A stretch of 64,000 bases of DNA from Myxococcales bacterium. Its GTDB lineage: Bacteria; Myxococcota_A; Polyangia; Polyangiales; Houyiibacteriaceae. Under the pieces are notes generated by a model, which did no database searches, was not told where the DNA came from, and saw nothing but the letters and a program-made list of their open reading frames with translations. A program made the position numbers and the translations under genes. The stretch lies in assembly GCA_029862185.1 (NCBI GenBank), contig JAOTXX010000014.1, positions 1 to 64,000 of the forward strand, read 5' to 3'. Of the stretch, positions 1 to 64,000 are shown one piece after another; within the stretch, counting starts at the first letter, position 1; each line of letters begins with the position of its first letter.

Positions 1-40
<40 letters not shown>

Positions 41-87
41 TTGTTGTGTGGTGCTCGCGGGGTAGCACTTTCGTCCAATCCCGCCAG

Positions 88-666
88 TCACGTCGGATCG
101 GTTTGCGCAGCTCTTCGCAGTCGCTGATACGCAAAGGTCATCACGATTAAGCTGAACGGTGTTGTGAGGAGTGAGCCGAAAATGATCGAACCCCCGATTG
201 CGTTCAGGACGGCCACGATCAGGAGCAGCACGAAACTGGGGGCTAGGTTCTCTTTGATGAGCGTGTAGCTCTTTCCGATCGCTGCGGTCGCACCGTCGCC
301 ATCGAGCGCGATCGCATGGAAGGTGAATGCGGTGATGAAGGCGAAGATCACACCCGGTAGCACGAGCAACATCGAACCGATGATGACGCCGACTCCAATC
401 AGAATCATGGCGATCAAACTCGCACCAAACTCGGAAAACCCTTCGAACACGTCGGTGGCGGTGCCGGCCTCGCCGCGCATTCGCTTGCGGACCAGTTTGA
501 TGAAGCCGACGACCATGGGCCCTGCACACAAGCCTATGCTCAGGGCCGAGATCACGAACACCAATAGAGAGGCGACGACATAGAGCACTACGTCGTCCTT
601 GAAGAGAGCCCAGCCTTCGCTCAGGGAGCTCTCTACGAGGTTCTCAGTCTGAATCGCTTCGGTCAT
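88..666 (-). CDS. Multi-pass membrane protein of unknown function
   Basis: 192 residues. A short polar N-terminus ends in a motif of the type GWALFKDD just before the first hydrophobic helix (about residues 27-57); further hydrophobic spans lie near 82-122 and 142-182, giving at least four membrane segments. The layout resembles YciC/DUF975-like inner-membrane proteins, a tentative comparison because I see no diagnostic residue. It is transcribed away from the broken esterase at 719 with about 50 bases between, so it is probably monocistronic. The C-terminus is short, basic and cytoplasmic-looking. Function cannot be named from sequence. Confidence 0.75.
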   Translation of the reverse strand: MTEAIQTENLVESSLSEGWALFKDDVVLYVVASLLVFVISALSIGLCAGPMVVGFIKLVRKRMRGEAGTATDVFEGFSEFGASLIAMILIGVGVIIGSMLLVLPGVIFAFITAFTFHAIALDGDGATAAIGKSYTLIKENLAPSFVLLLIVAVLNAIGGSIIFGSLLTTPFSLIVMTFAYQRLRRAAQTDPT

Positions 667-718
667 CGGTGCCTCCTTCGCGGGATGAAATCATGGCACC
701 AGGCTATACTGCGCGCCA

Positions 719-1425
719 ATGCGAGAACAACGATTTGGCGGCATCACGGTTCGGCTGACGGGGGGCGAGGATCGCCAAGGTGGCGGCGATGGGCCGCTGG
801 TCGTGTTGATGCATGGCTTCGGTGCGCCAGGCACCGACCTGATCGGCTTGTGGCGGGTTCTCGACGTGCCTCGCCATGTCCGCTTCGCGTTTCCGGAGGC
901 CCCGCACGAGATCCCCGGGCTGTTCGGTGCACGCGCATGGTGGATGCTCGACCTCGCGCGCGCAGAGCAAGCAATGGCAGGGGGCCTCGAAGCTACGCCC
1001 AAGAAATTCCCCCTGGTATGGAGGATGCAACCGACCGGGTCGTCGAAATGATCGAAGCGCTTCAACGCGAGCTGGGTGTGCCGAGCGAGCGCCTGCTCGT
1101 CGGAGGGTTTTCTCAAGGTTCGATGGCTGCATGCAATGCCGTATTCACGAGGAGCGTCACTCCGGGCGGCTTGGTGATCCTCTCTGGCACGCCCGCGAAT
1201 CTGGAAGCGTGGAAGGCCGGCATGGCATCGAAACGCGGGGTGCCTGTCTTTCAAAGCCACGGCCAAAACGACCCGCTTCTTTCGTTCCAGGCAGCCGAAC
1301 AACTGCGCGACGAGATGCGCGAGGCCGGCCTTTCGACCGAGTGGGTTCCCTTTCGGGGCGGCCACGAGATCCCGATGCCCGTCCTCGAAGCGCTTGGCCG
1401 ATTCTTGTCGACGACGAGCGATTAG
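719..1425 (+). pseudogene. Frameshifted carboxylesterase/phospholipase family hydrolase
   Basis: Two frames together make one alpha/beta hydrolase of the small carboxylesterase (YpfH/acyl-protein-thioesterase) type. The first frame (719 to about 984) carries the start, the oxyanion-type segment VLMHGFGAPGTDL and ARAWWMLDL. The second frame (about 985-1425) carries the nucleophile elbow GGFSQGS, the acid segment HGQNDPLL and the catalytic His in FRGGHEIP. The join falls at a run of five G (980-984); one added G would restore a continuous protein of about 235 residues reading AMAGGPRSYAQEIPPG. All three catalytic residues survive, so this may be a sequencing or assembly slip in a homopolymer rather than a dead gene. 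The stop overlaps the convergent gene at 1422 by four bases. Confidence 0.8.
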
Positions 1426-2312
1426 TTTCCGGGCGCATCCGGCGCGAGGGTCTCATCTTCGCGTCCCCGTACGACTCGCTTGCCCGTAAGTGGTCCGCGG
1501 TACTCGGTGACGATGGTGCATTGGCCTTCGTGGCCGTCGCGCTCGAAGTAGATCACCACCCAGTCCCGAACGCGGCCGAGCTCGTGGGCCCGGTCGGTGT
1601 TGGAGTAGAGCGCGGTGAAATGCCAACCCTCTTCGTAGCGGTGAAGGATGGGCAGCCAGGCGGCGCCACCGGGGTTGTTTCGCTGTGGGGCGATACGAGG
1701 GAGCTCGCCCGCTTCGGCTTTCTCCCGGTAGTCTCGATCGACCTCGAGCAGCAGCCCGACATCCGGTTTGGCCTCGAGGGTCGCGGGAGCGGTGACCTGG
1801 GCGCCCGCCTCTCGAAGCTCTGTGAACCTGCGTGCCCGTCCGCGCGCGGAACGCGTCAACATCGTTGCCAGGATGTCGCGGATGGCCTCGAGCCGCCGCG
1901 GACCAAAGCCAGCCACCGCATCGAGTCGGCCGTCGTGTGCGGCCACCTCCAACGATTCGAGTGTGTCGATGTCGAGCTCTCGGTGAATCCGCTCGGCAAG
2001 CTCTTCGCCGATCCCTGGGACAGTCTTGAACAGCTCGACTGCAGAGAGGCTGCCTTCCAGCCGGCCCAGCATGCGTAGCTTGCCCGTGTGCGCGATCTCA
2101 TCGATCGAGCCTGAGAGGCTCTTGCCGATTTGCGGCAGGGCGTCGAGGCCTTCGCGTCCTTCGGTGAGCGCGAGGTCTTGAATGCTGCTCGGGTGAGCTC
2201 GAACAACTGCGGCCCCTGCTCGGTACGCGTCGATTCGGTACATGTTGGCGTGCTGCGTCTCGAGACGGTCGGCCACCCGCTCGAGGAGCGCAGCGATTTG
2301 CTCGTTCGTCAC
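1422..2312 (-). CDS. Helix-hairpin-helix DNA-binding protein (polymerase X N-terminal-like)
   Basis: The N-terminal half matches the non-catalytic 8-kDa/HhH part of family X DNA polymerases: NEQIAALLERVADRLE, then YRIDAYRAGA, LPQIGKSLSGSIDEIAHTG, and a helix-hairpin-helix VPGIGEELAERIH, with a second GFGPRRLEAI. There is no nucleotidyltransferase or PHP domain. The remaining 120 residues form a separate domain (LLEVDRDYREKA, WHFTALYSNT, DWVVIYFER) that I recognise only as a companion of such HhH regions. I chose the GTG at 2312, where family similarity begins; an ATG at 2423 in the same frame would add 37 unlike residues and abut the divergent gene's start. Probably DNA-structure binding, repair-related; inference. 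Confidence 0.78.
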   Translation of the reverse strand: MTNEQIAALLERVADRLETQHANMYRIDAYRAGAAVVRAHPSSIQDLALTEGREGLDALPQIGKSLSGSIDEIAHTGKLRMLGRLEGSLSAVELFKTVPGIGEELAERIHRELDIDTLESLEVAAHDGRLDAVAGFGPRRLEAIRDILATMLTRSARGRARRFTELREAGAQVTAPATLEAKPDVGLLLEVDRDYREKAEAGELPRIAPQRNNPGGAAWLPILHRYEEGWHFTALYSNTDRAHELGRVRDWVVIYFERDGHEGQCTIVTEYRGPLTGKRVVRGREDETLAPDAPGN

Positions 2313-2425
2313 GACTGGCGGGCCGGAATCCACGCGTGCATGTAGCCAGTAGATCGCGGCAAACGCAATAGCCGATGAACCTCTGGCGCTACGGTCCAGA
2401 TCGATCAAAGCTTCCGCCTCCATCC

Positions 2426-3097
2426 ATGCCGAACAACCCGAGCTCCCAAACCGCCGCCTTTTTCGATCTCGATCGGACGCTGCTCGACATGAATAGCTCG
2501 ACGCTTTGGGCCAAGCACGAGCTTCTCGCGGGCAGCATATCGATTCGGCAGTTCGGCCGCGTCCTGGTTTGGAACGTGCTCTATCATCTTTCGCTCATCG
2601 ACATCGACACGGCATTCACGGAAGCGGTTGGACACTATCGCGGAAGGTCGTACGAAGGTCTCGACGCGGAGACACGTGACTGGTTCACGCGCGACGTGGC
2701 GCACCATCTTCGCCCCGGAGCCGGGCGCGCTCTGCGCGAGCACCGAGAGCAGGGGCATCATCTGGTTCTACTGACCAGCGCATCCGCATTCGCGTCGCGC
2801 GCTGCGCGTGACGCCTGGATGCTCGACGACTTCCTTGCCAACGACTTTCCGGCCGACGAGGAAGGGAGGCTTCGTGGAACCTTCGTGTCGCCGCTTTGCC
2901 ACGGGTCTGGAAAGGTCAAACGGGCGCGTGCTTGGGCTTCGGAGCGAAGCATCGACCTCGCCGACTGCTACTTCTATACCGACTCTTACAGCGACGCTCC
3001 CATGTTGAAGGCGGTTGGGCATCCTCGTGTCGTGAGTCCCGATCCGAGGTTGAAGCGTGCTGCCCGGCAACGAGGCTGGCCCATCCTGCAATGGTGA
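2426..3097 (+). CDS. HAD-superfamily subfamily IB hydrolase (SerB-like phosphatase)
   Basis: 223 residues. Motif I is FFDLDRTLL near residues 12-20 (nucleophile and acid/base Asp both present), motif II is LLTSAS, the lysine sits in GSGKVKRARAW and motif IV is YTDSYSDAPML. This is the subfamily IB pattern seen in phosphoserine phosphatase and in CicA-type phosphatases; the helical cap between motifs I and II (SIRQFGRVLVWNVLYHL) fits that group. The substrate cannot be told. The ATG at 2426 places motif I close to the N-terminus as usual; an in-frame upstream ATG at 2375 would run into the divergent gene. Convergent with the hydrolase at 3123. Confidence 0.85.
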   Translation: MPNNPSSQTAAFFDLDRTLLDMNSSTLWAKHELLAGSISIRQFGRVLVWNVLYHLSLIDIDTAFTEAVGHYRGRSYEGLDAETRDWFTRDVAHHLRPGAGRALREHREQGHHLVLLTSASAFASRAARDAWMLDDFLANDFPADEEGRLRGTFVSPLCHGSGKVKRARAWASERSIDLADCYFYTDSYSDAPMLKAVGHPRVVSPDPRLKRAARQRGWPILQW

Positions 3098-3122
3098 GCA
3101 CGACGCCCCGGTGGCTCGAAGG

Positions 3123-4283
3123 CTAGCGCTTGGCTCGCCTCGTCCATCGCTTGGGCGGGAGGACACCTCGATCTTGGAAGCCCTCCAATGCCTCACGGAA
3201 CGCCTGTGCGCGCCGATTTTGGACGATGTGGCCGCCAGGGAACTTGATGAGCGCGGTGCCGAAGTGGTCGGCGAGACGTCGGCCGTGTTCTACGGTCGCG
3301 AGGCGATCGTATTCGCCCGAAATGATCGAGACGCGTTCGGGTTCGACCTTGGGCATGCGGCAGACCGGCGTGATGGGAACGAGCTGCTCGCGGTAGCCTT
3401 CGTAGAGCGTCCGCTGAATGTCGCCGGTGCCCGGCACCAGGTCGTTGTCGTGCATGACGTCGGGGACGCTGCAGATCGGAATGTAGGCGAGCACGAAGTC
3501 GACGTTCGAGGTGACTGTAGCCAGCAGAGATGCGGTGTAGCCGCCGAGGCTCATGCCAACGACACCGACGTGGCTTGCGCCTGCGTCTCGCATGGCGCGA
3601 ATCGCGATCTGCAAGTCCCAGATGGCCTGACGGAAGCCTTCGATGGTGAAGGCCGTATCTTGTTGCGGCCACTCTGGTGGAAACGAGTGTCCGCGCCGCC
3701 CATGAAACGGAAGCGCAAAGAGCGAAACGCCAATCCCCTGGCGAAAGAACTCCCGCATCGGCCAGGCGACGCGCTCCATCAGATGGTGGCCGGACGAGAA
3801 GCCGTTTACGAGGATTGCCATCGGCTTCCCCTTGATACGCAGATTTAGCGTTCGGAGCAGCGCGGTCTGATTGTCTCTGTGACTTCGATACTCGTGTTTG
3901 ATGTCCTTGAAGACCAACGGGTGGGCGCTGAGCCAACTCCATTCCGCGTAACCGACCCGCTGCGGCGCGAGCCACCGCTTCCGGATGGCGATTCGCCCTG
4001 GAGTCGGGAAAAGATCGCGCGGGCGGTGGCGGTACGTCCTGTAGTCATCGCTCGAGGCAAATGCGGTCAGGTCGTGCACCAGCTCCGGAGGGTCCTTCAA
4101 ATCGGACGGCTGAAGTTTGCTGATCTGCGAGACGAGGAATCCGTCGGCTCGGTACGCGAGCTTTGGAATCAGTCCCTTCGGCTTACCGGTCGCCGCCAAC
4201 TGGGCGCCACCGCTCTTGAGTGAAATCCCGCTCGCTCTGCCGATGCTCGGACCATCCCAAGTTTGCTGAGCTGGATGCGCCAC
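3123..4283 (-). CDS. Alpha/beta hydrolase, possibly ABHD18-like
   Basis: 386 residues. A nucleophile elbow GMSLGGYTASLL lies near residue 245, preceded by oxyanion-side strands (AILVNGFSSGHHLMERVAW and SLFALPFHGRRG). A candidate acid sits in SGEYDRLAT and a candidate catalytic His in FPGGHIVQ, so a complete Ser-Asp-His triad is plausible. The long N-terminal extension (about 140 residues) and the HHLMERVAWP segment recall the ABHD18/DUF2048 branch; that assignment is tentative. A purine-rich AAGGTGG stretch lies just ahead of the ATG. Divergent from the alcohol dehydrogenase at 4398, sharing a 114-base intergenic region with two inverted repeats. Likely a lipase or esterase; substrate unknown. 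Confidence 0.78.
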   Translation of the reverse strand: MAHPAQQTWDGPSIGRASGISLKSGGAQLAATGKPKGLIPKLAYRADGFLVSQISKLQPSDLKDPPELVHDLTAFASSDDYRTYRHRPRDLFPTPGRIAIRKRWLAPQRVGYAEWSWLSAHPLVFKDIKHEYRSHRDNQTALLRTLNLRIKGKPMAILVNGFSSGHHLMERVAWPMREFFRQGIGVSLFALPFHGRRGHSFPPEWPQQDTAFTIEGFRQAIWDLQIAIRAMRDAGASHVGVVGMSLGGYTASLLATVTSNVDFVLAYIPICSVPDVMHDNDLVPGTGDIQRTLYEGYREQLVPITPVCRMPKVEPERVSIISGEYDRLATVEHGRRLADHFGTALIKFPGGHIVQNRRAQAFREALEGFQDRGVLPPKRWTRRAKR

Positions 4284-4353
4284 CTTGTTCTAGGCGTATA
4301 TCGGAACCGTGCGTTCAGTGCAATTATTGTTGCCCGTCGTCGATGAGCGCCTG

Positions 4354-4385
4354 GCGCAAGATTTGCGCGCGTAGCAGCTACGCGC
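4354..4385. promoter_or_regulatory. Two overlapping inverted repeats ahead of the alcohol dehydrogenase
   Basis: Bases 4354-4368 form GCGCAA-gat-TTGCGC and bases 4367-4385 form GCGCGTA-gcagc-TACGCGC, both perfect arms sharing two bases. They sit 12-44 bases before the start at 4398, in the region between two divergent genes. They could be an operator pair or alternative leader hairpins. No match to a known regulator site is claimed. Confidence 0.35.
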
Positions 4386-4397
4386 TTCGGTAGTGGT

Positions 4398-5414
4398 ATG
4401 GTCGACGAGATGCGCGCAGTTCTTCTCGACATCCCCGCTCCCATCGAGACGCATCCTCTGCGTCTCGGCGATGTCGACGTACCCGAGCCAACCGCCGACG
4501 AAGTTCGGATCAAAGTAGATGCCTGCGGGGTCTGTCGAACCGATCTCCACATCGTTGAAGGAGATCTCGAAGCACGGCGCACGCCAATCATCCCGGGTCA
4601 TCAGGTCGTCGGTACGATCGAATCGCTCGGCTCGTCCGTGACAGATCAGCAAATCGGCGCGCGGGTCGGCGTTGCCTGGCTTCACCGGACTTGCGGCAGC
4701 TGCTCGTTTTGCACCAGCCAACGCGAAAACCTCTGCGACTCCCCCGAATTCACTGGCTGGACCGTTCACGGAGGCTTCGCGGAGTACCTGGTGGCTCCGG
4801 CGAGCTTCACCTACCCGCTGCCCGACGGCTTTTCGGACTTGCAAGCGGCGCCCCTCCTTTGCGCCGGCATCATCGGCTACCGCTGTCTGTCGAAGACCGG
4901 CATCGACGATTGGGCGGGCGCACGCCTTGGACTGTACGGATTCGGCGCCGCCGGTCACGTCGCGATCCAGATCGCAAGAGCGCGGGGAGCCGAGGTGTAC
5001 GTCTGCACCCGCGATCGCGAAAAGCATCAGGCCCTCGCTGAAGAGCTCGGGGCAGTCTGGACGGGTGGCACGATGGACAAGCCCCCGGACGCGCTCGACG
5101 CCGGGATCATCTTCGCCCCCGCCGGTGAAATCGTACCCGCCGCGCTCTCGCATCTCGACAAGGGCGGCACCCTCGTGCTCGGCGGCATTCACATGAGCCC
5201 AATCCCAGAGCTCCCGTACGAGCTTCTCTATCGCGAGCGCGCGGTTCGCAGCGTAGCGAACAACACCCGAGCGGACGGGCTCGCGTTTCTCCAAGAGGCT
5301 GCAGCGGTTCCCGTACGCACGCAGGTCGAAGTGTTTCCGCTCCACGACGCCAACGAAGCGCTCGAACGCCTTCAGCATGATGGAGTTCGAGGCGCGGCCG
5401 TGCTGACGGTTTAA
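4398..5414 (+). CDS. Zinc-dependent medium-chain alcohol dehydrogenase
   Basis: 338 residues. The catalytic-zinc Cys and its neighbours read CGVCRTDLH, the zinc-ligand His is in IIPGHQVVG, and the structural zinc lobe is [16 protein letters not shown]. The Rossmann dinucleotide motif reads [15 protein letters not shown]. The short [12 protein letters not shown] start is typical of the AdhA-type zinc-binding alcohol dehydrogenase family, which oxidises primary alcohols or reduces aldehydes with NAD(P). The translation could begin at 4398 or at the ATG at 4410 (MRAVLLD), which fits family N-termini better. It ends before a hairpin at 5416-5446 shared with the convergent glutamine synthetase gene. 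Confidence 0.9.
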
Positions 5415-5415
5415 C

Positions 5416-5446
5416 GAAAAACGCCGCGCTCCGAAAAACGCGGCGT
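5416..5446 (-). terminator. Rho-independent terminator of the glutamine synthetase gene
   Basis: On the minus strand, arms ACGCCGCG (bases 5446-5439) and CGCGGCGT (5428-5421) form a perfect 8-bp stem with a loop of TTTTTCGGAG, followed by TTTT and CGTT. It starts 24 bases after the glutamine synthetase stop. On the plus strand the same hairpin lacks a clear T tract, so it may stop the alcohol dehydrogenase transcript less efficiently. Confidence 0.8.
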
Positions 5447-5469
5447 CGTTCTGAACAAGCGCGCGCGCT

Positions 5470-6507
5470 TTACTCAGCGACCTCTGCCATCAGGCGCGCG
5501 ACCACGTAGGGGTCGATGTTCGCGCAAGGGCGACGGTCTTCGAGATAACCCTTGCCCTCGAGATCGGTCGCCATCGGGATACGAATCGAAGCGCCGCGGT
5601 CGGACACGCCGTACTTGAACTCCCTGAAGGACGCGGTTTCGTGTGCCCCTGTGAGGCGCTCCTCGAGGCCGGCACCATAGTGCTTCAGATGCAGCGCGAT
5701 ACGCTCCGGCTGGCCGAGCTTCTCGCAGTACTCGTGAATGATCTTCAAGCCGCCATCTTCGCGCATCGCCTTGGTGCTGAAGTTGGTGTGGCAGCCGGCG
5801 CCGTTCCAGTCGCCCTTGGCGGGCTTGGCGTCGTAGGAGATGTCCACGCCGAAGGTCTCCGCAATGCGGCCGAGGAGGTAGCGCGCCATGTACATGTGGT
5901 CGCCGACCTCAGTGATGCCTGCGGGTCCGATTTGGAACTCCCACTGGCCGGGCATGACCTCGGCATTGATGCCTGAGATCTTCAGGCCGGCCTTGATGCA
6001 CGCGTCCATGTGCTCTTCGACGATCTCGCGGCCAAACACGTACTCGGCCCCAACGCCGCAGTAATAGGGCCCCTGGGGCCCGGGGTAGCCACCCTCGGGG
6101 AAGCCGAGCGGGTAGCCGTCCTTCATCATCGTGTATTCCTGCTCCATGCCGTACCAGCAATCGAGATCCTTCAGGCGTTTCTCGGTGTCCTGCGAGGCGC
6201 GTCGCGTATTGGTCGGGTGCGGGGTTCCACCGTGCGTCACGACCTCGCAGAGCACGAGGATGTTGTCGCCGCCTCGAAGTGGATCGCGACACGCAAACAC
6301 CGGGAACAGCTGGCAGTCGGAATCATCGCCAGTCGCCTGGTTGGTGCTGGACCCATCGAAACCCCAGTGCGGCAGGGCGGCAACGCCGGTGATTGCACCG
6401 AGAACCTTCTCGATCAGACTCGCCTCGAGCATTCGGGTCTTCGAGCGAAGAAGCGGGGTTGGCTCCGTGCCGTCGATCCAGATGTATTCAGCCTTGATGA
6501 TGCTCAT
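5470..6507 (-). CDS. glnII: Glutamine synthetase, type II (eukaryotic-like)
   Basis: 345 residues, far shorter than the roughly 470 residues of bacterial GlnA and matching the GSII class. Class marks are the N-terminal AEYIWIDGT and LRSKTR, WGFDGSSTNQA, the glutamate-rich ATP/metal segment GMEQEYTMM, GINAEVMPGQWEFQIGP, and DWNGAGCHTNFST. The C-terminus has SIRIPMATDLEGKGYLEDRRP with the conserved Arg and Glu. It makes glutamine from glutamate, ammonia and ATP. I prefer the ATG at 6507 because AGGAG lies eight bases upstream; the GTG at 6513 is too close to it. GSII lacks the adenylylation Tyr region of GlnA, so control is probably transcriptional. Monocistronic, with its own terminator. Confidence 0.95.
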   Translation of the reverse strand: MSIIKAEYIWIDGTEPTPLLRSKTRMLEASLIEKVLGAITGVAALPHWGFDGSSTNQATGDDSDCQLFPVFACRDPLRGGDNILVLCEVVTHGGTPHPTNTRRASQDTEKRLKDLDCWYGMEQEYTMMKDGYPLGFPEGGYPGPQGPYYCGVGAEYVFGREIVEEHMDACIKAGLKISGINAEVMPGQWEFQIGPAGITEVGDHMYMARYLLGRIAETFGVDISYDAKPAKGDWNGAGCHTNFSTKAMREDGGLKIIHEYCEKLGQPERIALHLKHYGAGLEERLTGAHETASFREFKYGVSDRGASIRIPMATDLEGKGYLEDRRPCANIDPYVVARLMAEVAE

Positions 6508-6918
6508 CGTCACTACTCCTAAAGATGTTCGCGTCGCCGGGGCACCAGCGAGCGGACTCGGCGGTAGACCACGGGGTTGACTCTAGGCCGGCGATTCGCC
6601 GTGCCCGAGAGCTCGTTGCCGATCTGTGGCCCGCCGTTGTTTCCAAAAGGTTTCCGACCCCTTTCCTGGAGGAAAAAAGGCCTCCGGATCTGGCCTCCAG
6701 AAGCGGATTGCGACTAGTGTGCGCCTCCAGGGCGGGTTTTCAGGGCGGGGCTAGCCCACTGCGCCCGGATCGCCGGGGTAGAACGATTGCACGTTCGTCT
6801 AACTGCGCGGAACCATTAGTTAATATACGGAAATGGTCATTAGCCCTGATTTGCAGCTGCTACAGAGCGAGTGTAGAATGTTGGCATAGTTGGCTTTTTC
6901 TTGTTGGGGAATTCGTAA
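6508..6918. promoter_or_regulatory. 411-base intergenic region between divergent glnII and a VWA lipoprotein gene
   Basis: It holds no convincing gene. The left part carries the glnII Shine-Dalgarno (AGGAG). The middle has three copies of a gCCTCCrg-like word (near 6680, 6698 and 6724). The right 100 bases are unusually AT-rich for this genome (TTAGTTAATATACGG near 6815), the likely promoter of the lipoprotein gene. A TTGGCAT..TTGGCTTTTT run near 6880 looks like a sigma-54 site but its GG-GC spacing is one base short. Confidence 0.45.
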
Positions 6919-8220
6919 ATGCGTAAGTCGCTTTCGACTGTGTTCGTAGGTTTGGGTGGCCTGGCTCTTCTCGCCTGTGGTGGAGACGATAGCGGGCCTC
7001 GCAGCGGTACCGGCGGTACCGGTGGCGTGGTCCTCACCTGCGCAAGCTTGGTGGCTCCGCCGCCCGACTGCGACAAGGCCTGCACATCGGACTCCCAATG
7101 CGAGGCGAGCTTCTGTCAGAACGGCAAATGTGTCGCCAACTGCACCGCTACCGAAGGTTGTGCTGCGGGCTCGACCTGCAACACGACACGGGGTCGTTGC
7201 GTGCCCAACATGGGCACGGGGGGTACAGGCGGCACCGGCAACACGGGCGGCAATGCCTGTCAGTCGGTGACGATCACACCCACACGAAGCATCCCGAACG
7301 TCATGTTCCTCGTCGATCAGAGCGGCTCGATGACCTCCGATTTCGCGGGTCAACCCCGGTGGACCGCCGCCCATGGCGCGATCACTGGAATCGTCTCGCA
7401 GCTCGACTCGATCGTCCGATTCGGACTCACGACCTACACGTCCGACGACGGAGACTTCGACCCGACATGCCCGCGTTTACCGGTGGCGGGCAATCCCTTG
7501 GCCGGCGCTCCCCGAGTCGATTTCGGCCTAAATAACTCCGGGGCGATCAGTGACACCAATGTCTACCCGAGCTCCTATCCCAATGACGCTGGCGGTGATA
7601 CGCCGACCGGCGATAGCATCGATGCTTTGATGACGATCATCGAAAATGACCCACCACCCGCGGAAGGGCCTACCATCATCGTGCTTGCCACGGACGGCTT
7701 GCCGGACTCCTGCGAATGCCCGAATCCGGGCAGCTGTGTCCCAGGTACCCCGAGCAGTCACGACCCCGAGGTCGAAGCCGTGGACGCCGCCGAGAACGCG
7801 TTTTCGAGCGGGGTCCAAACTTTCATTTTGAGCGTTGGCCCTCAGGTCGCGCAGAGCCACTTGCAGCAAGTCGCGAACGTCGGCGTTGGGCTTGACCGCG
7901 ACGGTTCGCAAGGTGACGCGCCGTACTACACTGCGAACACCCCTGCGGAGCTGGATATGGCGTTCCAGGAGATCATCGGCTCCAGCATCTCCTGTGACAT
8001 CCAGATGGACAAGCGCTTCGACGACAAGGAAAAGGCTTGCAACGACCCGGCGAGTGACGTTCGACTCAACGGCGTGCCGCTGAGCTGCCCGACCGAGTGG
8101 CGAGTGAAGCCGGGTGTCGACGATGTGATCGAGCTGGTCGGCAGCGCCTGCGACACGTTCAAGAGCGGTGATGCGACGTTCACGGCCGAGTTCCCGTGCG
8201 GCGCCATCATCGTCGAGTAG
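6919..8220 (+). CDS. Secreted lipoprotein with Cys-rich region and von Willebrand factor A domain
   Basis: 433 residues. The N-terminus is a lipoprotein signal ending LALLAC with the lipidated Cys at residue 20, followed by Gly/Thr-rich linkers (GTGGTGG). Next comes a Cys-rich segment (residues about 45-95) of the EGF-like type common in myxobacterial surface lipoproteins. The VWA domain starts near residue 125; its metal-ion site is complete at the first motif (VDQSGSMTS, Asp133), with TDGLPDS as a later motif. VWA domains bind proteins through a divalent metal, so adhesion or surface sensing is likely. The GG-rich linker is repeated before the VWA part. Convergent with the kinase gene, three bases apart. 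Confidence 0.88.
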   Translation: MRKSLSTVFVGLGGLALLACGGDDSGPRSGTGGTGGVVLTCASLVAPPPDCDKACTSDSQCEASFCQNGKCVANCTATEGCAAGSTCNTTRGRCVPNMGTGGTGGTGNTGGNACQSVTITPTRSIPNVMFLVDQSGSMTSDFAGQPRWTAAHGAITGIVSQLDSIVRFGLTTYTSDDGDFDPTCPRLPVAGNPLAGAPRVDFGLNNSGAISDTNVYPSSYPNDAGGDTPTGDSIDALMTIIENDPPPAEGPTIIVLATDGLPDSCECPNPGSCVPGTPSSHDPEVEAVDAAENAFSSGVQTFILSVGPQVAQSHLQQVANVGVGLDRDGSQGDAPYYTANTPAELDMAFQEIIGSSISCDIQMDKRFDDKEKACNDPASDVRLNGVPLSCPTEWRVKPGVDDVIELVGSACDTFKSGDATFTAEFPCGAIIVE

Positions 8221-8223
8221 CGG

Positions 8224-9645
<1,422 letters not shown>

Positions 9646-9698
9646 TGCCTGACAAGACTAGCACCATCGCGAAAGCGCTGGCGCCGTCAAGACGGGCG

Positions 9699-11099
9699 AT
9701 GCAAGGTCCCCCGCCGCTGATGAAATCCGCGTCAGGTCCATTCAAGCGCGTCGATCGCACCATCTTCCGGCGCCTCTTCGACCTGGCGATGCCGATCGTC
9801 GGTTTGAATCTGCTCAGCGTCCTCACCTTGGCGGTCGACACCGCCATGTGCGGTCGTCTCGTCGATGCCGAGGAAGCGCTGACGGCGCTTGGCTTTGCGG
9901 GTCAGCTCGTCTTCTTGCTGATGGTGGCGATGCTCGGGCTGACGGTGGGAACGGTTGCTTTCATCTCCCGTGCCCACGGCGCCCGCCAATCCGATCGCAT
10001 CAACCACGTTCTTCAGCAAAGCATCCTTCTCACCTACCTCGTGTCGATCGCTGTGGCGATCGTGGGAAACCTCGCCGCCGGACAGATCATGGAGTGGCTC
10101 GGCGCCGAGCCAGGAGTGCGTGACCTCGCGGTGAGCTACCTGCGCCCACTCCTTTCACTCACGGTGTTCTTCTACTTGAACATGCTGTTCGCGGCGGCTC
10201 TGCGCGCGGTCGGCAATACGATGCTGCCGTTCATGATCGCGCTGTTGAGCAACCTCATCAACATCGTGTTGAACTACGGCCTGATCTTGGGGCGCCTTGG
10301 CCTTCCCGCCATGGGTGTCCGCGGTGCCGCCTGGGGCACCGTCATCTCTCAGGCCGTCGCGGTCATCCTGATGGTGCTCATTCTGAGGCGTGACGTCGTC
10401 TACGGTGTTCGTGCGCGTCTCGGCTTGGCAAGGCTCGACCGGCCGCTCGCCCGCGATCTCTTTCGTATCGGAGCGCCGGCCGCGCTCGACATGCTCGTCC
10501 TCAACATCGCGTTTCTCTCTGTCGTCGGAATGCTGGCGCGGGTGGCGCAGGTGGCCGTTGCCGCTCATGGCGTAGGACTGAGGGTTCAGTCTCTGGCGTT
10601 CGTGCCCGGGTTGGGAGTCTCGCAGGCCATTGGAGCGATGGTCGGAAACGCGCTTGGCGCCAGCGATGAGCGTGAGGCGCGTCAGGTAGTCCACGGCGGC
10701 ATCATTTTGTCGACGGCCATCATGACCTTCCTCGGCTTGTCGATCGTGTTCGGCGCGACACCGATCATTGCGATCTTCGATATCGACCCCACGACCGAGC
10801 TGGGCCGCTATTCGATCCTCTGGATGCAGGTCCTCGGTTGGGGCATGCCGGTCGTCGGTATCCACATCGCGCTCATCGGGATGCTCCGCGGTGCCGGCGC
10901 GACCGACACCAGCCTGATGATCAACATCGTCGGCACGCTCATCATTCAAGTGCCGCTCAGCTGGTTCCTCGGTTTCGTCGTGGGCTGGGACGCTTTTGGG
11001 ATCTGGGTCGCCGTGCCTGTTTCGTTCGCGGTTCGTATGTTCCTCGGTATTCGCGCCTATCGGCGCGGGGAATGGGCCCGGGCGGGCGCAACCCTCTGA
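9699..11099 (+). CDS. MATE-family efflux transporter
   Basis: About 466 residues with twelve hydrophobic helices in two similar halves, as in multidrug and toxic compound extrusion proteins. Typical features are the N-terminal LFDLAMPIVGLNLLSVL, the DTAMCGRL segment after helix 1, the mid-protein GAPAALDMLVLN at the start of the second half and ALGASDEREAR after helix 8. MATE pumps export cationic drugs or metabolites in exchange for Na+ or H+. The start is uncertain: ATG at 9699 or 9720 both precede the conserved first helix; an earlier in-frame ATG would overlap the kinase gene. No regulator is adjacent apart from the divergent kinase. Confidence 0.9.
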   Translation: MQGPPPLMKSASGPFKRVDRTIFRRLFDLAMPIVGLNLLSVLTLAVDTAMCGRLVDAEEALTALGFAGQLVFLLMVAMLGLTVGTVAFISRAHGARQSDRINHVLQQSILLTYLVSIAVAIVGNLAAGQIMEWLGAEPGVRDLAVSYLRPLLSLTVFFYLNMLFAAALRAVGNTMLPFMIALLSNLINIVLNYGLILGRLGLPAMGVRGAAWGTVISQAVAVILMVLILRRDVVYGVRARLGLARLDRPLARDLFRIGAPAALDMLVLNIAFLSVVGMLARVAQVAVAAHGVGLRVQSLAFVPGLGVSQAIGAMVGNALGASDEREARQVVHGGIILSTAIMTFLGLSIVFGATPIIAIFDIDPTTELGRYSILWMQVLGWGMPVVGIHIALIGMLRGAGATDTSLMINIVGTLIIQVPLSWFLGFVVGWDAFGIWVAVPVSFAVRMFLGIRAYRRGEWARAGATL

Positions 11100-11156
11100 G
11101 GCGCTTCGGCTGGACAGGGATTTCTCTGTGCCCGGCTCTTTTGGTAACCTGTGGCC

Positions 11157-11627
11157 ATGTTCAACGCCTTGATCAGGGCGGTGTACCGCTTGGCGCATTG
11201 GGGGTTACGGCTGCTCTGGTTCATTCGACGACCAGAGACGACCGGAGCGCTCGTGGCGGTCTGGCACCACGGCCGAGTCTTGCTCGTCAAGAATTCCTAT
11301 CGGGCTCAGCTCACCTTGCCCGGCGGCTACATCCGACCCCGTGAAGATCGTCGGACGGCGGCGGCACGCGAGCTACGCGAAGAAGTCGGCATCAACGTGC
11401 AGCCCAAGCGACTGGTCCACGCCTATCACGGCACGCATGTGTTCGAGCACCGCCAGGACACGCTCGACATCTACGAGCTCGAGATGGAAGCCGAGCCGAA
11501 CGTACAAGTCGACAACCGCGAGGTCGTTCGGGCAGAGTTCCTCATGCCCGCCGAAGCACTGAGCATGCAGATCGTGCCCCACCTCGACGAGTATCTCTCG
11601 AAACGAATTGCGCGGGCAACGGATTGA
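11157..11627 (+). CDS. Nudix hydrolase
   Basis: 156 residues. The Nudix box is complete: G-x5-E-x7-REL-x-EE-x-G starting in PGGYIRPRED and ending RELREEVGI (about residues 58-82). These enzymes hydrolyse nucleoside diphosphates linked to other groups; the substrate cannot be predicted. The first 25 residues (ALIRAVYRLAHWGLRLLWFI) form an amphipathic or membrane-touching helix, unusual for a soluble Nudix enzyme. The ATG at 11157 is preferred over the GTG two codons earlier. Its stop is followed within a few bases by the next gene's GTG, so the two are probably cotranscribed. Confidence 0.88.
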   Translation: MFNALIRAVYRLAHWGLRLLWFIRRPETTGALVAVWHHGRVLLVKNSYRAQLTLPGGYIRPREDRRTAAARELREEVGINVQPKRLVHAYHGTHVFEHRQDTLDIYELEMEAEPNVQVDNREVVRAEFLMPAEALSMQIVPHLDEYLSKRIARATD

Positions 11628-11632
11628 GCCCG

Positions 11633-12262
11633 GTGAATCCGCATGTGGCGCTCCGGCGTGAGGCGCTCCGGCTCCACGAGCGCTACCAGCGCGAGCTGAT
11701 CGAGCGTTTTTCGGTTTGTCCCTGGGCGAAACCAGCGCGAGCCGGGGGGCACACTCGCGCGCACGTCGTGACCAGCGCGTCCTGCAGCCCCGAGGAGCTA
11801 GCCCCTGTGCTGGCCGATTGGGCGGACGACCATACTGTCGATGTCGCGTTCGTGATCGCGCCACGCTTCACCGCAGGGTCGGACGCCTTTGCGGACTGGG
11901 CGATGTCACTGGCTGAGCCGCAGGGCGGCGTCTTTCTAAGCGCGCCGTTCTACCCGAGCGCCGCCGCATCCGCGGGTTCGATCCAGTTCCTGCGGCAAGC
12001 ACCCGACCCCACCCTTCAACTGGTCCGAAGAAAGCGTCTCGAAGAGATCCGAGCGCAAGACCCACCCCACTACGCCGATATCTTCGAGCTCGATATGCAT
12101 GAGCTGAACACGAAGAAGCCTCCGCAAAGCGTCGCCGCGTCGGTCGTTTCGCACAACGAGCGGATGATCGAGCGCGAGGGAAGGGCGGAGATTCAGGGGA
12201 TTTTGGATGATATTCGGAGGGACCGGGAGCGGAGTTATGCCCGGTTGATGCCGTTGTTCTGA
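11633..12262 (+). CDS. DUF1415-like protein
   Basis: About 209 residues. Recognisable family features are an early Cys-Pro motif SVCPWAKPA, a central FLSAPFYPSA segment and RQAPDPTLQLVRRKRLEEI, followed by a C-terminal helix. DUF1415 proteins have no assigned function. The GTG at 11633 is six bases after the Nudix stop; a TTG at 11624 overlapping that stop is the alternative. The compact spacing suggests translational coupling with the Nudix gene. The CPWAK cysteine may be a catalytic or metal-binding residue, which is inference. Confidence 0.65.
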   Translation: MNPHVALRREALRLHERYQRELIERFSVCPWAKPARAGGHTRAHVVTSASCSPEELAPVLADWADDHTVDVAFVIAPRFTAGSDAFADWAMSLAEPQGGVFLSAPFYPSAAASAGSIQFLRQAPDPTLQLVRRKRLEEIRAQDPPHYADIFELDMHELNTKKPPQSVAASVVSHNERMIEREGRAEIQGILDDIRRDRERSYARLMPLF

Positions 12263-12273
12263 CAGCGTAGGGG

Positions 12274-13182
12274 TCAGCGACCCAGCTTGCGCTGAATGTA
12301 CCCCGACGAAACCACCCCCCAGACCGCGCCGACCAGCAGCCCTCCGGTATGCACCCAGTTCGCAATCGGCCCGACCCATCCGGTGAAGCCCAGCCCCAGC
12401 CAAATCAACATGAAAGTTACCAGTTGCTGCGGCATTCGGTACGGGAAGCTCGGGTCGAGGCGGCCTCGAATCCAGATGAAGGCAAACAGGCTGTAGACCA
12501 CGCCGGACATCCCGCCGAAAATCGTGGGCCCGGACATTGCGTACTCGAGCACGTGCGAGACTGCCGCCGTGACCAAGACGAAGCTCAGCAAGTAGCGCGC
12601 AGAGAACACGCGTTCGATCGCTGTACCGAGGTCTTTCAGCCACCACATGTTGAACAGGATGTGCATGAAGCCAAAGTGCAGGAACATCGGCGTGAACAAG
12701 CGCCAGGGTTGCCCCTCCCAAATTGCGCTTACGTTGCCCCAAACCGCGCCGCCTCGCGTCAGTACCGGCGGGACGAACGTGAAATAAGCGACGACGGCCA
12801 TGTTCTTGCCCATGTCGGTTAGAAAGAAAACGACGACGCAGATCGCGATCAGGCCGGTCGTCACCTTCCCGATGCGCATGTTCTGTTTGGCTTCGATCTG
12901 CCCTCGAATCTTTTCGGTCCGCGCCCGAAGTTGCTCGTCGGCCTTGGCTTCTTTCTTGCGTCTTGCGCGGGCCTGCTTTGCCATCTCGGCGACTCGACTC
13001 GAGCTCGGATCAAAACCATTCAAGAAAGCGCGGGCCTGCTCCATCTGCATTTCGTCGTGAACCCAGATTGCGATCGCACCGTCCCGAGTCTCTTTGAGCG
13101 TCGTGACCACGCCGTCTGCGTAGAGCGCATCGCCCAGGGTTTTGGCCTCGGTCTGGTCCGCTACCGTCGTCAGCATGCGCAT
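12274..13182 (-). CDS. Rhomboid-family intramembrane serine protease (GlpG-like)
   Basis: 302 residues. A soluble N-terminal domain (about 1-100, with a charged helix EMAKQARARRKKEAKAD) precedes six membrane helices. The catalytic Ser is in GGMSGVVYSLFAF and the His in NWVHTGGLLVGAVWG. The conserved loop-1 signature is PWRLFTPMFLHFGFMHILFN. The dyad is complete, so activity is expected: cleavage of membrane-protein substrates within the lipid bilayer. The cytoplasmic N-terminal domain resembles the GlpG one in size. It is convergent with the DUF1415-like gene and is followed upstream by an acetyltransferase on the same strand, 33 bases away. Confidence 0.92.
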   Translation of the reverse strand: MRMLTTVADQTEAKTLGDALYADGVVTTLKETRDGAIAIWVHDEMQMEQARAFLNGFDPSSSRVAEMAKQARARRKKEAKADEQLRARTEKIRGQIEAKQNMRIGKVTTGLIAICVVVFFLTDMGKNMAVVAYFTFVPPVLTRGGAVWGNVSAIWEGQPWRLFTPMFLHFGFMHILFNMWWLKDLGTAIERVFSARYLLSFVLVTAAVSHVLEYAMSGPTIFGGMSGVVYSLFAFIWIRGRLDPSFPYRMPQQLVTFMLIWLGLGFTGWVGPIANWVHTGGLLVGAVWGVVSSGYIQRKLGR

Positions 13183-13215
13183 TGGGGGCGAAGTGTAGTC
13201 GCTTCGATCCGCGTT

Positions 13216-13782
13216 TCAATCGCTGCGAACGAGGGCATACATCAGGCAATCTCGGGGAAGCTCGGAGCGGTTGGGATGCAGGCCGTACTGCCGAAGCCGG
13301 CCTTCGTACCGCATTCCCACCTTCTGCAGGACGCGTGATGACTGCGCGTTTTCTTCGTCGCAGAGCGCCTGGACGCGCGCGATCCGCTGGTCCGCAAAGG
13401 CGGCTTCACAGACTTTCGACAGCGCTTCGGGCATGTATCCTTGGCCCCAGAACCGGCTCCCGAGCGCGAAACCGATTTCCACGCGATGGAAATGGACGGT
13501 GCATCCGATCGTGCCCGTGAGCATGCCATCGTCTTTGCGCTCGATGAGCCAGACGCGATGCCCCATCCGCAAGTCCCAAGCATCGATCGTTTGCTGCAAG
13601 AATTCCCGAGTCTGTGCAGGGCTCGCGTGTTCGCTCCAAGTCATGTACCGAGTGATGTTCGGATCGCTGGCGTAGGACTCGAACGCCGGCTCCGCATCCT
13701 CGACGCGTGGACGGCGCAGCAACAGCCGCGCCGTTTCCAGCTCGTCGGGGGGAAAGTCCACGGCTGGCGTATAGCATGGCAC
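13216..13782 (-). CDS. GNAT-family acetyltransferase (RimJ/RimL type)
   Basis: 188 residues. The opening ELETARLLLRRPRVEDAE is the classical beginning of RimJ/RimL-like acetyltransferases. The acetyl-CoA loop lies in FWGQGYMPEALSKVCEAAF, followed by ARVQALCDEENAQSSRVLQK and GMRYEG. Substrates of this group are N-terminal amines of ribosomal proteins, peptides or small amines; none can be chosen here. Divergent from rnc, whose start lies 46 bases away, leaving little room for two promoters. Confidence 0.88.
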   Translation of the reverse strand: MPCYTPAVDFPPDELETARLLLRRPRVEDAEPAFESYASDPNITRYMTWSEHASPAQTREFLQQTIDAWDLRMGHRVWLIERKDDGMLTGTIGCTVHFHRVEIGFALGSRFWGQGYMPEALSKVCEAAFADQRIARVQALCDEENAQSSRVLQKVGMRYEGRLRQYGLHPNRSELPRDCLMYALVRSD

Positions 13783-13828
13783 TGCTTGGCAATGGATCCC
13801 TCACCGGTCAGCTGGTACGTTCGGATCG

Positions 13829-14554
13829 ATGGCCAATCGCAACGCGCCACTCGACGAAACGGCACTGCGCCTATGTGAGGAGCTGGGTTACTCTTTCGCC
13901 GACAGTAGCCTCTTACTGGACGCGCTCACGCACACATCGTTCAAGAACGAGCGGCCCGACCTCGCCCCGACCGACAACGAGCGCCTGGAATTCCTCGGCG
14001 ATGCGGCCATCGATCTCGTCGTCGCCTCCCTCTTGTACGTGCAGTTTCCCGATGCGGACGAAGGCGAGCTCACGCGTCGAAGGGCCGACCTGGTCAGCGA
14101 GAAGGGGCTCTCCGAGGCCGCCGAGACGATCGGAGTCGGCGAGGCCATGCGGCTCGGCAAGGGAGAGCAGAAGTCGGGCGGTCGATTCAAGCCCCGCTTG
14201 CTCGCGAGCGCGCTCGAGGCCTGCATTGGAGCGATTTATCAAGATGGAGGCGGGAATGCGGCCTTCGAAGCGGCTCGCCGCGTTTTCGAGCCCCGTCTTC
14301 ACACGAGCGCGCCGGGGCATCGCGACGCCAAGTCACGCGCGCAGGAGTGGGCCCAAGCGAATCTGGGCGGGACGCCGAGCTACCGGTTGCTCGAAACCGA
14401 CGGTCCGGATCACGATCGCGAGTTCACCGTGGCGCTCGAGCTGAACGACGAAGAGGTCGCGACCGGCGCCGGCCGCTCCAAAATCGAGGCCGAGCAGGCA
14501 GCAGCGCTCATAGCCCTCGACAAGTGGAACCAACCCCCCCCCGAAGAGCAATAA
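13829..14554 (+). CDS. rnc: Ribonuclease III
   Basis: 241 residues. The RNase III signature DNERLEFLGDAAIDLVV lies at about residues 49-65, and a second acidic site segment is LASALEACIGAIYQDGG near 130, including the metal-binding Asp/Glu. A double-stranded RNA-binding domain fills residues 168-237 (AQEWAQANLG, GAGRSKIEAEQAAALIAL). It processes rRNA precursors and structured transcripts. In many bacteria rnc sits beside era; here era is about 27 kb away. The gene ends in a run encoding QPPPEEQ. Confidence 0.95.
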   Translation: MANRNAPLDETALRLCEELGYSFADSSLLLDALTHTSFKNERPDLAPTDNERLEFLGDAAIDLVVASLLYVQFPDADEGELTRRRADLVSEKGLSEAAETIGVGEAMRLGKGEQKSGGRFKPRLLASALEACIGAIYQDGGGNAAFEAARRVFEPRLHTSAPGHRDAKSRAQEWAQANLGGTPSYRLLETDGPDHDREFTVALELNDEEVATGAGRSKIEAEQAAALIALDKWNQPPPEEQ

Positions 14555-14609
14555 GCACACCCAGTCCCAGGCAAACCACCGGCGGCAGCGCGAGCCATCA
14601 GGCGAAGCC

Positions 14610-14626
14610 CGGCGCGAGAAGCGCCG
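14610..14626. terminator. Possible hairpin between convergent rnc and atpC
   Basis: Perfect arms CGGCGC and GCGCCG flank a GAGAA loop in the 139-base gap between two convergent genes. There is no T tract, so intrinsic termination is not assured. The surrounding bases repeat short words such as GCGAAGC several times and look like an intergenic repeat, but I see no second copy in this window. Confidence 0.35.
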
Positions 14627-14693
14627 CCAGGCCCAAGCGAAGCGAAGGGCGCGGATGAAGGACTACGCGTGGGGTGGGCCGGGTCGGACGAAA

Positions 14694-15122
14694 CTAAACC
14701 GCGCGAGCAGCGGCGTAGGCTTCGAGTCGCGCGTGCGCCCAATCGACGTCGCGCTGGAGCTCATTGTAGTCCGGACCTTCGTAGAGCTCGTCGTAGGCCT
14801 TGAGAGCCTCTTCCGCCGTGGCTAGCTCTTCACGCACAGCGTCGGGATTGATTTTCTCGGGCGATGCATAGACATCGGTCAAAAGGAGCACCTTGTCCGG
14901 CCCTCCCTCGACGAAGCCGGGGCCGATCGCGGCGATCTTGCGCTTACCCTCGACTTCCCAAACCAAGAGCCCGCACTTGAGCGCGGCCAAGAGCGGAAGG
15001 TGGTTTGGAAGCACACCGAACTCGCCCTCGACGCTGGGCGCCTGCACCGAATCGACTCGAGTGGAAAGCACCGAGCCCTGCGGTGTGACGACGTCGAGCT
15101 GTAGATGTTCGGAGTTCGCCAT
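14694..15122 (-). CDS. atpC: ATP synthase F1 subunit epsilon
   Basis: 142 residues, normal for the subunit. It begins LQLDVVTPQGSVLSTRVDSV and carries GEFGVLPNHLPLLAALKCG, the conserved beta-sandwich core. The C-terminal helical hairpin (residues about 88-142) is present and Ala/Glu-rich. Epsilon links F1 to the c-ring rotor and can inhibit ATP hydrolysis. It follows atpD by eleven bases on the same strand, forming a separate atpDC operon that points away from the other ATP synthase genes at 18.9-23.1 kb. Confidence 0.95.
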   Translation of the reverse strand: MANSEHLQLDVVTPQGSVLSTRVDSVQAPSVEGEFGVLPNHLPLLAALKCGLLVWEVEGKRKIAAIGPGFVEGGPDKVLLLTDVYASPEKINPDAVREELATAEEALKAYDELYEGPDYNELQRDVDWAHARLEAYAAARAV

Positions 15123-15133
15123 CGTTTCGCCAA

Positions 15134-16636
<1,503 letters not shown>

Positions 16637-16763
16637 CTAGCACGGCCCCTGAGGGCGGTCAAAGACGCCAGCCTTCACGAGTTAGGGTCACGTCGCGCTC
16701 CGGCAAGCCCCTGCGAGCGCGCAATTGACCCGCTCGTGCCGGCTTTCTACCATCAGGCTCGTG

Positions 16764-17186
16764 ATGCAGGACCAGGACGCCGTCATCCATGCCCTTCTAG
16801 GCGCCGGAACCCGTTACCAGGGGAAGCTCTTTTTTGAAGGGCGCGCCCGCATCGACGGCGAGTTCGACGGAGAGGTGTTTAGCGACGGGCTCCTCGTGGT
16901 CGGTGAAGAGGCGCGCATCAAGGGCACGATTCGAGTTCACACCTTGATTGTGCGCGGCGGGACGATCGAGGGTGACATCCACGCCACCGAGCTGGTCGAG
17001 CTGCACGCGCCAGCGCAGGTGCGCGGGGACATTCGGACCCAGGCCCTTTTCATGGACAAAGGCGTCGTGTTCGACGGCGCGTGCGTCATGGGCGAGGTGC
17101 TCGAGCTGGTGGATCGCCCAGTTTCGGCGCGGTCCGCCGACGACACATCGCCCGATGGTTACCGGGACCAGCCGAACAGAAACTGA
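16764..17186 (+). CDS. Bactofilin (polymer-forming cytoskeletal protein)
   Basis: 140 residues. The central part (about 10-110) is a run of short hydrophobic beta strands with regular glycines (YQGKLFFEGRARIDGEFDGEV, and later GTIEGDIHATELVELHAPAQVRGDI), the right-handed beta-helix pattern of bactofilins, flanked by short polar tails. Bactofilins polymerise without nucleotide and position cell-shape, polarity or chromosome-organising proteins. A GTG one codon upstream (16761) is an alternative start. Divergent from atpD. Its last 28 bases overlap the convergent gene at 17159 in another frame. Confidence 0.88.
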   Translation: MQDQDAVIHALLGAGTRYQGKLFFEGRARIDGEFDGEVFSDGLLVVGEEARIKGTIRVHTLIVRGGTIEGDIHATELVELHAPAQVRGDIRTQALFMDKGVVFDGACVMGEVLELVDRPVSARSADDTSPDGYRDQPNRN

Positions 17187-17989
17187 ATCGTGAGCGCGTG
17201 ATCGTTGCCGTCGCCGCCGTCGCCCATGGCCGGGACGTTCATGTTCGAACCCGAAAGGCGAAGCCGGTAGTACTCCCAGACGAAGCGCACCGCATAGCTG
17301 AAACCGACGTTCAGCCATCCCTGGAAGGTCACCGCCGCGTCCAGGCCAATCCCCGAGCTCTCGTTTCCGAACGCGTCCTCGAGCCGACCCAGGTAGAATG
17401 GGAAGCGAAGGCCGAAGTCCGCACGGAAGGCCAACAAGCGCGGGACGATCGGATAGGCAAGCGCTGGGCCGAAGCGGGCGTAGATAATCCGCGAGGATGG
17501 CAGAACCGAGTTGAGATCGATGCCGAACACGTCTCCGCCGACCCCGACCAATCCACCGAGCTGGAGTCGGTGCAGTGGATAGAGATAACCGAACTGTCCC
17601 AGCATCCGCCAGCTGTTCGTCTGAAGCTCGATCCCGGATACCTCGGCCTTGAGCCCGATGCCCGAGCCACCGTCGACCTGCACAATGATCGCCTGAACCG
17701 AAGGCCTGGACGGGCGCCGGCCCATCGGACGTACCAAGAGGTGCCAAGCAACATCGAAGTAGGCACCGCTTTCGAAGCTCCGAGTTTCCGTGCCGCCCGC
17801 GCCGTCGCCCAGCTCTAGGTGGATGTTCCTGAAACGTGCGCCCGCGCCGATCCGCATGATCAAGACCGGCAAAACCGCCCCCTCTTCCTGCACGCTTACG
17901 GCGACTTCCTCGTCCGCGAAGGCCTGCCCTGGCCCGACGACGCCCGCCAGGAGTGCGGCGAAGACGTGCAGTCTGAGGCTCTGGCCCAT
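17159..17989 (-). CDS. Probable outer-membrane beta-barrel protein, unknown function
   Basis: 276 residues with a signal peptide (LHVFAALLAGVVGPGQAFA, cleavage near residue 25). The mature part alternates polar and hydrophobic residues in many short strands, for example FGYLYPLHRLQLGGLVGVG and PRLLAFRADFGLRFPFYLG, and ends with a terminal strand HALTIQFLFGWSR. Ending in an aromatic or Arg-flanked amphipathic strand is usual for barrels inserted by the BAM complex. No family name can be given. The start at 17989 gives a compact signal peptide. Confidence 0.7.
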   Translation of the reverse strand: MGQSLRLHVFAALLAGVVGPGQAFADEEVAVSVQEEGAVLPVLIMRIGAGARFRNIHLELGDGAGGTETRSFESGAYFDVAWHLLVRPMGRRPSRPSVQAIIVQVDGGSGIGLKAEVSGIELQTNSWRMLGQFGYLYPLHRLQLGGLVGVGGDVFGIDLNSVLPSSRIIYARFGPALAYPIVPRLLAFRADFGLRFPFYLGRLEDAFGNESSGIGLDAAVTFQGWLNVGFSYAVRFVWEYYRLRLSGSNMNVPAMGDGGDGNDHALTIQFLFGWSR

Positions 17990-18128
17990 TCCCGCTCAAA
18001 GTACCAAGCCCTGAACCGCAGGCCCGCCTTTTCCAGCGTCCGGTTCCCAATTATGGGATTTGGGGCCGGCTGCGTGACGTAACGTCACCATGATCGCCGC
18101 GTAGCAGGGATCGAAACGAGAAGCCGTC

Positions 18129-18728
18129 ATGAGAACGACCGTCATCCGCGCCGCCACTGCCATTGCCCTTTTCGTCGCAGCTTCCGCCAGCCTCGTTGCT
18201 GCCGCCGAGGAATACGACGAAAACGCCGGGATCTTCACCGCCCAGATCCCAGAGGAGGGTTCCAGGATTTCCTGGGGTCAGGCGGTGATCGTCCTCGATA
18301 AGCCGATCGACGAGGTGCTGCCCATCGTTCTGGACTACGGCAACTATGTAGATTTCATGCCCAATTTTACGAAGTCCAGGGTCCTGGCCCAGCGAGGGAC
18401 CCGCGCGATGGTCTACATGGAGGTGAGCGTCGCAAAGGGCGCGATCACGCTCTACGGTCAGCTCAACCTTGCAGAGCGTCCGGAAAGCGGCGATGTGCGG
18501 GTGGTTGAAGCCCACCTCATGGACGGCAACATCGACGCTTTCAGCGCGAGCTTCACCCTCACTCCGATGGACGGTGGTACGCGCACCGAAATCGATTTTA
18601 AGATCTACGTAGACCCAGACATCCCGCTTCCCTCGTCCGTCTTCAGTCGAGAGAACGAGCGGGCGGCCGGGAGAACGGTTCGAGCCCTCCGAACCCGGGT
18701 CTTCGAAGGTCCGCAACGCTCGAGCTAA
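18129..18728 (+). CDS. Secreted SRPBCC/START-like domain protein
   Basis: 199 residues. A signal peptide (AATAIALFVAASASLVAAAEE) is followed by one lipid-binding START-like domain: AVIVLDKPIDEVLPIVLDYGNYVDFMP is the typical first helix region, and the rest alternates strands to a C-terminal helix (VFSRENERAAGRTVRALRTR). Such domains bind hydrophobic ligands; in a periplasmic setting a lipid or quinone carrier role is plausible but unproven. A second secreted protein of this fold, with two domains, is encoded at 44254-45495. The gene lies between the two ATP synthase blocks. Confidence 0.78.
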   Translation: MRTTVIRAATAIALFVAASASLVAAAEEYDENAGIFTAQIPEEGSRISWGQAVIVLDKPIDEVLPIVLDYGNYVDFMPNFTKSRVLAQRGTRAMVYMEVSVAKGAITLYGQLNLAERPESGDVRVVEAHLMDGNIDAFSASFTLTPMDGGTRTEIDFKIYVDPDIPLPSSVFSRENERAAGRTVRALRTRVFEGPQRSS

Positions 18729-18758
18729 ACGAGGCGCAAATCCAGTGCCCGGCCGACC

Positions 18759-18786
18759 TTGACTGGGTTCGGGCCCATGCTAGGAA
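18759..18786 (+). promoter_or_regulatory. Candidate promoter of the atpF'-F-H-A-G operon
   Basis: TTGACT at 18759-18764 and TAGGAA at 18781-18786 with a 16-base spacer lie about 125 bases before the first ATP synthase start. The -35 element is good, the -10 weak. The leader also holds a small hairpin TGGAG-attTc-CTCCA at 18843-18857. Confidence 0.25.
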
Positions 18787-18910
18787 CGCGCGCCGCTAGG
18801 GAATTGGCTTGCCGTAGCTGCGATTCGGCCCCAAACGCCGGTTGGAGATTTCCTCCAGTTGGAGTTTCTTTCCTGCCGGATCTCTGGGTCCACGACGGGA
18901 TTACGCTGCG

Positions 18911-19378
18911 ATGAACGCGCTTTTCACAGCCCTTTTGTCAGAGGGTTCCATCATCGACCTCGACGGCACGATCTGGATTCAGCTCGGCCTGTTTGCGGTT
19001 GCGTTTCTTGTATTCCGGCCCCTCATCTTCCGGCCGATGGTTGCACTCTTCGAAGCGCGGGAGAACGCCATCGAAGGCGCCAAGCTCGAGGCACTTCGCC
19101 TCCAAGACGAGGCCTCCGCAGAAGGCGAGGAGTTCGAGGTCGAGATGCGTCGCATTCGGCTTCAAGCCGGGGAGGAGCGCGACCGCCTTCGAGCTGAGGG
19201 CAAGCGCCTCGAGCGGACCGTGCTCGACCGGGTTCAGGAAGAGACCGACCGGCAGCTCGCGGAGGCCGACCAAAAGTTGAGCAGCGAGGCGACACGGCTT
19301 CGCGCGGACATCGATCGGTCGGTACCGGTGCTGGCGAAGCAGATCGCATCGAAAATGTTGAACCGGGAGGTCCAATGA
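18911..19378 (+). CDS. atpF': ATP synthase F0 subunit b-like (b')
   Basis: 155 residues. One N-terminal membrane helix (IQLGLFAVAFLVFRPLIFRP) is followed by a long charged coiled coil (FEARENAIEGAKLEA to the end), the layout of F0 b/b' stator subunits. It has no signal peptide, unlike the next gene, and the two together imply a heterodimeric b/b' stalk. I chose the ATG at 18911; the region upstream to 18842 in frame is unlike the family. The last four bases (ATGA) overlap the next gene's start, so translation is coupled. Confidence 0.85.
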   Translation: MNALFTALLSEGSIIDLDGTIWIQLGLFAVAFLVFRPLIFRPMVALFEARENAIEGAKLEALRLQDEASAEGEEFEVEMRRIRLQAGEERDRLRAEGKRLERTVLDRVQEETDRQLAEADQKLSSEATRLRADIDRSVPVLAKQIASKMLNREVQ

Positions 19379-20034
19379 TACGCGCATGGTGGCTGATGTT
19401 GCTGGCCCTGCTCGTGGCGTTGCCCGGCCTGGCCTTGGCCGAAGAGCCGCCGCACGAGGCTGGTGCCCACGACCTCGCCGAGGAGCAATCCGAGCACGGC
19501 AGTCACGACGGGCACGGCGAGCTCACCTTCTCGTCGCTGATGAAGAGCCGGGATTTCCAGGGCACTCTCGTCAACTTTGGCGTGTTGGTTCTCCTCATCG
19601 GCTGGGTCATCCGCAAGAAGGGCAACCCCGCTCTTGCAGCGCGCCGCGCCGAGGTCGAACAGGAGCTTGCCGAGGCCCAGCGGCTTCGCGCCGAGGCTCA
19701 GCAGCGGCACATGGAAACCGCAACCCGTCTCGAGAGGCTCGACCAAGAGATGGTCCAGATTCGCGGCGACATGATCAAGGCCGGAGAAGCGGAGCGCGAC
19801 CGAATCGTGTCGCAGGCCGAAGAGAAGGCTGCGCGCATGCGCAAAGACACCGCGTTCCTCATCGAGCAGCAAATCAAGCAGCTTCGAAAAGAGCTCACCC
19901 AGCAGGCGGCGACCGCTGCCGTGGTTGCCGCACAGGACTTGCTCCAACAACGGACGACTGATTCGGATCAAGACCAACTCGCTGAGGCGTACCTCGCTCG
20001 GCTCGATGAGGTCATCGGGGAGCGGCAATCATGA
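19375..20034 (+). CDS. atpF: ATP synthase F0 subunit b with N-terminal signal-like extension
   Basis: 219 residues. Residues 1-22 form a typical signal peptide (WWLMLLALLVALPGLALA, then EE). A His/Glu-rich linker of about 30 residues (GAHDLAEEQSEHGSHDGHG) leads to the usual membrane helix (VNFGVLVLLIGWVI, about 66-80) and a long coiled coil ending in the stator-type helix. Ordinary b subunits begin at the membrane helix, so about 60 residues are extra. Coupled by ATGA overlaps to both neighbours. It joins F1 to the a subunit as part of the peripheral stalk. Confidence 0.9.
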   Translation: MIRAWWLMLLALLVALPGLALAEEPPHEAGAHDLAEEQSEHGSHDGHGELTFSSLMKSRDFQGTLVNFGVLVLLIGWVIRKKGNPALAARRAEVEQELAEAQRLRAEAQQRHMETATRLERLDQEMVQIRGDMIKAGEAERDRIVSQAEEKAARMRKDTAFLIEQQIKQLRKELTQQAATAAVVAAQDLLQQRTTDSDQDQLAEAYLARLDEVIGERQS

Positions 20035-20579
20035 GCGCGCTCGGACGACGGTACGCAAAGGCTCTGTTGGACCTCGCCCGCGAGCAGGGCGAGATCGACA
20101 CGGTTCTGCGCGATGTCGGATTGCTCTCCGACGCTTGGAAGTCGAGCCAAGAGCTGCGCGACATCGTCCAAAACCCGGTGATCCCGAGGCCCGCCCTCAA
20201 GGCCGCCGTCGATGCCGTGATGGAAAAGCTCGGCAGCTCCAAGATCGTCCGCAACACGGTGAACCTGCTCGCCGACAAGGGCCGCCTCGGGCACCTCGAC
20301 GAGGTTCTTGCGGAGCTCGACGCGCTGGCAGAGGCGGAGACCGGACGTGTTCGCGTCGAGGTCGTCAGCGCCAAGCCCTTGGCCGACGCCTATTACGCGC
20401 GCCTTGTGGAGAAACTCAAGCGAGTGACCGATCGAGAGGTCGTGCTCGTAAAGAAGGAAGATCCTTCGCTCATCGGTGGCGTGATCACACGCATCGGGGA
20501 CCAACTGTTCGACGGAAGCATTCGCAACCGGCTGAGCGAGCTTAGGGAAACGTTGCTTGCGAACGGCGATACGCCGTAA
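20031..20579 (+). CDS. atpH: ATP synthase F1 subunit delta
   Basis: 182 residues. It opens [17 protein letters not shown], the conserved first helix of delta, and carries [17 protein letters not shown] and [19 protein letters not shown]. The C-terminal part includes [18 protein letters not shown] and [14 protein letters not shown], the delta signature region. Delta ties the top of the alpha/beta hexamer to the b stalk. The start overlaps the end of the b subunit gene by four bases. Confidence 0.95.
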
Positions 20580-20604
20580 CCGCATCGAATCAGGAGCCTG
20601 CCAA

Positions 20605-22257
20605 ATGCAACTTCGCGCTGAAGAGATTTCCAACATCATCAAGCAGCAGATCGCTTCCTACGAGAAGTCGGTCGATGTGGTCGAGACAGGTACTGTTTTG
20701 ACGGTGGGCGACGGTATTGCCCGCATCTACGGCCTCGAAAGCGCCATGGCGGGCGAGCTCCTCGAGTTCCCCGGCGGTGTCTTCGGCATGGCCCTCAACC
20801 TCGAAGAGGACAACGTCGGCTGCGCGATTTTCGGCTCCGATGTCGGCATCAACGAGGGCGACACGGTCAAGCGAACCGGCCGCATCGTCGAGGTTCCCGT
20901 CGGTCCGGCCCTGGTGGGCCGCGTGGTCAACGCCCTCGGTCAGCCCATCGACGGCAAGGGTCCAATCGAAAGCAAGCTCAGCCGTCGCGTCGAGCTCAAG
21001 GCTCCGGGCATCGTCGCCCGTCAGCCGGTGAGTGAGCCGCTTCAGACCGGCCTCAAGGCCATCGACTCGATGATTCCGATCGGCCGAGGTCAGCGCGAGC
21101 TCATCATCGGCGACCGCCAGACAGGCAAGACAGCCGTCGCGCTCGACACGATCATCAACCAGAAGGGCAAGGGCGTCTACTGTTTCTACGTCGCGATCGG
21201 TCAGAAGCAGTCGACCGTCGCTCAGGTCGTCGACAAGCTCACGCAGTTCGGCGCAATGGAATATACCACCGTCGTTCTGGCCGGCGCTTCCGAGCCCGCG
21301 CCGCTTCAGTTCATCGCGCCATACACCGGCGTGACGATGGGCGAGTACTTCCGCGACAACGGTCAGCACGCGCTTTGCATCTATGACGACCTTTCGAAGC
21401 AGGCCGTCGCCTACCGCCAGCTTTCCCTCCTTCTTCGTCGTCCTCCCGGCCGCGAGGCGTACCCGGGCGACGTCTTCTATGTTCACAGTCGCCTTCTCGA
21501 GCGCGCCGCAAAGATGGCGGAAGACTGGGTCGTCGTGAAGTCGGACCAGGAGCCGGGTCGTCTCGGAAATCAGGTCTTCAGCGGCCCCGAGTCGAAGCAC
21601 GAGGCCGAGGCCGCCGCCAAGGAAAAGGGCGCAGGCTACGCTGCAAAGAAGCTCGCGGACTCGGGTGGCTCGCTCACCGCATTGCCGATCATCGAGACGC
21701 AGGCGGGCGACGTCTCCGCCTACATTCCGACGAACGTCATCTCGATTACCGACGGCCAGATCTTCCTCGAGTCAGACTTGTTCAACTCCGGCGTTCGCCC
21801 CGCCATCAACGTCGGCATCTCGGTGTCGCGTGTCGGTGGTAACGCCCAGATCAAGGCGATGAAGCAGGTCGCCGGCACCCTGCGTCTCGAGCTCGCGCAG
21901 TTCCGCGAGATGGCGGCATTTGCGCAGTTCGCATCCGACCTCGACGCCGCGACGCGGCAGCAGCTTTCGCGAGGTGAGCGTCTCGTCGAGGTGCTCAAGC
22001 AAGGTCAGTTCGTGCCCTGGCCGGTCGACGAGCAGGTGGTGTCCATTTTCGCGGGCACACACGGCTACCTCGATGAGCTTCCAGTCGACTCGATCGGCCG
22101 CTACCAGCAAGAGCTCATCTCGTACCTCAAGGCCGAGCGCGCTTCGATTCTCTCCGACATCGTGTCGAAGGGTAAGCTAGACGACACGCTCGAAGCCCAG
22201 CTGGACGACGCGCTCAAGGCATTTGCAGAGATCTTCGAGCCAACGCAAAACGACTAA
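20605..22257 (+). CDS. atpA: ATP synthase F1 subunit alpha with an internal insertion
   Basis: 550 residues, about 35-45 longer than usual. The P-loop [15 protein letters not shown] (near residue 169), [16 protein letters not shown] and the signature region [17 protein letters not shown] are all normal. Directly after AAK, residues about 304-354 form an extra charged, Lys/Glu/Ala-rich segment before [15 protein letters not shown] resumes; E. coli has about 18 residues in this place. The start at 20605 has AGGAG six bases upstream. Alpha is the regulatory nucleotide-binding subunit of the hexamer. Followed six bases later by atpG. Confidence 0.96.
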
Positions 22258-22263
22258 TCGGAA

Positions 22264-23133
22264 ATGGCAAACCTCAAGGACATCCGGAAGCGCATCGGAA
22301 GCGTCAAGAACACGCAGAAGATCACCCGCGCCATGAAGCTCGTTGCTGGTGCGCGTCTGCGGAAGGCGCAAGAGAACATCGAACGCCTCCGTCCGTACGC
22401 AATCAAGACACTCGAGGTGCTGAGTGGCGTCGCTGCGCGTGTCAATCCCGACGAAGGCATCCATCCCTTGCTGTCTCGACGAGAGCCTAGGCGCGTCATG
22501 TTGGTGGTCCTCACCAGCGATCGTGGCTTGGCCGGCGCTTTCAACTCGAACATCTGCAAGGCAGCGTTCAGCCGCTGGAAACAGCTCGAGGCGGAGGGCA
22601 GCGAGGTGTGCTTCGGCATCATCGGCCGCAAGGGGCGCGACTACTTCACTCGTCGAAACGCCAACATCCGGCACGACTTCCTCGGGGTCTTCGAAGACCT
22701 GAGCGCCGATAAGGCGGGCGAAATCGGACGTTACATCGTCGAAGATTACACCGGGCTCGATCTCGACGCTTGCGATTTGGTCTACAACGAGTTCAAGAGC
22801 GCGATCAATCAGCAGGTCGTCATCGAGCCGTTCCTGCCCATCAAGCCGCTCGAGCTCGCCGACGACCAACTCGGGGAATTCATTTACGAGCCGAGCCAGG
22901 TCGCGTTGCTCGACACCCTGCTTCCGATGCACGTCGAGGTTCAAATCTACAGAGCTCTCCTCGAGTCGGTGGCTTCGGAGTACGGCGCTCGTATGACCGC
23001 CATGGACGCGGCGACCAACAACGCGAGCGATATGATCGACCGGTTGACCCTTCAATACAACCGGGCCCGCCAGGCTGCCATCACCAAGGAATTGATGGAG
23101 ATCATCGGCGGCGCTGAAGCTCTCAACGGCTAA
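22264..23133 (+). CDS. atpG: ATP synthase F1 subunit gamma
   Basis: 289 residues. The N-terminal helix reads LKDIRKRIGSVKNTQKITRAMKLVAGARL and the C-terminal signature helix reads ASEYGARMTAMDAATNNASDMI with the ending LTLQYNRARQAAITKELMEIIGGAEAL; both are diagnostic. Gamma is the central rotor shaft turning inside the alpha/beta hexamer. It closes the five-gene atpF'-F-H-A-G operon; no atpD or atpC follows, since those lie in the divergent block at 14.7-16.6 kb. Confidence 0.96.
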   Translation: MANLKDIRKRIGSVKNTQKITRAMKLVAGARLRKAQENIERLRPYAIKTLEVLSGVAARVNPDEGIHPLLSRREPRRVMLVVLTSDRGLAGAFNSNICKAAFSRWKQLEAEGSEVCFGIIGRKGRDYFTRRNANIRHDFLGVFEDLSADKAGEIGRYIVEDYTGLDLDACDLVYNEFKSAINQQVVIEPFLPIKPLELADDQLGEFIYEPSQVALLDTLLPMHVEVQIYRALLESVASEYGARMTAMDAATNNASDMIDRLTLQYNRARQAAITKELMEIIGGAEALNG

Positions 23134-23162
23134 GCGCCAGTCCGTGATACCGTAACGCCACG

Positions 23163-24770
23163 ATGCCGGGGGGGCACAGAGGGTCGACTGCACGCGTAAC
23201 AGGACCGGCACCACTTTCGTGGCTCGCCTGGGTTTGCGCCGCCGTCACAATCGCATACGTCGTCGGCGCACCGTTGTGGGCGGCCGACTATCCGATGATG
23301 ATGGACTTCCCGTTTCATGCGGCCTCGTCCTCGGTGTTCCGTCACTACCTGGACCCGGGCTGGCACTTCGACGAGCAGTTTCAGTTTCAGATCCTCGCGG
23401 CACCCTATCTCACCTTCTACACATTGGCGGCGATCTTCATGCTCGTGCTCCCACCCATCGTCGCGACGAAGCTTGCAGCTGGCATGTTGATGGCGCTCCC
23501 GCCCATCGGGCTGATGGTGCTCTGCTGGGGGCTGAGGAAGTCCCCGTTTCTAGGGCTATGGGGGCTCGTTGCCGTCTGGGGCGTTCCCGCGCACTGGGGC
23601 CTCGTTGGTTTTCTGGCATCGCTCGGCCTCTTCGCCATGGTGCTCGGTCTTGCTCTTCGCGTCGTCGATCGACCGACCGCGAAGCTGCAGGGCGCGCTCG
23701 TCGCGGTTCTGATTCTACTCTTCTTCACGCACGTGTACCGCTTCCCATTCGCGGTGTTGATGCTGCTGGTCGTCGCTGCAGCGATGCACCGACGAGTGGA
23801 TAGCATTCAAGGCCTCCTGATTCCGATCGCCGTATCCTCCGCGCTCTTCATCGCTTGGGCGACGACTAGCGCCGACCTGTCGATCCCCGAAATCGCCTGG
23901 GCTTGGCCGCCGGCCTGGAGCCGTTTGTCCGAGGCAAGCGCCAATGCGACCGACATCTTCATCGGCGACGAGGACAGCTTCATGTTCCGCCGCACTGGGC
24001 TCCTGTTCGCGGTGACTGCGGTCGCACTGCTGGTGATTGCAATCGTTCGGCTCCGTTCCTGGCCCAAGGGTGGCTGGGTCGTGCCGGCCCATGCGGTTGT
24101 TGGGGTCGCGATTTTGGTGTTCCTCGGGCTCTACCTGACGCTTCCGATGGAGCTCGGGGTTTGGTGGTACGTCTTTCCACGCGAGATCACCGCAGCGGCC
24201 TTTCTCATGCCTGCGCTCCTACCAAACCTGCCCCGCAAGAGCTGGGCGGAGCTCGGCTTCGTCGTTTGGACGGCGGTTGCGGTTGCGCCGCTCGGGGAAT
24301 TCGTTGCCGATGCGCACGAGGAGTTTTCGACCACCACGTCGCACTTCCGAGAGATCGTCCGCGAGCTTCCCAAGGCCCCGAAGCTTCTCTACCTCGTGTA
24401 CGACCACGACGGCTCGCGCGCCCGAAACAGCCCGTACGTCCACCTGCCCGCATACGTCCAGGCTGAGCGCGGCGGCTGGCTGAGCTTCCACTTTGCCCAG
24501 CTGGAGGGTTTCCCGTTCCGCTATCGCGACAACTCGGATCCCGAGGCAGTCGTCCCGCCGCCAACGCCGGTGCGCTGGGAGTGGAGCCCTCAGCTCTTCC
24601 AGCTCGACCAGCACGGCAAGTTTTTCGATTGGTTCTTGGTTCGTCGGCTCAATGCGCCGGACGCCCTCTTTGCACCAGACCCATCCATACAGCGCGTGGC
24701 GCACTTCGAGAACTGGTGGCTTTACCACCGACCTCGCGCCTCGACTGGACCGCCTCGCGAAACGCCCTAG
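23163..24770 (+). CDS. Large polytopic membrane protein of unknown function
   Basis: 535 residues. About ten hydrophobic helices fill the first 400 residues (for example VCAAVTIAYVVGAPLW, LAAIFMLVLPPIVATKLAAG, ALVAVLILLFFTHVYRFPF), followed by a soluble C-terminal region of about 130 residues with VRELPKAPKLLYLVYDHDG and FENWWLYHRP. A first extracytoplasmic loop with DFPFHAASSSVFRHYLDPGW after helix 1 recalls the acidic loop of GT-C glycosyltransferases, but no DxD-type signature is clear enough to call one. It starts 29 bases after atpG and may read through from that operon. Function unknown. Confidence 0.72.
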   Translation: MPGGHRGSTARVTGPAPLSWLAWVCAAVTIAYVVGAPLWAADYPMMMDFPFHAASSSVFRHYLDPGWHFDEQFQFQILAAPYLTFYTLAAIFMLVLPPIVATKLAAGMLMALPPIGLMVLCWGLRKSPFLGLWGLVAVWGVPAHWGLVGFLASLGLFAMVLGLALRVVDRPTAKLQGALVAVLILLFFTHVYRFPFAVLMLLVVAAAMHRRVDSIQGLLIPIAVSSALFIAWATTSADLSIPEIAWAWPPAWSRLSEASANATDIFIGDEDSFMFRRTGLLFAVTAVALLVIAIVRLRSWPKGGWVVPAHAVVGVAILVFLGLYLTLPMELGVWWYVFPREITAAAFLMPALLPNLPRKSWAELGFVVWTAVAVAPLGEFVADAHEEFSTTTSHFREIVRELPKAPKLLYLVYDHDGSRARNSPYVHLPAYVQAERGGWLSFHFAQLEGFPFRYRDNSDPEAVVPPPTPVRWEWSPQLFQLDQHGKFFDWFLVRRLNAPDALFAPDPSIQRVAHFENWWLYHRPRASTGPPRETP

Positions 24771-24782
24771 ATTGGTAGATCG

Positions 24783-25100
24783 ATGGACCTCAGGACTGAA
24801 GAAGAGCGCTGGGCTGTTTGGATGGTGCAAGCTCGTAGGTTTGCGGAGCGAGAGAACTTCCCGGATGCGGTAGCGCGGGTGAAACTGGTTCGTGATGCGG
24901 TTCGAAAAGCAGTCGGCCAGGCGACCAGCGCGACCGAACGCGCGCGTTTGGAGGCAACGCTTGCGCGAGCCAATGAGCAGCTCGGCAGCATGCAAACGCA
25001 GTACGAGGCGTGGCGATCCAAGATCGCGGAGCGTCGGCAGCACACGATCGACCAAGCTGCCGAAGAGATGGCGCGTCCTCTTCCCGTAACATCGGACTGA
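24783..25100 (+). CDS. Small helical (coiled-coil) protein, unknown function
   Basis: 105 residues, almost entirely predicted helix, rich in Ala, Arg and Glu (FAERENFPDAVARVKLVRDA, then LEATLARANEQLGSMQTQYE). No Cys, no signal peptide and no recognisable motif. It starts twelve bases after the membrane protein's stop and is followed by a gene beginning two bases after its own stop, so the three genes likely form one transcript. The real start could be internal, but the ATG at 24783 gives a full coiled-coil. Confidence 0.6.
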   Translation: MDLRTEEERWAVWMVQARRFAERENFPDAVARVKLVRDAVRKAVGQATSATERARLEATLARANEQLGSMQTQYEAWRSKIAERRQHTIDQAAEEMARPLPVTSD

Positions 25101-25102
25101 CG

Positions 25103-25957
25103 GTGGCTGTTCCCGAGTGCTCGGCTGCGTCACTCGAAGCGGGAGAGTCTCTCGCGGGGACTGCCGTCGAGTCGGTCGATCGCTGGTTGCTTCTGGAAGT
25201 GACAGAGCCCTGGGCGCCCAAGGCCGTTCAAACCCCGGCCTTACCCGAAGCGGTGCGATCGCAGCTCGGCCGTTGGCTCGAAACGCCGCGGTCGCGCTTG
25301 CAGCTCATCCGGCGCCCGGGGCGCTCCGGAAAACGTCCGCTGTTCATGATGGTGTCCTCCGCCGGCGATCGGTCGCGGACGTCGAAGCTCGAGCTAGGCC
25401 GCTACGAAGAGCTCGTCGACCTCGACCTCGACGCGATGCCGGCCGCGCTGAGCGAGCCGATATGCTTGGTTTGCGTGCACGGTCGACGCGATCGCTGTTG
25501 CGGGGTCCTCGGCGGCGCGGTGTTCCGTGCGATTCAATCGCAGGGCGTCGACACCTGGCAGACGAGCCACCTCGGCGGGCATCGTTTTGCCGCCTGTGCG
25601 CTCTGGCTGCCCGACGGCCTGATGTATGGACGGCTTCGCGCCGAGCATGCGCAGCCCTGGGTGACGGCCCGACGAGCCGGGGGGGTCGGTGAGCTCGACT
25701 TGTTTCGAGGCCGTTGCGCGTATGATCGGCCGACGCAGGCCGCGGAGATCGTCGTGCGAAAGCGGCTGGGGCTGCAGACAGCCAATGGGATCGAATGGCT
25801 CGGGACCGACGCGAAGTCCGAGTCGAGCTGGGAAGTACGGTTCCGAATCGCGTCTGGCGAAGAGGTCGTTCGGCTTCGCTTGGCGGACACCGGAGCCACG
25901 CGGCCGGCGAGCTGTGGGGGCGAGGCGGAGGCGGTGACCGAGCTCGTGGAGGGCTAG
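25103..25957 (+). CDS. Sucrase/ferredoxin-like (thioredoxin-fold iron-sulfur) protein
   Basis: 284 residues. The family core reads CLVCVHGRRDRCCGVLGG (about residues 125-143) followed by TSHLGGHRFAACALWLPDG, the paired Cys and His signature of the Suc_Fer-like family, which adopts a thioredoxin-like [2Fe-2S] ferredoxin fold. The physiological partner of these proteins is not established in bacteria. The GTG at 25103 follows the preceding stop by two bases; reading further upstream would overlap the coiled-coil gene. The last 90 residues (VRKRLGLQTANGIEW onward) form an extra domain without obvious motifs. Confidence 0.82.
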   Translation: MAVPECSAASLEAGESLAGTAVESVDRWLLLEVTEPWAPKAVQTPALPEAVRSQLGRWLETPRSRLQLIRRPGRSGKRPLFMMVSSAGDRSRTSKLELGRYEELVDLDLDAMPAALSEPICLVCVHGRRDRCCGVLGGAVFRAIQSQGVDTWQTSHLGGHRFAACALWLPDGLMYGRLRAEHAQPWVTARRAGGVGELDLFRGRCAYDRPTQAAEIVVRKRLGLQTANGIEWLGTDAKSESSWEVRFRIASGEEVVRLRLADTGATRPASCGGEAEAVTELVEG

Positions 25958-26053
25958 GGGGTTGGGTGAGCTGCTTGGGGGGATCGACCTGCTTTTCGGC
26001 GCGACCCCAGCTTCTCCAGGGCGCTGGTTCCCACAATGGGCTAGAAGCGGGGT

Positions 26054-26290
26054 GTGGAACTCTGGTTGCTCGCGCTTTGGGCTCTTTCTGGCGCCGCGCT
26101 TCTGTTCACGCACCTCCTGATGGCTTGGCGCGTGCTGTCGGGGCCTCTCGCTGCGCAGTGGCGCTACCTGGGCTTCCTCGTGCCGGTCTTCACGCCCATT
26201 GTCGCGTGGCGCGGGGGCAACCGCCTTGGCCCGCTCACTTGGGTTCTGTTCTTGGTGATCTATCTCTCCGCGCGCATGATCGAGGTCTGA
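26054..26290 (+). CDS. Small membrane protein ahead of prmA
   Basis: 78 residues with three hydrophobic segments (LLALWALSGAALLFTHLLMAW, YLGFLVPVFTPIVAW, LTWVLFLVIYLSARM). The start is a GTG. Its stop TGA shares a base with the ATG of prmA, so the two are translationally coupled. I recognise no family. Cotranscription with prmA and rsmE is likely, though the proteins those genes encode act on the ribosome and give no hint of its role. Confidence 0.62.
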   Translation: MELWLLALWALSGAALLFTHLLMAWRVLSGPLAAQWRYLGFLVPVFTPIVAWRGGNRLGPLTWVLFLVIYLSARMIEV

Positions 26291-27147
26291 TGTCCGGGGC
26301 GCGCCATCCGTTCGTGACCGTTCGGGTTCGATCCGAGCAGCTCGAGCTCGCGCAGCTGCGGCTCTGGGAGCTCGGCGCGACCGGTCTCGAAGAACGGGAC
26401 CAAACGACCCTGGTGCGCGACGCCGAGTCGGGCGGCGCCGTCGTCATTGCAGCGTTCGCGGATGAGGCGTCGGCGCAGTACGCGCTGCGCGAAATGCGAA
26501 GCGAGTACGAAGCCGATATCCTTTACGTGCCGCGGGCCGATTGGGCCACGGAGTGGCGGCGTGGGTTCGGCGCTCAGCGAATTGGGAAGCGGCTCTTGCT
26601 GCACCCGTCCTGGGAGCCCGCGCAGAGCAAGCCCGGAGACGTGGTTCTCACGATCGACCCGGAGAACGCGTTTGGAAGTGGCGATCATGAAAGCACCAGG
26701 CTCGTCCTGCAGGTGCTCGATGAGCGCGTGGCCGGCGGGGAGCGCGTGCTGGACGTTGGGTGCGGGAGCGGGGTCTTATCGATCGCCGCACTTCGTCTCG
26801 GCGCGGCGTTGGCGTTCGCAACGGACATCGAAGAGGATGCGGTGATCGTGGCCGCGCGAAACGCAGAGCTCAACGGGGTCGCGCCTCGAGTTCGGGCATC
26901 TACGCTGCCATTGGCCGAGGTTGAAGGGGTCTTCGACATCGTTCTTGCCAACATCGAGACCAGGGTTCTCGTAGATATGCCCAATGATCTCCAGGCGCGG
27001 CTGGCGCCTGCCGGGCTGCTGGTCTTGAGCGGCATCCTTCGACCCGAGCGCGAAGAGCTTCTCGCTGCCTACGCACCGATGAAGCTCGAACAGTGCCTCG
27101 AAGAGGGTGAATGGTGCGCCTGCGTGTTGAGGCACGCGGGGCGATGA
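26290..27147 (+). CDS. prmA: Ribosomal protein L11 methyltransferase
   Basis: 285 residues. The S-adenosylmethionine-binding motif I is LDVGCGSGVLSIAAL (about 153-167), preceded by PENAFGSGDHESTRL, the family-typical segment GSGxHxST; a later motif is VLANIETRVLVDM. The N-terminal domain (FVTVRVRSEQLELAQLRLWE, and DWATEWRRGF) is the substrate-recognition part that moves on L11. PrmA trimethylates lysines and the N-terminus of L11. It overlaps rsmE by four bases (ATGA), a common pairing. Confidence 0.95.
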   Translation: MSGARHPFVTVRVRSEQLELAQLRLWELGATGLEERDQTTLVRDAESGGAVVIAAFADEASAQYALREMRSEYEADILYVPRADWATEWRRGFGAQRIGKRLLLHPSWEPAQSKPGDVVLTIDPENAFGSGDHESTRLVLQVLDERVAGGERVLDVGCGSGVLSIAALRLGAALAFATDIEEDAVIVAARNAELNGVAPRVRASTLPLAEVEGVFDIVLANIETRVLVDMPNDLQARLAPAGLLVLSGILRPEREELLAAYAPMKLEQCLEEGEWCACVLRHAGR

Positions 27148-27875
27148 CGCTTCGAAGGCTATACGCGCCCGGATTGCCGAACGAGGGTGGGGCGGTCGTT
27201 CTTGGAGAAGCGTCGAGCCGGCACGTGCGGGTGCTCCGACTCCGAGCTGGCGATGCGGTCGTCCTCTTCGACGGGAAGGGCCGCGCTGCGACGGCCCGCG
27301 TGGAATCGGTCGCCGATGACGTGGTCTGTCTCGCAGAGCCTCCCGTCGCCGCCGCGACGAGGCGCGCACGCATCGTGCTGATGCTTGCCGTTCCGAAAGG
27401 CGCGAAGCTCGATGACTGCGTGCGCGCAGCCACCGAGCTCGGCGTCGATGAGGTCGCACTCATGCAAACCGAGCGAACAATTCCCCGTTGGGATTCCGAG
27501 CGCACGCGCACACGTCTCGATCGGCTGACCCGAGTAGCCGGCGAAGCCGCCACTCAGTGCGAGCGCGACGACGTACCCATCGTTCACGCCCCGCGCCCCT
27601 TCCGCTCATGGCTCGAAGAAATTCCGGTGAGCGCGAAACGGGTCCTGTTTGGAGCCCGTGCCGAGGGATCGGTGACGCTCGATCGCACCACCGAGCAAGT
27701 TTGGTGTGCCCTGGGCCCCGAAGGAGGATTCACCGAGGAGGAGATCGAGCTCTTCGAACGGTCCGGTTTTTCGGTCGCAAGCTTGGGAACCCGGGTCCTT
27801 CGGGTCGAGACAGCCGTGCCCGCTGCCCTGGCGATCGTCGCAGATCGCCTCGGTGACTTCCGACAAGCTCGTTGA
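27144..27875 (+). CDS. rsmE: 16S rRNA (uracil1498-N3)-methyltransferase
   Basis: 243 residues. The N-terminal PUA-like region contains SSRHVRVLRLRAGDAVVLFDGKG. The SPOUT knot is GPEGGFTEEEIELFE (near residue 191) and LGTRVLRVETAVPAAL near the end, both hallmarks of RsmE. It methylates U1498 of 16S rRNA at N3. The ATG at 27144 overlaps the prmA stop; the in-frame ATG at 27111 would overlap prmA by more and is unlike the family. Ends about 36 bases before the MshEN/HEAT gene. Confidence 0.95.
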   Translation: MTLRRLYAPGLPNEGGAVVLGEASSRHVRVLRLRAGDAVVLFDGKGRAATARVESVADDVVCLAEPPVAAATRRARIVLMLAVPKGAKLDDCVRAATELGVDEVALMQTERTIPRWDSERTRTRLDRLTRVAGEAATQCERDDVPIVHAPRPFRSWLEEIPVSAKRVLFGARAEGSVTLDRTTEQVWCALGPEGGFTEEEIELFERSGFSVASLGTRVLRVETAVPAALAIVADRLGDFRQAR

Positions 27876-27911
27876 CAGGTTGGCAGGTGCACAGCCACCA
27901 TTGAGGAGGAT

Positions 27912-29987
27912 ATGTCCGTTCTTGCCTCGCTCCTGGTTCGCGACCAGGTCATCCCCGTCGATCGCGTCCAAGGAGCCATCCAGGATCAGGTGATGCGCGG
28001 GGGAAATCTCGACACCGTGCTTCTCGAGCTCGGCTTGCTGCGGGAGAACGAAATGAATGCCTATTGCGCGGCGGTGTACGGGCTACTCCCCGCGACGCGC
28101 GATGAGGTGATGCAGACCGCAATCTCCACGATCCGTGTCCTGCCGCGCGAGTTTGCCGTTCGACATCGCTTGATTCCCGTTGCGAGGACCGAAGATGCGG
28201 TCGTACTCGCGGTCGACCGTCCCTTGCCGGATGCCACGCTCCGCGAAATCTCCTTCGAGCTCGGCATCGATCCGGTGCAGCGAATCGTTTGCTCGGTGCG
28301 CGTCGAAGCGGGCCTGGCACTTCACTACGACATCGAGATGACGGCTCGGATGCGGCAGCTCAACCACCAGCTCGAGGCCGCGGACCCCGGCACGATTCCC
28401 TACGTGGCGCCGTTTGAAGGCGTTGGAAGCCGGAGCTCGATCCCGCCGATAAAGGATGGGTCAGGCTCTTTCCCACGTGCCCACTCGTCGATACCCTCGC
28501 CGACGGGCATCGCCGATACCGAGCCGCCCCCCGCCGTGGCGCCGCAGGTGGCCTCTTCGGTTCCGGCGGGCACGTTTCGGGATTCCGATCCCGGGGCAGC
28601 CCGCAGGCACTCGGAGCCGAAGAGCGGTTTCGTCGATGCGACGCGATATAGCCTTCCGCCGCGCCCACCCGAGATCCTCGGACGGCCCTCGATGAGGCAA
28701 AGGAGCTCCCAGCGGCCTTCCGGCCGGAGTGGTCGTACAGCATCGAGGCCAAGCGGGCCGACGAACACATCGCAGCCGGCACCGGCCACGGATTGGCAGC
28801 CTGCGCCGGCACCGGGTTGGCAACCCGCACCCCCGCCCACTCAGCCAGAGTCGGGTTGGCAACCGGCGCCCCCGCCGCGTTCGGCGCATTCCGGGCATCA
28901 TCTTCCCGTCGACCCGCGGCGGGACAACGACGGAAGCGCAATGTCGCACGACGTTGTGTCGTTGCGCCCCGGCGCGCCTAGCTCGGCACCGCCCAATGTC
29001 GACAGCGGGCCGGTCGGCCGGAGGTGGAATCCCGCACCGGCGCCTCTCGTCGACGAGGGCTCGCTCCCGAGCGTCATCGTCGACTTTGGGGAAGAAGTGG
29101 AAGAGCTCGTGGCCGCGCTTCGCGATGGCAGCCCCGAAGACGATATGTTGATCCCACCTCTGTTGGCGCTCGGCGAGGCCGCACTCCCGGCGCTGGCTCG
29201 GGAGTTCCCGGGCGAGCTCTGGTTCGACCGCAACGAGCCGCACGCCAACATCCCGGCGGGCAGGGACGTCTCTCCCATCGCGAGGGCCTTCGTGGCGTTC
29301 GGGGGTCATTCGATCCCGTACTTGATCCCCCTACTCGACAATGAGGACCCGGACATTCGCTACTACGCTTCGGTGATCGCTTCCGAGTTCGTACATCCCG
29401 ACTTGGTGCAGCCCGTTGGTCGTCGTTTGTTCGACACCGACCCGGGAGTCCGCAGCAGTGCGTACCGCGCGCTGAGCGTCCTCTACGCATGCGAGGTCGA
29501 GTTTACCCAGCTCATCGAGCGGCTTCGTGCTTCGGCACGGGATGGCCGAAACGTGGAATCACAGACGGCTTCCATCGACGCCTTGGGAAGGCTGCGCGAC
29601 GCCGAGTCGTTCGAATTCTTCGTTTCCTTGTTGGAAAGCCCAGAGTCCGGCGTGGTCGAGGCTGCTCATGCAAGCCTGGTGCGCCTGAGTTGTCAGGACT
29701 TCAACCGCAGCAAGAAGAAATGGAGTGCCTGGTACGAGAAGCACCGCGTAGAGCACCGTGTGGTCTGGCTGATTAACGCGCTCCTGCACTCCGACGAGCG
29801 CTTGCGTCGGCGCGCCGGTGAAGAGCTCAAACACCTCACCCAGGAGGACTTCGGCTATGAGCCGGGGAAGTCGAAGAAGCTGCGGATCGCTTCGCAGAAG
29901 AAGTATCGGACCTGGTGGGTAGGCGTCGGTTTCCGGATGTTTGTAGAAACACAGCCCGACGGATCTGGTCATGTGTACAGCCGGTGA
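27912..29987 (+). CDS. MshEN-domain protein fused to a HEAT-like repeat domain
   Basis: 691 residues. Residues 1-140 form an MshEN (GspE N-terminal) domain: LLVRDQVIPVDRVQGAIQDQ, LDTVLLELGLLRENEM, and ISTIRVLPREFAVRHRLIPV; some family members bind cyclic di-GMP. Residues about 150-370 are a low-complexity Pro/Ser/Ala/Gln linker with three WQPAP units. The C-terminal third (about 370-691) is HEAT-like: ALGEAALPALAREFPGELW, GHSIPYLIPLLDNEDPDIRYYASV, and it ends with a KKYRTWWVG motif. That region is a paralogue of the protein at 33028-34038. There is no ATPase domain, so it is not a pilus motor. A scaffold or signalling adaptor is likely; inference. Confidence 0.82.
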   Translation: MSVLASLLVRDQVIPVDRVQGAIQDQVMRGGNLDTVLLELGLLRENEMNAYCAAVYGLLPATRDEVMQTAISTIRVLPREFAVRHRLIPVARTEDAVVLAVDRPLPDATLREISFELGIDPVQRIVCSVRVEAGLALHYDIEMTARMRQLNHQLEAADPGTIPYVAPFEGVGSRSSIPPIKDGSGSFPRAHSSIPSPTGIADTEPPPAVAPQVASSVPAGTFRDSDPGAARRHSEPKSGFVDATRYSLPPRPPEILGRPSMRQRSSQRPSGRSGRTASRPSGPTNTSQPAPATDWQPAPAPGWQPAPPPTQPESGWQPAPPPRSAHSGHHLPVDPRRDNDGSAMSHDVVSLRPGAPSSAPPNVDSGPVGRRWNPAPAPLVDEGSLPSVIVDFGEEVEELVAALRDGSPEDDMLIPPLLALGEAALPALAREFPGELWFDRNEPHANIPAGRDVSPIARAFVAFGGHSIPYLIPLLDNEDPDIRYYASVIASEFVHPDLVQPVGRRLFDTDPGVRSSAYRALSVLYACEVEFTQLIERLRASARDGRNVESQTASIDALGRLRDAESFEFFVSLLESPESGVVEAAHASLVRLSCQDFNRSKKKWSAWYEKHRVEHRVVWLINALLHSDERLRRRAGEELKHLTQEDFGYEPGKSKKLRIASQKKYRTWWVGVGFRMFVETQPDGSGHVYSR

Positions 29988-30023
29988 TAGACTTCGCCCG
30001 CATCGCCTAGACGAGCTCCCATC

Positions 30024-32438
30024 GTGCGAATCCCGAGGCTCCTAACCATACTGGGTCCTGCGTCTGTTCTTTACGTTCTGGCCGCGCGGGCCGCTTCGAA
30101 CACCGCCGCCTCCCCGGACTGGTTGGTGGTTTCGCTCTCCCTCGCGTTCTCTTTGACGCCGCTCGCCGTGCTGGGGTCCTGGTCGAGCAGGCGTGGCGCG
30201 TCACGGCTGGCATTCATGGCGGTGAGCCTCGCCATCGCAATTGCGTCCGCGCGCACCAGTTCGCCGCTCCTCGATCTCACACACGACATCGCCTGGCTGC
30301 TCGCAGCGCTGACGATGCTCGACCTCGTCGTGCCGCGCGAGACCGGTTCGCTCGTTCGATACGGCGCCCTCGGAGCTCTCGCGTCGACTGCGTTCGTCGG
30401 GGCCGGCTTGGCGCGCCAGGGGTTGCTTCCGGAAATGACATTTGCGGTCGTGGTGGTCCTCGGGATTCTGGCGACGGGCGCCCTGCACCAAATCGTGCTC
30501 GTGGGCAGAGGACATGTGGTCGAGGGCGGCTTGTCGGGGATCGCGCTGGCCATCCTCGCCGTGGGGCTTGCATACTGCTGGTTCGGTCCGTTCGACGGCG
30601 TGCTCGCCACCACGGTGGAGTTTGGTGTGGCTTCGTTGCTCTGGCTGGGGCACCTCGCCTGGCTCGATCCGGGATGGCGCTCGCTGCGGCGTGTCGGTGT
30701 GCCGGTCGTCATTGCTTCTGCTGTTTGTTTTGCGGTGACGGTGGGCGTTGTTCCCGACGCGCCGCTCGAGCGATGGAAGCTCGGCCTGCTCGCGCTCGGC
30801 TCGGGGGTGCTTTGGTGGCTGACGTTTTCCTTTGCGCGAAGGCTTTCCAATCGCGCCGTATGGAGCACTTCGGGGCGCCTCGCAGACGCGGCGGAAGCCG
30901 CGAGGAGTCGATTGGTCGGAGGCGCGGCACTCGAGGAGGTCGCCACCGGAATTCTCGTGCCCTTCGGCAAGGTCTTCGAGGGTAGCGAAGGGTTCGCGGA
31001 GCTCTACACCTTGGAGCCCTCCCTGAGGCTCCGCCTCGACAGCGGCGAGCGGGCGAATATCAGGCCGGTCAAGGCCCCTGCCACGATCACCCGGACGTTC
31101 TTTGCCGACGGTCACCAGGGGGTTCTTGATCTCGTCAGTCTGCGAGCCCGAGTCGTCCGCGAGGCATCGATTCGAGAGCTCGTCAACACCATGGCAGACC
31201 AAGGGATGGGCTGCGCACTCCCGTGCATGCATCTCGACCACATCGAAGGTGTGCTTCTTCTGCCCCTGGGCGATCGGTCGGAGGCGCTTTCGCGCACCGA
31301 GCTCGACGAGCTTGGACGCTTGGCGGATTCGCTCGGGGGGGCTCTTGCCTCGGCGCTCGCGCAACGCCGGGCCGACACCCACATTCACGAGCTATCCACG
31401 TTGCGGCGTGAGGCGGAAGACCGGATTACGGCGCTCGAGGGGGAGCTCGACCAATTGCGCGGCCAGTGTGACGTGCTCGGACGCGGCCTCGCCGAAGATC
31501 GAACCCTGCACGTGGCGTACAGCCAGTCGATGCGGATTGTGCAGACGCGCGCAATCGAGCTGTCCCCGCTGGCCGATCCGGTTCTACTCGTCGCTCCGGC
31601 CGGCGCTCCGGTGTTGCCTGTCTCCCGCTTCATCCACGACCGCGGGCCGCGCTGGGAGGCACCGTTCGTCGTCGCGGATTGCTCAGCCGCACCGCCCGAT
31701 CAAGTGGCAAGCTTGCTCTTTGGCTCGCAGAGAGAGAGCCGCACGGGTTGGTTTCAGTCGGCCGCGGGTGGGACATTGCTGTTGCGAGACCTTCCAGCGC
31801 TCTCCAAATCAAACCAGGCGCGTCTTGCCGCGGCATTGGCAGAGCAGGGTGCCGAAGAGAACGAGAGCAAAGATCCTCGACCGATGCGCCCAAGGCTCAT
31901 TGCGACCACGCGGGCGTCGCTTGGCGAGCTCGAGCGGCGCGGTGCGCTCGACCCAGAGCTCGCGAGACAATTGACGCGACCAGGTCTCACGATTCCGCCT
32001 TTGCGCGACCGGCGCGAAGACGTTCCATCGCTGGCACTCCTCGCCATTGACCGGGCATGCCGGGTTCTGGCGCGTGAGCCCGTCGGCATCACGGAAGAGG
32101 CGATGGCCGCTCTCGTCGATCACGACTGGCCCGGTGACGTGGCCGAGCTCGAGCTGATCATCGAGCTCGCGGTCGCTGAAGCGTCTTCGAAGACGATCGG
32201 GCTTCGCGACCTGCCCCCGCTCGCTTGGCCCGGGGCCGACGAACAGGAGCCGTTGATCGGTACCTATATCGAAGTCGAGCGCCGTCTCCTCGAACGGACC
32301 CTTCTCCGAGCCGGGGGCAACAAGAGTGAGGCTGCGCGCATGCTGGGCCTGAAGCGTACGACTTTCCTCGACAAGCTTCGGCGTCACGGGCTGGAGCAAC
32401 GCGCGCCGAACGACCTCGGCAGCACGGCGGTTGGCTGA
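30024..32438 (+). CDS. Membrane-anchored NtrC-family protein with degenerate AAA+ domain
   Basis: 804 residues. About eight membrane helices fill residues 1-270. A GAF-like region (about 290-440) and a short coiled coil (about 445-490) follow. Residues about 515-725 align with sigma-54 activator AAA+ domains, but the Walker A slot reads APAGAPVL (524-531), the GAFTGA slot reads SQRESRTG, and Walker B reads GGTLLLRDL instead of LFLDE. Flanking marks remain: LFG, LTIPPLRDRREDVPSL and DHDWPGDVAEL. The C-terminus is an intact Fis-type helix-turn-helix, NKSEAARMLGLKRTTFLDKL. It should bind DNA but cannot hydrolyse ATP or contact sigma-54 normally. GTG start. Confidence 0.85.
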   Translation: MRIPRLLTILGPASVLYVLAARAASNTAASPDWLVVSLSLAFSLTPLAVLGSWSSRRGASRLAFMAVSLAIAIASARTSSPLLDLTHDIAWLLAALTMLDLVVPRETGSLVRYGALGALASTAFVGAGLARQGLLPEMTFAVVVVLGILATGALHQIVLVGRGHVVEGGLSGIALAILAVGLAYCWFGPFDGVLATTVEFGVASLLWLGHLAWLDPGWRSLRRVGVPVVIASAVCFAVTVGVVPDAPLERWKLGLLALGSGVLWWLTFSFARRLSNRAVWSTSGRLADAAEAARSRLVGGAALEEVATGILVPFGKVFEGSEGFAELYTLEPSLRLRLDSGERANIRPVKAPATITRTFFADGHQGVLDLVSLRARVVREASIRELVNTMADQGMGCALPCMHLDHIEGVLLLPLGDRSEALSRTELDELGRLADSLGGALASALAQRRADTHIHELSTLRREAEDRITALEGELDQLRGQCDVLGRGLAEDRTLHVAYSQSMRIVQTRAIELSPLADPVLLVAPAGAPVLPVSRFIHDRGPRWEAPFVVADCSAAPPDQVASLLFGSQRESRTGWFQSAAGGTLLLRDLPALSKSNQARLAAALAEQGAEENESKDPRPMRPRLIATTRASLGELERRGALDPELARQLTRPGLTIPPLRDRREDVPSLALLAIDRACRVLAREPVGITEEAMAALVDHDWPGDVAELELIIELAVAEASSKTIGLRDLPPLAWPGADEQEPLIGTYIEVERRLLERTLLRAGGNKSEAARMLGLKRTTFLDKLRRHGLEQRAPNDLGSTAVG

Positions 32439-32442
32439 GACG

Positions 32443-33027
32443 ATGCAACCGATCCTCCTATGGGACGTGATGGGCACGCTCGTCCACGATCCGTTTTTCG
32501 AGGAGATGCCCGAGTTCTTCGAACTGAGCTTCGAGGAGCTGCTCGCGGTCAAGCATCCAAGCGCCTGGGCCGAGTTCGAGCGGGGGGAACGCAGCGAAAA
32601 GGATTTTCTCGCGAGTTTTTTTGCAGATGGTCGGGATTTCGACCGAGAGGATTTCGTGAGGCGCGTTCGCGCTTCGTACCGATGGCTTCCCGGCCTCGAA
32701 GAGCTTCTCGAGGAGCTTCACGGCGCGGGATGCCGCATGCACGCGTTTTCCAACTACCCGGTTTGGTACAGACTCATCGAAGAACGCCTCAGGCTGTCGC
32801 GGTTTCTCGATTGGACGTTCGTCTCTTGCCTCACTGGGCTACGAAAGCCGGACTCGGCAGCGTACGCACAGGCCTTGGATGCGCTCGGCGTGGCCGGAGA
32901 GCGCTGCGTCTTCATCGATGATCGTGTCGGCAACTGCGAAGCTGCGCGTGATCACAGGATTCACAGCGTGGTGTTCGAAGGGGTCGAGCCCCTGCGCGCG
33001 GCGCTACGGACGGCCGGCGTGCTGTAG
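32443..33027 (+). CDS. HAD-superfamily protein with altered catalytic motif I
   Basis: 194 residues. Motif II (AFSNYP), the motif III Lys (GLRKPDSAAY) and motif IV (VFIDDRVGNCEAA) are normal for subfamily IA. Motif I reads LLWDVMGTLV: the nucleophile Asp is kept but the second Asp, the general acid/base of phosphatases, is Met. Either the enzyme uses another mechanism or it has lost phosphatase activity. The ATG at 32443 follows the NtrC-like gene's stop by four bases, so the two are probably coupled. The stop abuts the convergent HEAT gene with no space. Confidence 0.85.
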   Translation: MQPILLWDVMGTLVHDPFFEEMPEFFELSFEELLAVKHPSAWAEFERGERSEKDFLASFFADGRDFDREDFVRRVRASYRWLPGLEELLEELHGAGCRMHAFSNYPVWYRLIEERLRLSRFLDWTFVSCLTGLRKPDSAAYAQALDALGVAGERCVFIDDRVGNCEAARDHRIHSVVFEGVEPLRAALRTAGVL

Positions 33028-34038
33028 CTATTCGGGGTGGTTCTTTGCCCACCACCGCCGGTAACTCGCCTGGATTGTCAGGAACTGGTCACGGTCCGCC
33101 GTCTCGGACAAGGGCTGCAAGAAGCGGGTCAGATGCCAAAGCTCGCGCGATGCGAGCAAACGAATGTTGGCCCGGCCGTCTCCAAGGCCTTCGATCAGCC
33201 ACTGAATGCGAATTTCGTGACCACGTTCCGATAGCCAGCGGAGCCAAGGGTCCCGCGAAAACCCGAAGTCGTGGGCGGTCAGCACCCTTAGACCGACACG
33301 GCAGGCCGTTGCGATGCCGCGATCGGAGTCAGCCAGCAAATCCACGAACAGGGCCGCCGACGCTTCGTCGCGCAGCTGTGTCAGCGCCGAAATCGCACGG
33401 CGCCGAATAGGGAGCGGCTCAGTGACCTCGGACGCACAGCGGCGCAGCTCGCCGAGGGCGCTTCGGTAGAGCGCTTCATGCTGATAGGCGCTCAGCAAAT
33501 GCAGCGCGACGCGCCGACACTCCCGGTCTTCGTCGAGCGACGCTTGCATCAGCGGCTCGATAAGGCGGGGGCTCGAATACGCCCCGCAGATGACTGCCGC
33601 GTAGTAGCGAACCTTTGGGGTCGGGTGACGCATCAGGCGGGCGAGATATGGGATCGCCTCGCCTTCGAAGGCGGCGAGGGCGGCCGCGATCGCCGAAATT
33701 TCGTCGGGGCGCTGCAGTCGGGAATCCGTGGCCAAGGCTTGGCGCCATAGCGGCCCCGGAAAGCTCTCGGCCAGCTCCTCGAGCGCAAAATTTCCAAGCG
33801 CCATTAGGCGCCTCACCACCGGTGCGATCTCATTGGGGCCGAGAGCGACCAGCTCGTCGACGAGCCTTTGTGCGAGGTCGACGAGGTTTTCCTTGAGGAC
33901 AGGTTGGCTGTCCGAGCCTTGGTCGGCCGACGCGGGCGCCTTGGTGCGGACGCGCGACCCACTATCCTCGGTGCCACCCTCCGGTGCCGCCGGAATGACA
34001 CCCGCGGGTAGCGGGTACTTTCGCCTCGGCCCAGCCAT
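33028..34038 (-). CDS. HEAT-like repeat protein, paralogue of the C-terminal half of the 27912 protein
   Basis: 336 residues. After a basic, Pro-rich N-terminus (GPRRKYPLPAGVIPAAPEGG) comes a helical-repeat domain: VVRRLMALGNFALEELAESF, GEAIPYLARLMRHPTPKVRYY, and a C-terminal SYRRWWAKNHPE. Segment by segment this matches the C-terminal third of the protein at 27912-29987, including the order IPYL, KVRYYA or DIRYYA, the DF segment and the final YR-WW motif. The ATG at 34038 is chosen; an upstream in-frame ATG would cross the divergent oxidoreductase gene. A protein-interaction scaffold is likely. Which partner it binds is unknown; its location invites the two genes it faces. Confidence 0.8.
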   Translation of the reverse strand: MAGPRRKYPLPAGVIPAAPEGGTEDSGSRVRTKAPASADQGSDSQPVLKENLVDLAQRLVDELVALGPNEIAPVVRRLMALGNFALEELAESFPGPLWRQALATDSRLQRPDEISAIAAALAAFEGEAIPYLARLMRHPTPKVRYYAAVICGAYSSPRLIEPLMQASLDEDRECRRVALHLLSAYQHEALYRSALGELRRCASEVTEPLPIRRRAISALTQLRDEASAALFVDLLADSDRGIATACRVGLRVLTAHDFGFSRDPWLRWLSERGHEIRIQWLIEGLGDGRANIRLLASRELWHLTRFLQPLSETADRDQFLTIQASYRRWWAKNHPE

Positions 34039-34119
34039 CGCCTCGGTTATACCAGGACGCCGGCTTTTTTGGTGCGGCTCCCTAGTCTTGTCCTGTTTTT
34101 GCAGGCAAACTTCGGCTTC

Positions 34120-35094
34120 ATGTACAGGATGGTCGTGCGCGAGCTGGGGGGTCCGGGCGCCCTGGAGCGCGAAGAGCTGAGCGAAGTGCACGCTGGCCCG
34201 GGCGAGGTCGTCATCGATGTGAAGGCCGTGGGCTGCAACTTCTTCGACATCCTCATTACGGAAGGCAAGTACCAAGTTAAGCCGGAGCTTCCGTTCTCGC
34301 CCGGCGCCGAGGTCGCCGGAATCGTTCGAACGCTTGGGAAAGGCGTTTCGCGTTTCTCGGTCGGCGACCGCGTGAGCGCCCTACTGGAATTCGGTGGGTT
34401 CACTTCGACCGTGGCCGCGGCTGAAGCACGCGTCTTCCCCATGCCTCCGGAGATGACTTTCGAAGTAGCCGCGGCCCTGGGGCTCGTCTATCAGACCTCC
34501 TACGTCGGTTTGGTGCATCGAGCGAACCTACAGGAAGGCGAAACGGTTCTGGTGCACGCAGCGGCCGGAGGAGTAGGGCTCGCGGCGGTTCAACTCGGCG
34601 TTGCGCTCGGTGCGAAGGTCATCGGCACCGCTGGGACTCCTGAGAAAATCGCCCTCGTGAAAGGGAACGGAGCGCACGAAGTCATCAACTACCGCGAAGA
34701 GGATTGGGTCGAGAGAGTGAAAGCGCTGACCGCGGGACGCGGGGCGGATGTAATCTACGACCCGGTTGGCGGGGACACCTTCGACCTTTCGACCAAATGC
34801 ATCGCGTTCGAAGGAAGGATTTTGGTCATTGGCTTCGCGAGCGGGCGAATCCCATCTGCGAAGATGAACCGCGTCTTGGTGAAAAACTTCTCATTGGTCG
34901 GGCTGCACTGGGGGCTCTACTTCAAGAAGAATCCCAAGGTGATTCAACAAGCCCAGGAAGCCATCGTGGGCCTGCATTCCATGGGGAAAATCGCCCCACT
35001 GGTCTCCGCTACGCATCCTCTCGACGACGCCGAAGCTGCCCTTGTTGCGCTCGGCGGCCGCAAGACGACCGGCAAGGTGATTCTAATCCCCTAG
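34120..35094 (+). CDS. NADPH:quinone oxidoreductase-like medium-chain reductase
   Basis: 324 residues without zinc-ligand Cys clusters. The start region MVVRELGGPGALEREEL, the GCNFFDILI segment, the NADPH-binding AAAGGVGLAAVQLGVALGA and the AGRGADVIYDPVGGD motif define the quinone oxidoreductase branch of the medium-chain family. These enzymes reduce quinones or alpha,beta-unsaturated carbonyls. Start 34120 (MYRMVVREL) is chosen; 34129 is equally possible. It is divergent from the HEAT gene and overlaps the convergent cbiX-like gene by four bases at its stop. A second member of the family is encoded at 36920-37939. Confidence 0.9.
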   Translation: MYRMVVRELGGPGALEREELSEVHAGPGEVVIDVKAVGCNFFDILITEGKYQVKPELPFSPGAEVAGIVRTLGKGVSRFSVGDRVSALLEFGGFTSTVAAAEARVFPMPPEMTFEVAAALGLVYQTSYVGLVHRANLQEGETVLVHAAAGGVGLAAVQLGVALGAKVIGTAGTPEKIALVKGNGAHEVINYREEDWVERVKALTAGRGADVIYDPVGGDTFDLSTKCIAFEGRILVIGFASGRIPSAKMNRVLVKNFSLVGLHWGLYFKKNPKVIQQAQEAIVGLHSMGKIAPLVSATHPLDDAEAALVALGGRKTTGKVILIP

Positions 35095-35519
35095 CTCGCT
35101 GAAGGTTCGGAGTCCGGAAGCGCCGACTGGCAGCGTTCGATCACAGCGTCGATGACACCGGAGTGACTGCCGAGCGGGGCCGCCATCGAAAACCGCACGC
35201 CCTGGTGGCGTGCAGCGGCTTCCTCGACGAGGCGCGGTAGATCCTCGGTCACGTGGCGCCCTGGCGCGAGCATGAACGGGTGAACGACTACCTTGGTCGC
35301 ACCTTGCTCGACGCAGCGAGCAAAGCCCTCGGCGATCGTGGGCTCTGCGATCTCCATGTGAGCGGGCTCCACGATGCTTGCGGGGCCGAGGCGCTTCTTG
35401 ACCAAAGCAGCGACTTCATCGAGCAGCGCGTTGGCCGCAGCCCGCCGACTCCCATGGTCGATCAAGAGCACCGCCGCGCGTTCACCCCTCGTCTGTTGGT
35501 CCGCGCTCGAGAAACCCAT
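35091..35519 (-). CDS. CbiX-type sirohydrochlorin chelatase
   Basis: 142 residues, the single-domain short form. LLIDHGSRRAAANALLDEVA near the start contains the family's metal-site His, and VVVHPFMLAPGRHVTEDLP the second His pair; AAPLGSHSGVIDAVIE closes the fold. Short CbiX proteins insert cobalt, or as SirB iron, into sirohydrochlorin for cobalamin or sirohaem synthesis. The ATG at 35519 is preferred to an in-frame start at 35630, which would add 37 unlike residues and overlap the upstream kinase gene. No other corrin or sirohaem gene is nearby. Confidence 0.85.
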   Translation of the reverse strand: MGFSSADQQTRGERAAVLLIDHGSRRAAANALLDEVAALVKKRLGPASIVEPAHMEIAEPTIAEGFARCVEQGATKVVVHPFMLAPGRHVTEDLPRLVEEAAARHQGVRFSMAAPLGSHSGVIDAVIERCQSALPDSEPSAS

Positions 35520-35577
35520 CGTGCTTATCTGGGTCACTCGCTCCGCGGTGTCAAGAACGGCAGCCGCAGCGCAGATC

Positions 35578-36438
35578 TCAAGCGCAGTCAGACAGCGCTC
35601 GCTTGACGGACCCGACGTACGTGCCGCCAAACAAGTTCACGTGTACCAGCAGAGGGTAGAGCTGATAGAGGGCGATGCGTTCCGCCACGCCCGGCGCGAG
35701 CGGCCGGGCTTCGGCGTACGAGGCAAAGACGCGCTCGCTGAAGCCGCCGAAGAGTCGCATCATCGCCAGATCGATTTCGCGGTGACCCCCGTAGACAGCA
35801 GGATCGATCAATGCTGGATGCCCCTCGTCATCGACGTGGAGGTTGCCTCCCCAGAGGTCGCCATGTAGGCGGGACGGAGGCTCTGCCGCGCCGACCCGAT
35901 CGGGAAGAACGCGCTGCAAGGCGTCGAAGGCGGAACGCGTCGCGGAATCGATCAAGCCACGGTCCGTCGCAAGCTTCAGCTGCGGCTCGAGTCGGGACGA
36001 CCAGTAAAAAGAGGCCCAGTCGTCGGTGACCGCGTTCGATTGCGCGAGCCGGCCGATGAAATTGTCATGGTCGAGCCCAAACGAGGGAGCGCCATAGGCG
36101 TGCAGGGCCGCCAACGATCGGCCCAGAGTTTCATCGAAACCCGCCTGGCGCTTCCCCGGCGTCATCAGCTCGAGCGCCAAGTACGCCGGCCGCGCATCCG
36201 ACACCGCGATCACGCGAGGCGTCCGAATCGCGTTTGCCTCCGCGAGCCAGCAAAGTCCGCGCGCTTCCGCCTCGAACATACCGGGCGGCGGGTTCGGGTG
36301 CGTCTTGACGAAGAGCTGGGTCCCGTCACTCAGGGCAACTTGGTACGCATCGTTGATGTCGCCGCCACCAAGGCGTTTTACGCCGCGCAGCGATTTGCCC
36401 AACCGTTGTTCGAGGGCCTCGCGCAACTCCGGGCTCAT
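35578..36438 (-). CDS. Fructosamine/ribulosamine kinase family protein
   Basis: 286 residues. The nucleotide-binding part begins GGGDINDAYQVALSDGTQLFVK, with the ATP-contacting Lys, and the catalytic loop is RLHGDLWGGNLHVDD, followed by the metal Asp in ALIDPAVYGGHREIDLAM. That is the fructosamine-3-kinase family. Bacterial members phosphorylate ribulosamines or erythrulosamines on glycated proteins, the first step of deglycation. It overlaps the upstream LMW phosphatase gene by four bases, which fits a kinase/phosphatase pair acting on the same sugar adducts. Confidence 0.93.
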   Translation of the reverse strand: MSPELREALEQRLGKSLRGVKRLGGGDINDAYQVALSDGTQLFVKTHPNPPPGMFEAEARGLCWLAEANAIRTPRVIAVSDARPAYLALELMTPGKRQAGFDETLGRSLAALHAYGAPSFGLDHDNFIGRLAQSNAVTDDWASFYWSSRLEPQLKLATDRGLIDSATRSAFDALQRVLPDRVGAAEPPSRLHGDLWGGNLHVDDEGHPALIDPAVYGGHREIDLAMMRLFGGFSERVFASYAEARPLAPGVAERIALYQLYPLLVHVNLFGGTYVGSVKRALSDCA

Positions 36439-36917
36439 AGCCGATGATTCTCTCGGATGTGCTCCAGCAGCCCGCGCGACGCAGCTTCGCAGATGTCCAG
36501 CACGGTTTCAAAACCATCGCCCTCGCCGTAGTATGGGTCGGGCACATCGGCGTCGCGCGGCGAGTCGGGATCGTAGTTCCGGAAAAGAACGATCTTCGTC
36601 TTGGCTAGCTGGTCGGGCGCCATCCGCAGGAGGTAACGCTGGTTCGCTCGATCCATTGCGATCAGGTAATCGAAACGCTCGAAGTCCTCCGCTCCCACCC
36701 TGCGCGCGCGACCGTCGAGCTCGATGCCACGACGTTTCGCGGAAGCTGTGGCACGTCGGTCGGGAGGCTCGCCAACATGCCAGTCTCCCGTCCCGGCGCT
36801 GTCGATCTCGATTTCAGCCGTGAGTTGCTCGAGCTCGAGGAGCTGACGCATGGTCGCTTCCGCAGTCGGCGAGCGGCAGATGTTCCCAAGACAAACGAAA
36901 CAGAGACGGACGGTCAT
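36435..36917 (-). CDS. Low-molecular-weight protein tyrosine phosphatase family protein
   Basis: 160 residues. The P-loop CLGNICRSPTAEA (Cys-x5-Arg) is at the very N-terminus and the general-acid motif DVPDPYYGEGDGFE lies near residue 125, so the active site is complete. The ATG at 36917 gives the family's usual start (VRLCFVCLGN). It stands three bases from the oxidoreductase gene upstream and overlaps the fructosamine kinase gene downstream. In this setting the enzyme may remove phosphate from ribulosamine-5-phosphate adducts, an activity known for LMW-PTP relatives, rather than phosphotyrosine. Confidence 0.93.
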   Translation of the reverse strand: MTVRLCFVCLGNICRSPTAEATMRQLLELEQLTAEIEIDSAGTGDWHVGEPPDRRATASAKRRGIELDGRARRVGAEDFERFDYLIAMDRANQRYLLRMAPDQLAKTKIVLFRNYDPDSPRDADVPDPYYGEGDGFETVLDICEAASRGLLEHIRENHRL

Positions 36918-36919
36918 GG

Positions 36920-37939
36920 CTAGGGCGTGAGTAGGACCTTCCCGATGTTTTGGCCAGCTTCGATGTACGCATGCGCTTCCGCGGCGAACCCGAAGGGGTA
37001 GCAGCGATCGACGTGCGGCTTGATTTGGCGCTGTTCGTAGAGCTTCAAGAGCGCCGTAAACGCGTCGAACGTCAGATCGCGCTCGTCCCAGAGCTGCCCC
37101 ATGTTGACACCCGCCACGCCCTTGTTCTGCTGCATCAGGCGAATCGGCGTCCACAGGGGGACATGTGTGAATTCGCTGAGCATATGGGTCAGACGGCGCT
37201 TCCCCTTCTTAGCCATGTTCGCCCAGCCGAACGAGATGAGGAGACCTCCGGGTCGAAGCAACGAGAAGCCCTTCTTCCAGTCATCGCCCCCGAGCGCGTC
37301 GAGCACGCAGTCGACCCCTCGGCCATCGGTCAATCTTCGAACCTCTTTTGCGTAGTCGGCAGAGTGATAGTCGATCGCGTGATCGCAGCCGTTGTCCCGC
37401 ACGTGGTCGTGCTTGGCCTTCGACGCGGTGCCGTAGGTCGTGACCCCTCCGACCGTGCGGCAGAGCTGGCTCGCTGCGGTACCCACGCCACCCGCGGCCT
37501 GGTGAATCAAGACCTGATCCCCCGCTCTCAATCGAAACACGTTGAACAGCATGTGGTAGGCGGTCAGATACGTGACGGGAAGCGCGGCACCTTCTTCAAA
37601 GCTCATTTGCTCCGGTATCAAGAACGCCTGCGCCGCATCGACGCACACGGCCTCTGCGTAACCGCCAAACCTGGTCATCGCCAAGACACGCTGGCCCTCG
37701 CTTCGATCGGCGACTCCCTCGCCCACCGAGTCGATGACGCCCGACACCTCATAGCCTACCACCATCGGTGGGGATGGTGCGTCCGGATACAGCCCCTGCC
37801 GGGCCATGATGTCCGCAAAGTTGATCCCCGACGCCCGAACGCGAATCCTCACCTCACCGGGCCCTGGGATCGGGTCTGGGCTCTCGCGGAGCTCCAGCAC
37901 GTCGGACTTCCCGTGCTTCGGAATCCAGATTGCCTTCAT
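36920..37939 (-). CDS. Quinone oxidoreductase-like medium-chain reductase
   Basis: 339 residues, no zinc sites. GINFADIMARQGLYPDAP, the NADPH-binding QAAGGVGTAASQLCRTVGG and GRGVDCVLDALGGDDW place it in the VAT-1/quinone oxidoreductase group. A segment KKGKRRLTHMLSEFTHVPLW is an insertion seen in VAT-1-like members. It heads an apparent operon with the LMW phosphatase and fructosamine kinase genes (gaps of two bases or overlaps). Its link to sugar-adduct repair is unclear; reduction of reactive carbonyls would fit, but that is inference. Confidence 0.9.
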   Translation of the reverse strand: MKAIWIPKHGKSDVLELRESPDPIPGPGEVRIRVRASGINFADIMARQGLYPDAPSPPMVVGYEVSGVIDSVGEGVADRSEGQRVLAMTRFGGYAEAVCVDAAQAFLIPEQMSFEEGAALPVTYLTAYHMLFNVFRLRAGDQVLIHQAAGGVGTAASQLCRTVGGVTTYGTASKAKHDHVRDNGCDHAIDYHSADYAKEVRRLTDGRGVDCVLDALGGDDWKKGFSLLRPGGLLISFGWANMAKKGKRRLTHMLSEFTHVPLWTPIRLMQQNKGVAGVNMGQLWDERDLTFDAFTALLKLYEQRQIKPHVDRCYPFGFAAEAHAYIEAGQNIGKVLLTP

Positions 37940-38002
37940 GTTTGACGACTAACTCTGGCCGGAACGATGTCAAGCCTCCTGGCGCCGTGTTAGGGTTCGG
38001 GC

Positions 38003-38416
38003 ATGGACGTCGTTCTAGCGCCCGACATCTACGTCAACGCTTCGATCGCGCTCGGCTCTCCGCCGGAGCGTGCTGTCCGGCGCGCGTTTGGAGGCCCTGC
38101 CAAACCAAAGACGTCGACGTGGGTGATGGAACGCGTCGAGTCGATGCTTCATGCGCTTCCCGAATTCAAAGACGATGCAGTTGCTGTGCAGATGACGACC
38201 ATTCGCGGTCTCGTTGACGTCGTCGAAACGAATGACTTTTTCATCGAAGACTGGAGCGAGGCCCTCGTCGCCCTGGCAAAAGCCGCCGGGGTGTCTCGCG
38301 TCCTCACCGACCACCCTGATCTTTTGGCTGATAAAGGCGTGCAAGCTGTGGAGTTCGTCTCATCGGACGATTGGCTCGGCGAGCAGGTCACCCCACCGCC
38401 ACCACCCCCAGTTTAG
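38003..38416 (+). CDS. Possible PIN-domain protein
   Basis: 137 residues. The opening VVLAPDIYVNASIALGSPP resembles the first strand and acidic residue of PIN nucleases, and SRVLTDHPDLLADKGVQAV resembles the later strand with its acidic residue. The C-terminus ends in a run of six prolines. There is no neighbouring antitoxin gene, so if it is a PIN protein it is either an orphan or not part of a toxin pair. The PIN call is a pattern impression; other small Rossmann-like folds remain possible. Confidence 0.6.
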   Translation: MDVVLAPDIYVNASIALGSPPERAVRRAFGGPAKPKTSTWVMERVESMLHALPEFKDDAVAVQMTTIRGLVDVVETNDFFIEDWSEALVALAKAAGVSRVLTDHPDLLADKGVQAVEFVSSDDWLGEQVTPPPPPPV

Positions 38417-38462
38417 CCTCGCGCCTTGAGCCAGGCAGCCCAAGCCTGCTAGAGGGTGACCC

Positions 38463-38942
38463 GTGGCCGAGTCTTTCCTTCCACAGAAGGATGAAATCAG
38501 GCGACGCCTCGAGGGGCGTTACGTCGGCGCAGTTCCGCACAACCAGGCTTTGGGTCTTCGAGTCGTCGACTACAGGCCGGAGCATCTATCTCTGGCTCTC
38601 CCATATCGGGCGGATCTCGTAGGCAACCCCGAGACGGAGGTGCTTCATGGTGGCTGCATCACCAGTCTGATCGACGCGACCTGTGGTGGAGCGGTCATCA
38701 TGTCGCTCGCTGCTCCACGGCGAATTGCAACGCTCGATCTTCGAATCGACTACGTGCGTCCGGCCCTGCCGCATCAAGAAGTGATCTGCGGCGCCCACTG
38801 CTACAAAGTGACCAGACATGTCGCGTTTGTGCGCGCCAAGGCGCACCATGGTGACAAGGCAAACCCCATCGCAACCGCATCTGGGACGTTCGTGATCTTC
38901 CCCGACGAAGGACGGCGAACCGAAGACGGGGTGCCCAAATGA
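38463..38942 (+). CDS. PaaI-type hotdog thioesterase, first of a tandem pair
   Basis: 159 residues. The hotdog helix reads EVLHGGCITSLIDATCGGAV with the HGG motif and the catalytic-position Asp, followed by LDLRIDYVRPALP, the classical central strand. Such proteins hydrolyse acyl- or aryl-CoA thioesters. It starts with GTG. The stop overlaps the next gene's ATG by four bases (ATGA), and the next gene encodes the same fold, so a hetero-oligomer is likely. Confidence 0.88.
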   Translation: MAESFLPQKDEIRRRLEGRYVGAVPHNQALGLRVVDYRPEHLSLALPYRADLVGNPETEVLHGGCITSLIDATCGGAVIMSLAAPRRIATLDLRIDYVRPALPHQEVICGAHCYKVTRHVAFVRAKAHHGDKANPIATASGTFVIFPDEGRRTEDGVPK

Positions 38943-39376
38943 GGCTGCGCGATGCGGTGGTGGATCTTCGCCAAACAGGCGACTTCACGTCGCTCCAGGA
39001 AGCGATCCCTTACGCACGATTCATGGGGATCAGTGGCGAGCTCGTCGACGACGAGGTCATTGGCCGGATGCGCTACTCGGACCACCTCGTCGGCAACGCG
39101 AACGTGCCAGCGCTTCATGGAGGCACGCTTGGCGCGCTCATGGAGTCGACCGCGATTTTCAAATTGCTCTGGCACGGGGAGACGACGGCCATCCCCAAGA
39201 CGATCAACATCACCGTCGAGTACCTTCGAGGCGCCCGCCCCCAAGACGTGTTCGCTCGAGCAGAGTTCACGCGCCGCGGCAGGCGAGTCGCCAATGTTCG
39301 TGTATTCGCGTATCAGGACGACCCCGACTGTCCGATCGCCGTGGCAACCGCGCACTTTCTCCTGGTTCAAGATTGA
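38939..39376 (+). CDS. PaaI-type hotdog thioesterase, second of a tandem pair
   Basis: 145 residues. The hotdog helix reads PALHGGTLGALMESTAIFKL, with Glu where the upstream paralogue has Asp, followed by INITVEYLRGARPQDVFARA. The two are similar in order but clearly diverged. A long N-terminal segment (DLRQTGDFTSLQEAIPYARF) precedes the fold. It is coupled to the first thioesterase gene by a four-base overlap and is followed one base later by the rlmN-like gene. Confidence 0.88.
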   Translation: MRLRDAVVDLRQTGDFTSLQEAIPYARFMGISGELVDDEVIGRMRYSDHLVGNANVPALHGGTLGALMESTAIFKLLWHGETTAIPKTINITVEYLRGARPQDVFARAEFTRRGRRVANVRVFAYQDDPDCPIAVATAHFLLVQD

Positions 39377-39377
39377 G

Positions 39378-40457
39378 ATGACCAAGCAGCCGATTCACGG
39401 CCTTTGCAACGCCGAGCTGGCCCAACGCGCGAAGGAGTTGCTTCCTCGCGGGCACGGAATGGCTCGGCGAATCCATCGGCAAGTGATGCGCGAAGGCCGA
39501 TTCGAGCCGGAGAGCTTTGGGCTCGGACCGAAAGCCGCTGAGGCCTGGCGTGCAGAGTTCTCTTTCGAGCTCCCCGAGCTCGTGGCCGTGAAATCCGACG
39601 ACGGCGACCTTGGCGCGACCTCGAAGATGGTCTTGCGATTGCAAGACGGGCTCGAAGTCGAGTCCGTGCGCATCCCCATGGGGCGCGGTCGATACACGCT
39701 GTGTGTCTCGAGCCAGGTCGGCTGCAAGATGGGCTGCACATTTTGCGAGACCGGGCGCATGGGTCTGCTCCGCCACCTTCGGACCGACGAAATCATCGCC
39801 CAGTTGCTCGTCGCACGGCACCGTCTCGGCTGGCCGATTCGCAACCTCGTCTTCATGGGGATGGGCGAAGCGCTCGACAATTCCGTGAACGTGCTTCAGG
39901 CGCTGCGGGTCCTGAACGACGAGGCCGGCTTGGCGATCGGCCAAGAGCGTTTGACGATTTGCACGGTTGGGCATGTCGACGGAATCCGGCTCCTCGACCA
40001 GCTTGGTTTCAAGCGGCTCAATCTTTCGATCAGCTTGAACGCCGCGAACGACTCGCTGCGGAACGAGCTGATGCCGATCAACCGACGCAGCGACCTTGCA
40101 CAGCTCCAAAAAACCCTCATGGGGTACCGCCCTCGTCGCAACTTCGCGCTCGGCGTCAATTACTGTCTCCTGCCGGGAATCAACGACACCGAAGCCGATG
40201 CGCGTGCCGTGGCGGAGTTCTGCAAGCCGCTCGATCGAGTGCTCGTCAACCTCATTCCGTACAATCCCGGCTCGATGCCGCTCACGCGTGCGCCGGAGGA
40301 AGCCGAGGTCGAGCGTTTCATCGGCTGGCTCCGCGCCGAAGGCTTGCCCGTGCGGGAGCGCGTGACCAAAGGCCGTAGCGTCATGGCTGCCTGCGGACAG
40401 CTCGGTAATCCCTCCGCACGCGCGGAGCTCAAAGCGCTCCGAACCGTGCGAGTCTAG
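39378..40457 (+). CDS. rlmN: 23S rRNA/tRNA A2503-type radical SAM methyltransferase (RlmN-like)
   Basis: 359 residues. The radical SAM cluster motif is [16 protein letters not shown] (Cys-x3-Cys-x2-Cys), with [11 protein letters not shown] and the late cysteine in [10 protein letters not shown] that forms the RNA adduct intermediate. Both required cysteines are therefore present. [20 protein letters not shown] and [13 protein letters not shown] are family hallmarks. It methylates C2 of A2503 in 23S rRNA, and A37 in some tRNAs; a Cfr-like C8 specificity cannot be ruled out from sequence alone. The ATG at 39378 directly follows the thioesterase stop. Convergent with der, overlapping by four bases. 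Confidence 0.88.
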
Positions 40458-41827
40458 CTCTTCCGGCTCTTCTTGCCCCGGTACCGTACGCGGATCGGCG
40501 TCCCTTGGAAGCCAAATCGCTTGCGGATCTGATTGACCACGTATCGCTGGTAGCTGAAGTGTACGTCCTTGGGCGAGTTGGTCATGATGACGAACGTCGG
40601 CGGCGCGACGCTCGCCTGCGTGATGTAGTAGAGCCGGACCGACCGATGGTGCATCGTAGGGGGAGGATGCCTCTCCAGGACTTCTTCGAAAAAGCGATTG
40701 AGCTCGGCCGTACCAATGCGCTTGCGATGCTCGATCACCGCGTCATCCACGCGCCCTAGCAAGGCCTTGATCCCCCGTCCCTCGAGCGCGCTCACTGTCA
40801 CCATGGGTGCCCAGGGTACGAAGGCCAGGATTTCTCGCGTTCGGTCCATCGCCTTTTTCTGCACCTCCCGGCTGAGCAGGTCGGTCTTGTTGAGCGCGAT
40901 GATCAGGGCACGGCCCCGGTCGTGGACGAGGCCGGCGATTTTCGCGTCCTGCTCACCGACCCCTGCTTCGGCGTCGATCATGAGCACGACGACGTGACTG
41001 CGTTCGATCGACCGGATCGCTTGGAGCACGCTCAGGCCTTCGACACCGCGCTTCTTCACGCTTCGCTTCCGGCGAATTCCGGCGGTGTCGATCAGGATCA
41101 GGCTTTGCCCGTCGCGCTCGACCAGCGTGTCGATGCTGTCCACGGTGGTTCCGGGCCGGTCGTCGACCAACTGACGTTCTTCGCCGCAGAGCTGATTCAC
41201 GAGCGAAGACTTGCCCGCGTTTGGCCTACCGATGATCGCGACGCGTGGAACGTCGAGCGCTGGCTCGCTGATCTCCACGACCTCGGGGAGTCGCTCGAAG
41301 ATCGCCTCTTCCAAGTCGCCGATGCCCCGCCCGTGAAGCGCGGAGATCGGCATGATGGAGCCAATCCCGAGCTCGTAGTAGGACACGGCGTCGTGCTCTC
41401 GTGCCTGCGAGTCCGCCTTGTTGGCGACGAAGATCACCGGTTTGCCGGCGTCGCGTAGAAGCGCAACGGCTTCGCGGTCCGCCGGCAGTGGATCGACGGT
41501 GGCATCCACCACGCAGACGACGACATCACACTCTTCGAGCGCCAATCGAACCTGGCTGGTGATACCAGCCTTCATCGGATCGTCGCTGTCCGGGTCGAAT
41601 CCACCCGTGTCGATCAGCACGAACTCGCGACCCAGTGCAAACGAGTCGGCATAGTGGCGATCCCGGGTTACGCCTGGGATGTCTTCTACGATGGCGATGT
41701 GCTGCCCGGCTAGGCGGTTGAACAGCGTGCTCTTGCCGACATTTGGACGACCGACGATGGCGACCAAGGGCTTGTTGACGACAGAGCCCGCAGGCCTTCG
41801 CGCATGGTGGTGACGCCGCCCGGTCAT
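40454..41827 (-). CDS. der: Ribosome assembly GTPase Der (EngA)
   Basis: 457 residues with two tandem GTPase domains. The first P-loop is [16 protein letters not shown] and the second [16 protein letters not shown], with NKAD and NKTD base-recognition motifs and DTGGF/DTAGI switch II motifs; a KH-like C-terminal domain ends in [17 protein letters not shown]. Der is needed for 50S subunit maturation. The ATG at 41827 overlaps the era stop by four bases. A GTG at 41779 nearer the first domain is the alternative start. Era and Der cotranscribed is a sensible ribosome-biogenesis unit. Confidence 0.95.
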
Positions 41828-42762
41828 GATCGACCCTCTTCGATGGCGAGCTGGCGCACCTTGGTCGGGTCCCGGGTCCAACCGGGGATGACCTTCACCC
41901 ACAAGCGCAGATACACCTTACGTTCCAGAAGGTCCTCGATCTGAAGGCGCGCCTCCGTGCTGATCTTCTTGATCGTGTCGCCCCGGCTCCCGATCACGAT
42001 CGCCTTGTGGCTGGCCTTTTCGACGATCAGCGCGCCTTCGATGCGGAGCAGGCCGCCCTCTTCGCGATAACTCTCGAGATCGCAGGCAATTCCGTACGGG
42101 ATTTCCTGCCGCGTGTTCAGCATCGCCGCTTCACGAACCAGCTCGCTCACGAAGAAACGTTCCGGCCTGTCGGTCAGGAAATCGGCGTCGTAGAGAAGCC
42201 CCTCGGGTAGGGTCGCACGAATCTCACCGAGCAGCGCCTCTAGGTTGGTTCCCCGCGTTGCCGAGATCGGGACCACTGCGACGAATGAGCGATTCTTCTG
42301 ATACGCCTCGATGAAGGCGAAGAGCCTGTCTTTGGCTTTGAGCCGGTCTACCTTGTTGATCGCGAGGATGACCGGCACGTTCGTGTCCTCCAGCGCCTTC
42401 AGCGCGGTCCGATCCTTTTCGTGAACCGTGAGCGCGGCGCCTGGTTTTGGCGCCTCGGTCACGAACACGATCGCGTCGCAGTCGACGAGCCCCTGCCTGG
42501 CGCTGTCGATCAGAACCCGGCCGAGCGCTCCTTTGGGTCGCTCGAGGCCTGGCGTGTCCACGAAGGCCACTTGCGTAGGTGGGTCATTGGAAGCGTAGAC
42601 CCCCAAGACGCAGGACCGGGTCGTACCTGGTCGTGGCGTCGCAATCACGAGCTTTTGCCCGAGCAGCGCGTTGAGCAGCGTCGACTTGCCCACGTTGGGC
42701 CGGCCGACGATCGCACATCGGCCGGCGCGTGCCGCATCGGCATGGTTTTCGGGGATCGACAT
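41824..42762 (-). CDS. era: GTPase Era
   Basis: 312 residues. The GTPase domain has [33 protein letters not shown] and NKVDRLK, and the KH domain has [24 protein letters not shown], the GXXG-type loop, followed by [16 protein letters not shown]. Era binds the 3' end of 16S rRNA and assists 30S maturation. The ATG at 42762 leaves a short N-terminal tail ([14 protein letters not shown]); upstream in-frame starts would overlap the lipoprotein gene. Unlike many genomes, rnc and recO are not adjacent. Confidence 0.95.
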
Positions 42763-42850
42763 GGAGGGGCGGGAGTGTAGCGGGGGCCTGCCGTGGATCG
42801 AGCCGGAAGCGTGGCCCCCCGAAGTCCTCTGAGCTATGCTCGCCGCGCTC

Positions 42851-43225
42851 ATGCGATTTATCACTTCCCCCTTGCTTTGGCTTTTGTCGGTTTTCCTTCT
42901 TCTTCTGGTCGCCTGCGTGGGCGACGTGGGCACCACCTGCTTTCAGAACGACGAATGCAACGGCTCGCTGATCTGCTGTCATCTGAGTAGCCCATTTACG
43001 CAGGGCTTCTGTGACACCCAACTGGTCTGCGACGATCTCCGAGGCAACGAAGGCGGCTCTAGCGGCCAAGGCGGCACAGCTGGCCAAGGCGGCGCTGGCG
43101 GCATGGCAGGCGCGGGGGGGATGGCAGGCGCTGGAGGTGAGGGCGGTGCCGCTGGGCAAGGCGGGGCTGCCGGCATGGGTGGCTCGGCTGGGGCGGGCGG
43201 CCAAGGCGGCAACGGAGGAGCCTAG
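42851..43225 (+). CDS. Short lipoprotein with Cys-rich head and Gly-rich repeat tail
   Basis: About 124 residues. The signal (LLWLLSVFLLLLVAC) ends in a lipobox Cys; six further Cys follow within the next 50 residues (CFQNDECNGSLICC), then a tail of GG-x repeats (GGMAGAGGMAGAGGEGG) to the end. Such short Cys-rich, Gly-rich lipoproteins are frequent in myxobacterial genomes; their role is not known. The next gene starts with GTG five bases after this stop, and a GGAGGAG stretch within this gene serves as its ribosome site, so the two are coupled. Confidence 0.72.
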   Translation: MRFITSPLLWLLSVFLLLLVACVGDVGTTCFQNDECNGSLICCHLSSPFTQGFCDTQLVCDDLRGNEGGSSGQGGTAGQGGAGGMAGAGGMAGAGGEGGAAGQGGAAGMGGSAGAGGQGGNGGA

Positions 43226-43230
43226 TCTCC

Positions 43231-44202
43231 GTGAGACTACTTCTCTCCGCGTTGCTGATTCTTGCTCTCACGGCCGTGGCGGGTGCGCAGCCGGCTACGG
43301 AACCAACGGAGGTTGCGCCGTTGCCCTCGGATGACGAGCTCGCAGAGATCCTTTCGAATCCTGTGACGACTGCGGCCGATGCCTACGAGCTGGGCAGACG
43401 GTTCTTCGAGGAGAGGCGTTATGAAGCCGCGGAGCAGGCCTGGCTTCGAGCGTTCGCGCTCGCGCGAGACCCCAAGCTCCTGGTTGCAGTGGCCGATACG
43501 CGGCAGCGCCGTGGTGACGAACCCGGGGCCGTCGCCATGCTGGAGCAGTACTTGGCCGAGCGTCCCGATGCTCCGGACGCCGAATCGGTCAACGTGCGGA
43601 TCGCGACCCTTCTCGAGAGCCCTGCGGTGCTGCTCGTTCGCTCGAAGCAAGTTGGCCGGGCGATTTTGCTCGATGGCGTTCCCAGCACGAAGAAAACGCC
43701 GGCCGAGCTCGAGGTCGATCCCGGGGTGCACGTCGTGGTCGTCGTGGGCGACGGGAAGCAGGTCGGCGAGAAGACCGTTCAGGTTGGATACGGTGAGGTG
43801 CGGGAGCTCGATTTCCTTGCCCAGGCGCCCAGCGACCTGCTCGTGAAGCAAAGCAAAGACGCAAAGTTGGCCGCTCAGCTCGCGGTCGAACGTGAAGATC
43901 AGACCATCCGCCGGGCGGTGATTTCCACCGGCAGCATCGCAGCAGCATCCTTGGTCACGGGCGCCGTGCTGGGGGGCTTGGCGCTCCGACGAGACAAAGA
44001 TGCCCGGACCAACGCGAACGCCGACCGCAGTCAACAGCTGGCGTTTTCTGCGGAGGTCTGTCTTGGCTTGGCGGCCTTGTCCGCGATCACGTCGTTCACG
44101 CTATTCATGACCCACAAGAACAAGCGCAAGCGCGAGCGTAAGACGGCGCGATTGCACATCGAGACACTCGGGGCAGGCGCGTCGGCGACTCTGCGGTTCT
44201 GA
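43231..44202 (+). CDS. Secreted TPR/PEGA-like protein with C-terminal membrane helices
   Basis: 323 residues. A signal peptide (LLLSALLILALTAVAGAQ) leads to a TPR-like helical region (YELGRRFFEERRYEAAEQAW to EQYLAERPDAPDAE), then a PEGA-like beta domain (VGRAILLDGVPSTKKTPAEL). Two hydrophobic helices close the protein (AAASLVTGAVLGGLALR and LGLAALSAITSFTLF), with a basic tail between and after. This layout, TPR plus PEGA plus two helices, is common in myxobacterial envelope proteins. Coupled to the lipoprotein gene upstream. Function not assigned. Confidence 0.75.
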   Translation: MRLLLSALLILALTAVAGAQPATEPTEVAPLPSDDELAEILSNPVTTAADAYELGRRFFEERRYEAAEQAWLRAFALARDPKLLVAVADTRQRRGDEPGAVAMLEQYLAERPDAPDAESVNVRIATLLESPAVLLVRSKQVGRAILLDGVPSTKKTPAELEVDPGVHVVVVVGDGKQVGEKTVQVGYGEVRELDFLAQAPSDLLVKQSKDAKLAAQLAVEREDQTIRRAVISTGSIAAASLVTGAVLGGLALRRDKDARTNANADRSQQLAFSAEVCLGLAALSAITSFTLFMTHKNKRKRERKTARLHIETLGAGASATLRF

Positions 44203-44253
44203 GATGGCGCGGTTTGGCCTTACGGCCAGGGCTGACGCAGCCGCGGATGCGGG

Positions 44254-45495
44254 CTACCGGCCGAGCAGGTGCACACGTGTTCGAAGCGAGCGCATCACGG
44301 CGAGCTGGGTCGCGGCGACGAAGCCGTGCGAGAAATAGGTGTTTCCAGCGATCAACTTTCGAATGAGCTTTGGGGAATCTGCCGGATCGAAGGTGGCCCA
44401 GGCGATGACGCCCGCTTCACCTCCGGGGTAGCGGTAGGTGTCGAAGCGCCACTGGCCCTTCGACAAGGTGCCTGAAATGCCATCCACCGAGACTACCCTG
44501 GAGCTGGGTCGCAGGATCATCTCTCCGCCGACATGCAGCAGAGGAATCGGGATCTCCCATTCAAACCGCGTGCCCTTCTCGCTGCGCTCGACGACCTCTG
44601 CGCAGCTTCCGTGAAGTAGCGATTTGCCGAACTCCTCCGGGTCGAGCATCACCCGGCGCACACGCCTCTCGCTCGCGCCGGCGCGGCCGACGACCGTCAC
44701 GCTGTGCAGGGTCCTTCCGTCCATGTCCAAGAACACCAAGTCCCCACGCGCGAGCAGCGAGCGCAGCGCATACATGTCGACCCGCGGCCGGCGAAGGGGC
44801 TTCGCCGCGTAAATCCCGTCGATGGACGTCCCCGCACGTCGTTCGGCTTCCGCTTTGACCTCGAGTAGGGTGACCATCGCCACGGCGACGTTGACCGTAC
44901 GGTTCACCGCGTTCCCTTCCGAAGCGAGCTGACGGGTGATGTAGTTTGCGTTGCGCATGTCGAGGCGCGAAGCGAAGACGACGAGCGATCGGTTGGGACC
45001 CTCCGGGTAGACGCGCCACATGACCCGCCCGATGCCGAGGTCTCCACCCGTCGTCCGGATGTCGAAGCGGTACCCGCGCGCCGAGTCCCCCGGGTAACTC
45101 GTCATCACGTTCTGGCCGGTGAGTGAGAACAGCGTCACGCCCCAGCTCCAGTCGAAGGCGGTCATCTGCCCGCTCACCTCTCGGATGTCTACCGACGTCA
45201 GCGCATTCATGAAGCGCGGATACTCCGCGGGTTTTCCGATGACGCCGGCGATCGTCTTCGCAGGCGCGTGGATACGCGCCGCGTAGATCACCGCGGGCAG
45301 GTCCGTCTGCTGGTTTTTGAACTCGGTCAGCAGGACGGGCCCGTGTGCCAGGTGCGGTGCGAGCAGTGCCCGCTCTTCGACGTTCAGCGCGCCGAGCCGC
45401 GCGACCGAGGCGTCTACTTTGCCGCTCTCGCGCTCCGCGAAGGCGCTGCTGCTCCACGCCGCCAAGAGGATGAAAACTGTGAGGAATCTCCGCAT
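44254..45495 (-). CDS. Secreted protein with two tandem START-like domains
   Basis: 413 residues with a signal peptide (FLTVFILLAAWSSSAFAE). Residues about 50-215 and 235-405 each look like a START/SRPBCC domain. The first has ARIHAPAKTIAGVIGKPAEY and ends in a long amphipathic helix; the second has VRRVMLDPEEFGKSLLHG and ends with FDPADSPKLIRKLIAGNTYF. Two such domains joined in one periplasmic polypeptide is uncommon. They may bind lipids or lipid precursors. A long overlapping open frame on the same strand (44561-46483) is a reading shadow, rejected. Confidence 0.75.
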   Translation of the reverse strand: MRRFLTVFILLAAWSSSAFAERESGKVDASVARLGALNVEERALLAPHLAHGPVLLTEFKNQQTDLPAVIYAARIHAPAKTIAGVIGKPAEYPRFMNALTSVDIREVSGQMTAFDWSWGVTLFSLTGQNVMTSYPGDSARGYRFDIRTTGGDLGIGRVMWRVYPEGPNRSLVVFASRLDMRNANYITRQLASEGNAVNRTVNVAVAMVTLLEVKAEAERRAGTSIDGIYAAKPLRRPRVDMYALRSLLARGDLVFLDMDGRTLHSVTVVGRAGASERRVRRVMLDPEEFGKSLLHGSCAEVVERSEKGTRFEWEIPIPLLHVGGEMILRPSSRVVSVDGISGTLSKGQWRFDTYRYPGGEAGVIAWATFDPADSPKLIRKLIAGNTYFSHGFVAATQLAVMRSLRTRVHLLGR

Positions 45496-45564
45496 GCGGT
45501 TTGGACGACCTCGCTTGCCTATTCTTCAATCCCGCTACAAAACGGCCCTTGAGAGGACTCGACC

Positions 45565-45726
45565 TTGCGCGCAAAGAGCAAATGGACCCCGGGGGGCAGC
45601 CTATTGTGGCTGATCGCGGCAGTTCTCGCGAGCGTCGTCGTCTGCTCGCTCTCCAAGCCTGCTGCCGAGCCTCCCGACGTGACCGAGGAGGTGGAGATCG
45701 AGCTCGAGCTCGAGCCCGTCGAATGA
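45565..45726 (+). CDS. Small single-helix membrane protein with acidic tail
   Basis: 53 residues from a TTG start preceded by GAGAGGA. A basic N-terminus ([10 protein letters not shown]) leads to one hydrophobic helix ([18 protein letters not shown]) and then an acidic tail ([18 protein letters not shown]). The layout predicts one membrane pass with the acidic part outside. It lies between the divergent START-domain gene and the transaldolase gene, where no other frame is convincing. Too short for strong statistical support; the helix and charge pattern are the argument. Confidence 0.5.
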
Positions 45727-45808
45727 TGGGACCTTGGATTTCTCCGAGAGGCTGGGCTGTGCCCAGGCTCTGCTTGACCCTGCCAGCCCCCCGCCCTTTA
45801 CTAGCGAC

Positions 45809-46456
45809 ATGCAGATTTTCATCGACTCCGCCGACATCGAGGAGATCCGTGATGCCGCGGCCATGGGTGTCATCGATGGCGTGACGACCAACCCGTCGCT
45901 CGTCGCCAAAACCGGGCGCCCTTTCCAAGAGGTGCTGGTCGACATTTGCGAAGTCGTAGACGGCCCGATCAGTGCGGAGGTCGTTGCAACCGACTACGAA
46001 GGTATGCTCAAAGAGGCACGGGTCCTTGCGAAGATGCACGAGAACATCGTCGTCAAGATCCCCTTGATCCCCGAGGGGCTCAAGGCGGTGCGAACGCTCA
46101 CTGATGAAGGCATCCGTACCAACGTCACGCTCTGCTTCAGCCCGACGCAAGGGTTGCTCGCCGCCAAGGCAGGCGCAACCTACATCAGTCCGTTCCTCGG
46201 CCGCATCGATGACATCGCGGGCAACGGGATGGAGCTCATCGAGCAGTTGGTCACGATCTACCAAAACTATGGGCTGACCACGCAAGTCCTCGCCGCGAGC
46301 ATTCGTCATCCCCTTCACGCGGTGCAGGCCTCGCTCATCGGCGCGGACGTCGCGACGATTCCCCATAAGGTCATCCTCCAGCTGTTGAAGCATCCCTTGA
46401 CGGACATCGGCCTCGAGCGGTTCCTGGCTGACGCGAAGAAGATCCCGACCGGCTAA
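45809..46456 (+). CDS. Small transaldolase / fructose-6-phosphate aldolase
   Basis: 215 residues, the short type. The opening [30 protein letters not shown], the Schiff-base Lys in [15 protein letters not shown] and [19 protein letters not shown] are the family's marks, as is [20 protein letters not shown]. Members either transfer dihydroxyacetone (transaldolase) or act as fructose-6-phosphate aldolase; sequence alone does not decide here, so no symbol is given. The ATG at 45809 aligns with family starts. Confidence 0.92.
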
Positions 46457-46492
46457 GGCGCGGCGAGTCGCAAACCGCACCACGAGTCATGC

Positions 46493-47404
46493 ATGCGACC
46501 CAGAGTCCTCGTCGTCTACAAGAAGAGCACCTACCAACGCTACGTAGGTCGCGCGCAGGCGCGGCTTCAGGAGCTGATAGAGCACAGCGATGTTTCGGTC
46601 GAAGGGCTGCTTCACGAGCATGAGGTCCATCAGGCGACGCTGCAGCGCGCGAAGGAGGCGCTTCGCGAATTGGGGGCGCGAGCGATCCTTCGATACCGCC
46701 CCGAGCCAATGCCCGAAGAGGGGTCCTGGGACCTCATCGTCACGCTCGGCGGGGATGGCACGCTCCTGTGGGCCTCCCACCTTGCGGACTCTTCGACGCC
46801 GATGCTGGCGATCAACAGCGCGCCTGATACCAGCGTCGGCTACTTTTGCGCAGGGGACGCGCACGACGTCGGTGAAGTGCTGGCTTCTGCCCTCGATGGA
46901 AGCCTGAAGTCGAGCCGTCTTGCGCGGATGCGGGTCGATGTGGGCGACAAGCTCATCTCGACGCGCGTGCTCAACGACGCGCTCTACTGCCACGAGAGCC
47001 CCGCTGCGACGTCTCGCTACATTCTGAGATTCGGCGGCGAGCAGGAGCGGCAGATGTCGAGTGGGGTCTGGGTCGGCCCGGCGGCGGGTTCAACGGCCGC
47101 GCTTCGCTCGGCTGGTGGCAAGGTCCTCCCGGTAGGCTCGCAAAAGATACAGTTCGTCGTCCGCGAGCCCTACCGCGGCGTGGACAACAAATATCGGCTC
47201 GTCAAAGGCATGTTGGCGCGCGACGAGGAACTCGAGATCACCAGCCGCATGACCAAGGGGCGGATCTTCCTCGACGGTACCCAGAAGGTGTACGCCATCG
47301 GGATTGGCGACCGGATTCGGCTGACCTTGTCCGACGAACCGCTAATACTTCTGGGCCTGCGACGGCGGACGGACGGCTCGAGCAAGGTCCCGCGATTGAA
47401 GTAA
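46493..47404 (+). CDS. nadK: NAD kinase family protein
   Basis: 303 residues. The diacylglycerol-kinase-like motif LIVTLGGDGTLLWASHL (near residue 85) holds the GGDGT loop; NDALYCHESPAATSRY and the Gly-rich GVWVGPAAGSTAALRSAGG follow, the latter being the family's SGSTAA-like substrate loop. NAD kinases make NADP from NAD and ATP. The N-terminus (RVLVVYKKSTYQRY) is longer than in E. coli. Starts 36 bases after the transaldolase gene, possibly cotranscribed. Confidence 0.88.
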   Translation: MRPRVLVVYKKSTYQRYVGRAQARLQELIEHSDVSVEGLLHEHEVHQATLQRAKEALRELGARAILRYRPEPMPEEGSWDLIVTLGGDGTLLWASHLADSSTPMLAINSAPDTSVGYFCAGDAHDVGEVLASALDGSLKSSRLARMRVDVGDKLISTRVLNDALYCHESPAATSRYILRFGGEQERQMSSGVWVGPAAGSTAALRSAGGKVLPVGSQKIQFVVREPYRGVDNKYRLVKGMLARDEELEITSRMTKGRIFLDGTQKVYAIGIGDRIRLTLSDEPLILLGLRRRTDGSSKVPRLK

Positions 47405-47442
47405 ATTGACCAGTGAAACACCTGAGCGTTAGGTAGTACTTC

Positions 47443-48054
47443 GTGCCGCGCTATCGCAGCCACATCGCCCTCACGGTCTGGCCCCTCGCCGTCCTTTTCG
47501 TCTTGGAGCTGGCCCGTCTTTGGCCTGCGCTCCGCGGCGGAAGCTCGTTTGCCGAAGCCTCGCCCGCGAGTTGGCTTTCGCTCCTCACCTGGACGGTGCT
47601 GGTCTTGGGCTCCCTCGGAGCCTACGCGCGCGGCTGGAGCATTCTCGGGTCGGAGGCCGCCCAAAGCGCCGGGCCGTACCGGTCGCATGGCTGTTGGCGG
47701 CTTCAGAAGCTGACAGGCGGGCTCGCGTGGGCTCTCGTCGTCTCACAGCTCGTCCTGCATTGGGTCATGACCGTCCGCGTGGGACCGGTCGCCATCAGTC
47801 AGTACGAGCTCTTGCGCGAGTTTCTGTCACGCCCAGCGGTCATGGTCTTCTATGTGCTCGGGCTCGGCGCGATCGGGCTTTTCTTGTCGCAAGGAATCGC
47901 GGCTTCGTTTCGTGCCTGGGGTCTCGCACGGCGGCCTGAAAGTTCACGCTGGCTCGAAATCGCCAGTACCTTGACGTCGGCGGTCATGTTGCTGATGGCG
48001 ATCAATGTCCTGAGTCACTTCGTGACCGGGCGCGCATACTGGATGGGCCCGTGA
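47443..48054 (+). CDS. SdhC-like (cytochrome b558 family) membrane protein lacking clear haem ligands
   Basis: 203 residues with five membrane helices. The second half (RLQKLTGGLAWALVV, then FLSRPAVMVFYVLG and SQGIAASFRAWGLARRPESSR) follows the order of the succinate dehydrogenase cytochrome b558 subunit of Bacillus type, as I recall it. Only four His are present (residues 7, 82, 106 and 192), and they do not fall at the usual axial positions. No sdhA or sdhB is nearby. The gene is coupled by a four-base overlap to an ABC-2 permease, so a structural or regulatory role in a membrane complex seems more likely than haem electron transfer. Confidence 0.6.
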   Translation: MPRYRSHIALTVWPLAVLFVLELARLWPALRGGSSFAEASPASWLSLLTWTVLVLGSLGAYARGWSILGSEAAQSAGPYRSHGCWRLQKLTGGLAWALVVSQLVLHWVMTVRVGPVAISQYELLREFLSRPAVMVFYVLGLGAIGLFLSQGIAASFRAWGLARRPESSRWLEIASTLTSAVMLLMAINVLSHFVTGRAYWMGP

Positions 48055-48986
48055 GCGTCGCGCGAATCTACGCCATTGCTCTAAATACCTATCGCGAAGC
48101 CGTGCGCGACCGGGTCTTGTTTGGCGTTATCGTGCTTGCGGCGGGCGTCCTTGCGCTGACCCTGGCGTTGGGGGAGCTTTCGCTCGACCAGCAGATGAGG
48201 GTCGTCACCGATCTCGGGCTAGCGTCGATCTCGCTGTTTTCGGTGGTGGTTGCGATTTTCCTCGGCTCCTCGCTCCTCTACAAAGAGATCGAACGGAAGA
48301 CCCTGTACGTGATTCTTCCTAAGCCGATTGCGCGCTTCGAATTCTTGCTGGGCAAATACTTCGGCATAGTCGCGACCTGTGCGGTGTTCATCGCGATCAT
48401 GGGGGCCCTCCAGCTCCTGGTAACCGCCATTCAGGCGGAGGCGTCGACAACGCTCGTGATCGCCGTTCCGGCCGCACTGCTGGTCGGTCTTGGAATTGCC
48501 TTTCTCGTCGCCAAAGACCGAACGCTGGTCGTGCCCATTTGGTCCCTGGTTGCGCTCGGCGCGTCGGCTTGGATTTGCTCGACGGTGGATGTCGAGCTCT
48601 TTCAGTTGCTTGCTTCCCTAATGCTGAGCCTGGGCGAGGTGCTCATCTTGACCGCCGTAGCGCTCTTGTTTTCATCTTTTTCGACTCCCTTTCTCACTGG
48701 TGCGTTCACGTTCGGGGTTTGGCTGGTTGGGCGAGCGGCGCACGACATGGTCGCGATGGAGACTCGGGTTCTGAGCCCTGCCATGAAGTCCCTGCTCCGC
48801 TGGCTGGCCGAGTTCCTCCCCAACTTCAATCTCTTCGTCCCGGGTCGAAACACCCTGGTAACCAAGACCGACACCTACGGCGAGCCCTTGACCTACCTTG
48901 CAACGTCGATGGGCTACGCGGCCCTCTACGCCGGGGCCACGCTGTTCATCGCGGCGCTGATTTTCCGTCGCAGAGACTTCTTGTGA
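48051..48986 (+). CDS. ABC-2 type transporter permease
   Basis: 311 residues with six membrane helices. The N-terminus SVARIYAIALNTYREAVRDRVLF is typical of NosY/ABC-2 permeases, and LLYKEIERKTLYVILPKPIARFEFLLGKY is the loop joining helices 2 and 3 in that family. The ATP-binding partner is not in the window. The gene overlaps both neighbours by four bases, placing it in a three-gene membrane operon with the SdhC-like gene and a TPR-like protein. Substrate unknown. Confidence 0.88.
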   Translation: MSVARIYAIALNTYREAVRDRVLFGVIVLAAGVLALTLALGELSLDQQMRVVTDLGLASISLFSVVVAIFLGSSLLYKEIERKTLYVILPKPIARFEFLLGKYFGIVATCAVFIAIMGALQLLVTAIQAEASTTLVIAVPAALLVGLGIAFLVAKDRTLVVPIWSLVALGASAWICSTVDVELFQLLASLMLSLGEVLILTAVALLFSSFSTPFLTGAFTFGVWLVGRAAHDMVAMETRVLSPAMKSLLRWLAEFLPNFNLFVPGRNTLVTKTDTYGEPLTYLATSMGYAALYAGATLFIAALIFRRRDFL

Positions 48987-49636
48987 GCTCCGTGTGGGCA
49001 CGCTCGGGCATCGTGGCTGGGATCGCGATCGTCGCGCTGCTCGGCCTGCTCTTGGGACGCGTCGCATCCGAGTCTCGCGGGGAGCTCGCTGCGGCGAACG
49101 CCTACCGCCACGACGCTCGTCCCGGCCGAGCGATCGAGCACTACCGCCGTTCCATCCGATGGGCCCTACCACTGAGCCCCTACCACACTGAAGCGATCTC
49201 CGGATTGGAGTCCCTCGCCAAAGAGCTCGAGTCCGAGGGAGACACCGACCTTGCTCTCTTGGCCTGGCGGTCGCTCTCGGGCGGAATTGCGGCTACTCGA
49301 ACGCTCTATACGGGCTTTCACCCGGCGCGCGAGAATGCAAACGACCAAATCGCTCGTCTCCTTGCCATGGGTCGGAGCGCAGCCGTCGATGCTCGACTGA
49401 GCGACGAGCAGCTGGCCGCCGACCATCGCCGCCTTCTCAGCGATGAGGTGTCTCCCGATCCGTTCTGGGGACTCGTGCTCTTGCTGGGAATGGCCGTCTG
49501 GGTCGGGGCGTTGGTGCTCTTGGCGCGGCGCGGTTTCGACTCGGCCGGCCGCTTTCACTGGGCGACGGCGCGGGGCCCGGTTTGGGGTGCCCTGCTGGGC
49601 TTCGTTTCGTTTGCCGTCGGACTGCTCTTTGCCTGA
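48983..49636 (+). CDS. Membrane protein with TPR-like periplasmic region
   Basis: 217 residues. An N-terminal membrane helix (GIVAGIAIVALLGLLLGRVA) is followed by a helical region resembling a tetratricopeptide pair (AAANAYRHDARPGRAIEHYRR, SLAKELESEGDTDLALLAWR), then two C-terminal membrane helices (WGLVLLLGMAVWVGALVLLA and VWGALLGFVSFAVGLLF). The start is a GTG overlapping the permease stop by four bases (GTGA). It closes the operon beginning at 47443. The TPR region could bind an exported substrate or the permease; that is inference. Confidence 0.7.
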   Translation: MSSVWARSGIVAGIAIVALLGLLLGRVASESRGELAAANAYRHDARPGRAIEHYRRSIRWALPLSPYHTEAISGLESLAKELESEGDTDLALLAWRSLSGGIAATRTLYTGFHPARENANDQIARLLAMGRSAAVDARLSDEQLAADHRRLLSDEVSPDPFWGLVLLLGMAVWVGALVLLARRGFDSAGRFHWATARGPVWGALLGFVSFAVGLLFA

Positions 49637-49675
49637 AGTTGCCTGAACTTGGGCCACGGGGTAACAGGGGGCGTC

Positions 49676-50941
49676 GTGGATAGCATCCGAATCGTTGGGG
49701 GAAACAGGCTCGTCGGCTCGGTGCCGATCAGCGGTGCGAAGAACGCGGCGCTGCCCATCATGACGGCGGCCCTCCTGGCGGACGGCGAGCATGTCTTTCG
49801 CAACGTCCCCAATCTGCGGGACGTCCATACGATGACGCGCCTTCTGCAGCGGCTCGGCGCGCAGGCGGAGTACGAGGACGGCCAGGTACACGTCAGCCTG
49901 TCTGGCGCGATCGAGCCTACGGCCCCGTACGACCTCGTGAAGCAGATGCGCGCCTCGGTTCTGGTACTTGGCCCACTCGTTGCGCGCTGCGGACGTGCTG
50001 TGGTCTCCATGCCGGGCGGCTGCGCGATTGGGGCGCGTCCCATCGACCAGCATCTAAAAGGGCTCTCAGCGATGGGTGCCGTGGTCGAGTTGCACCATGG
50101 CTACGTCGAGGTGACCGTCCCCGGTGGCCGGCTGAAGGGCTCCGACATCAACTTGGACTTCCCGACACACACCGGGACCGAGAACCTCATGTGCGCGGCG
50201 GTCTTGGCCAAGGGACGCACCACGCTCACGAACAGCGCCCGCGAGCCAGAGGTCGAAGAGCTGGCCCGCGTCTTGAACAAAATGGGCGGGCGCATCGAAG
50301 GCGCTGGAACGTCCGTGATCTCGATCGAGGGGGTTGAATCACTTCATCCGATCGACCATGCAATCATTCCGGATCGCATCGAAGCCGGGACCTTCATGGT
50401 TGCCGCTGCTGCGACCGACGGCGACCTGCTTCTGCAAGGCGTGGGCTTCGAGCCCCTCGAAGCGGTGATCGCGAAGCTCCGGGAAGCCGGCGCAGCCGTC
50501 GAGCGCGATGGCGACGGCATCCGCGTCGTTGGTTCGCGCCCGATCCGTCCGACCGACGTCATCACGCAGCCGCACCCTGGTTTCCCGACCGATATGCAAG
50601 CCCAGTTGATGATGTTGATGTGCCTCGCAAAAGGCACGAGCCGAATCACCGAAACGGTATTCGAGAATCGCTTCATGCACGTCTCGGAGCTCAACCGGAT
50701 GGGCGCCAAGATCCAAGTCAATGGCCGAACGGCGACCGTGCAAGGTGTGGACAAGCTCGAAGGCGCAGAGGTCATGGCCACCGACCTTCGCGCAAGCGCG
50801 TCGCTGGTCGTGGCGGGGCTGGTTGCCGAGGGCACCACCTACGTCCGGCGGGTCTATCACCTCGATCGGGGCTATGAGCACATCGAGCAAAAGCTGGGTC
50901 CGCTTGGAGCCCAGATTCAGCGAGTACCTGGAAATGCCTAG
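49676..50941 (+). CDS. murA: UDP-N-acetylglucosamine 1-carboxyvinyltransferase
   Basis: 421 residues from GTG 49676, which has AGGGGG upstream; a TTG nine codons earlier is the alternative. [21 protein letters not shown] opens the enolpyruvyl-transferase fold, and the loop [15 protein letters not shown] carries the catalytic Cys (residue 116), the fosfomycin target. [20 protein letters not shown] and [16 protein letters not shown] are later family motifs. It performs the first committed step of peptidoglycan synthesis. It overlaps hisG by eight bases. Confidence 0.95.
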
Positions 50942-51572
50942 ACGCAACAAAGACACGATCGTCATCGCCGTTCCCAAGGGGCGGGTTCTCAAACAGCTCA
51001 GCGACCGGCTCGAGCAAGCTGGGATTCCGACCGATGCGTTGACCGCGAACAGCCGCAAGCTCGTTCGCGAGGATAAGGAGACCGGACTGAGCTATCTCTT
51101 GCTCAAGCCCGACGACGTGCCGACCTACGTCGAGTACGGCGCAGCGGACTTGGGCATCGTGGGCCGGGACGTGTTGATGGAACGAAACTACGACGTATTC
51201 GCGCCGGTGGATCTCGACATCGGCAAATGCCAAATGATGGTCTGCGGCCGTCCAAAGGAGCCCATCGCCGGCAAAGGACAACGCCCTCTGCGCGTCGCCA
51301 CCAAGTTCCCGCACGTCGCCGAGCAGTACTTCCGCGCCAAGGGCACGCCCGTGGAGCTGATCTTTTGCCAGGGCTCGGTCGAGCTCGGTCCCTTGACCGG
51401 CCTCGCCGACGTCATCGTCGACCTCGTCGAAACCGGCGAAACGCTACGCCAGAACGGGCTGGTCCCACTCGAGAAAATCGCGGACATCAGCTCGGTCGTG
51501 ATCGCCAACCGTGCGGCACTGAAACTTCGCCGAAGCAAGATTCAGCCGATCCTCGACGCGCTTCGCGGCTAG
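50934..51572 (+). CDS. hisG: ATP phosphoribosyltransferase, short form
   Basis: 212 residues, the HisG-S length. [20 protein letters not shown] opens the domain; [19 protein letters not shown] and the PRPP-binding [19 protein letters not shown] are diagnostic. It is the first step of histidine synthesis. The short form normally needs a HisZ regulatory partner, which is not encoded in this window. The ATG at 50934 overlaps the murA stop, so the two are translated together, an arrangement found in several bacterial groups. Confidence 0.94.
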
Positions 51573-51580
51573 GCCGAACG

Positions 51581-52153
51581 ATGCTCCGTCTACGTACAGC
51601 AACCGACCCATCCTGGATCGACGTCGTGCTCGGCGATTTCGATGGCTTCCTCGTCGATCACGCTGCATGCGAGCGAAAGGCCTCGGCTACGGCACTCAAG
51701 CTGGTCTCTCACTACTCGGACCGTACTTTGCTCGTGCGCGAGCTGATTCGATTCGCGCAGGAAGAGCTCGAACACTACGCGCAGGTGATGAAGATCATTC
51801 TCGACCGGGGTCTATCGACGCGGGCCGACGAGAAGGACCCATACGTCGGCGCGCTAATGGGGCTGATCAAGCGCGGTCCCGAGCAGTATTTCCTCGATCG
51901 GATGCTCGTGCTCGGAATCGTCGAAGCGCGGGGCTGCGAGCGCTTTGGCATGGTGGCCGATGCTCTCGAACCGGGGCCGCTGAAGGACTTCTACGCGGAC
52001 ATCACCCGTTCGGAGGCCAGGCACCATGGCTTGTTCGTTCGCCTGGCGCGCGAATACTTTCCCACGGAAGCCGTGCAGGCGCGGCTGGACGAGTTACTGG
52101 ACGGTGAAGCCGAAATCGTCGACGCCTTGCCGCTTCGCCCTGCGGTCCACTGA
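51581..52153 (+). CDS. miaE: tRNA 2-methylthio-isopentenyladenosine hydroxylase
   Basis: 190 residues, all helical. Diiron ligands are expected from HAACERKASA, QEELEHYAQV, ARGCERFGMV and SEARHHGLFVRLA, the Glu/His repeat pattern of the MiaE ferritin-like fold. MiaE hydroxylates ms2i6A37 in tRNAs. The ATG at 51581 follows hisG by eight bases, suggesting one transcript with murA and hisG. No miaA or miaB is in the window, although the substrate requires both. Confidence 0.9.
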   Translation: MLRLRTATDPSWIDVVLGDFDGFLVDHAACERKASATALKLVSHYSDRTLLVRELIRFAQEELEHYAQVMKIILDRGLSTRADEKDPYVGALMGLIKRGPEQYFLDRMLVLGIVEARGCERFGMVADALEPGPLKDFYADITRSEARHHGLFVRLAREYFPTEAVQARLDELLDGEAEIVDALPLRPAVH

Positions 52154-52184
52154 GCGCGCCGGCAACCTCGAACCCCCAGGCCCG

Positions 52185-52198
52185 CGAACCGCGGTTCG
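52185..52198. terminator. Short palindrome between convergent miaE and an acetyltransferase gene
   Basis: CGAACCGCGGTTCG is a perfect 14-base palindrome in the 49-base gap between two converging genes. As RNA it would give a five-base stem with a CGCG loop in both directions. No T tract follows, so termination by it alone is uncertain. Confidence 0.3.
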
Positions 52199-52202
52199 GC
52201 GT

Positions 52203-52697
52203 TCAGCGTTTGAGCGGCTTTCGGTACATCACGCGGATCTCGCGGAACCCGAGGGCATCATGGGCGCGCCTCGCTCCGTCGTTGGCCGCCCAGGTCGCTG
52301 ATTCGATCACCTCGCAGCCAGCCGCTGTGAAACGCCCTTCGAGCTCACGCAGCAAGGACGCGCCCACCCCGACGCCCCTCGAAGCCGGCACGACGTACCA
52401 ATCTTCGACGACGCCCCTGCGCGGAAACACGCGCCTTGGCTCCACCGTGACTCGACCCGTAATGTATCCGACGGCGACGCCCTGGGATTCGGCCACCAGG
52501 ACGTGGCTGCTCGGATCGTCCAGGAGCGCCAGGAGGTCGTCGCGGAGAACGCGCTCGTAGTCCCGATAATCGATGAGCGGGCGGTCTTGGTCAGCAACGA
52601 CCTCGTCGCGGTGGTCTTGATAGAGACTCTGGTGAAAGCTCATTAGCACCTCACGATCGGAATCGTCTGCCGCGCGGACTTCGAACGTCGGGACCAT
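52203..52697 (-). CDS. GNAT-family acetyltransferase
   Basis: 164 residues. FEVRAADDSDREVLMSFH opens the fold; the acetyl-CoA loop is RGVGVGASLLRELEGRFTAAGCEVIES and the last strand helix is ARRAHDALGFREIRVMYRK. SHVLVAESQGVAVGYITGRV is the central strand pair. These marks place it in the general N-acetyltransferase group; the substrate cannot be chosen. Convergent with miaE. No partner gene is obvious. Confidence 0.86.
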   Translation of the reverse strand: MVPTFEVRAADDSDREVLMSFHQSLYQDHRDEVVADQDRPLIDYRDYERVLRDDLLALLDDPSSHVLVAESQGVAVGYITGRVTVEPRRVFPRRGVVEDWYVVPASRGVGVGASLLRELEGRFTAAGCEVIESATWAANDGARRAHDALGFREIRVMYRKPLKR

Positions 52698-52737
52698 GAG
52701 CCTGAACCTAAGCGGTTCGACGGGCGGGCGGTAGCGG

Positions 52738-53046
52738 CTAACGCACGCGAATCAAATGCCGGATTCGACCGAAGGTCTTTCGACCGATCCCCGGGACCCG
52801 AATGATGTCCTCGATGCGACGAAAACGTCGCTTTTTGCGCTCGGCGACGATTGCCTCGGCGCGGGTCGGACCGATGCCCGGGAGCTTCACGAGCTCCTCG
52901 GGCGGGGCCTCGTTGATGTTGATGCGCGGGTCTTGCTCGACGCTCGGCGGCCCCTGATCAGGGGGGCCGACACCGCCGTCGACCGCTCCGGCTGGCGCTG
53001 CATGAAGCGCGCTCACCGCGAACAGCACAACGAACAGCCGCTTCAT
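52738..53046 (-). CDS. ComEA-like helix-hairpin-helix protein with signal peptide
   Basis: 102 residues. A signal peptide (RLFVVLFAVSALHAAPAGA) leads to a short acidic/Pro linker and a double HhH domain: ININEAPPEELVKLPGIGPT, then RRIEDIIRVPGIGRKTFGRI. This is the ComEA DNA-binding module, which in competent bacteria binds incoming DNA in the periplasm. There is no membrane anchor beyond the signal. It starts one base into the stop of the small protein upstream (TGATG), so the two are coupled. Confidence 0.86.
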   Translation of the reverse strand: MKRLFVVLFAVSALHAAPAGAVDGGVGPPDQGPPSVEQDPRININEAPPEELVKLPGIGPTRAEAIVAERKKRRFRRIEDIIRVPGIGRKTFGRIRHLIRVR

Positions 53047-53261
53047 CAGGCGGCCTGGTCACGCGAGGCGCCCTCGCGGGCTTCCCTTGGCTGGTAGTCT
53101 CGGATTTGCAGCTCCCCGTTGACCGGCATCGCATCGAGCCGAACGTTGAGGCTTCCGTCACGATTGACGAACGCTGCACCCACCCGCACCCAGAATTTTC
53201 GACCGTCCTTGTTTCGCTCCACCACGGTGTAGGCAATCTTCACTTTGTTTTCTTCGAGCAT
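53046..53261 (-). CDS. Small conserved-looking protein coupled to the ComEA-like gene
   Basis: 71 residues from an ATG with a perfect AGGAGG site upstream. The core KIAYTVVERNKDGRKFWVRVG then AAFVNRDGSLNVRLDAMPVN is a compact beta domain. I recall similar short proteins (FVNRDGSLNVxLDALPVNG) in other delta-proteobacteria, with no known function. The stop overlaps the ComEA-like ATG by one base. Divergent from pepA with about 200 bases between. Confidence 0.72.
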   Translation of the reverse strand: MLEENKVKIAYTVVERNKDGRKFWVRVGAAFVNRDGSLNVRLDAMPVNGELQIRDYQPREAREGASRDQAA

Positions 53262-53467
53262 CTTTCCTCCTGCTTGAAACGAGAGACCACCTCGATGCAC
53301 ACGCAGTGCCAGGCGCCGGTTCAGTGATCCCGGGTAGCTACGCGGCGTGAATCGGCGGATCGGCGGCGTGGCAACGGCGGCCGCCGGCGGATCGCAGTCG
53401 CGGTTTGGTTTGTTGGCCGCAGAAGTTCCTGTCAGTATCCCGCCGACCAGGGGGCAGAAGGAGCCAG

Positions 53468-54937
53468 ATGAAGATTTCACTTTATGAGGGCACGTGGGAC
53501 AAATCGACCGCAGACATCGTCGCGCTCGCGGTTCCATCGGGGAAGACCAAGCTCAACCGTGCCTTGGGGCGCATCGAAGCCGTCACCGGCAAGGGCAGCA
53601 TCAAGCCCCTTGCTGTGGATGAACGCTTCGTGGGGAAGGTCGAGCAAACCCTCAAAGTCGCGGCTGCAGGCAAGGCGAAGTCTCGCTGGCTCTTGCTCGT
53701 CGGTGTGGGAGACGAAGCAGACGCAGCAAAGATCGCTTGGAGCCTCGGGCATTCGCTGGCTTCAGCCGCCCGCGCGCAAAAGAGCGCGGCTGTCGAGCTT
53801 CCGAACGTCAACGTCGAGACTGTTCGCGCCGCCACGCAGGGGCTCGTTGCCGGGGCCTATCGTTACACCGAGTACAAGAGCGATAAGGAGGCGGCCGCAA
53901 CACTCAGCACCGCCGTCATCGTCGGCGCCCCAAAGGCTGGTCGGGGTCTGACTGCCGCCATCCGTGCGGGGAAAGCCGTCGCGGAGAGCGTCAACTTCGC
54001 TCGCGACCTCGTCAACCGGCCGCCGAATGACCTGAATCCGGTGACCCTCGCGCGTGCCGCCTCGAGCGAGTCACGAAAGCTGGGCTTGTCCTGCCGCGTT
54101 TGGAACAAGGCACGAATCGAGAAAGAGGGGATGAACTTGCTGCTGGCGGTCAACAAGGGCAGCGCGATCGAACCGCGGGTCATTCACGTGGTGTACAAGC
54201 CAGCGCGCCCAAAAAAGAAGGTGGTTTTCGTTGGGAAGGGCCTCACCTTCGATTCGGGTGGCCTGTGCATCAAGCCAGCAGCTTCGATGGTCGACATGAA
54301 GTGCGACATGGCTGGCGCCGCGGCCACGTTGGGCATCGTCTTCGCCGCGGCGCGACTCAAGCTCCCGGTCGAGGTACATGCCGTCATTGGCTCTACCGAA
54401 AACATGACCGGTGCAAAGGCATACCGACCCGGCGATGTCTACAAGTCGCTGGAGGGCAAGACCGTGGAGGTCATCAACACCGATGCGGAGGGGCGCTTGG
54501 TGCTCGCCGACGTACTCACCTGGGCGGTGCGCAAGCTCAAACCCGACTACATGATCGACCACGCCACCCTGACCGGCGCATGCCTGGTGGCGCTCGGACC
54601 CTGGCGCGCAGCGCTCTACACCGACGACGATAAGCTAGCGTCGAAGTATCTCGACGCCTCCGAGGGGGAGGGCGAATCGTTCTGGCGCCTGCCGCTCGAT
54701 TCGGATCTTCGCGCGACGCTCAAGAGCTCCATTGCCGACTTGAAACACATGGGCGACCGCTATGGGGGCTCGATCACCGCTGCGCTCTTCCTCAAGGAGT
54801 TCGTCGGCGACACCACTTGGATGCATCTCGACATCGCCGGTCCGGCCTTCGTCGACCGGCCGCATGGGCGCCTACCCAAAGGCGGAACGGGCTTCGGCGT
54901 CGCGACGGGAGTGCGATTCCTCGAGGGGATTCGGTAG
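53468..54937 (+). CDS. pepA: Leucyl aminopeptidase (M17)
   Basis: 489 residues. The metal and substrate ligands are in VGKGLTFDSGGLCIKP (about 255-270), the DMKCDMAGAAATLG segment and VINTDAEGRLVLADVL (about 335-350, with the signature NTDAEGRL); a catalytic Arg follows. Start ATG 53468 with GGAG upstream. It removes N-terminal residues from peptides in the cytoplasm. The N-terminal domain (SLYEGTWDKSTADIVALAV) is the usual one for PepA. A perfect hairpin at 54947-54965 lies ten bases after the stop. Confidence 0.95.
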   Translation: MKISLYEGTWDKSTADIVALAVPSGKTKLNRALGRIEAVTGKGSIKPLAVDERFVGKVEQTLKVAAAGKAKSRWLLLVGVGDEADAAKIAWSLGHSLASAARAQKSAAVELPNVNVETVRAATQGLVAGAYRYTEYKSDKEAAATLSTAVIVGAPKAGRGLTAAIRAGKAVAESVNFARDLVNRPPNDLNPVTLARAASSESRKLGLSCRVWNKARIEKEGMNLLLAVNKGSAIEPRVIHVVYKPARPKKKVVFVGKGLTFDSGGLCIKPAASMVDMKCDMAGAAATLGIVFAAARLKLPVEVHAVIGSTENMTGAKAYRPGDVYKSLEGKTVEVINTDAEGRLVLADVLTWAVRKLKPDYMIDHATLTGACLVALGPWRAALYTDDDKLASKYLDASEGEGESFWRLPLDSDLRATLKSSIADLKHMGDRYGGSITAALFLKEFVGDTTWMHLDIAGPAFVDRPHGRLPKGGTGFGVATGVRFLEGIR

Positions 54938-54946
54938 TCGAGTCGG

Positions 54947-54965
54947 CCCGCCGTCGAGCGGCGGG
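54947..54965. terminator. Hairpin between convergent pepA and GltJ-like genes
   Basis: Perfect arms CCCGCCG and CGGCGGG around a TCGAG loop, ten bases after pepA's stop and ten before the end of the convergent gene. A strong seven-pair GC stem that could end transcripts from both sides, though without a T tract. Confidence 0.5.
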
Positions 54966-54974
54966 TGTGCGACC

Positions 54975-56672
54975 TCAGAGGCGGTAGGGGAAGGTGACTT
55001 TGAACGATGACTGCTTGAACCGGGGGACGCGGGCTCGCCTGACCGCCGACTCGATGCAGGAGCCGACCGGGGTGCCCTTGAAGGGCCCAGAAGCGACCTT
55101 CGCACCGCTTGCGCGGCCGGTTTTTCCGCTAAACGTGACGTTGACGGTGGCTGTTCCGCCGCTGTCCTTCTTGCACGCCTTCACACCGCCACTCACACCC
55201 TGAAGCGCGGTCTTCACGTCGTTTCGTGACGGCGCGTCGGGGAGGCTGGAGCTGTCCCGGCTGGAGGACGCGCTGGTTTTCTTCGGTTTTGTGGTCGAAG
55301 CCGAACCGCCTACGACCTCGTCCATGAGTGCGTCGAGGTTGCCGCTGCGCTTCCTGGGTGCCGGAGCGGGCTCGGGCGACGAGCTCGTCGTGCCCTTGGC
55401 CGACCGCGGGCGTCGCTGCGTGTTGCTCGCGCTGCGCTTCTTGGGTGCCGGCTCCACCAGCTCGGGTGCGGGCTCCGGTGCGTTGTCCTCGATCGTTGCG
55501 GCCTCGACCGGCTCTGCGACCTCACCGGCGGCGAGCGCCTCGTCCGGAGGCTCGATGGGCGCCCGTGCCGAGGCTGCCACCGCATTGGAGCCCGGAATCG
55601 CCACGGAGGGTGCGGCTTGGTTTGCCGTCGTGATTTCGAGTGCGTCTTCCTCGGAGCCTCCGAGCGCCATCCCGACCCCGACTCCCGCGCCGACGATCGC
55701 GATCACCGCGATCGCGATGCCGCCGATCCAGAGCCAGCGATTTCCATAGCTCGTTTCATCGGGTGCCGGTCCGAGCAGCGGCGCGCCAAATGCAGCACCG
55801 CCACCGGTTCCGATGGCCAGAAGATCATCCACCGCCTGGGAAGGCGCGGCACGGGTTCCCGGCGTCGTGGACTTCGCCAACGCGCGAATGTCGATGAGCC
55901 CCGAGCCTTCCCCGGATGGAGGAGGAGCGCTTTGAGCGCCAAGCGATGCACTAGGAGGCTGGCTCGCCATCGAAGCGGACTCAGCCGGCGAGCCGCCGCG
56001 CGACGCGAGCTGTTGCAGGTTGCTCAGCGAGAACAGAACCGAATTCTCATTGCGCTGGCCGGTCATACGCTCGGGCACGGACGCGCCCAACGCGCCCCCT
56101 CCCGGTGAAGCGCCTGCGTCGTTGGAGCCTGCGGCCACCGGCGAATTCTCGACTCCAGCGGGCGTCGGCGTCGGGCTATCGTCAAAGCCGGCAAACATGC
56201 TGCTGTTCGTGTCGATCTCGCTCGTGGGCTCGCGGCCATCGTTGTTGCCGAACAGATCACCACCTGCACCAAACGCCAACGTGTCGTCGGCGGCAGCCTG
56301 CGGTTTCGCTTGCGATACGGCGCCGCCAAAGAGCTGTGCGAGCTCGGGCACGTCGCTTGCGACTCTCCAGTCGTCGAAACCTTCGTTCCAAACGTAGGAC
56401 TCGAGACCGACGCTGCCCTTCGCAAACAGTTGACTAAGGTCGATCGGAGCCAATGGCCCCTTCTGCTCACCGTCGACAACGATGTACCAAGTCGCTTCGC
56501 CTCCGCGATCCGATGTCACGCTCTGTTCGTTGCCAGCGTTCGCGTTGGTTTGATCGCCGCGAACCTCGAGAACCGATGAGCACTTCTTGCATCGAATCTT
56601 GAAGATTTTTCCAGCGACCTTTTCGTCGGCGATGGAGTATTTCGCCCCGCAGCTATCGCAAACGATCTTCAT
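54975..56672 (-). CDS. Zinc-ribbon/GYF/AgmX-type protein (GltJ-like)
   Basis: 565 residues. Residues 1-38 are a zinc ribbon with CDSCGAKY and CKKCSSVL. Residues about 60-120 are a GYF-type domain (WYIVVDGEQKGPLAPIDLSQ with YVWNEGFDDWR). A long Ser/Ala/Pro linker, one membrane helix (IGGIAIAVIAIVGAGVGVGM, near 325), another linker (Ala/Glu/Pro) and a C-terminal beta domain (about 490-565: CKKDSGGTATVNVTFSG, CIESAVRRARVPRF) follow, the AgmX/PglI-type TonB-like end. That order matches Myxococcus GltJ/AgmX, a gliding-complex protein whose cytoplasmic zinc ribbon meets MglA. No other glt genes are nearby. Confidence 0.86.
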   Translation of the reverse strand: MKIVCDSCGAKYSIADEKVAGKIFKIRCKKCSSVLEVRGDQTNANAGNEQSVTSDRGGEATWYIVVDGEQKGPLAPIDLSQLFAKGSVGLESYVWNEGFDDWRVASDVPELAQLFGGAVSQAKPQAAADDTLAFGAGGDLFGNNDGREPTSEIDTNSSMFAGFDDSPTPTPAGVENSPVAAGSNDAGASPGGGALGASVPERMTGQRNENSVLFSLSNLQQLASRGGSPAESASMASQPPSASLGAQSAPPPSGEGSGLIDIRALAKSTTPGTRAAPSQAVDDLLAIGTGGGAAFGAPLLGPAPDETSYGNRWLWIGGIAIAVIAIVGAGVGVGMALGGSEEDALEITTANQAAPSVAIPGSNAVAASARAPIEPPDEALAAGEVAEPVEAATIEDNAPEPAPELVEPAPKKRSASNTQRRPRSAKGTTSSSPEPAPAPRKRSGNLDALMDEVVGGSASTTKPKKTSASSSRDSSSLPDAPSRNDVKTALQGVSGGVKACKKDSGGTATVNVTFSGKTGRASGAKVASGPFKGTPVGSCIESAVRRARVPRFKQSSFKVTFPYRL

Positions 56673-56851
56673 CTATTGCCCCCGTCTCCTCTCCCCCCAA
56701 GACCACTCGACTGACACCTCGAGCTGCTCCGGATCGAAGATCCCCTTTAGTACCGCGATCATAGCGGTCCTTTCCTATGCCAAGCAAGAAGTCCACCAAG
56801 GTTGTTCCCGCGTCATTGGACCCTGGCTCCCGGGAATCCTTGGCCTTTTTT

Positions 56852-57364
56852 TCAGTTCACGGCCACGAGCTCGGTGCCGTCCTCGCCGCAGAAGAGGTGG
56901 GCCGACGCGTGGCGAATCCCACATTCCGGGCAGATCTTGTGCGTGTCGAGCCTAAGGGGAGGTCGGGTCGCGCTGGCGGCGCCGTAGAGGCCGTAGGGCA
57001 CCAATTCGTCGGCATCTTCGGGGCAATAGCTCGAATCGAAGGGGTAGCCGCGCCGGCAGGTCGGGCAGATCATGCCTTGGGCGAATGGCCCCGCGGACTG
57101 GCCTTCCATCAGCTCGGCCCCGTCACGGACACAGAAGCGATTCCGTGTCGGATACTCGGAGAGGCACACCGGGCAGCTCTTCGATGGGGTGGGCTGGGGC
57201 TCCTCCGGTGGCTGCGAGGCGCGAGCTCGGGGGCTTTCTACCTGTACGTCAGGGCGCCGGCCGTCTGGCGACTCCCCTGGTTGCCGCCGCCGACCCCGCC
57301 GGAGCCCTGCCGTCGCGACCAGCGCGACGGCGAGCATCACCAGAGCAGCGACGGACCAGGCCAT
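56852..57364 (-). CDS. Membrane protein with three tandem zinc ribbons
   Basis: About 170 residues. One N-terminal membrane helix (VAALVMLAVALVATAGLRR), a Pro/Arg linker, then three copies of a zinc-ribbon unit: CPVC with FCVRDGAEL, CPTC with YCPEDADEL, and CPEC with FCGEDGTEL. Each gives four Cys per ribbon (CxxC plus a later C, with a partner). The ATG at 57364 is chosen because an ATG at 57424 would lie inside the strong hairpin at 57412-57467. The repeats imply internal duplication. Function unknown; zinc ribbons bind protein or nucleic acid. Confidence 0.72.
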   Translation of the reverse strand: MAWSVAALVMLAVALVATAGLRRGRRRQPGESPDGRRPDVQVESPRARASQPPEEPQPTPSKSCPVCLSEYPTRNRFCVRDGAELMEGQSAGPFAQGMICPTCRRGYPFDSSYCPEDADELVPYGLYGAASATRPPLRLDTHKICPECGIRHASAHLFCGEDGTELVAVN

Positions 57365-57411
57365 AATAGGAATTGTGCAGGATCGGCAAAGCCCGACGCC
57401 ACAAAAGCGCC

Positions 57412-57467
57412 AGCGCCCACGCAAAAGCCCGGGACGCTTGGCGACCCGGGCTTCGTTTGTGGGCGCT
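57412..57467 (-). terminator. Large two-layer terminator hairpin after etfA
   Basis: Inner perfect arms AAGCCCGGG (57425-57433) and CCCGGGCTT (57445-57453) sit inside outer perfect arms AGCGCCCAC (57412-57420) and GTGGGCGCT (57459-57467). On the minus strand the inner stem is followed by TTTTG, giving an intrinsic terminator 14 bases beyond the etfA stop. On the plus strand TCGTTTG follows, weaker. Confidence 0.8.
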
Positions 57468-57480
57468 CCGGCCTAGAGGC

Positions 57481-58443
57481 TTAGAGCTTTTTGACGGCCT
57501 CGGTGAGCGCAGGGACCGTGTCGAAGAGATCGGCTACCAGGAAGTAGTCCGCGACCTGAGCGATTGGCGCTTCCTTGTCTTTGTTGATCGCGACGATGGT
57601 CTTGCTGCCCTTCATCCCGGCCAAGTGCTGGATGGCACCCGAGATGCCGATCGCGACGTAGAGCTTGGGTGCGACGACCTTACCCGTCTGGCCGACCTGA
57701 AGCTCCGGGGCCACGTACCCTGCATCGCATGCCGCACGCGACGCGCCCATCGCGGCGCCGAGGGCATCCACGAGTGGCTCGATGACGTTGGTGAAGTTCT
57801 CCGCGCTCTTGAGGGCACGGCCTCCCGAAACGACGATGTCCGCATCGCCGAGATCGGGTCGTTCGCTCTTCACGACCTCCACGCCGAGGAACTCGACCTT
57901 GTCTGCAGCCGGGTCGGCCTGCACCGCGATGTCTTCCGAGGGGCTCGCGCCTCCCGAGGCCGTGGCCGGCTCGAACTCCGACTGGCGAACGGTCACGACC
58001 TGCTTGTCGGTGAGAATCTCGACGGTGCCAAACACGTTGCCCGCGTACATCGGACGGGTGTACGACACCTTGCCGCCGTCGGTGTGGACTTCGGAGATGT
58101 CGGAAGCGACGCCCGCGCCGAGCTTGGCTGCCACCCGCGGGAGCAAGTCTTTGCCGTACGCGCTCGCACAAGCGACCAGGACGTCGTAGCCCTTGCCGGC
58201 TTCTGCGACGGTCGCCGCGTACTTCTCGCAGGTGTAGCCGCCAGCGATCTCCGCCTTGAGCACCTTGCCTGCGCCGTAACCCGCCAGCTCCTCTGCTGCC
58301 GCGCCAGCGCCTTCTCCGATCGAAAGGATGTCGAACGAACCGCCTGTGCCTTCGGCGATCTGTCTTGCGGCGGTCACCGCACAAAGGGTGGTTTTGCGTG
58401 CCTTGCCCTCAAGCAACTCCGCAACAACGAGAACATTAGCCAT
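57481..58443 (-). CDS. etfA: Electron transfer flavoprotein subunit alpha
   Basis: 320 residues. The N-terminal [20 protein letters not shown] and the C-terminal FAD-binding region [20 protein letters not shown] with [20 protein letters not shown] are diagnostic; the AMP-side segment [14 protein letters not shown] precedes them. Together with EtfB it forms the soluble dimer carrying electrons from acyl-CoA dehydrogenases to the quinone pool. It follows etfB by 30 bases and ends at the two-layer terminator. Confidence 0.95.
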
Positions 58444-58473
58444 GTCTGATGCTTCCTTTCCGTTTCTCGAGGG

Positions 58474-59325
58474 TTAGATGACCTTGGCGGTGTTGTGGAG
58501 CTTGTCGACGAGGTCCGCGACGTCCTCGACAAACGTAGTTTGACCCGAGCGCGCCGGCGGTAACTCGAACTTCTTGTAGTTGAGCGACTTCGAGGTGTCG
58601 ACGCCGAGGTCACCGGGCGATACTTGGTCGATCGGCTTCTTCTTGGCTTGCATGATCCCCTTGAGCGAGGCGTAGCGGCCGCCGACTTCCAGTTTTGCGT
58701 ACTGGTGGTCGTCGGGAGTCACGCCATTCTTGACCGATTCGGGGTGGAGGATGCGGTCGGAAGTGGTGATGACCGCCGGGCCGGTGACTTTCACCGTAGC
58801 GACGCCCGTATCGAGCTCGCGCTTGACCTCGAGGGTCTTGCCGTCGTCGCTGGTCTGGATCTTCATCGCGTAGTTGATGACGGGCCAGCCGAGCTTCTCC
58901 GCGAGCTCGGTCCCGGCAACATTCGAATCGCCGTCGGCTGCCTGCTTGCCCATCACGACCAGGTCCGGGCTCTCCTTATCCACGATGGCCTTGAGGATCG
59001 AGGACACGACGCCGGCGTCGAGATTGCCCTCGTCCGCTTCGACCAGGATGCCGCGCTCGGCGCCCTTGGCGAGACCTTCGCGGATGATCCGCTGTGTGTG
59101 CTCGTCGTTTGGTCCGATCGAAACCAGCACGACCTCACCAACACGCGCGTTTTTTTCGGCGGCGTTTTCGGTCAATCGCAGCGCAGCTTCGAGGCTCCAG
59201 TCATCGAATGGATTCATCTTCCATTCGAGGCCCTCCGATGTGACGGTGGTGCCGTCGCTGCTCACCTTGAGCTTGCTTGCGTTGTCCGGATCCGCAACGC
59301 GCTTGATGGATACGAGGATCTTCAC
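58474..59325 (-). CDS. etfB: Electron transfer flavoprotein subunit beta
   Basis: 283 residues, about 30 longer than usual. KILVSIKRVADPDNASKLKV opens the fold, NPFDDWSLEAALRLTE the family's helix 2, and VMGKQAADGDSNVAGTELAE the AMP-binding signature. The C-terminal tail (KKFELPPARSGQTTFVEDVA) is the arm that hooks onto EtfA. First gene of an etfBA operon. Its promoter region is shared with the divergent SDR gene. No FadR-type site is visible there. Confidence 0.95.
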   Translation of the reverse strand: MKILVSIKRVADPDNASKLKVSSDGTTVTSEGLEWKMNPFDDWSLEAALRLTENAAEKNARVGEVVLVSIGPNDEHTQRIIREGLAKGAERGILVEADEGNLDAGVVSSILKAIVDKESPDLVVMGKQAADGDSNVAGTELAEKLGWPVINYAMKIQTSDDGKTLEVKRELDTGVATVKVTGPAVITTSDRILHPESVKNGVTPDDHQYAKLEVGGRYASLKGIMQAKKKPIDQVSPGDLGVDTSKSLNYKKFELPPARSGQTTFVEDVADLVDKLHNTAKVI

Positions 59326-59476
59326 ACTTCCTCCTCAGATCGTTGAGCCGTGAAAGGCTGTTAAATGCTGAAAATCGCAGGCGATGTAGGAGCGTTTTAG
59401 GGAGCTGTCAAGGAGCGCGGCCCGGTGCCCGGCAGCTCGCGCCTTTCACCCCGCTCAGCTGTGCTAGAAGCGCATC

Positions 59477-60340
59477 GTGCGCGAGGAGACCAGAGCCACT
59501 CGCTACGCGTTGGTGACCGGTGGAAGCAGTGGCATCGGCCTCGAGACCGCGCGCGGCCTGAGCTCGCGCTTCGAAGTCGTGGGAATCGTTGGGCGCAACG
59601 CGGGGCGCCTCGAAGACGCCGCCAAAGAGCTGCGTTCCGGTTCCATCGGTCGCATCGAGACCTTTCAGGCAGATTTCTCTGCATTGGCGCAAGTGCAGCG
59701 ATTGGCCTGGGACATCAGAAACCGTTTCGGACGGCTCGATGTGCTAGTCAACAACGCTGGGGTTTGGCACAGAGAGCGCACGGTCAGCAAAGACGGATTC
59801 GAGGACACCTTCGCCGTCAACCACCTCGCCCATTTCCTGCTGACGAACGAGCTGCAGGACACGCTTCGCGCTAGCGGCAGTGCGCGGGTGGTCAACGTTT
59901 CCTCTTCGATGCACGCCCGCCCGAAATCCCTCAACTGGGATGATCTCAATTTCGAGAAGCACTGGCGGGGATTCTGGGTCTACGGCCACTCGAAGCTGGC
60001 GAACATTCTTTTCTCGAACGAGCTCGCGCGCCGCTGGAAGGACCTCGGGATCACATCCAACGCCCTCAACCCCGGCAACGTCCGCAGCAACATCACGCGG
60101 AACAACGTGTTCCTCAATGCGCTGCACCGCTCGCCGTTTGCGCGGATGATCGTCATGTCCGAGGCCGAGGGAGCCAAGACGTCGATCTACGTCGCAACGG
60201 CGCCTGAGCTGGAGGGCGTCACGGGCCGCTACTTCGACAAAGTGCGCGAGGCCAAGCCCAGCCGCGCCTCCACAGATGAAGAAGCTGCGCGGCGGCTCTG
60301 GGAGCGGAGCCAAGAGATGATCGATGCCGCGATTCGCTAG
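59477..60340 (+). CDS. Short-chain dehydrogenase/reductase (retinol-dehydrogenase-like)
   Basis: 287 residues. The cofactor loop is VTGGSSGIGLETARGL, the NNAG motif is VLVNNAGVWHRE, and the active-site Tyr/Lys pair is YGHSKLANILFSNEL (about 169-183), preceded by the catalytic Ser region NVSSSM. The cofactor-loop style and LNPGNVRSNI segment recall retinol dehydrogenases and related lipid-active SDRs. It begins with GTG and is divergent from etfB, so the 151-base gap carries promoters for both. A lipid-oxidation link is suggested by the neighbours only. Confidence 0.9.
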   Translation: MREETRATRYALVTGGSSGIGLETARGLSSRFEVVGIVGRNAGRLEDAAKELRSGSIGRIETFQADFSALAQVQRLAWDIRNRFGRLDVLVNNAGVWHRERTVSKDGFEDTFAVNHLAHFLLTNELQDTLRASGSARVVNVSSSMHARPKSLNWDDLNFEKHWRGFWVYGHSKLANILFSNELARRWKDLGITSNALNPGNVRSNITRNNVFLNALHRSPFARMIVMSEAEGAKTSIYVATAPELEGVTGRYFDKVREAKPSRASTDEEAARRLWERSQEMIDAAIR

Positions 60341-60369
60341 CCCGTGCGCAGCGGAGCCAAAGGTCACGA

Positions 60370-61203
60370 TCAATCTTCGAGCGGGTTTTCGAAATCCGGA
60401 TCCAAGGTCTTGAGTGGGTGGCGCGCGGTGACTTGTCCCATGAAGGGTGGATGAATCGAGTACCCCAACATGGCCTGTATGCGCGGTGACATTTTCGTGA
60501 CCTTCTCGGAAGGGACCGCCAGAAAGAAATTTTCCTGGGTGCGTGCCCAGGGCTCGCAGTATTGATTGCTGATCGCTCGGCGCACGGCACTTGAACGATT
60601 CGCACCGCCGCGGTGCACCAGTGTTCCGGCAAACACCGCGCACGAGCCTGCTGGCATGATCAACGGCTGAAGCTGAGCCTGATGGTGCGGCGCTAGCGTA
60701 TCGGAATCATCACGGTCGTAAAGGTCTTCGAGCTGCTCGTCGGTCCAGCGATGACTCCCGGCGATGACTTCCGTTGCGCCGTTCGCTTCGGTGAAGTCGT
60801 CGATCGCCCACATGGTCGACACGCTGACCGCCGGACGTGGCCTCGGGACGGTGTAGAACGCGTCGTCGCTATGCGCGGGCTGAGGGGTTTCGCCCGGCGC
60901 AATCGAGATAGCCTGATTGGCGGTGAGCAGATAGTTGGACAGCAGGAGCTCGTCCATCATCGAGAGCACCACCGGATGCTCCACGAGCCTTTCAAATACC
61001 TTCCCGCGCGCCACCAAAGTGTAGACCCGCTGGGTCTTGGTACCTTCGAAGTCGTTGCGGCCCGATGGGCCTTGGGCGAGAAGCGGGGCGAGCGCATCTC
61101 GGACCTCCCCGAGCTCATCTTCGTTCAGCAATCTTTGCAGAACGACATATCCGCTGGCGTCGTAGGCTTCCCGCCAGGTCTGGTCTCGTTGCGAGGAAGT
61201 CAT
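60370..61203 (-). CDS. Phytanoyl-CoA dioxygenase family protein
   Basis: 277 residues. The iron facial triad is expected from AHSDDAFYTV (His-x-Asp) and the distal His in TLVHRGGANR; GSCAVFAGTLV and a 2-oxoglutarate-binding Arg (RRAISNQY) follow. The first residues QTWREAYDASGYVVLQRLL are the usual opening. Members hydroxylate branched fatty acyl-CoAs, or various secondary metabolites, using 2-oxoglutarate and O2. It lies on the same strand as, and 30 bases downstream of, the TetR-type regulator gene, so the two may share a transcript. Confidence 0.88.
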   Translation of the reverse strand: MTSSQRDQTWREAYDASGYVVLQRLLNEDELGEVRDALAPLLAQGPSGRNDFEGTKTQRVYTLVARGKVFERLVEHPVVLSMMDELLLSNYLLTANQAISIAPGETPQPAHSDDAFYTVPRPRPAVSVSTMWAIDDFTEANGATEVIAGSHRWTDEQLEDLYDRDDSDTLAPHHQAQLQPLIMPAGSCAVFAGTLVHRGGANRSSAVRRAISNQYCEPWARTQENFFLAVPSEKVTKMSPRIQAMLGYSIHPPFMGQVTARHPLKTLDPDFENPLED

Positions 61204-61233
61204 CGCTTTTGGCTCGCCTCCCGATGCACTCCG

Positions 61234-61812
61234 CTAACGCTGACGAAGGCCTTCGAGAAAAAGGCTGGCGCAATGCGCAGCGGCTTTGCGCAGCGCAGCC
61301 GGGTCACCTTCCCCCAGCGCCCAGGTGAGTAGAATCGCATCCAAGGCGCCGAACAAGCTGCGCGCGACGATGCGCGGATTGAGGTCTTTGCGAAACGCGC
61401 CTTCCTTCTGCCCGTCGCGGACGACCCCTGCGATCACATCGATGTACTGCATGAAGAGGGGTGTCGCGTACTGCTTGAGCAGGCGCGACGATTGCCGAAG
61501 GTTCACCGTGATCACTTCGGCCAAGTCGCGCTGTTCCTCGAGCAAGCCGAGCTGCAGCTCGATGATTCGGCTGATGCGTTTCTCGAACGTATCGTCGGTT
61601 TCCGCGACTCCGCGCAAAATCGTCAGCAGCTGCTCGATTCCTTCCTCGAAGATGGTGATGAGGACGTCGTCCTTGTTCTTGAAGTAGAGGTAGATCGTGC
61701 CGTCCGCGACTCCGGCCGCCTTCGCGATCTCGCTGACCCGAGTCGCGTAGAAGCCGTTCTTCGCGAAGACCTGAATCGCGGCCTTCAGAATGCGGTCGCG
61801 TTTCTCCGGCAT
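61234..61812 (-). CDS. TetR-family repressor of the FadR (fatty acid degradation) type
   Basis: 192 residues. The helix-turn-helix region VSEIAKAAGVADGTIYLYFKN followed by KDDVLITIFEEG is close to Bacillus FadR (YsiA), and RQSSRLLK with GALDAILLTW continues that likeness. FadR-type TetR proteins bind long-chain acyl-CoAs and release operators of fatty-acid degradation genes, which in Bacillus include etfBA. The ATG at 61812 is preferred: the operator-like sequence at 61837-61854 would otherwise lie over the start codon of the in-frame ATG at 61851. AAAAGG stands upstream of 61812. Confidence 0.85.
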   Translation of the reverse strand: MPEKRDRILKAAIQVFAKNGFYATRVSEIAKAAGVADGTIYLYFKNKDDVLITIFEEGIEQLLTILRGVAETDDTFEKRISRIIELQLGLLEEQRDLAEVITVNLRQSSRLLKQYATPLFMQYIDVIAGVVRDGQKEGAFRKDLNPRIVARSLFGALDAILLTWALGEGDPAALRKAAAHCASLFLEGLRQR

Positions 61813-61836
61813 GGAGCCTTTTCGCTTCTTGGCCGT

Positions 61837-61854
61837 TGAATGAACCACCATTCA
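61837..61854. promoter_or_regulatory. FadR-type operator, probable autoregulation site
   Basis: TGAATGAACCACCATTCA matches the 18-base Bacillus FadR consensus TGAATGAMTANTCATTCA, as I recall it, at 15 of 18 positions, including both outer TGAATG/CATTCA arms. It lies 25 bases before the chosen start of the FadR-like gene, the usual place for self-repression. Confidence 0.6.
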
Positions 61855-62006
61855 TTTTCCGGTACCACAGGCTGAGGCACCGCGTCAAACCAGGTCTCCG
61901 GCTATCGCGAAGACGCGACCCAGTGCCCCGGAATCATGGGGTTTTGGGTTCCAAGTGACGGTAGGTTTTTTGCTCGGTTTGGCCGTGCCCCGTAGCTTCA
62001 GGGACG

Positions 62007-62375
62007 ATGCTGCAAGGTGCACACCGTGAAACTCTTCTCCCGGTGGCGCTCTACGCCGAGCTCGTCGCCGATGACGAGGTCTTGCCCGCCTTCGTGACCA
62101 GCCTCGGTGAGCACGGCTTGCTGCTCGATTCGTTGGCGATTCTGGGCAATCGGAGCCGCGATCGTTTGCAGATTCGGCTCACCCTCCCGGGGGAGCCAGA
62201 GCCGCTGTGGATCGGAGCAGAAGTCGTTCGTGATACGCATGGTTTCCTCTTCAACGATACGGCGATTCGTTTCTTGGCGATGGCGAACGCGCATTGGCAT
62301 TCGCTTCGTCGCTGGGTTCGTGTCCGAGAGCTCGTCTTGGCGACCCGACCCATCGGAGTCCACGACGCGGCTTAG
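62007..62375 (+). CDS. PilZ-like protein
   Basis: 122 residues of mainly beta character. VALYAELVADDEVLPAFVTSL with the later RLTLPGEPEPLWIGAEVVRD and TAIRFLAM follow the strand order of PilZ domains, and HWHSLRRWVRVREL ends it with a helix. The RxxxR and (D/N)xSxxG cyclic-di-GMP contacts of PilZ are not clearly present, so the assignment rests on shape and on the diguanylate cyclase gene 42 bases downstream. A non-binding PilZ variant is possible. Confidence 0.5.
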   Translation: MLQGAHRETLLPVALYAELVADDEVLPAFVTSLGEHGLLLDSLAILGNRSRDRLQIRLTLPGEPEPLWIGAEVVRDTHGFLFNDTAIRFLAMANAHWHSLRRWVRVRELVLATRPIGVHDAA

Positions 62376-62417
62376 TGAACACCTTTTGTCTCCGGTTGCT
62401 ACCCTGAAAGAGGGGAC

Positions 62418-63665
62418 ATGGCGGTCAGTCTACAGAGCGAGCCACCACCGCTTCCATCGAGCTCGGATGAGATGAAGAGTCGAGCTCGTGCGCGTACACG
62501 CGGATCCCGGAACCCGTTCGGTGGGCGCTTGCTGCCCACAGGTTCGCCCTTTGGCTGGAACGCTTGCGACCGCTCGCTCTACGTGCAGTTTCTCACGGCG
62601 CTTCTGATGCTGATCGTGGCCTTCTCCTTTGCCGCGCTCGATGGCTGGCCGTTCCTTCTCCAACGTCCCGAAGACGAATTGGCGTTGCGGACGACGACGA
62701 TCCTCGCCATTGCCGCTCTGCTCTTCTGGGCGGGGTTCTACGCCTGGACCCGGCGATTCTACGTACGTCACGGCGACAAATACTCGCGGCTTCTCCTCGT
62801 CACCATCGCGGCGCACATCCTGACTGGGACGGCCGTGTGTTACGCGCTCGGCCCGTATACGGCGGTCAGCGGCTTGGTCACCGTGGCCGCGCTTCTCTTG
62901 GGGATGGTGCTTCTCGAGCGCCGCTGGCTCTGGCTGGCCGTCGGGGGCTGGCTGCTGTCGATGTCCTTGATGCACTTCGCGAGCAGGGCTGGCGTGCTTC
63001 CGTTCTTGTCGTTGTTCGAAGCGTCGTTCGAGCAATTCGATATTGCCCAGGTCGCCGCCGAGCGTGCAGTGGCCGCGGCGATCATCTACATTCCGCTCGC
63101 CATCATCATGGATCACCTGATCAGTGTCTGGCGCCAGGACGAGCGGTCGCTTTCCGAAGCGGCGCAGCTCGATTCCTTGACTGGAGCGTATACGCGCGGA
63201 TTTGCGATGAGCGTCATGGAACGCGCCGTGCTCAAGGCCGGTCGTGACGGAGTAGCGTTGGCCATCTTGATGCTGGACTTGGATCACTTCAAACGCATCA
63301 ATGATGCGCACGGGCACGCACGCGGTGACCTGGTGCTTCAACAAACGACCCGCGCGATGCAATCCGCCCTGCGCGCCGGAGACATCGTGGGGCGCTTCGG
63401 GGGGGAAGAGTTCGTCGTTCTCCTGCCGGGGGCAGACCTCGAGCAAGCGATGGGCGCTGCCGAGCGCTGCCGGGCAGCGGTTCAGGAGATGAAGATCCCG
63501 AACGCGCCTTACCTCGCGGTGACGGCGAGCGTGGGGGTGGCTGCGTTTCCGGAGCACGGCGAGGCACTCGACGCGCTCCTCAAGGCCTCGGATACTGCGA
63601 TGTACAAGGCGAAGGCCAACGGCCGGAACAGGATTGAGTCGGCTCAAAAACGAGCGGAGTCATGA
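62418..63665 (+). CDS. Membrane diguanylate cyclase
   Basis: 415 residues. Six membrane helices (about 52-235) lead to a GGDEF domain (about 250-410) whose active loop is RFGGEEFVVLLPG (GGEEF at 327-331). An I-site RAGD lies five residues before it, so product inhibition by cyclic di-GMP is expected. DSLTGAYTRGFAMSVM and MLDLDHFKRINDAHGHARGD are the conserved earlier motifs. The membrane part is a sensor of unknown input. The PilZ-like gene just upstream could act on the same messenger. Confidence 0.93.
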   Translation: MAVSLQSEPPPLPSSSDEMKSRARARTRGSRNPFGGRLLPTGSPFGWNACDRSLYVQFLTALLMLIVAFSFAALDGWPFLLQRPEDELALRTTTILAIAALLFWAGFYAWTRRFYVRHGDKYSRLLLVTIAAHILTGTAVCYALGPYTAVSGLVTVAALLLGMVLLERRWLWLAVGGWLLSMSLMHFASRAGVLPFLSLFEASFEQFDIAQVAAERAVAAAIIYIPLAIIMDHLISVWRQDERSLSEAAQLDSLTGAYTRGFAMSVMERAVLKAGRDGVALAILMLDLDHFKRINDAHGHARGDLVLQQTTRAMQSALRAGDIVGRFGGEEFVVLLPGADLEQAMGAAERCRAAVQEMKIPNAPYLAVTASVGVAAFPEHGEALDALLKASDTAMYKAKANGRNRIESAQKRAES

Positions 63666-63674
63666 GAGGTGGTT

Positions 63675-64000
63675 ATGTGTAAGAGTATGTATGTATTTGG
63701 CCTGCTCCTCATTTCAGGGGCGGCCGCGGGCTGTGGCGACGGCAGCACGGAGGCGGACCGGCTCGGCGTTGGCGCTCAGTGCACGGAGGCAGCGGAGTGT
63801 CGGGTGGAGATGAGCTTCGAGCTCGACTGTCTCACTCGGTTTAAGGGGGGCTACTGCGGGCTCGTGGGCTGCCAAGGCGACACCGACTGCCCCGAGGGTT
63901 CGGCCTGTGTGACTCACGATGACCTCGAAACCTACTGCTTTCGGATCTGCCTGGACAAATTGGAGTGCAACCTGAATCGCGCCCCCGAGAACGAGTCCAA
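63675..64000 (+). CDS. Cys-rich lipoprotein, truncated by the window end
   Basis: The ATG follows the cyclase stop by nine bases and at least 108 residues are visible. The signal ends ISGAAAGC with a lipobox Cys near residue 20, followed by a Cys-rich segment with CTEAAECRVEM, CGLVGCQGDTDCPEGSACV and CFRICLDKLEC, the repeated pattern of myxobacterial surface lipoproteins seen also at 6919. The rest lies outside the window. Role unknown; its position suggests cotranscription with the cyclase. Confidence 0.82.
   Translation, partial: MCKSMYVFGLLLISGAAAGCGDGSTEADRLGVGAQCTEAAECRVEMSFELDCLTRFKGGYCGLVGCQGDTDCPEGSACVTHDDLETYCFRICLDKLECNLNRAPENES

Follow-up and report, generated by a model that had tools for sequence, protein, structure and literature searches.

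Four neighbouring genes in a Polyangiales genome, coding for two HEAT-repeat proteins, a degenerate NtrC-like protein and a HAD-family protein, raise the question of whether they constitute one system. An initial annotation had suggested that they form a signalling scaffold containing no complete enzyme. We addressed this question in the 64,000-nucleotide stretch of DNA that carries the genes (the window), which corresponds to contig C53 of a Polyangiales MAG of 4.29 Mb. The nearest named relatives of this MAG are uncultured Polyangiaceae and Myxococcales MAGs.

Organization of the locus

The four genes lie downstream of two methyltransferase genes. prmA (25795..27147, + strand; Pfam PrmA, 202 bits) codes for the ribosomal protein L11 methyltransferase, and its true start is probably downstream of 25795. 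rsmE (27144..27875, + strand) codes for the 16S rRNA m3U1498 methyltransferase, as judged by a Methyltrans_RNA match of 144 bits and by synteny; its ATG at 27144, a start inferred from the sequence, overlaps the prmA stop codon. HEAT-A (27912..29987, + strand) is directly downstream of rsmE, followed by the gene for the NtrC-like protein, a membrane pseudo-bEBP (30024..32438, + strand), and the gene for the HAD protein (32443..33027, + strand), which begins with an ATG. The gaps are 36 bp between rsmE and HEAT-A, 36 bp between HEAT-A and the NtrC-like gene and 4 bp between the NtrC-like and HAD genes, in each case between co-directional genes. Given these short gaps, prmA, rsmE, HEAT-A, the NtrC-like gene and the HAD gene could form a single transcript. 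Scanning 25.5-34.5 kb for promoters and terminators returned nothing that exceeded shuffles.

HEAT-B (33028..34038, - strand) is transcribed towards the other three genes, its stop codon abutting that of the HAD gene at 33027/33028. The two HEAT genes do flank the NtrC-like and HAD genes as the initial annotation stated, and a third copy, HEAT-C, is located elsewhere in the same genome (G000:C88:22194-23069). HEAT-C adjoins a Rieske-type oxygenase-like ORF, which was named from reading its sequence.

HEAT-A and HEAT-B are old paralogues

HEAT-A (691 aa) consists of an MshEN domain (residues ~1-150), a Pro-rich disordered linker (~150-385) and HEAT repeats (~385-680), and HEAT-B (336 aa) consists of HEAT repeats only. 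Tandem HEAT repeats were identified by Pfam (HEAT_2, 49.5 and 43.1 bits), and HEAT profile matches in the PDB included designed alphaReps and a phycocyanobilin lyase. The segments FPG.LW, IPYL, [IV]RYYA, DF, WLI and YR.WW occur in the same order in both proteins and are kept in the wider family. This shared order reflects homology rather than chance because BLASTP aligned the HEAT part of HEAT-A with HEAT-B at 32% identity over 321 aa (E = 1e-34), and the two proteins are therefore paralogous, as had been proposed.

HEAT-family matches were found in 54 of 57 related genomes. A tree of 80 HEAT domains separated HEAT-A sequences (45 rows of the long, MshEN-fused type) from HEAT-B and HEAT-C with support of 100/99, and B-type genes were present in other genera as well. 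These results indicate that HEAT-A and HEAT-B parted long before the genus arose, and they rule out a recent local duplication of HEAT-A as the source of HEAT-B. In a profile search that covered 282 genomes from the phylum, the long HEAT-A form was also recovered in other classes, so that the family is phylum-wide. Both proteins are under purifying selection, with dN/dS values of 0.105 for HEAT-A and 0.04-0.12 for HEAT-B.

The MshEN domain of HEAT-A has lost canonical c-di-GMP residues

The initial annotation noted that an MshEN domain, a type that sometimes binds c-di-GMP, is fused to one HEAT protein. The fusion was borne out: the domain in HEAT-A scored 33.9 bits with Pfam, against a cut-off of 23.1, and two half-motifs of 24 residues separated by 5 residues (a 24+5+24 register) are recognisable. 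HEAT-A shares this homologous domain and register with the c-di-GMP receptors MshE and PilB (PMC5013675). It differs from them in lacking the canonical RLG and the second-half Gln, and in carrying the domain on a HEAT solenoid rather than an ATPase.

The c-di-GMP residues of MshEN are Arg, Gly and Gln (PMC5013675). The window protein reads VLA...Q...Q in motif I and NLD...G...V in motif II, such that both halves lack the Arg and the first Gly, and the second half also lacks the Gln. Hence RLG...G...Q is absent from both half-motifs. These losses are family-wide: ALT or VLA and ELD or NLD replace RLG in most sequences, and most lack the Gln that ends the second half. Consistent with this, the NCBIfam c-di-GMP_motif model scored 18.9 bits on this domain, below its cut-off of 38. 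Judged by these motif residues, canonical c-di-GMP input through the MshEN domain appears to be ruled out.

We nevertheless considered a module in which HEAT-A would bind c-di-GMP via MshEN and relay the signal to the NtrC-like regulator. The intact register favours such a module, as do the 22 MshEN genes reported in Myxococcus xanthus (PMC5013675) and three sister-class loci in which motif I is nearer to canonical (RLSSLLVxDGLV..Q), one sister-class protein having the motif I sequence RLSSLLVRDGLV. However, the family-wide residue losses and the low c-di-GMP_motif score make it very improbable. No other part of HEAT-A is as constrained as MshEN (dN/dS 0.036), which argues that the domain does something; self-association or partner binding is the probable role of the degenerate form.

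The NtrC-like protein lacks the ATPase and sigma-54 motifs

The dead-motor NtrC-like protein is the most unusual part of the locus. About eight hydrophobic segments in its N-terminal half predict ~8 TM helices (residues 1-277). These are followed by a tentative GAF-like region (~280-450), for which Pfam GAF matched one orthologue only and below cut-off, a coiled coil (424-491), a sigma-54 AAA+ domain (490-737) and a Fis-type HTH (745-790). Pfam matches were Sigma54_activ_2 (65 bits), Sigma54_activat (54.5 bits), AAA_lid_14 (56 bits) and HTH_8 (41.6 bits). The helices also appear in an AlphaFold2 model, built on shallow same-genus alignments, whose low confidence (mean pLDDT 38) restricted its use to helix positions.

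We aligned 27 NtrC-like orthologues from many families with seven bEBPs encoded at the same loci. The bEBPs do show the Walker A, Walker B, GAFTGA and arginine-finger motifs. Among the orthologues, however, the Walker A Lys, the Walker B Asp-Glu and GAFTGA were each found in 0/27, and the arginine-finger motif RxDL[YF][YF]R was absent from all 27, replaced by forms such as DxELxxxL. The earlier description of this protein as a pseudo-enzyme is thus upheld across the family. The Fis-type HTH is present in 17/27 orthologues, including the window protein, and the 10 without it belong mostly to families f5, f7 and f12; DNA binding therefore cannot be the only conserved role of the protein.

The NtrC-like protein is under purifying selection. 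Against two same-genus genomes, dN/dS was 0.15 over its full length and 0.04-0.08 in the HTH. A profile of the TM and GAF-like part matched in 32 genomes of the order, and outside the order gave only four marginal matches with E values above 3e-6, which suggests that this part is order-specific. Order-wide conservation together with purifying selection identifies the protein as an old family and rules out recent pseudogene decay. Within the literature collection that was searched, no paper on the HEAT-A or NtrC-like family was found.

Known bEBPs that lack GAFTGA are reported to function at sigma-70 promoters, in certain cases without ATP hydrolysis (PMC10274813). VpsR of Vibrio cholerae and NtrC of Rhodobacter capsulatus and Caulobacter resemble the window protein in combining an NtrC-type AAA+ domain and a Fis HTH without the sigma-54 loop. 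By analogy only, these proteins support the idea that the NtrC-like protein could be functional. It differs from these atypical bEBPs in also lacking the Walker A, Walker B and arginine-finger motifs, and whereas R. capsulatus and Caulobacter NtrC are soluble response regulators, it carries an 8-TM membrane domain.

The altered motif I of the HAD protein is a family trait

The HAD protein exceeded the cut-offs of Pfam Hydrolase (56.6 bits) and TIGR01509. Its motif I, DVMGT, was correctly noted as altered, having no DxD, but the implied decay is not borne out. The nucleophile Asp, SN motif, Lys and DD motif are intact, as in subfamily IA hydrolases of the HAD superfamily, from which it differs in having Met in place of the second Asp of motif I, as do all the orthologues observed. 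The motif reads DVM[GD]TLV throughout the orthologues of genera g1, g8, g9 and g11. Because DVM is invariant and the other motifs are intact, the altered motif I is a trait of the family and not evidence of a dead enzyme, a reading that these motifs leave unsupported. The statement that none of the four genes codes for a complete enzyme is accordingly not supported, as the HAD protein is not demonstrably dead.

The stable partner of HEAT-A is prmA-rsmE

prmA is a conserved upstream partner that adjoins HEAT-A across classes. In all 10 assessable loci outside the order (same class and f36), HEAT-A was co-directional with prmA-rsmE and directly 3' of it; the loci were picked by HEAT score and not randomly. 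One RDD-family gene sometimes intervened. Assessable loci were those with the upstream side on the contig (L181-L184 and L186-L191); two further loci were cut by contig ends. This linkage was absent from five loci in families f26 and f34, and from 20/34 stretches from the order but outside the genus, some of which are truncated by contig ends. As controls, murA and pepA were within 10 kb in 0/15 genomes and TAL and pepA in 2 genomes (16 source genomes, read by eye), although in the window a few genes separate the members of each pair, whereas rsmE and HEAT-A are neighbours. From these data we conclude that prmA-rsmE is the stable partner of HEAT-A.

Linkage of the four genes does not support a dedicated cassette

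Same-genus genomes keep the group of HEAT-A, NtrC-like, HAD and HEAT-B genes, usually in one order, with some assemblies broken. Recurrence within the genus is what same-genus synteny predicts. One of these groups, in G004, retains HEAT-A, the NtrC-like gene and HEAT-B, and the HAD gene is missing at this place. Co-occurrence counts for HEAT-A and the NtrC-like gene were uninformative because co-occurrence is near-universal within much of the order. HEAT-A and the NtrC-like gene were within 10 kb in 9/21 genomes outside the genus (9/27 when f5, f7 and f12 were included), and pairs of unrelated window genes were linked in 14/25, 6/23 and 2/25 of the same genomes. The linkage is thus not above the regional background, in a test that contig ends and unequal gene distances make rough.

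The orthologues are nonetheless not scattered without co-occurrence, as HEAT-A and the NtrC-like gene lie next to or close to each other in several families. HEAT-A is first, adjacent to and co-directional with the NtrC-like gene in L066 (from search coordinates), L074, L083 and L085, and in L089 one gene separates them. At other loci a DNA ligase, a kinase or other genes lie between the two. This co-directional order recurs across several families and genera, which leaves room for a genuine but dispensable functional link.

The initial annotation favoured a single signalling scaffold not described before, a proposal that can be pictured as two HEAT arms around a pseudo-AAA+ core. The persistence of the group within the genus, the position of HEAT-A upstream of the NtrC-like gene in several families, and partial groupings in two other genera all agree with this proposal: HEAT-B, HAD and NtrC-like genes lie within about 15 kb in genus g8 (L098 and L115), with HEAT-A elsewhere, and HEAT-B, rsmE and HEAT-A lie within 11 kb in genus g3 (L065). 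However, the linkage falls inside the range of the control pairs, HEAT-B has the opposite orientation, and G004 has no HAD gene at the locus. Moreover, G033 (98% complete) has no HEAT-A match and still has the NtrC-like gene beside prmA-rsmE, and profile searches did not detect the NtrC-like gene in whole classes that have HEAT-A. What survives of the proposal is the paralogy, the MshEN fusion, the pseudo-enzyme nature of the NtrC-like protein and the conservation of the group within the genus; a dedicated four-gene scaffold is quite unlikely.

At the other extreme, the four genes could be neighbours by descent, functionally unrelated and each acting alone. Linkage of the control pairs is lost at comparable rates, the ancient paralogues HEAT-B and HEAT-C occur in differing contexts, and the position of HEAT-A is explained by prmA-rsmE. 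Against simple synteny, the short co-directional gaps and the recurrent order of HEAT-A followed by the NtrC-like gene suggest at least co-transcription, and we regard this explanation as possible but somewhat unlikely.

Proposed model: a membrane-tethered regulator beside an old adaptor

Our preferred explanation, whose chances we judge to be evenly balanced, is that a membrane-tethered, ATP-independent one-component regulator is encoded beside an old phylum-wide MshEN-HEAT adaptor. The locus would then be the Myxococcota prmA-rsmE operon region with additions rather than a self-contained system. We infer that HEAT-A is a cytosolic adaptor that ancestrally occupied the position immediately downstream of rsmE, and in which the disordered linker would connect MshEN with a HEAT solenoid for binding other proteins. 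A comparable combination of disordered regions and a HEAT array is found in another myxobacterial protein, PomY of M. xanthus, which is part of a multiprotein assembly (PMC13170346). Compared by description and not by alignment, PomY has the order coiled coil-IDR-HEAT-IDR-globular domain (PMC13170346), whereas HEAT-A is MshEN-linker-HEAT with the HEAT repeats C-terminal. HEAT-B is an ancient paralogue that has stayed close by.

In some Polyangiales lineages, the NtrC-like gene would be an addition downstream of HEAT-A. Its product is predicted to be anchored in the inner membrane by its approximately 8 TM helices, could detect a signal via the membrane or GAF-like region, and would dimerise via the coiled coil. 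Its AAA+ domain should neither bind or hydrolyse ATP nor engage sigma-54. In lineages that retain the HTH, including that of the window, an ATP-independent one-component DNA-binding regulator is the most likely function, acting at sigma-70 promoters or by repression. Our analysis of the NtrC-like protein and HEAT-A found no DNA site, ligand or partner. A broader proposal, that motorless bEBPs serve throughout the order as a membrane-to-DNA tether and work with an MshEN-HEAT adaptor from the methyltransferase operon, is unlikely.

The window-pair control indicates that conservation of gene neighbourhood within a single order does little to demonstrate a system. The NtrC-like family is a bEBP lineage that lost its ATPase machinery, remained under selection and gained a membrane domain, and as such it provides a natural test of what a motorless NtrC scaffold can do, with HTH loss in some branches supplying a graded series. 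The MshEN-HEAT gene that has become fixed 3' of prmA-rsmE across much of Myxococcota is unstudied and conserved, and it could be tested in a culturable member of the phylum.

Variation at the NtrC-like gene and around HEAT-A

In one related genome (G033), the gene for the NtrC-like membrane pseudo-enhancer-binding protein adjoins the methyltransferase genes prmA-rsmE (L200), and no match to HEAT-A, the MshEN-HEAT repeat protein, was found in this genome, which is 98% complete. The orthologues of families f5 and f12 (L201-L208) lack the HTH and the AAA+ motifs and retain the membrane, GAF-like and pseudo-AAA+ parts. In G014, a single-contig MAG, the NtrC-like gene is broken at about residue 345, and the pieces lie at two sites 2 Mb apart (L148:6259 and L149:6610), with HEAT-A at one site and the genes for the HAD-family protein and the HEAT-only paralogue HEAT-B at the other. 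Either the genome is rearranged here or it was misassembled. Elsewhere in the class, in other families (L181-L191), rsmE and HEAT-A are often separated by an RDD-family membrane gene; in family f36, the genes after HEAT-A encode UbiA and ABC transporter proteins.

Other genes of the window

A short glutamine-synthetase-like protein of 347 aa is encoded on the minus strand (5470-6513), and its match to the catalytic domain is only partial. The ATP synthase genes (14694-23133) appear to be split into two oppositely oriented parts: an alpha/beta-family subunit gene on the minus strand (15134-16636), followed by a small gene, and, apart from it on the plus strand, a group (18842-23133) that includes the gamma subunit gene.

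Follow-up and report, generated by a model that had tools for sequence, protein, structure and literature searches.

Several regulators related to the enhancer-binding protein NtrC lack a proper GAFTGA motif, including TyrR, DhaR, HupR, VpsR and YplP (PMC3162934). Rhodobacter capsulatus NtrC as well as Vibrio cholerae VspR and VpsR are ATP-independent or devoid of GAFTGA and act on sigma-70 promoters, and some GAFTGA-less NtrC relatives reportedly need no ATP at all (PMC10274813). Caulobacter NtrC requires its Walker A lysine and Walker B aspartate (PMC10274813), both of which are gone in the protein family described here. FleQ acts at pel via sigma-70 and without ATP hydrolysis (PMC10723142). 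Finally, membrane-bound transcription regulators are widespread (PMC10269533).

The locus analysed here lies in a window of 64,000 nucleotides, i.e., the whole stretch of DNA under study, from a Myxococcales bacterium of the order Polyangiales (assembly GCA_029862185.1, contig JAOTXX010000014.1). An intact ORF with a GTG start (30024..32438, forward strand, as are all features of the protein given below) encodes 804 amino acids, which comprise a membrane domain, a GAF-like domain, a coiled coil, a pseudo-AAA+ core, a lid and a Fis-type helix-turn-helix (HTH). AlphaFold2 models with a mean pLDDT of 80 and 83 display the same architecture, and the orthologues share the start position of the ORF.

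An earlier note on this DNA had proposed a membrane-embedded protein with eight helices. AlphaFold2 models and family-averaged hydropathy agree on the embedding and raise the predicted number to about ten. The membrane domain covers residues 1-278 (30024..30857), and in the models the helices span residues 3-24, 32-49, 56-74, 81-102, 109-131, 139-161, 165-187, 193-214, 216-242 and 250-278. A Foldseek search with the membrane fold returned no significant match. Helices 2-8 align with GPCR-like 7TM arrangements at Z 11-16 (VIA-align), which is borderline for helical bundles, and this likeness may simply reflect a common helical-bundle arrangement.

The GAF-like domain (residues 283-415, 30870..31268) was assigned from alpha/beta elements in the AlphaFold2 models, from Pfam matches to PF01590 (GAF) in 6 of 33 orthologues, and from a profile-profile match to histidine-kinase GAF domains (prob 88, E 2.8e-6, reversed controls null). 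PrsK-type histidine kinases (TIGR02916) likewise combine a multi-helix membrane domain with a subsequent GAF domain, and the GAF regions match; however, their membrane helices have no detectable match to the family, whose output is an NtrC-type module instead of a kinase. We do not infer shared ancestry with the PrsK membrane domain, as the first match (prob 94) came from the GAF region, and in profile-profile comparison the membrane part alone scored prob 0.8% against a PrsK-type kinase, compared to 88% for the GAF part. The GAF-like domain is followed by a 66-residue helix (residues 424-489, 31293..31490), which fits a coiled coil in the AlphaFold2 models and shows a low dN/dS of 0.04-0.08 in the closest pairs. 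Taken together, the GAF domain and the coiled coil resemble a signalling module.

The C-terminal half had been described as related to sigma-54 activators, and Pfam bears this out with matches above the curated cut-offs to Sigma54_activ_2 (residues 503-660, 8.7e-18), Sigma54_activat (499-650, 1.5e-14), AAA_lid_14 (661-737, 3.4e-15) and HTH_8 (750-787, 9.9e-11). An NtrC-type pseudo-AAA+ core (residues 496-660, 31509..32003) precedes the lid (661-737, 32004..32234) and the Fis-type HTH (748-790, 32265..32393), which is intact in the window's lineage, as had been claimed. The best NCBIfam matches of the protein are DhaR, ZraR and NtrX, all far below the cut-offs. The AAA+ region superposes over about 235 residues on the AAA+ domains of LuxO, FlrC, NtrC1 and PspF (VIA-align; Z ~26, rmsd ~2-3.5 A), and its fold also matches FleQ and VpsR.

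The three signatures that the earlier note had reported as lost are missing exactly where it had placed them. Walker A reads APAGAPVL (residues 524-531, 31593..31616), the L1 loop is reduced to the remnant SQRESRTG (568-575, 31725..31748), and Walker B has become LLLRDL (585-590, 31776..31793). The GAFTGA motif is gone from the position given, yet it was deleted and not, as first described, substituted, the loop being about 7 residues shorter than the canonical one. The position of the arginine finger, defined by the motif R-x-D-L in activators (PMC10723142), is occupied by D643 (31950..31952).

To place these losses, we compared 76 family members in one alignment with 15 canonical activators that the window's own genome encodes. 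The Walker A lysine, the Walker B aspartate and glutamate, the arginine finger and the GAFTGA motif are each found in 15/15 canonical activators and in 0/76 family members. The sensor I asparagine is present in 12/15 activators and again in no family member, whereas the sensor II arginine occurs in 15/15 activators and in 21/76 members, the window protein not among them. The losses in the Walker A and GAFTGA columns are thus common to the whole family, and none of the 76 members combines the same architecture with retained motifs, the observation that had been named beforehand as refuting the proposed loss. As the loss is without exception (76/76), it predates the family's last common ancestor, and by the aligned residues the catalytic loss is ancestral. 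Judged from its sequence, the protein lacks every part needed for ATP use or sigma-54 contact, in keeping with the view of an NtrC-derived, ATP-independent regulator. In 69 of the 76 members an aspartate takes the place of the catalytic Walker B glutamate (residues 588-589, 31785-31790), an unusually conserved substitution for a dead site.

The family is a near-universal, single-copy component of the order. Within the genus, 17 genomes carry orthologues at 61-89% identity (fragments in 2 cases), and many further families of the Polyangiales have orthologues at 30-41% identity. Among the 133 genomes of the order with a completeness of at least 90%, a profile of the N-terminal half detected the family in 125, nearly always in one copy. 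Beyond the order, the matches were weak and partial. In one genome that consists of a single contig (G014), the orthologue is split into separate ORFs for residues 1-347 and 345-804 (L018 and L040), which lie about 2 Mb apart; either a rearrangement or a misjoin during assembly could account for this.

The absence of all three signature motifs might also be expected of an artefact or a decaying gene. However, identical losses recur in 76 members from independent assemblies, including those of same-genus genomes, which bears out the claim that sequencing error is not the cause, and the ORFs are intact throughout. Moreover, pairwise dN/dS amounts to 0.13-0.20 for the whole protein and 0.10-0.29 for the pseudo-AAA+ core, and therefore the gene is not decaying; we consider this explanation refuted and its probability negligible. 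For the HTH, pairwise dN/dS is even lower (0-0.12). By these substitution rates the gene is functional and its dead AAA+ domain is under purifying selection.

In the proteins that have it, the HTH is better conserved than any other domain, with a mean identity across the order of 69% compared to 39% for the pseudo-AAA+ domain, which is consistent with binding to a fixed operator. We searched 33 HTH-bearing loci for a shared inverted-repeat operator in 380-bp stretches around the starts (350 bp upstream and 30 bp of the gene), and nothing stood clearly above shuffled controls; the sole excess was GCGCTC-N12-GAGCGC, which occurred in 3 loci against at most 2 in the shuffles. The HTH is absent in 40/40 sampled members of family f12, probably the Polyangiaceae, in 4/4 members of family f7 and in 6/10 members of family f5. 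These proteins keep the membrane domain, the GAF domain and the dead AAA+ domain, and the chain stops shortly past the lid; the DNA retrieved around the HTH-less loci contains no separate HTH ORF. In a FastTree phylogeny of the shared part of the protein the HTH-less proteins form at least two separate groups, and thus the HTH was lost more than once, provided that it is ancestral, as its position and sequence suggest. Many HTH-less orthologues from f12 (L131-L143, L147-L151, L153-L158, L162) end in a short tail rich in arginine and lysine, e.g., RRRRASKAG; such a tail might substitute for the HTH by binding nucleic acid or lipid.

Since the HTH is missing in f12, f7 and part of f5, DNA binding is not the conserved core function of the family. 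The dead AAA+ domain itself appears to be what is kept, and it is probably used as a signal-transmitting scaffold. This pattern bears on the earlier proposal of a membrane tether for DNA, which would serve chromosome organisation rather than gene control. A membrane domain and an HTH in a single chain would suit such a tether, but all sampled f12 members have dispensed with the HTH while keeping the remainder of the protein, and the GAF domain and coiled coil have the character of a signalling module. Given entire family-level lineages devoid of an HTH, we abandon tethering as the conserved function and deem it very unlikely overall.

The explanation we favour, with some confidence, is a one-component regulator that spans the membrane, is based on a dead NtrC-type AAA+ domain and signals without ATP. 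The ten-helix membrane domain, the GAF domain or both would sense a signal, which would then travel along the coiled coil to the pseudo-AAA+ domain. The latter presumably no longer binds or hydrolyses ATP or touches sigma-54, and its fold would be retained as a platform for dimers or oligomers. In the window's lineage, we infer that this platform controls the engagement of a fixed operator by the Fis HTH, so that a sigma-70-type promoter would be either repressed or activated from the membrane. In the HTH-less lineages, the same module would act via a protein partner. The earlier suggestion of a role at sigma-54 promoters finds no support, as the GAFTGA loop is gone and sigma-70 promoters are where the known precedents act (PMC10274813, PMC10723142). 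A TAAGAT/TAAGCT stretch, often followed by GCC, resembles a sigma-70 -10 element; it lies ahead of four orthologues (L022, L023, L024, L164) and recurs where the regulator gene stands alone.

The HTH-less lineages raise the alternative that the dead domain acts through contact with a second protein, which may be a live activator. The conserved function would then be that of a membrane-anchored anti-activator or scaffold: upon a membrane signal, its dead AAA+ domain would either join or sequester other AAA+ proteins, notably live sigma-54 activators, and the HTH would be an accessory that in some lineages aids its placement on DNA. The membrane, GAF and pseudo-AAA+ domains indeed outlast the HTH, whose loss occurred separately at least twice on the tree, and the window's genome encodes RpoN and at least 15 intact activators as possible partners. 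Volz et al. in 2012 reportedly found hetero-oligomers of activators in myxobacteria, which we count in favour of this alternative. On the other hand, the arginine finger is lost in 76/76 members and sensor II in 55/76, and thus the canonical interface to a live subunit, which depends on nucleotide, is impaired; in addition, the HTH is under the strongest constraint wherever it occurs. On balance, we view a conserved protein-protein function as unlikely, albeit a serious contender. A bolder form of this idea, to which we assign a low probability, holds that the family is a near-universal membrane receptor whose output, a dead activator ring domain, is purely a signal-dependent protein partner, DNA binding being optional and repeatedly lost. 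Such a receptor might, for example, capture or poison live activator rings at the membrane.

The genes around the favoured membrane-bound regulator bear on yet another explanation, namely that the pseudo-AAA+ pocket was repurposed for a different nucleotide, e.g., c-di-GMP as in FleQ and VpsR. Upstream, separated by a gap of 36 bp, lies a gene for an MshEN and HEAT-repeat protein (27912..29987, forward strand; Pfam). It is found upstream on the same strand in the genus and in several other families of the order, and the link looks ancestral, though not universal. The MshEN-type domain binds c-di-GMP in MshE, and this neighbour, as well as the fold match to FleQ and VpsR, speaks for a c-di-GMP pocket. 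Yet the arginine after Walker A that FleQ uses, although the window protein has it, occurs in just 25/76 members, and the arginine of the FleQ ExxxR motif is, by eye, a leucine in the window protein. We therefore regard a repurposed pocket as highly improbable. To the eye, the usual c-di-GMP motif in the MshEN domain of the neighbour appears degenerate.

Downstream, a gene for a HAD-type hydrolase (32431..33027, forward strand; Pfam) overlaps the end of the regulator gene by 8 bases and adjoins it across most of the genus. The regulator and HAD genes are flanked by genes for two mutually similar HEAT-repeat proteins (27912-29987 on the forward and 33028-34275 on the reverse strand). Other candidate neighbours were dismissed: Ser/Thr kinase genes occur at 21/62 loci, but a density of about 15-30 kinase candidates per Mb would yield a similar number by chance, and the further neighbours that are conserved in other genera, namely an NAD-dependent DNA ligase, a kinase and an ABC-F protein (named by eye), are lineage-specific.

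Pseudo-enzymes derived from AAA+ motors have rarely been described in bacterial transcription control. Here, one dead AAA+ domain is ancestral to a whole order, always accompanied by one and the same membrane sensor, and persists even where its HTH has been lost. The family represents a natural experiment on the role of the AAA+ domain of enhancer-binding proteins once ATP and sigma-54 have been removed, and it also bears on the question whether a receptor in the membrane can influence activators when no phosphorelay is involved.

With sigma-54 enhancer-binding proteins of the NtrC, NtrX and DhaR type, the family shares the AAA+ fold, the lid and the Fis HTH in the same order. However, it has neither the Walker A and B motifs nor the sensor I, arginine finger and GAFTGA residues of these activators, and it harbours a membrane domain where they have a receiver. 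In the GAFTGA-less NtrC relatives (R. capsulatus and Caulobacter NtrC, VpsR/VspR, TyrR) and in FleQ at pel, the L1/GAFTGA loop is likewise deleted or unused. They control transcription without sigma-54, as is proposed for the family, and the GAFTGA-less relatives keep the AAA+ fold and the HTH, as does the window protein; yet these relatives and FleQ are soluble, in contrast to the membrane-bound family. Transmembrane transcription regulators such as ToxR, CadC and others of their class also unite membrane segments and a DNA-binding domain in a single chain, but over half of them are single-pass (PMC10269533), whereas the family features about ten helices, a GAF domain and a dead AAA+ domain, and some of its orthologues, unlike regulators of the ToxR/CadC type, have no DNA-binding domain. 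The literature searched, which took in few subscription journals, contained no described protein with this combination of features. GAFTGA-less activators and membrane transcription factors are each known already, and the family joins both kinds.
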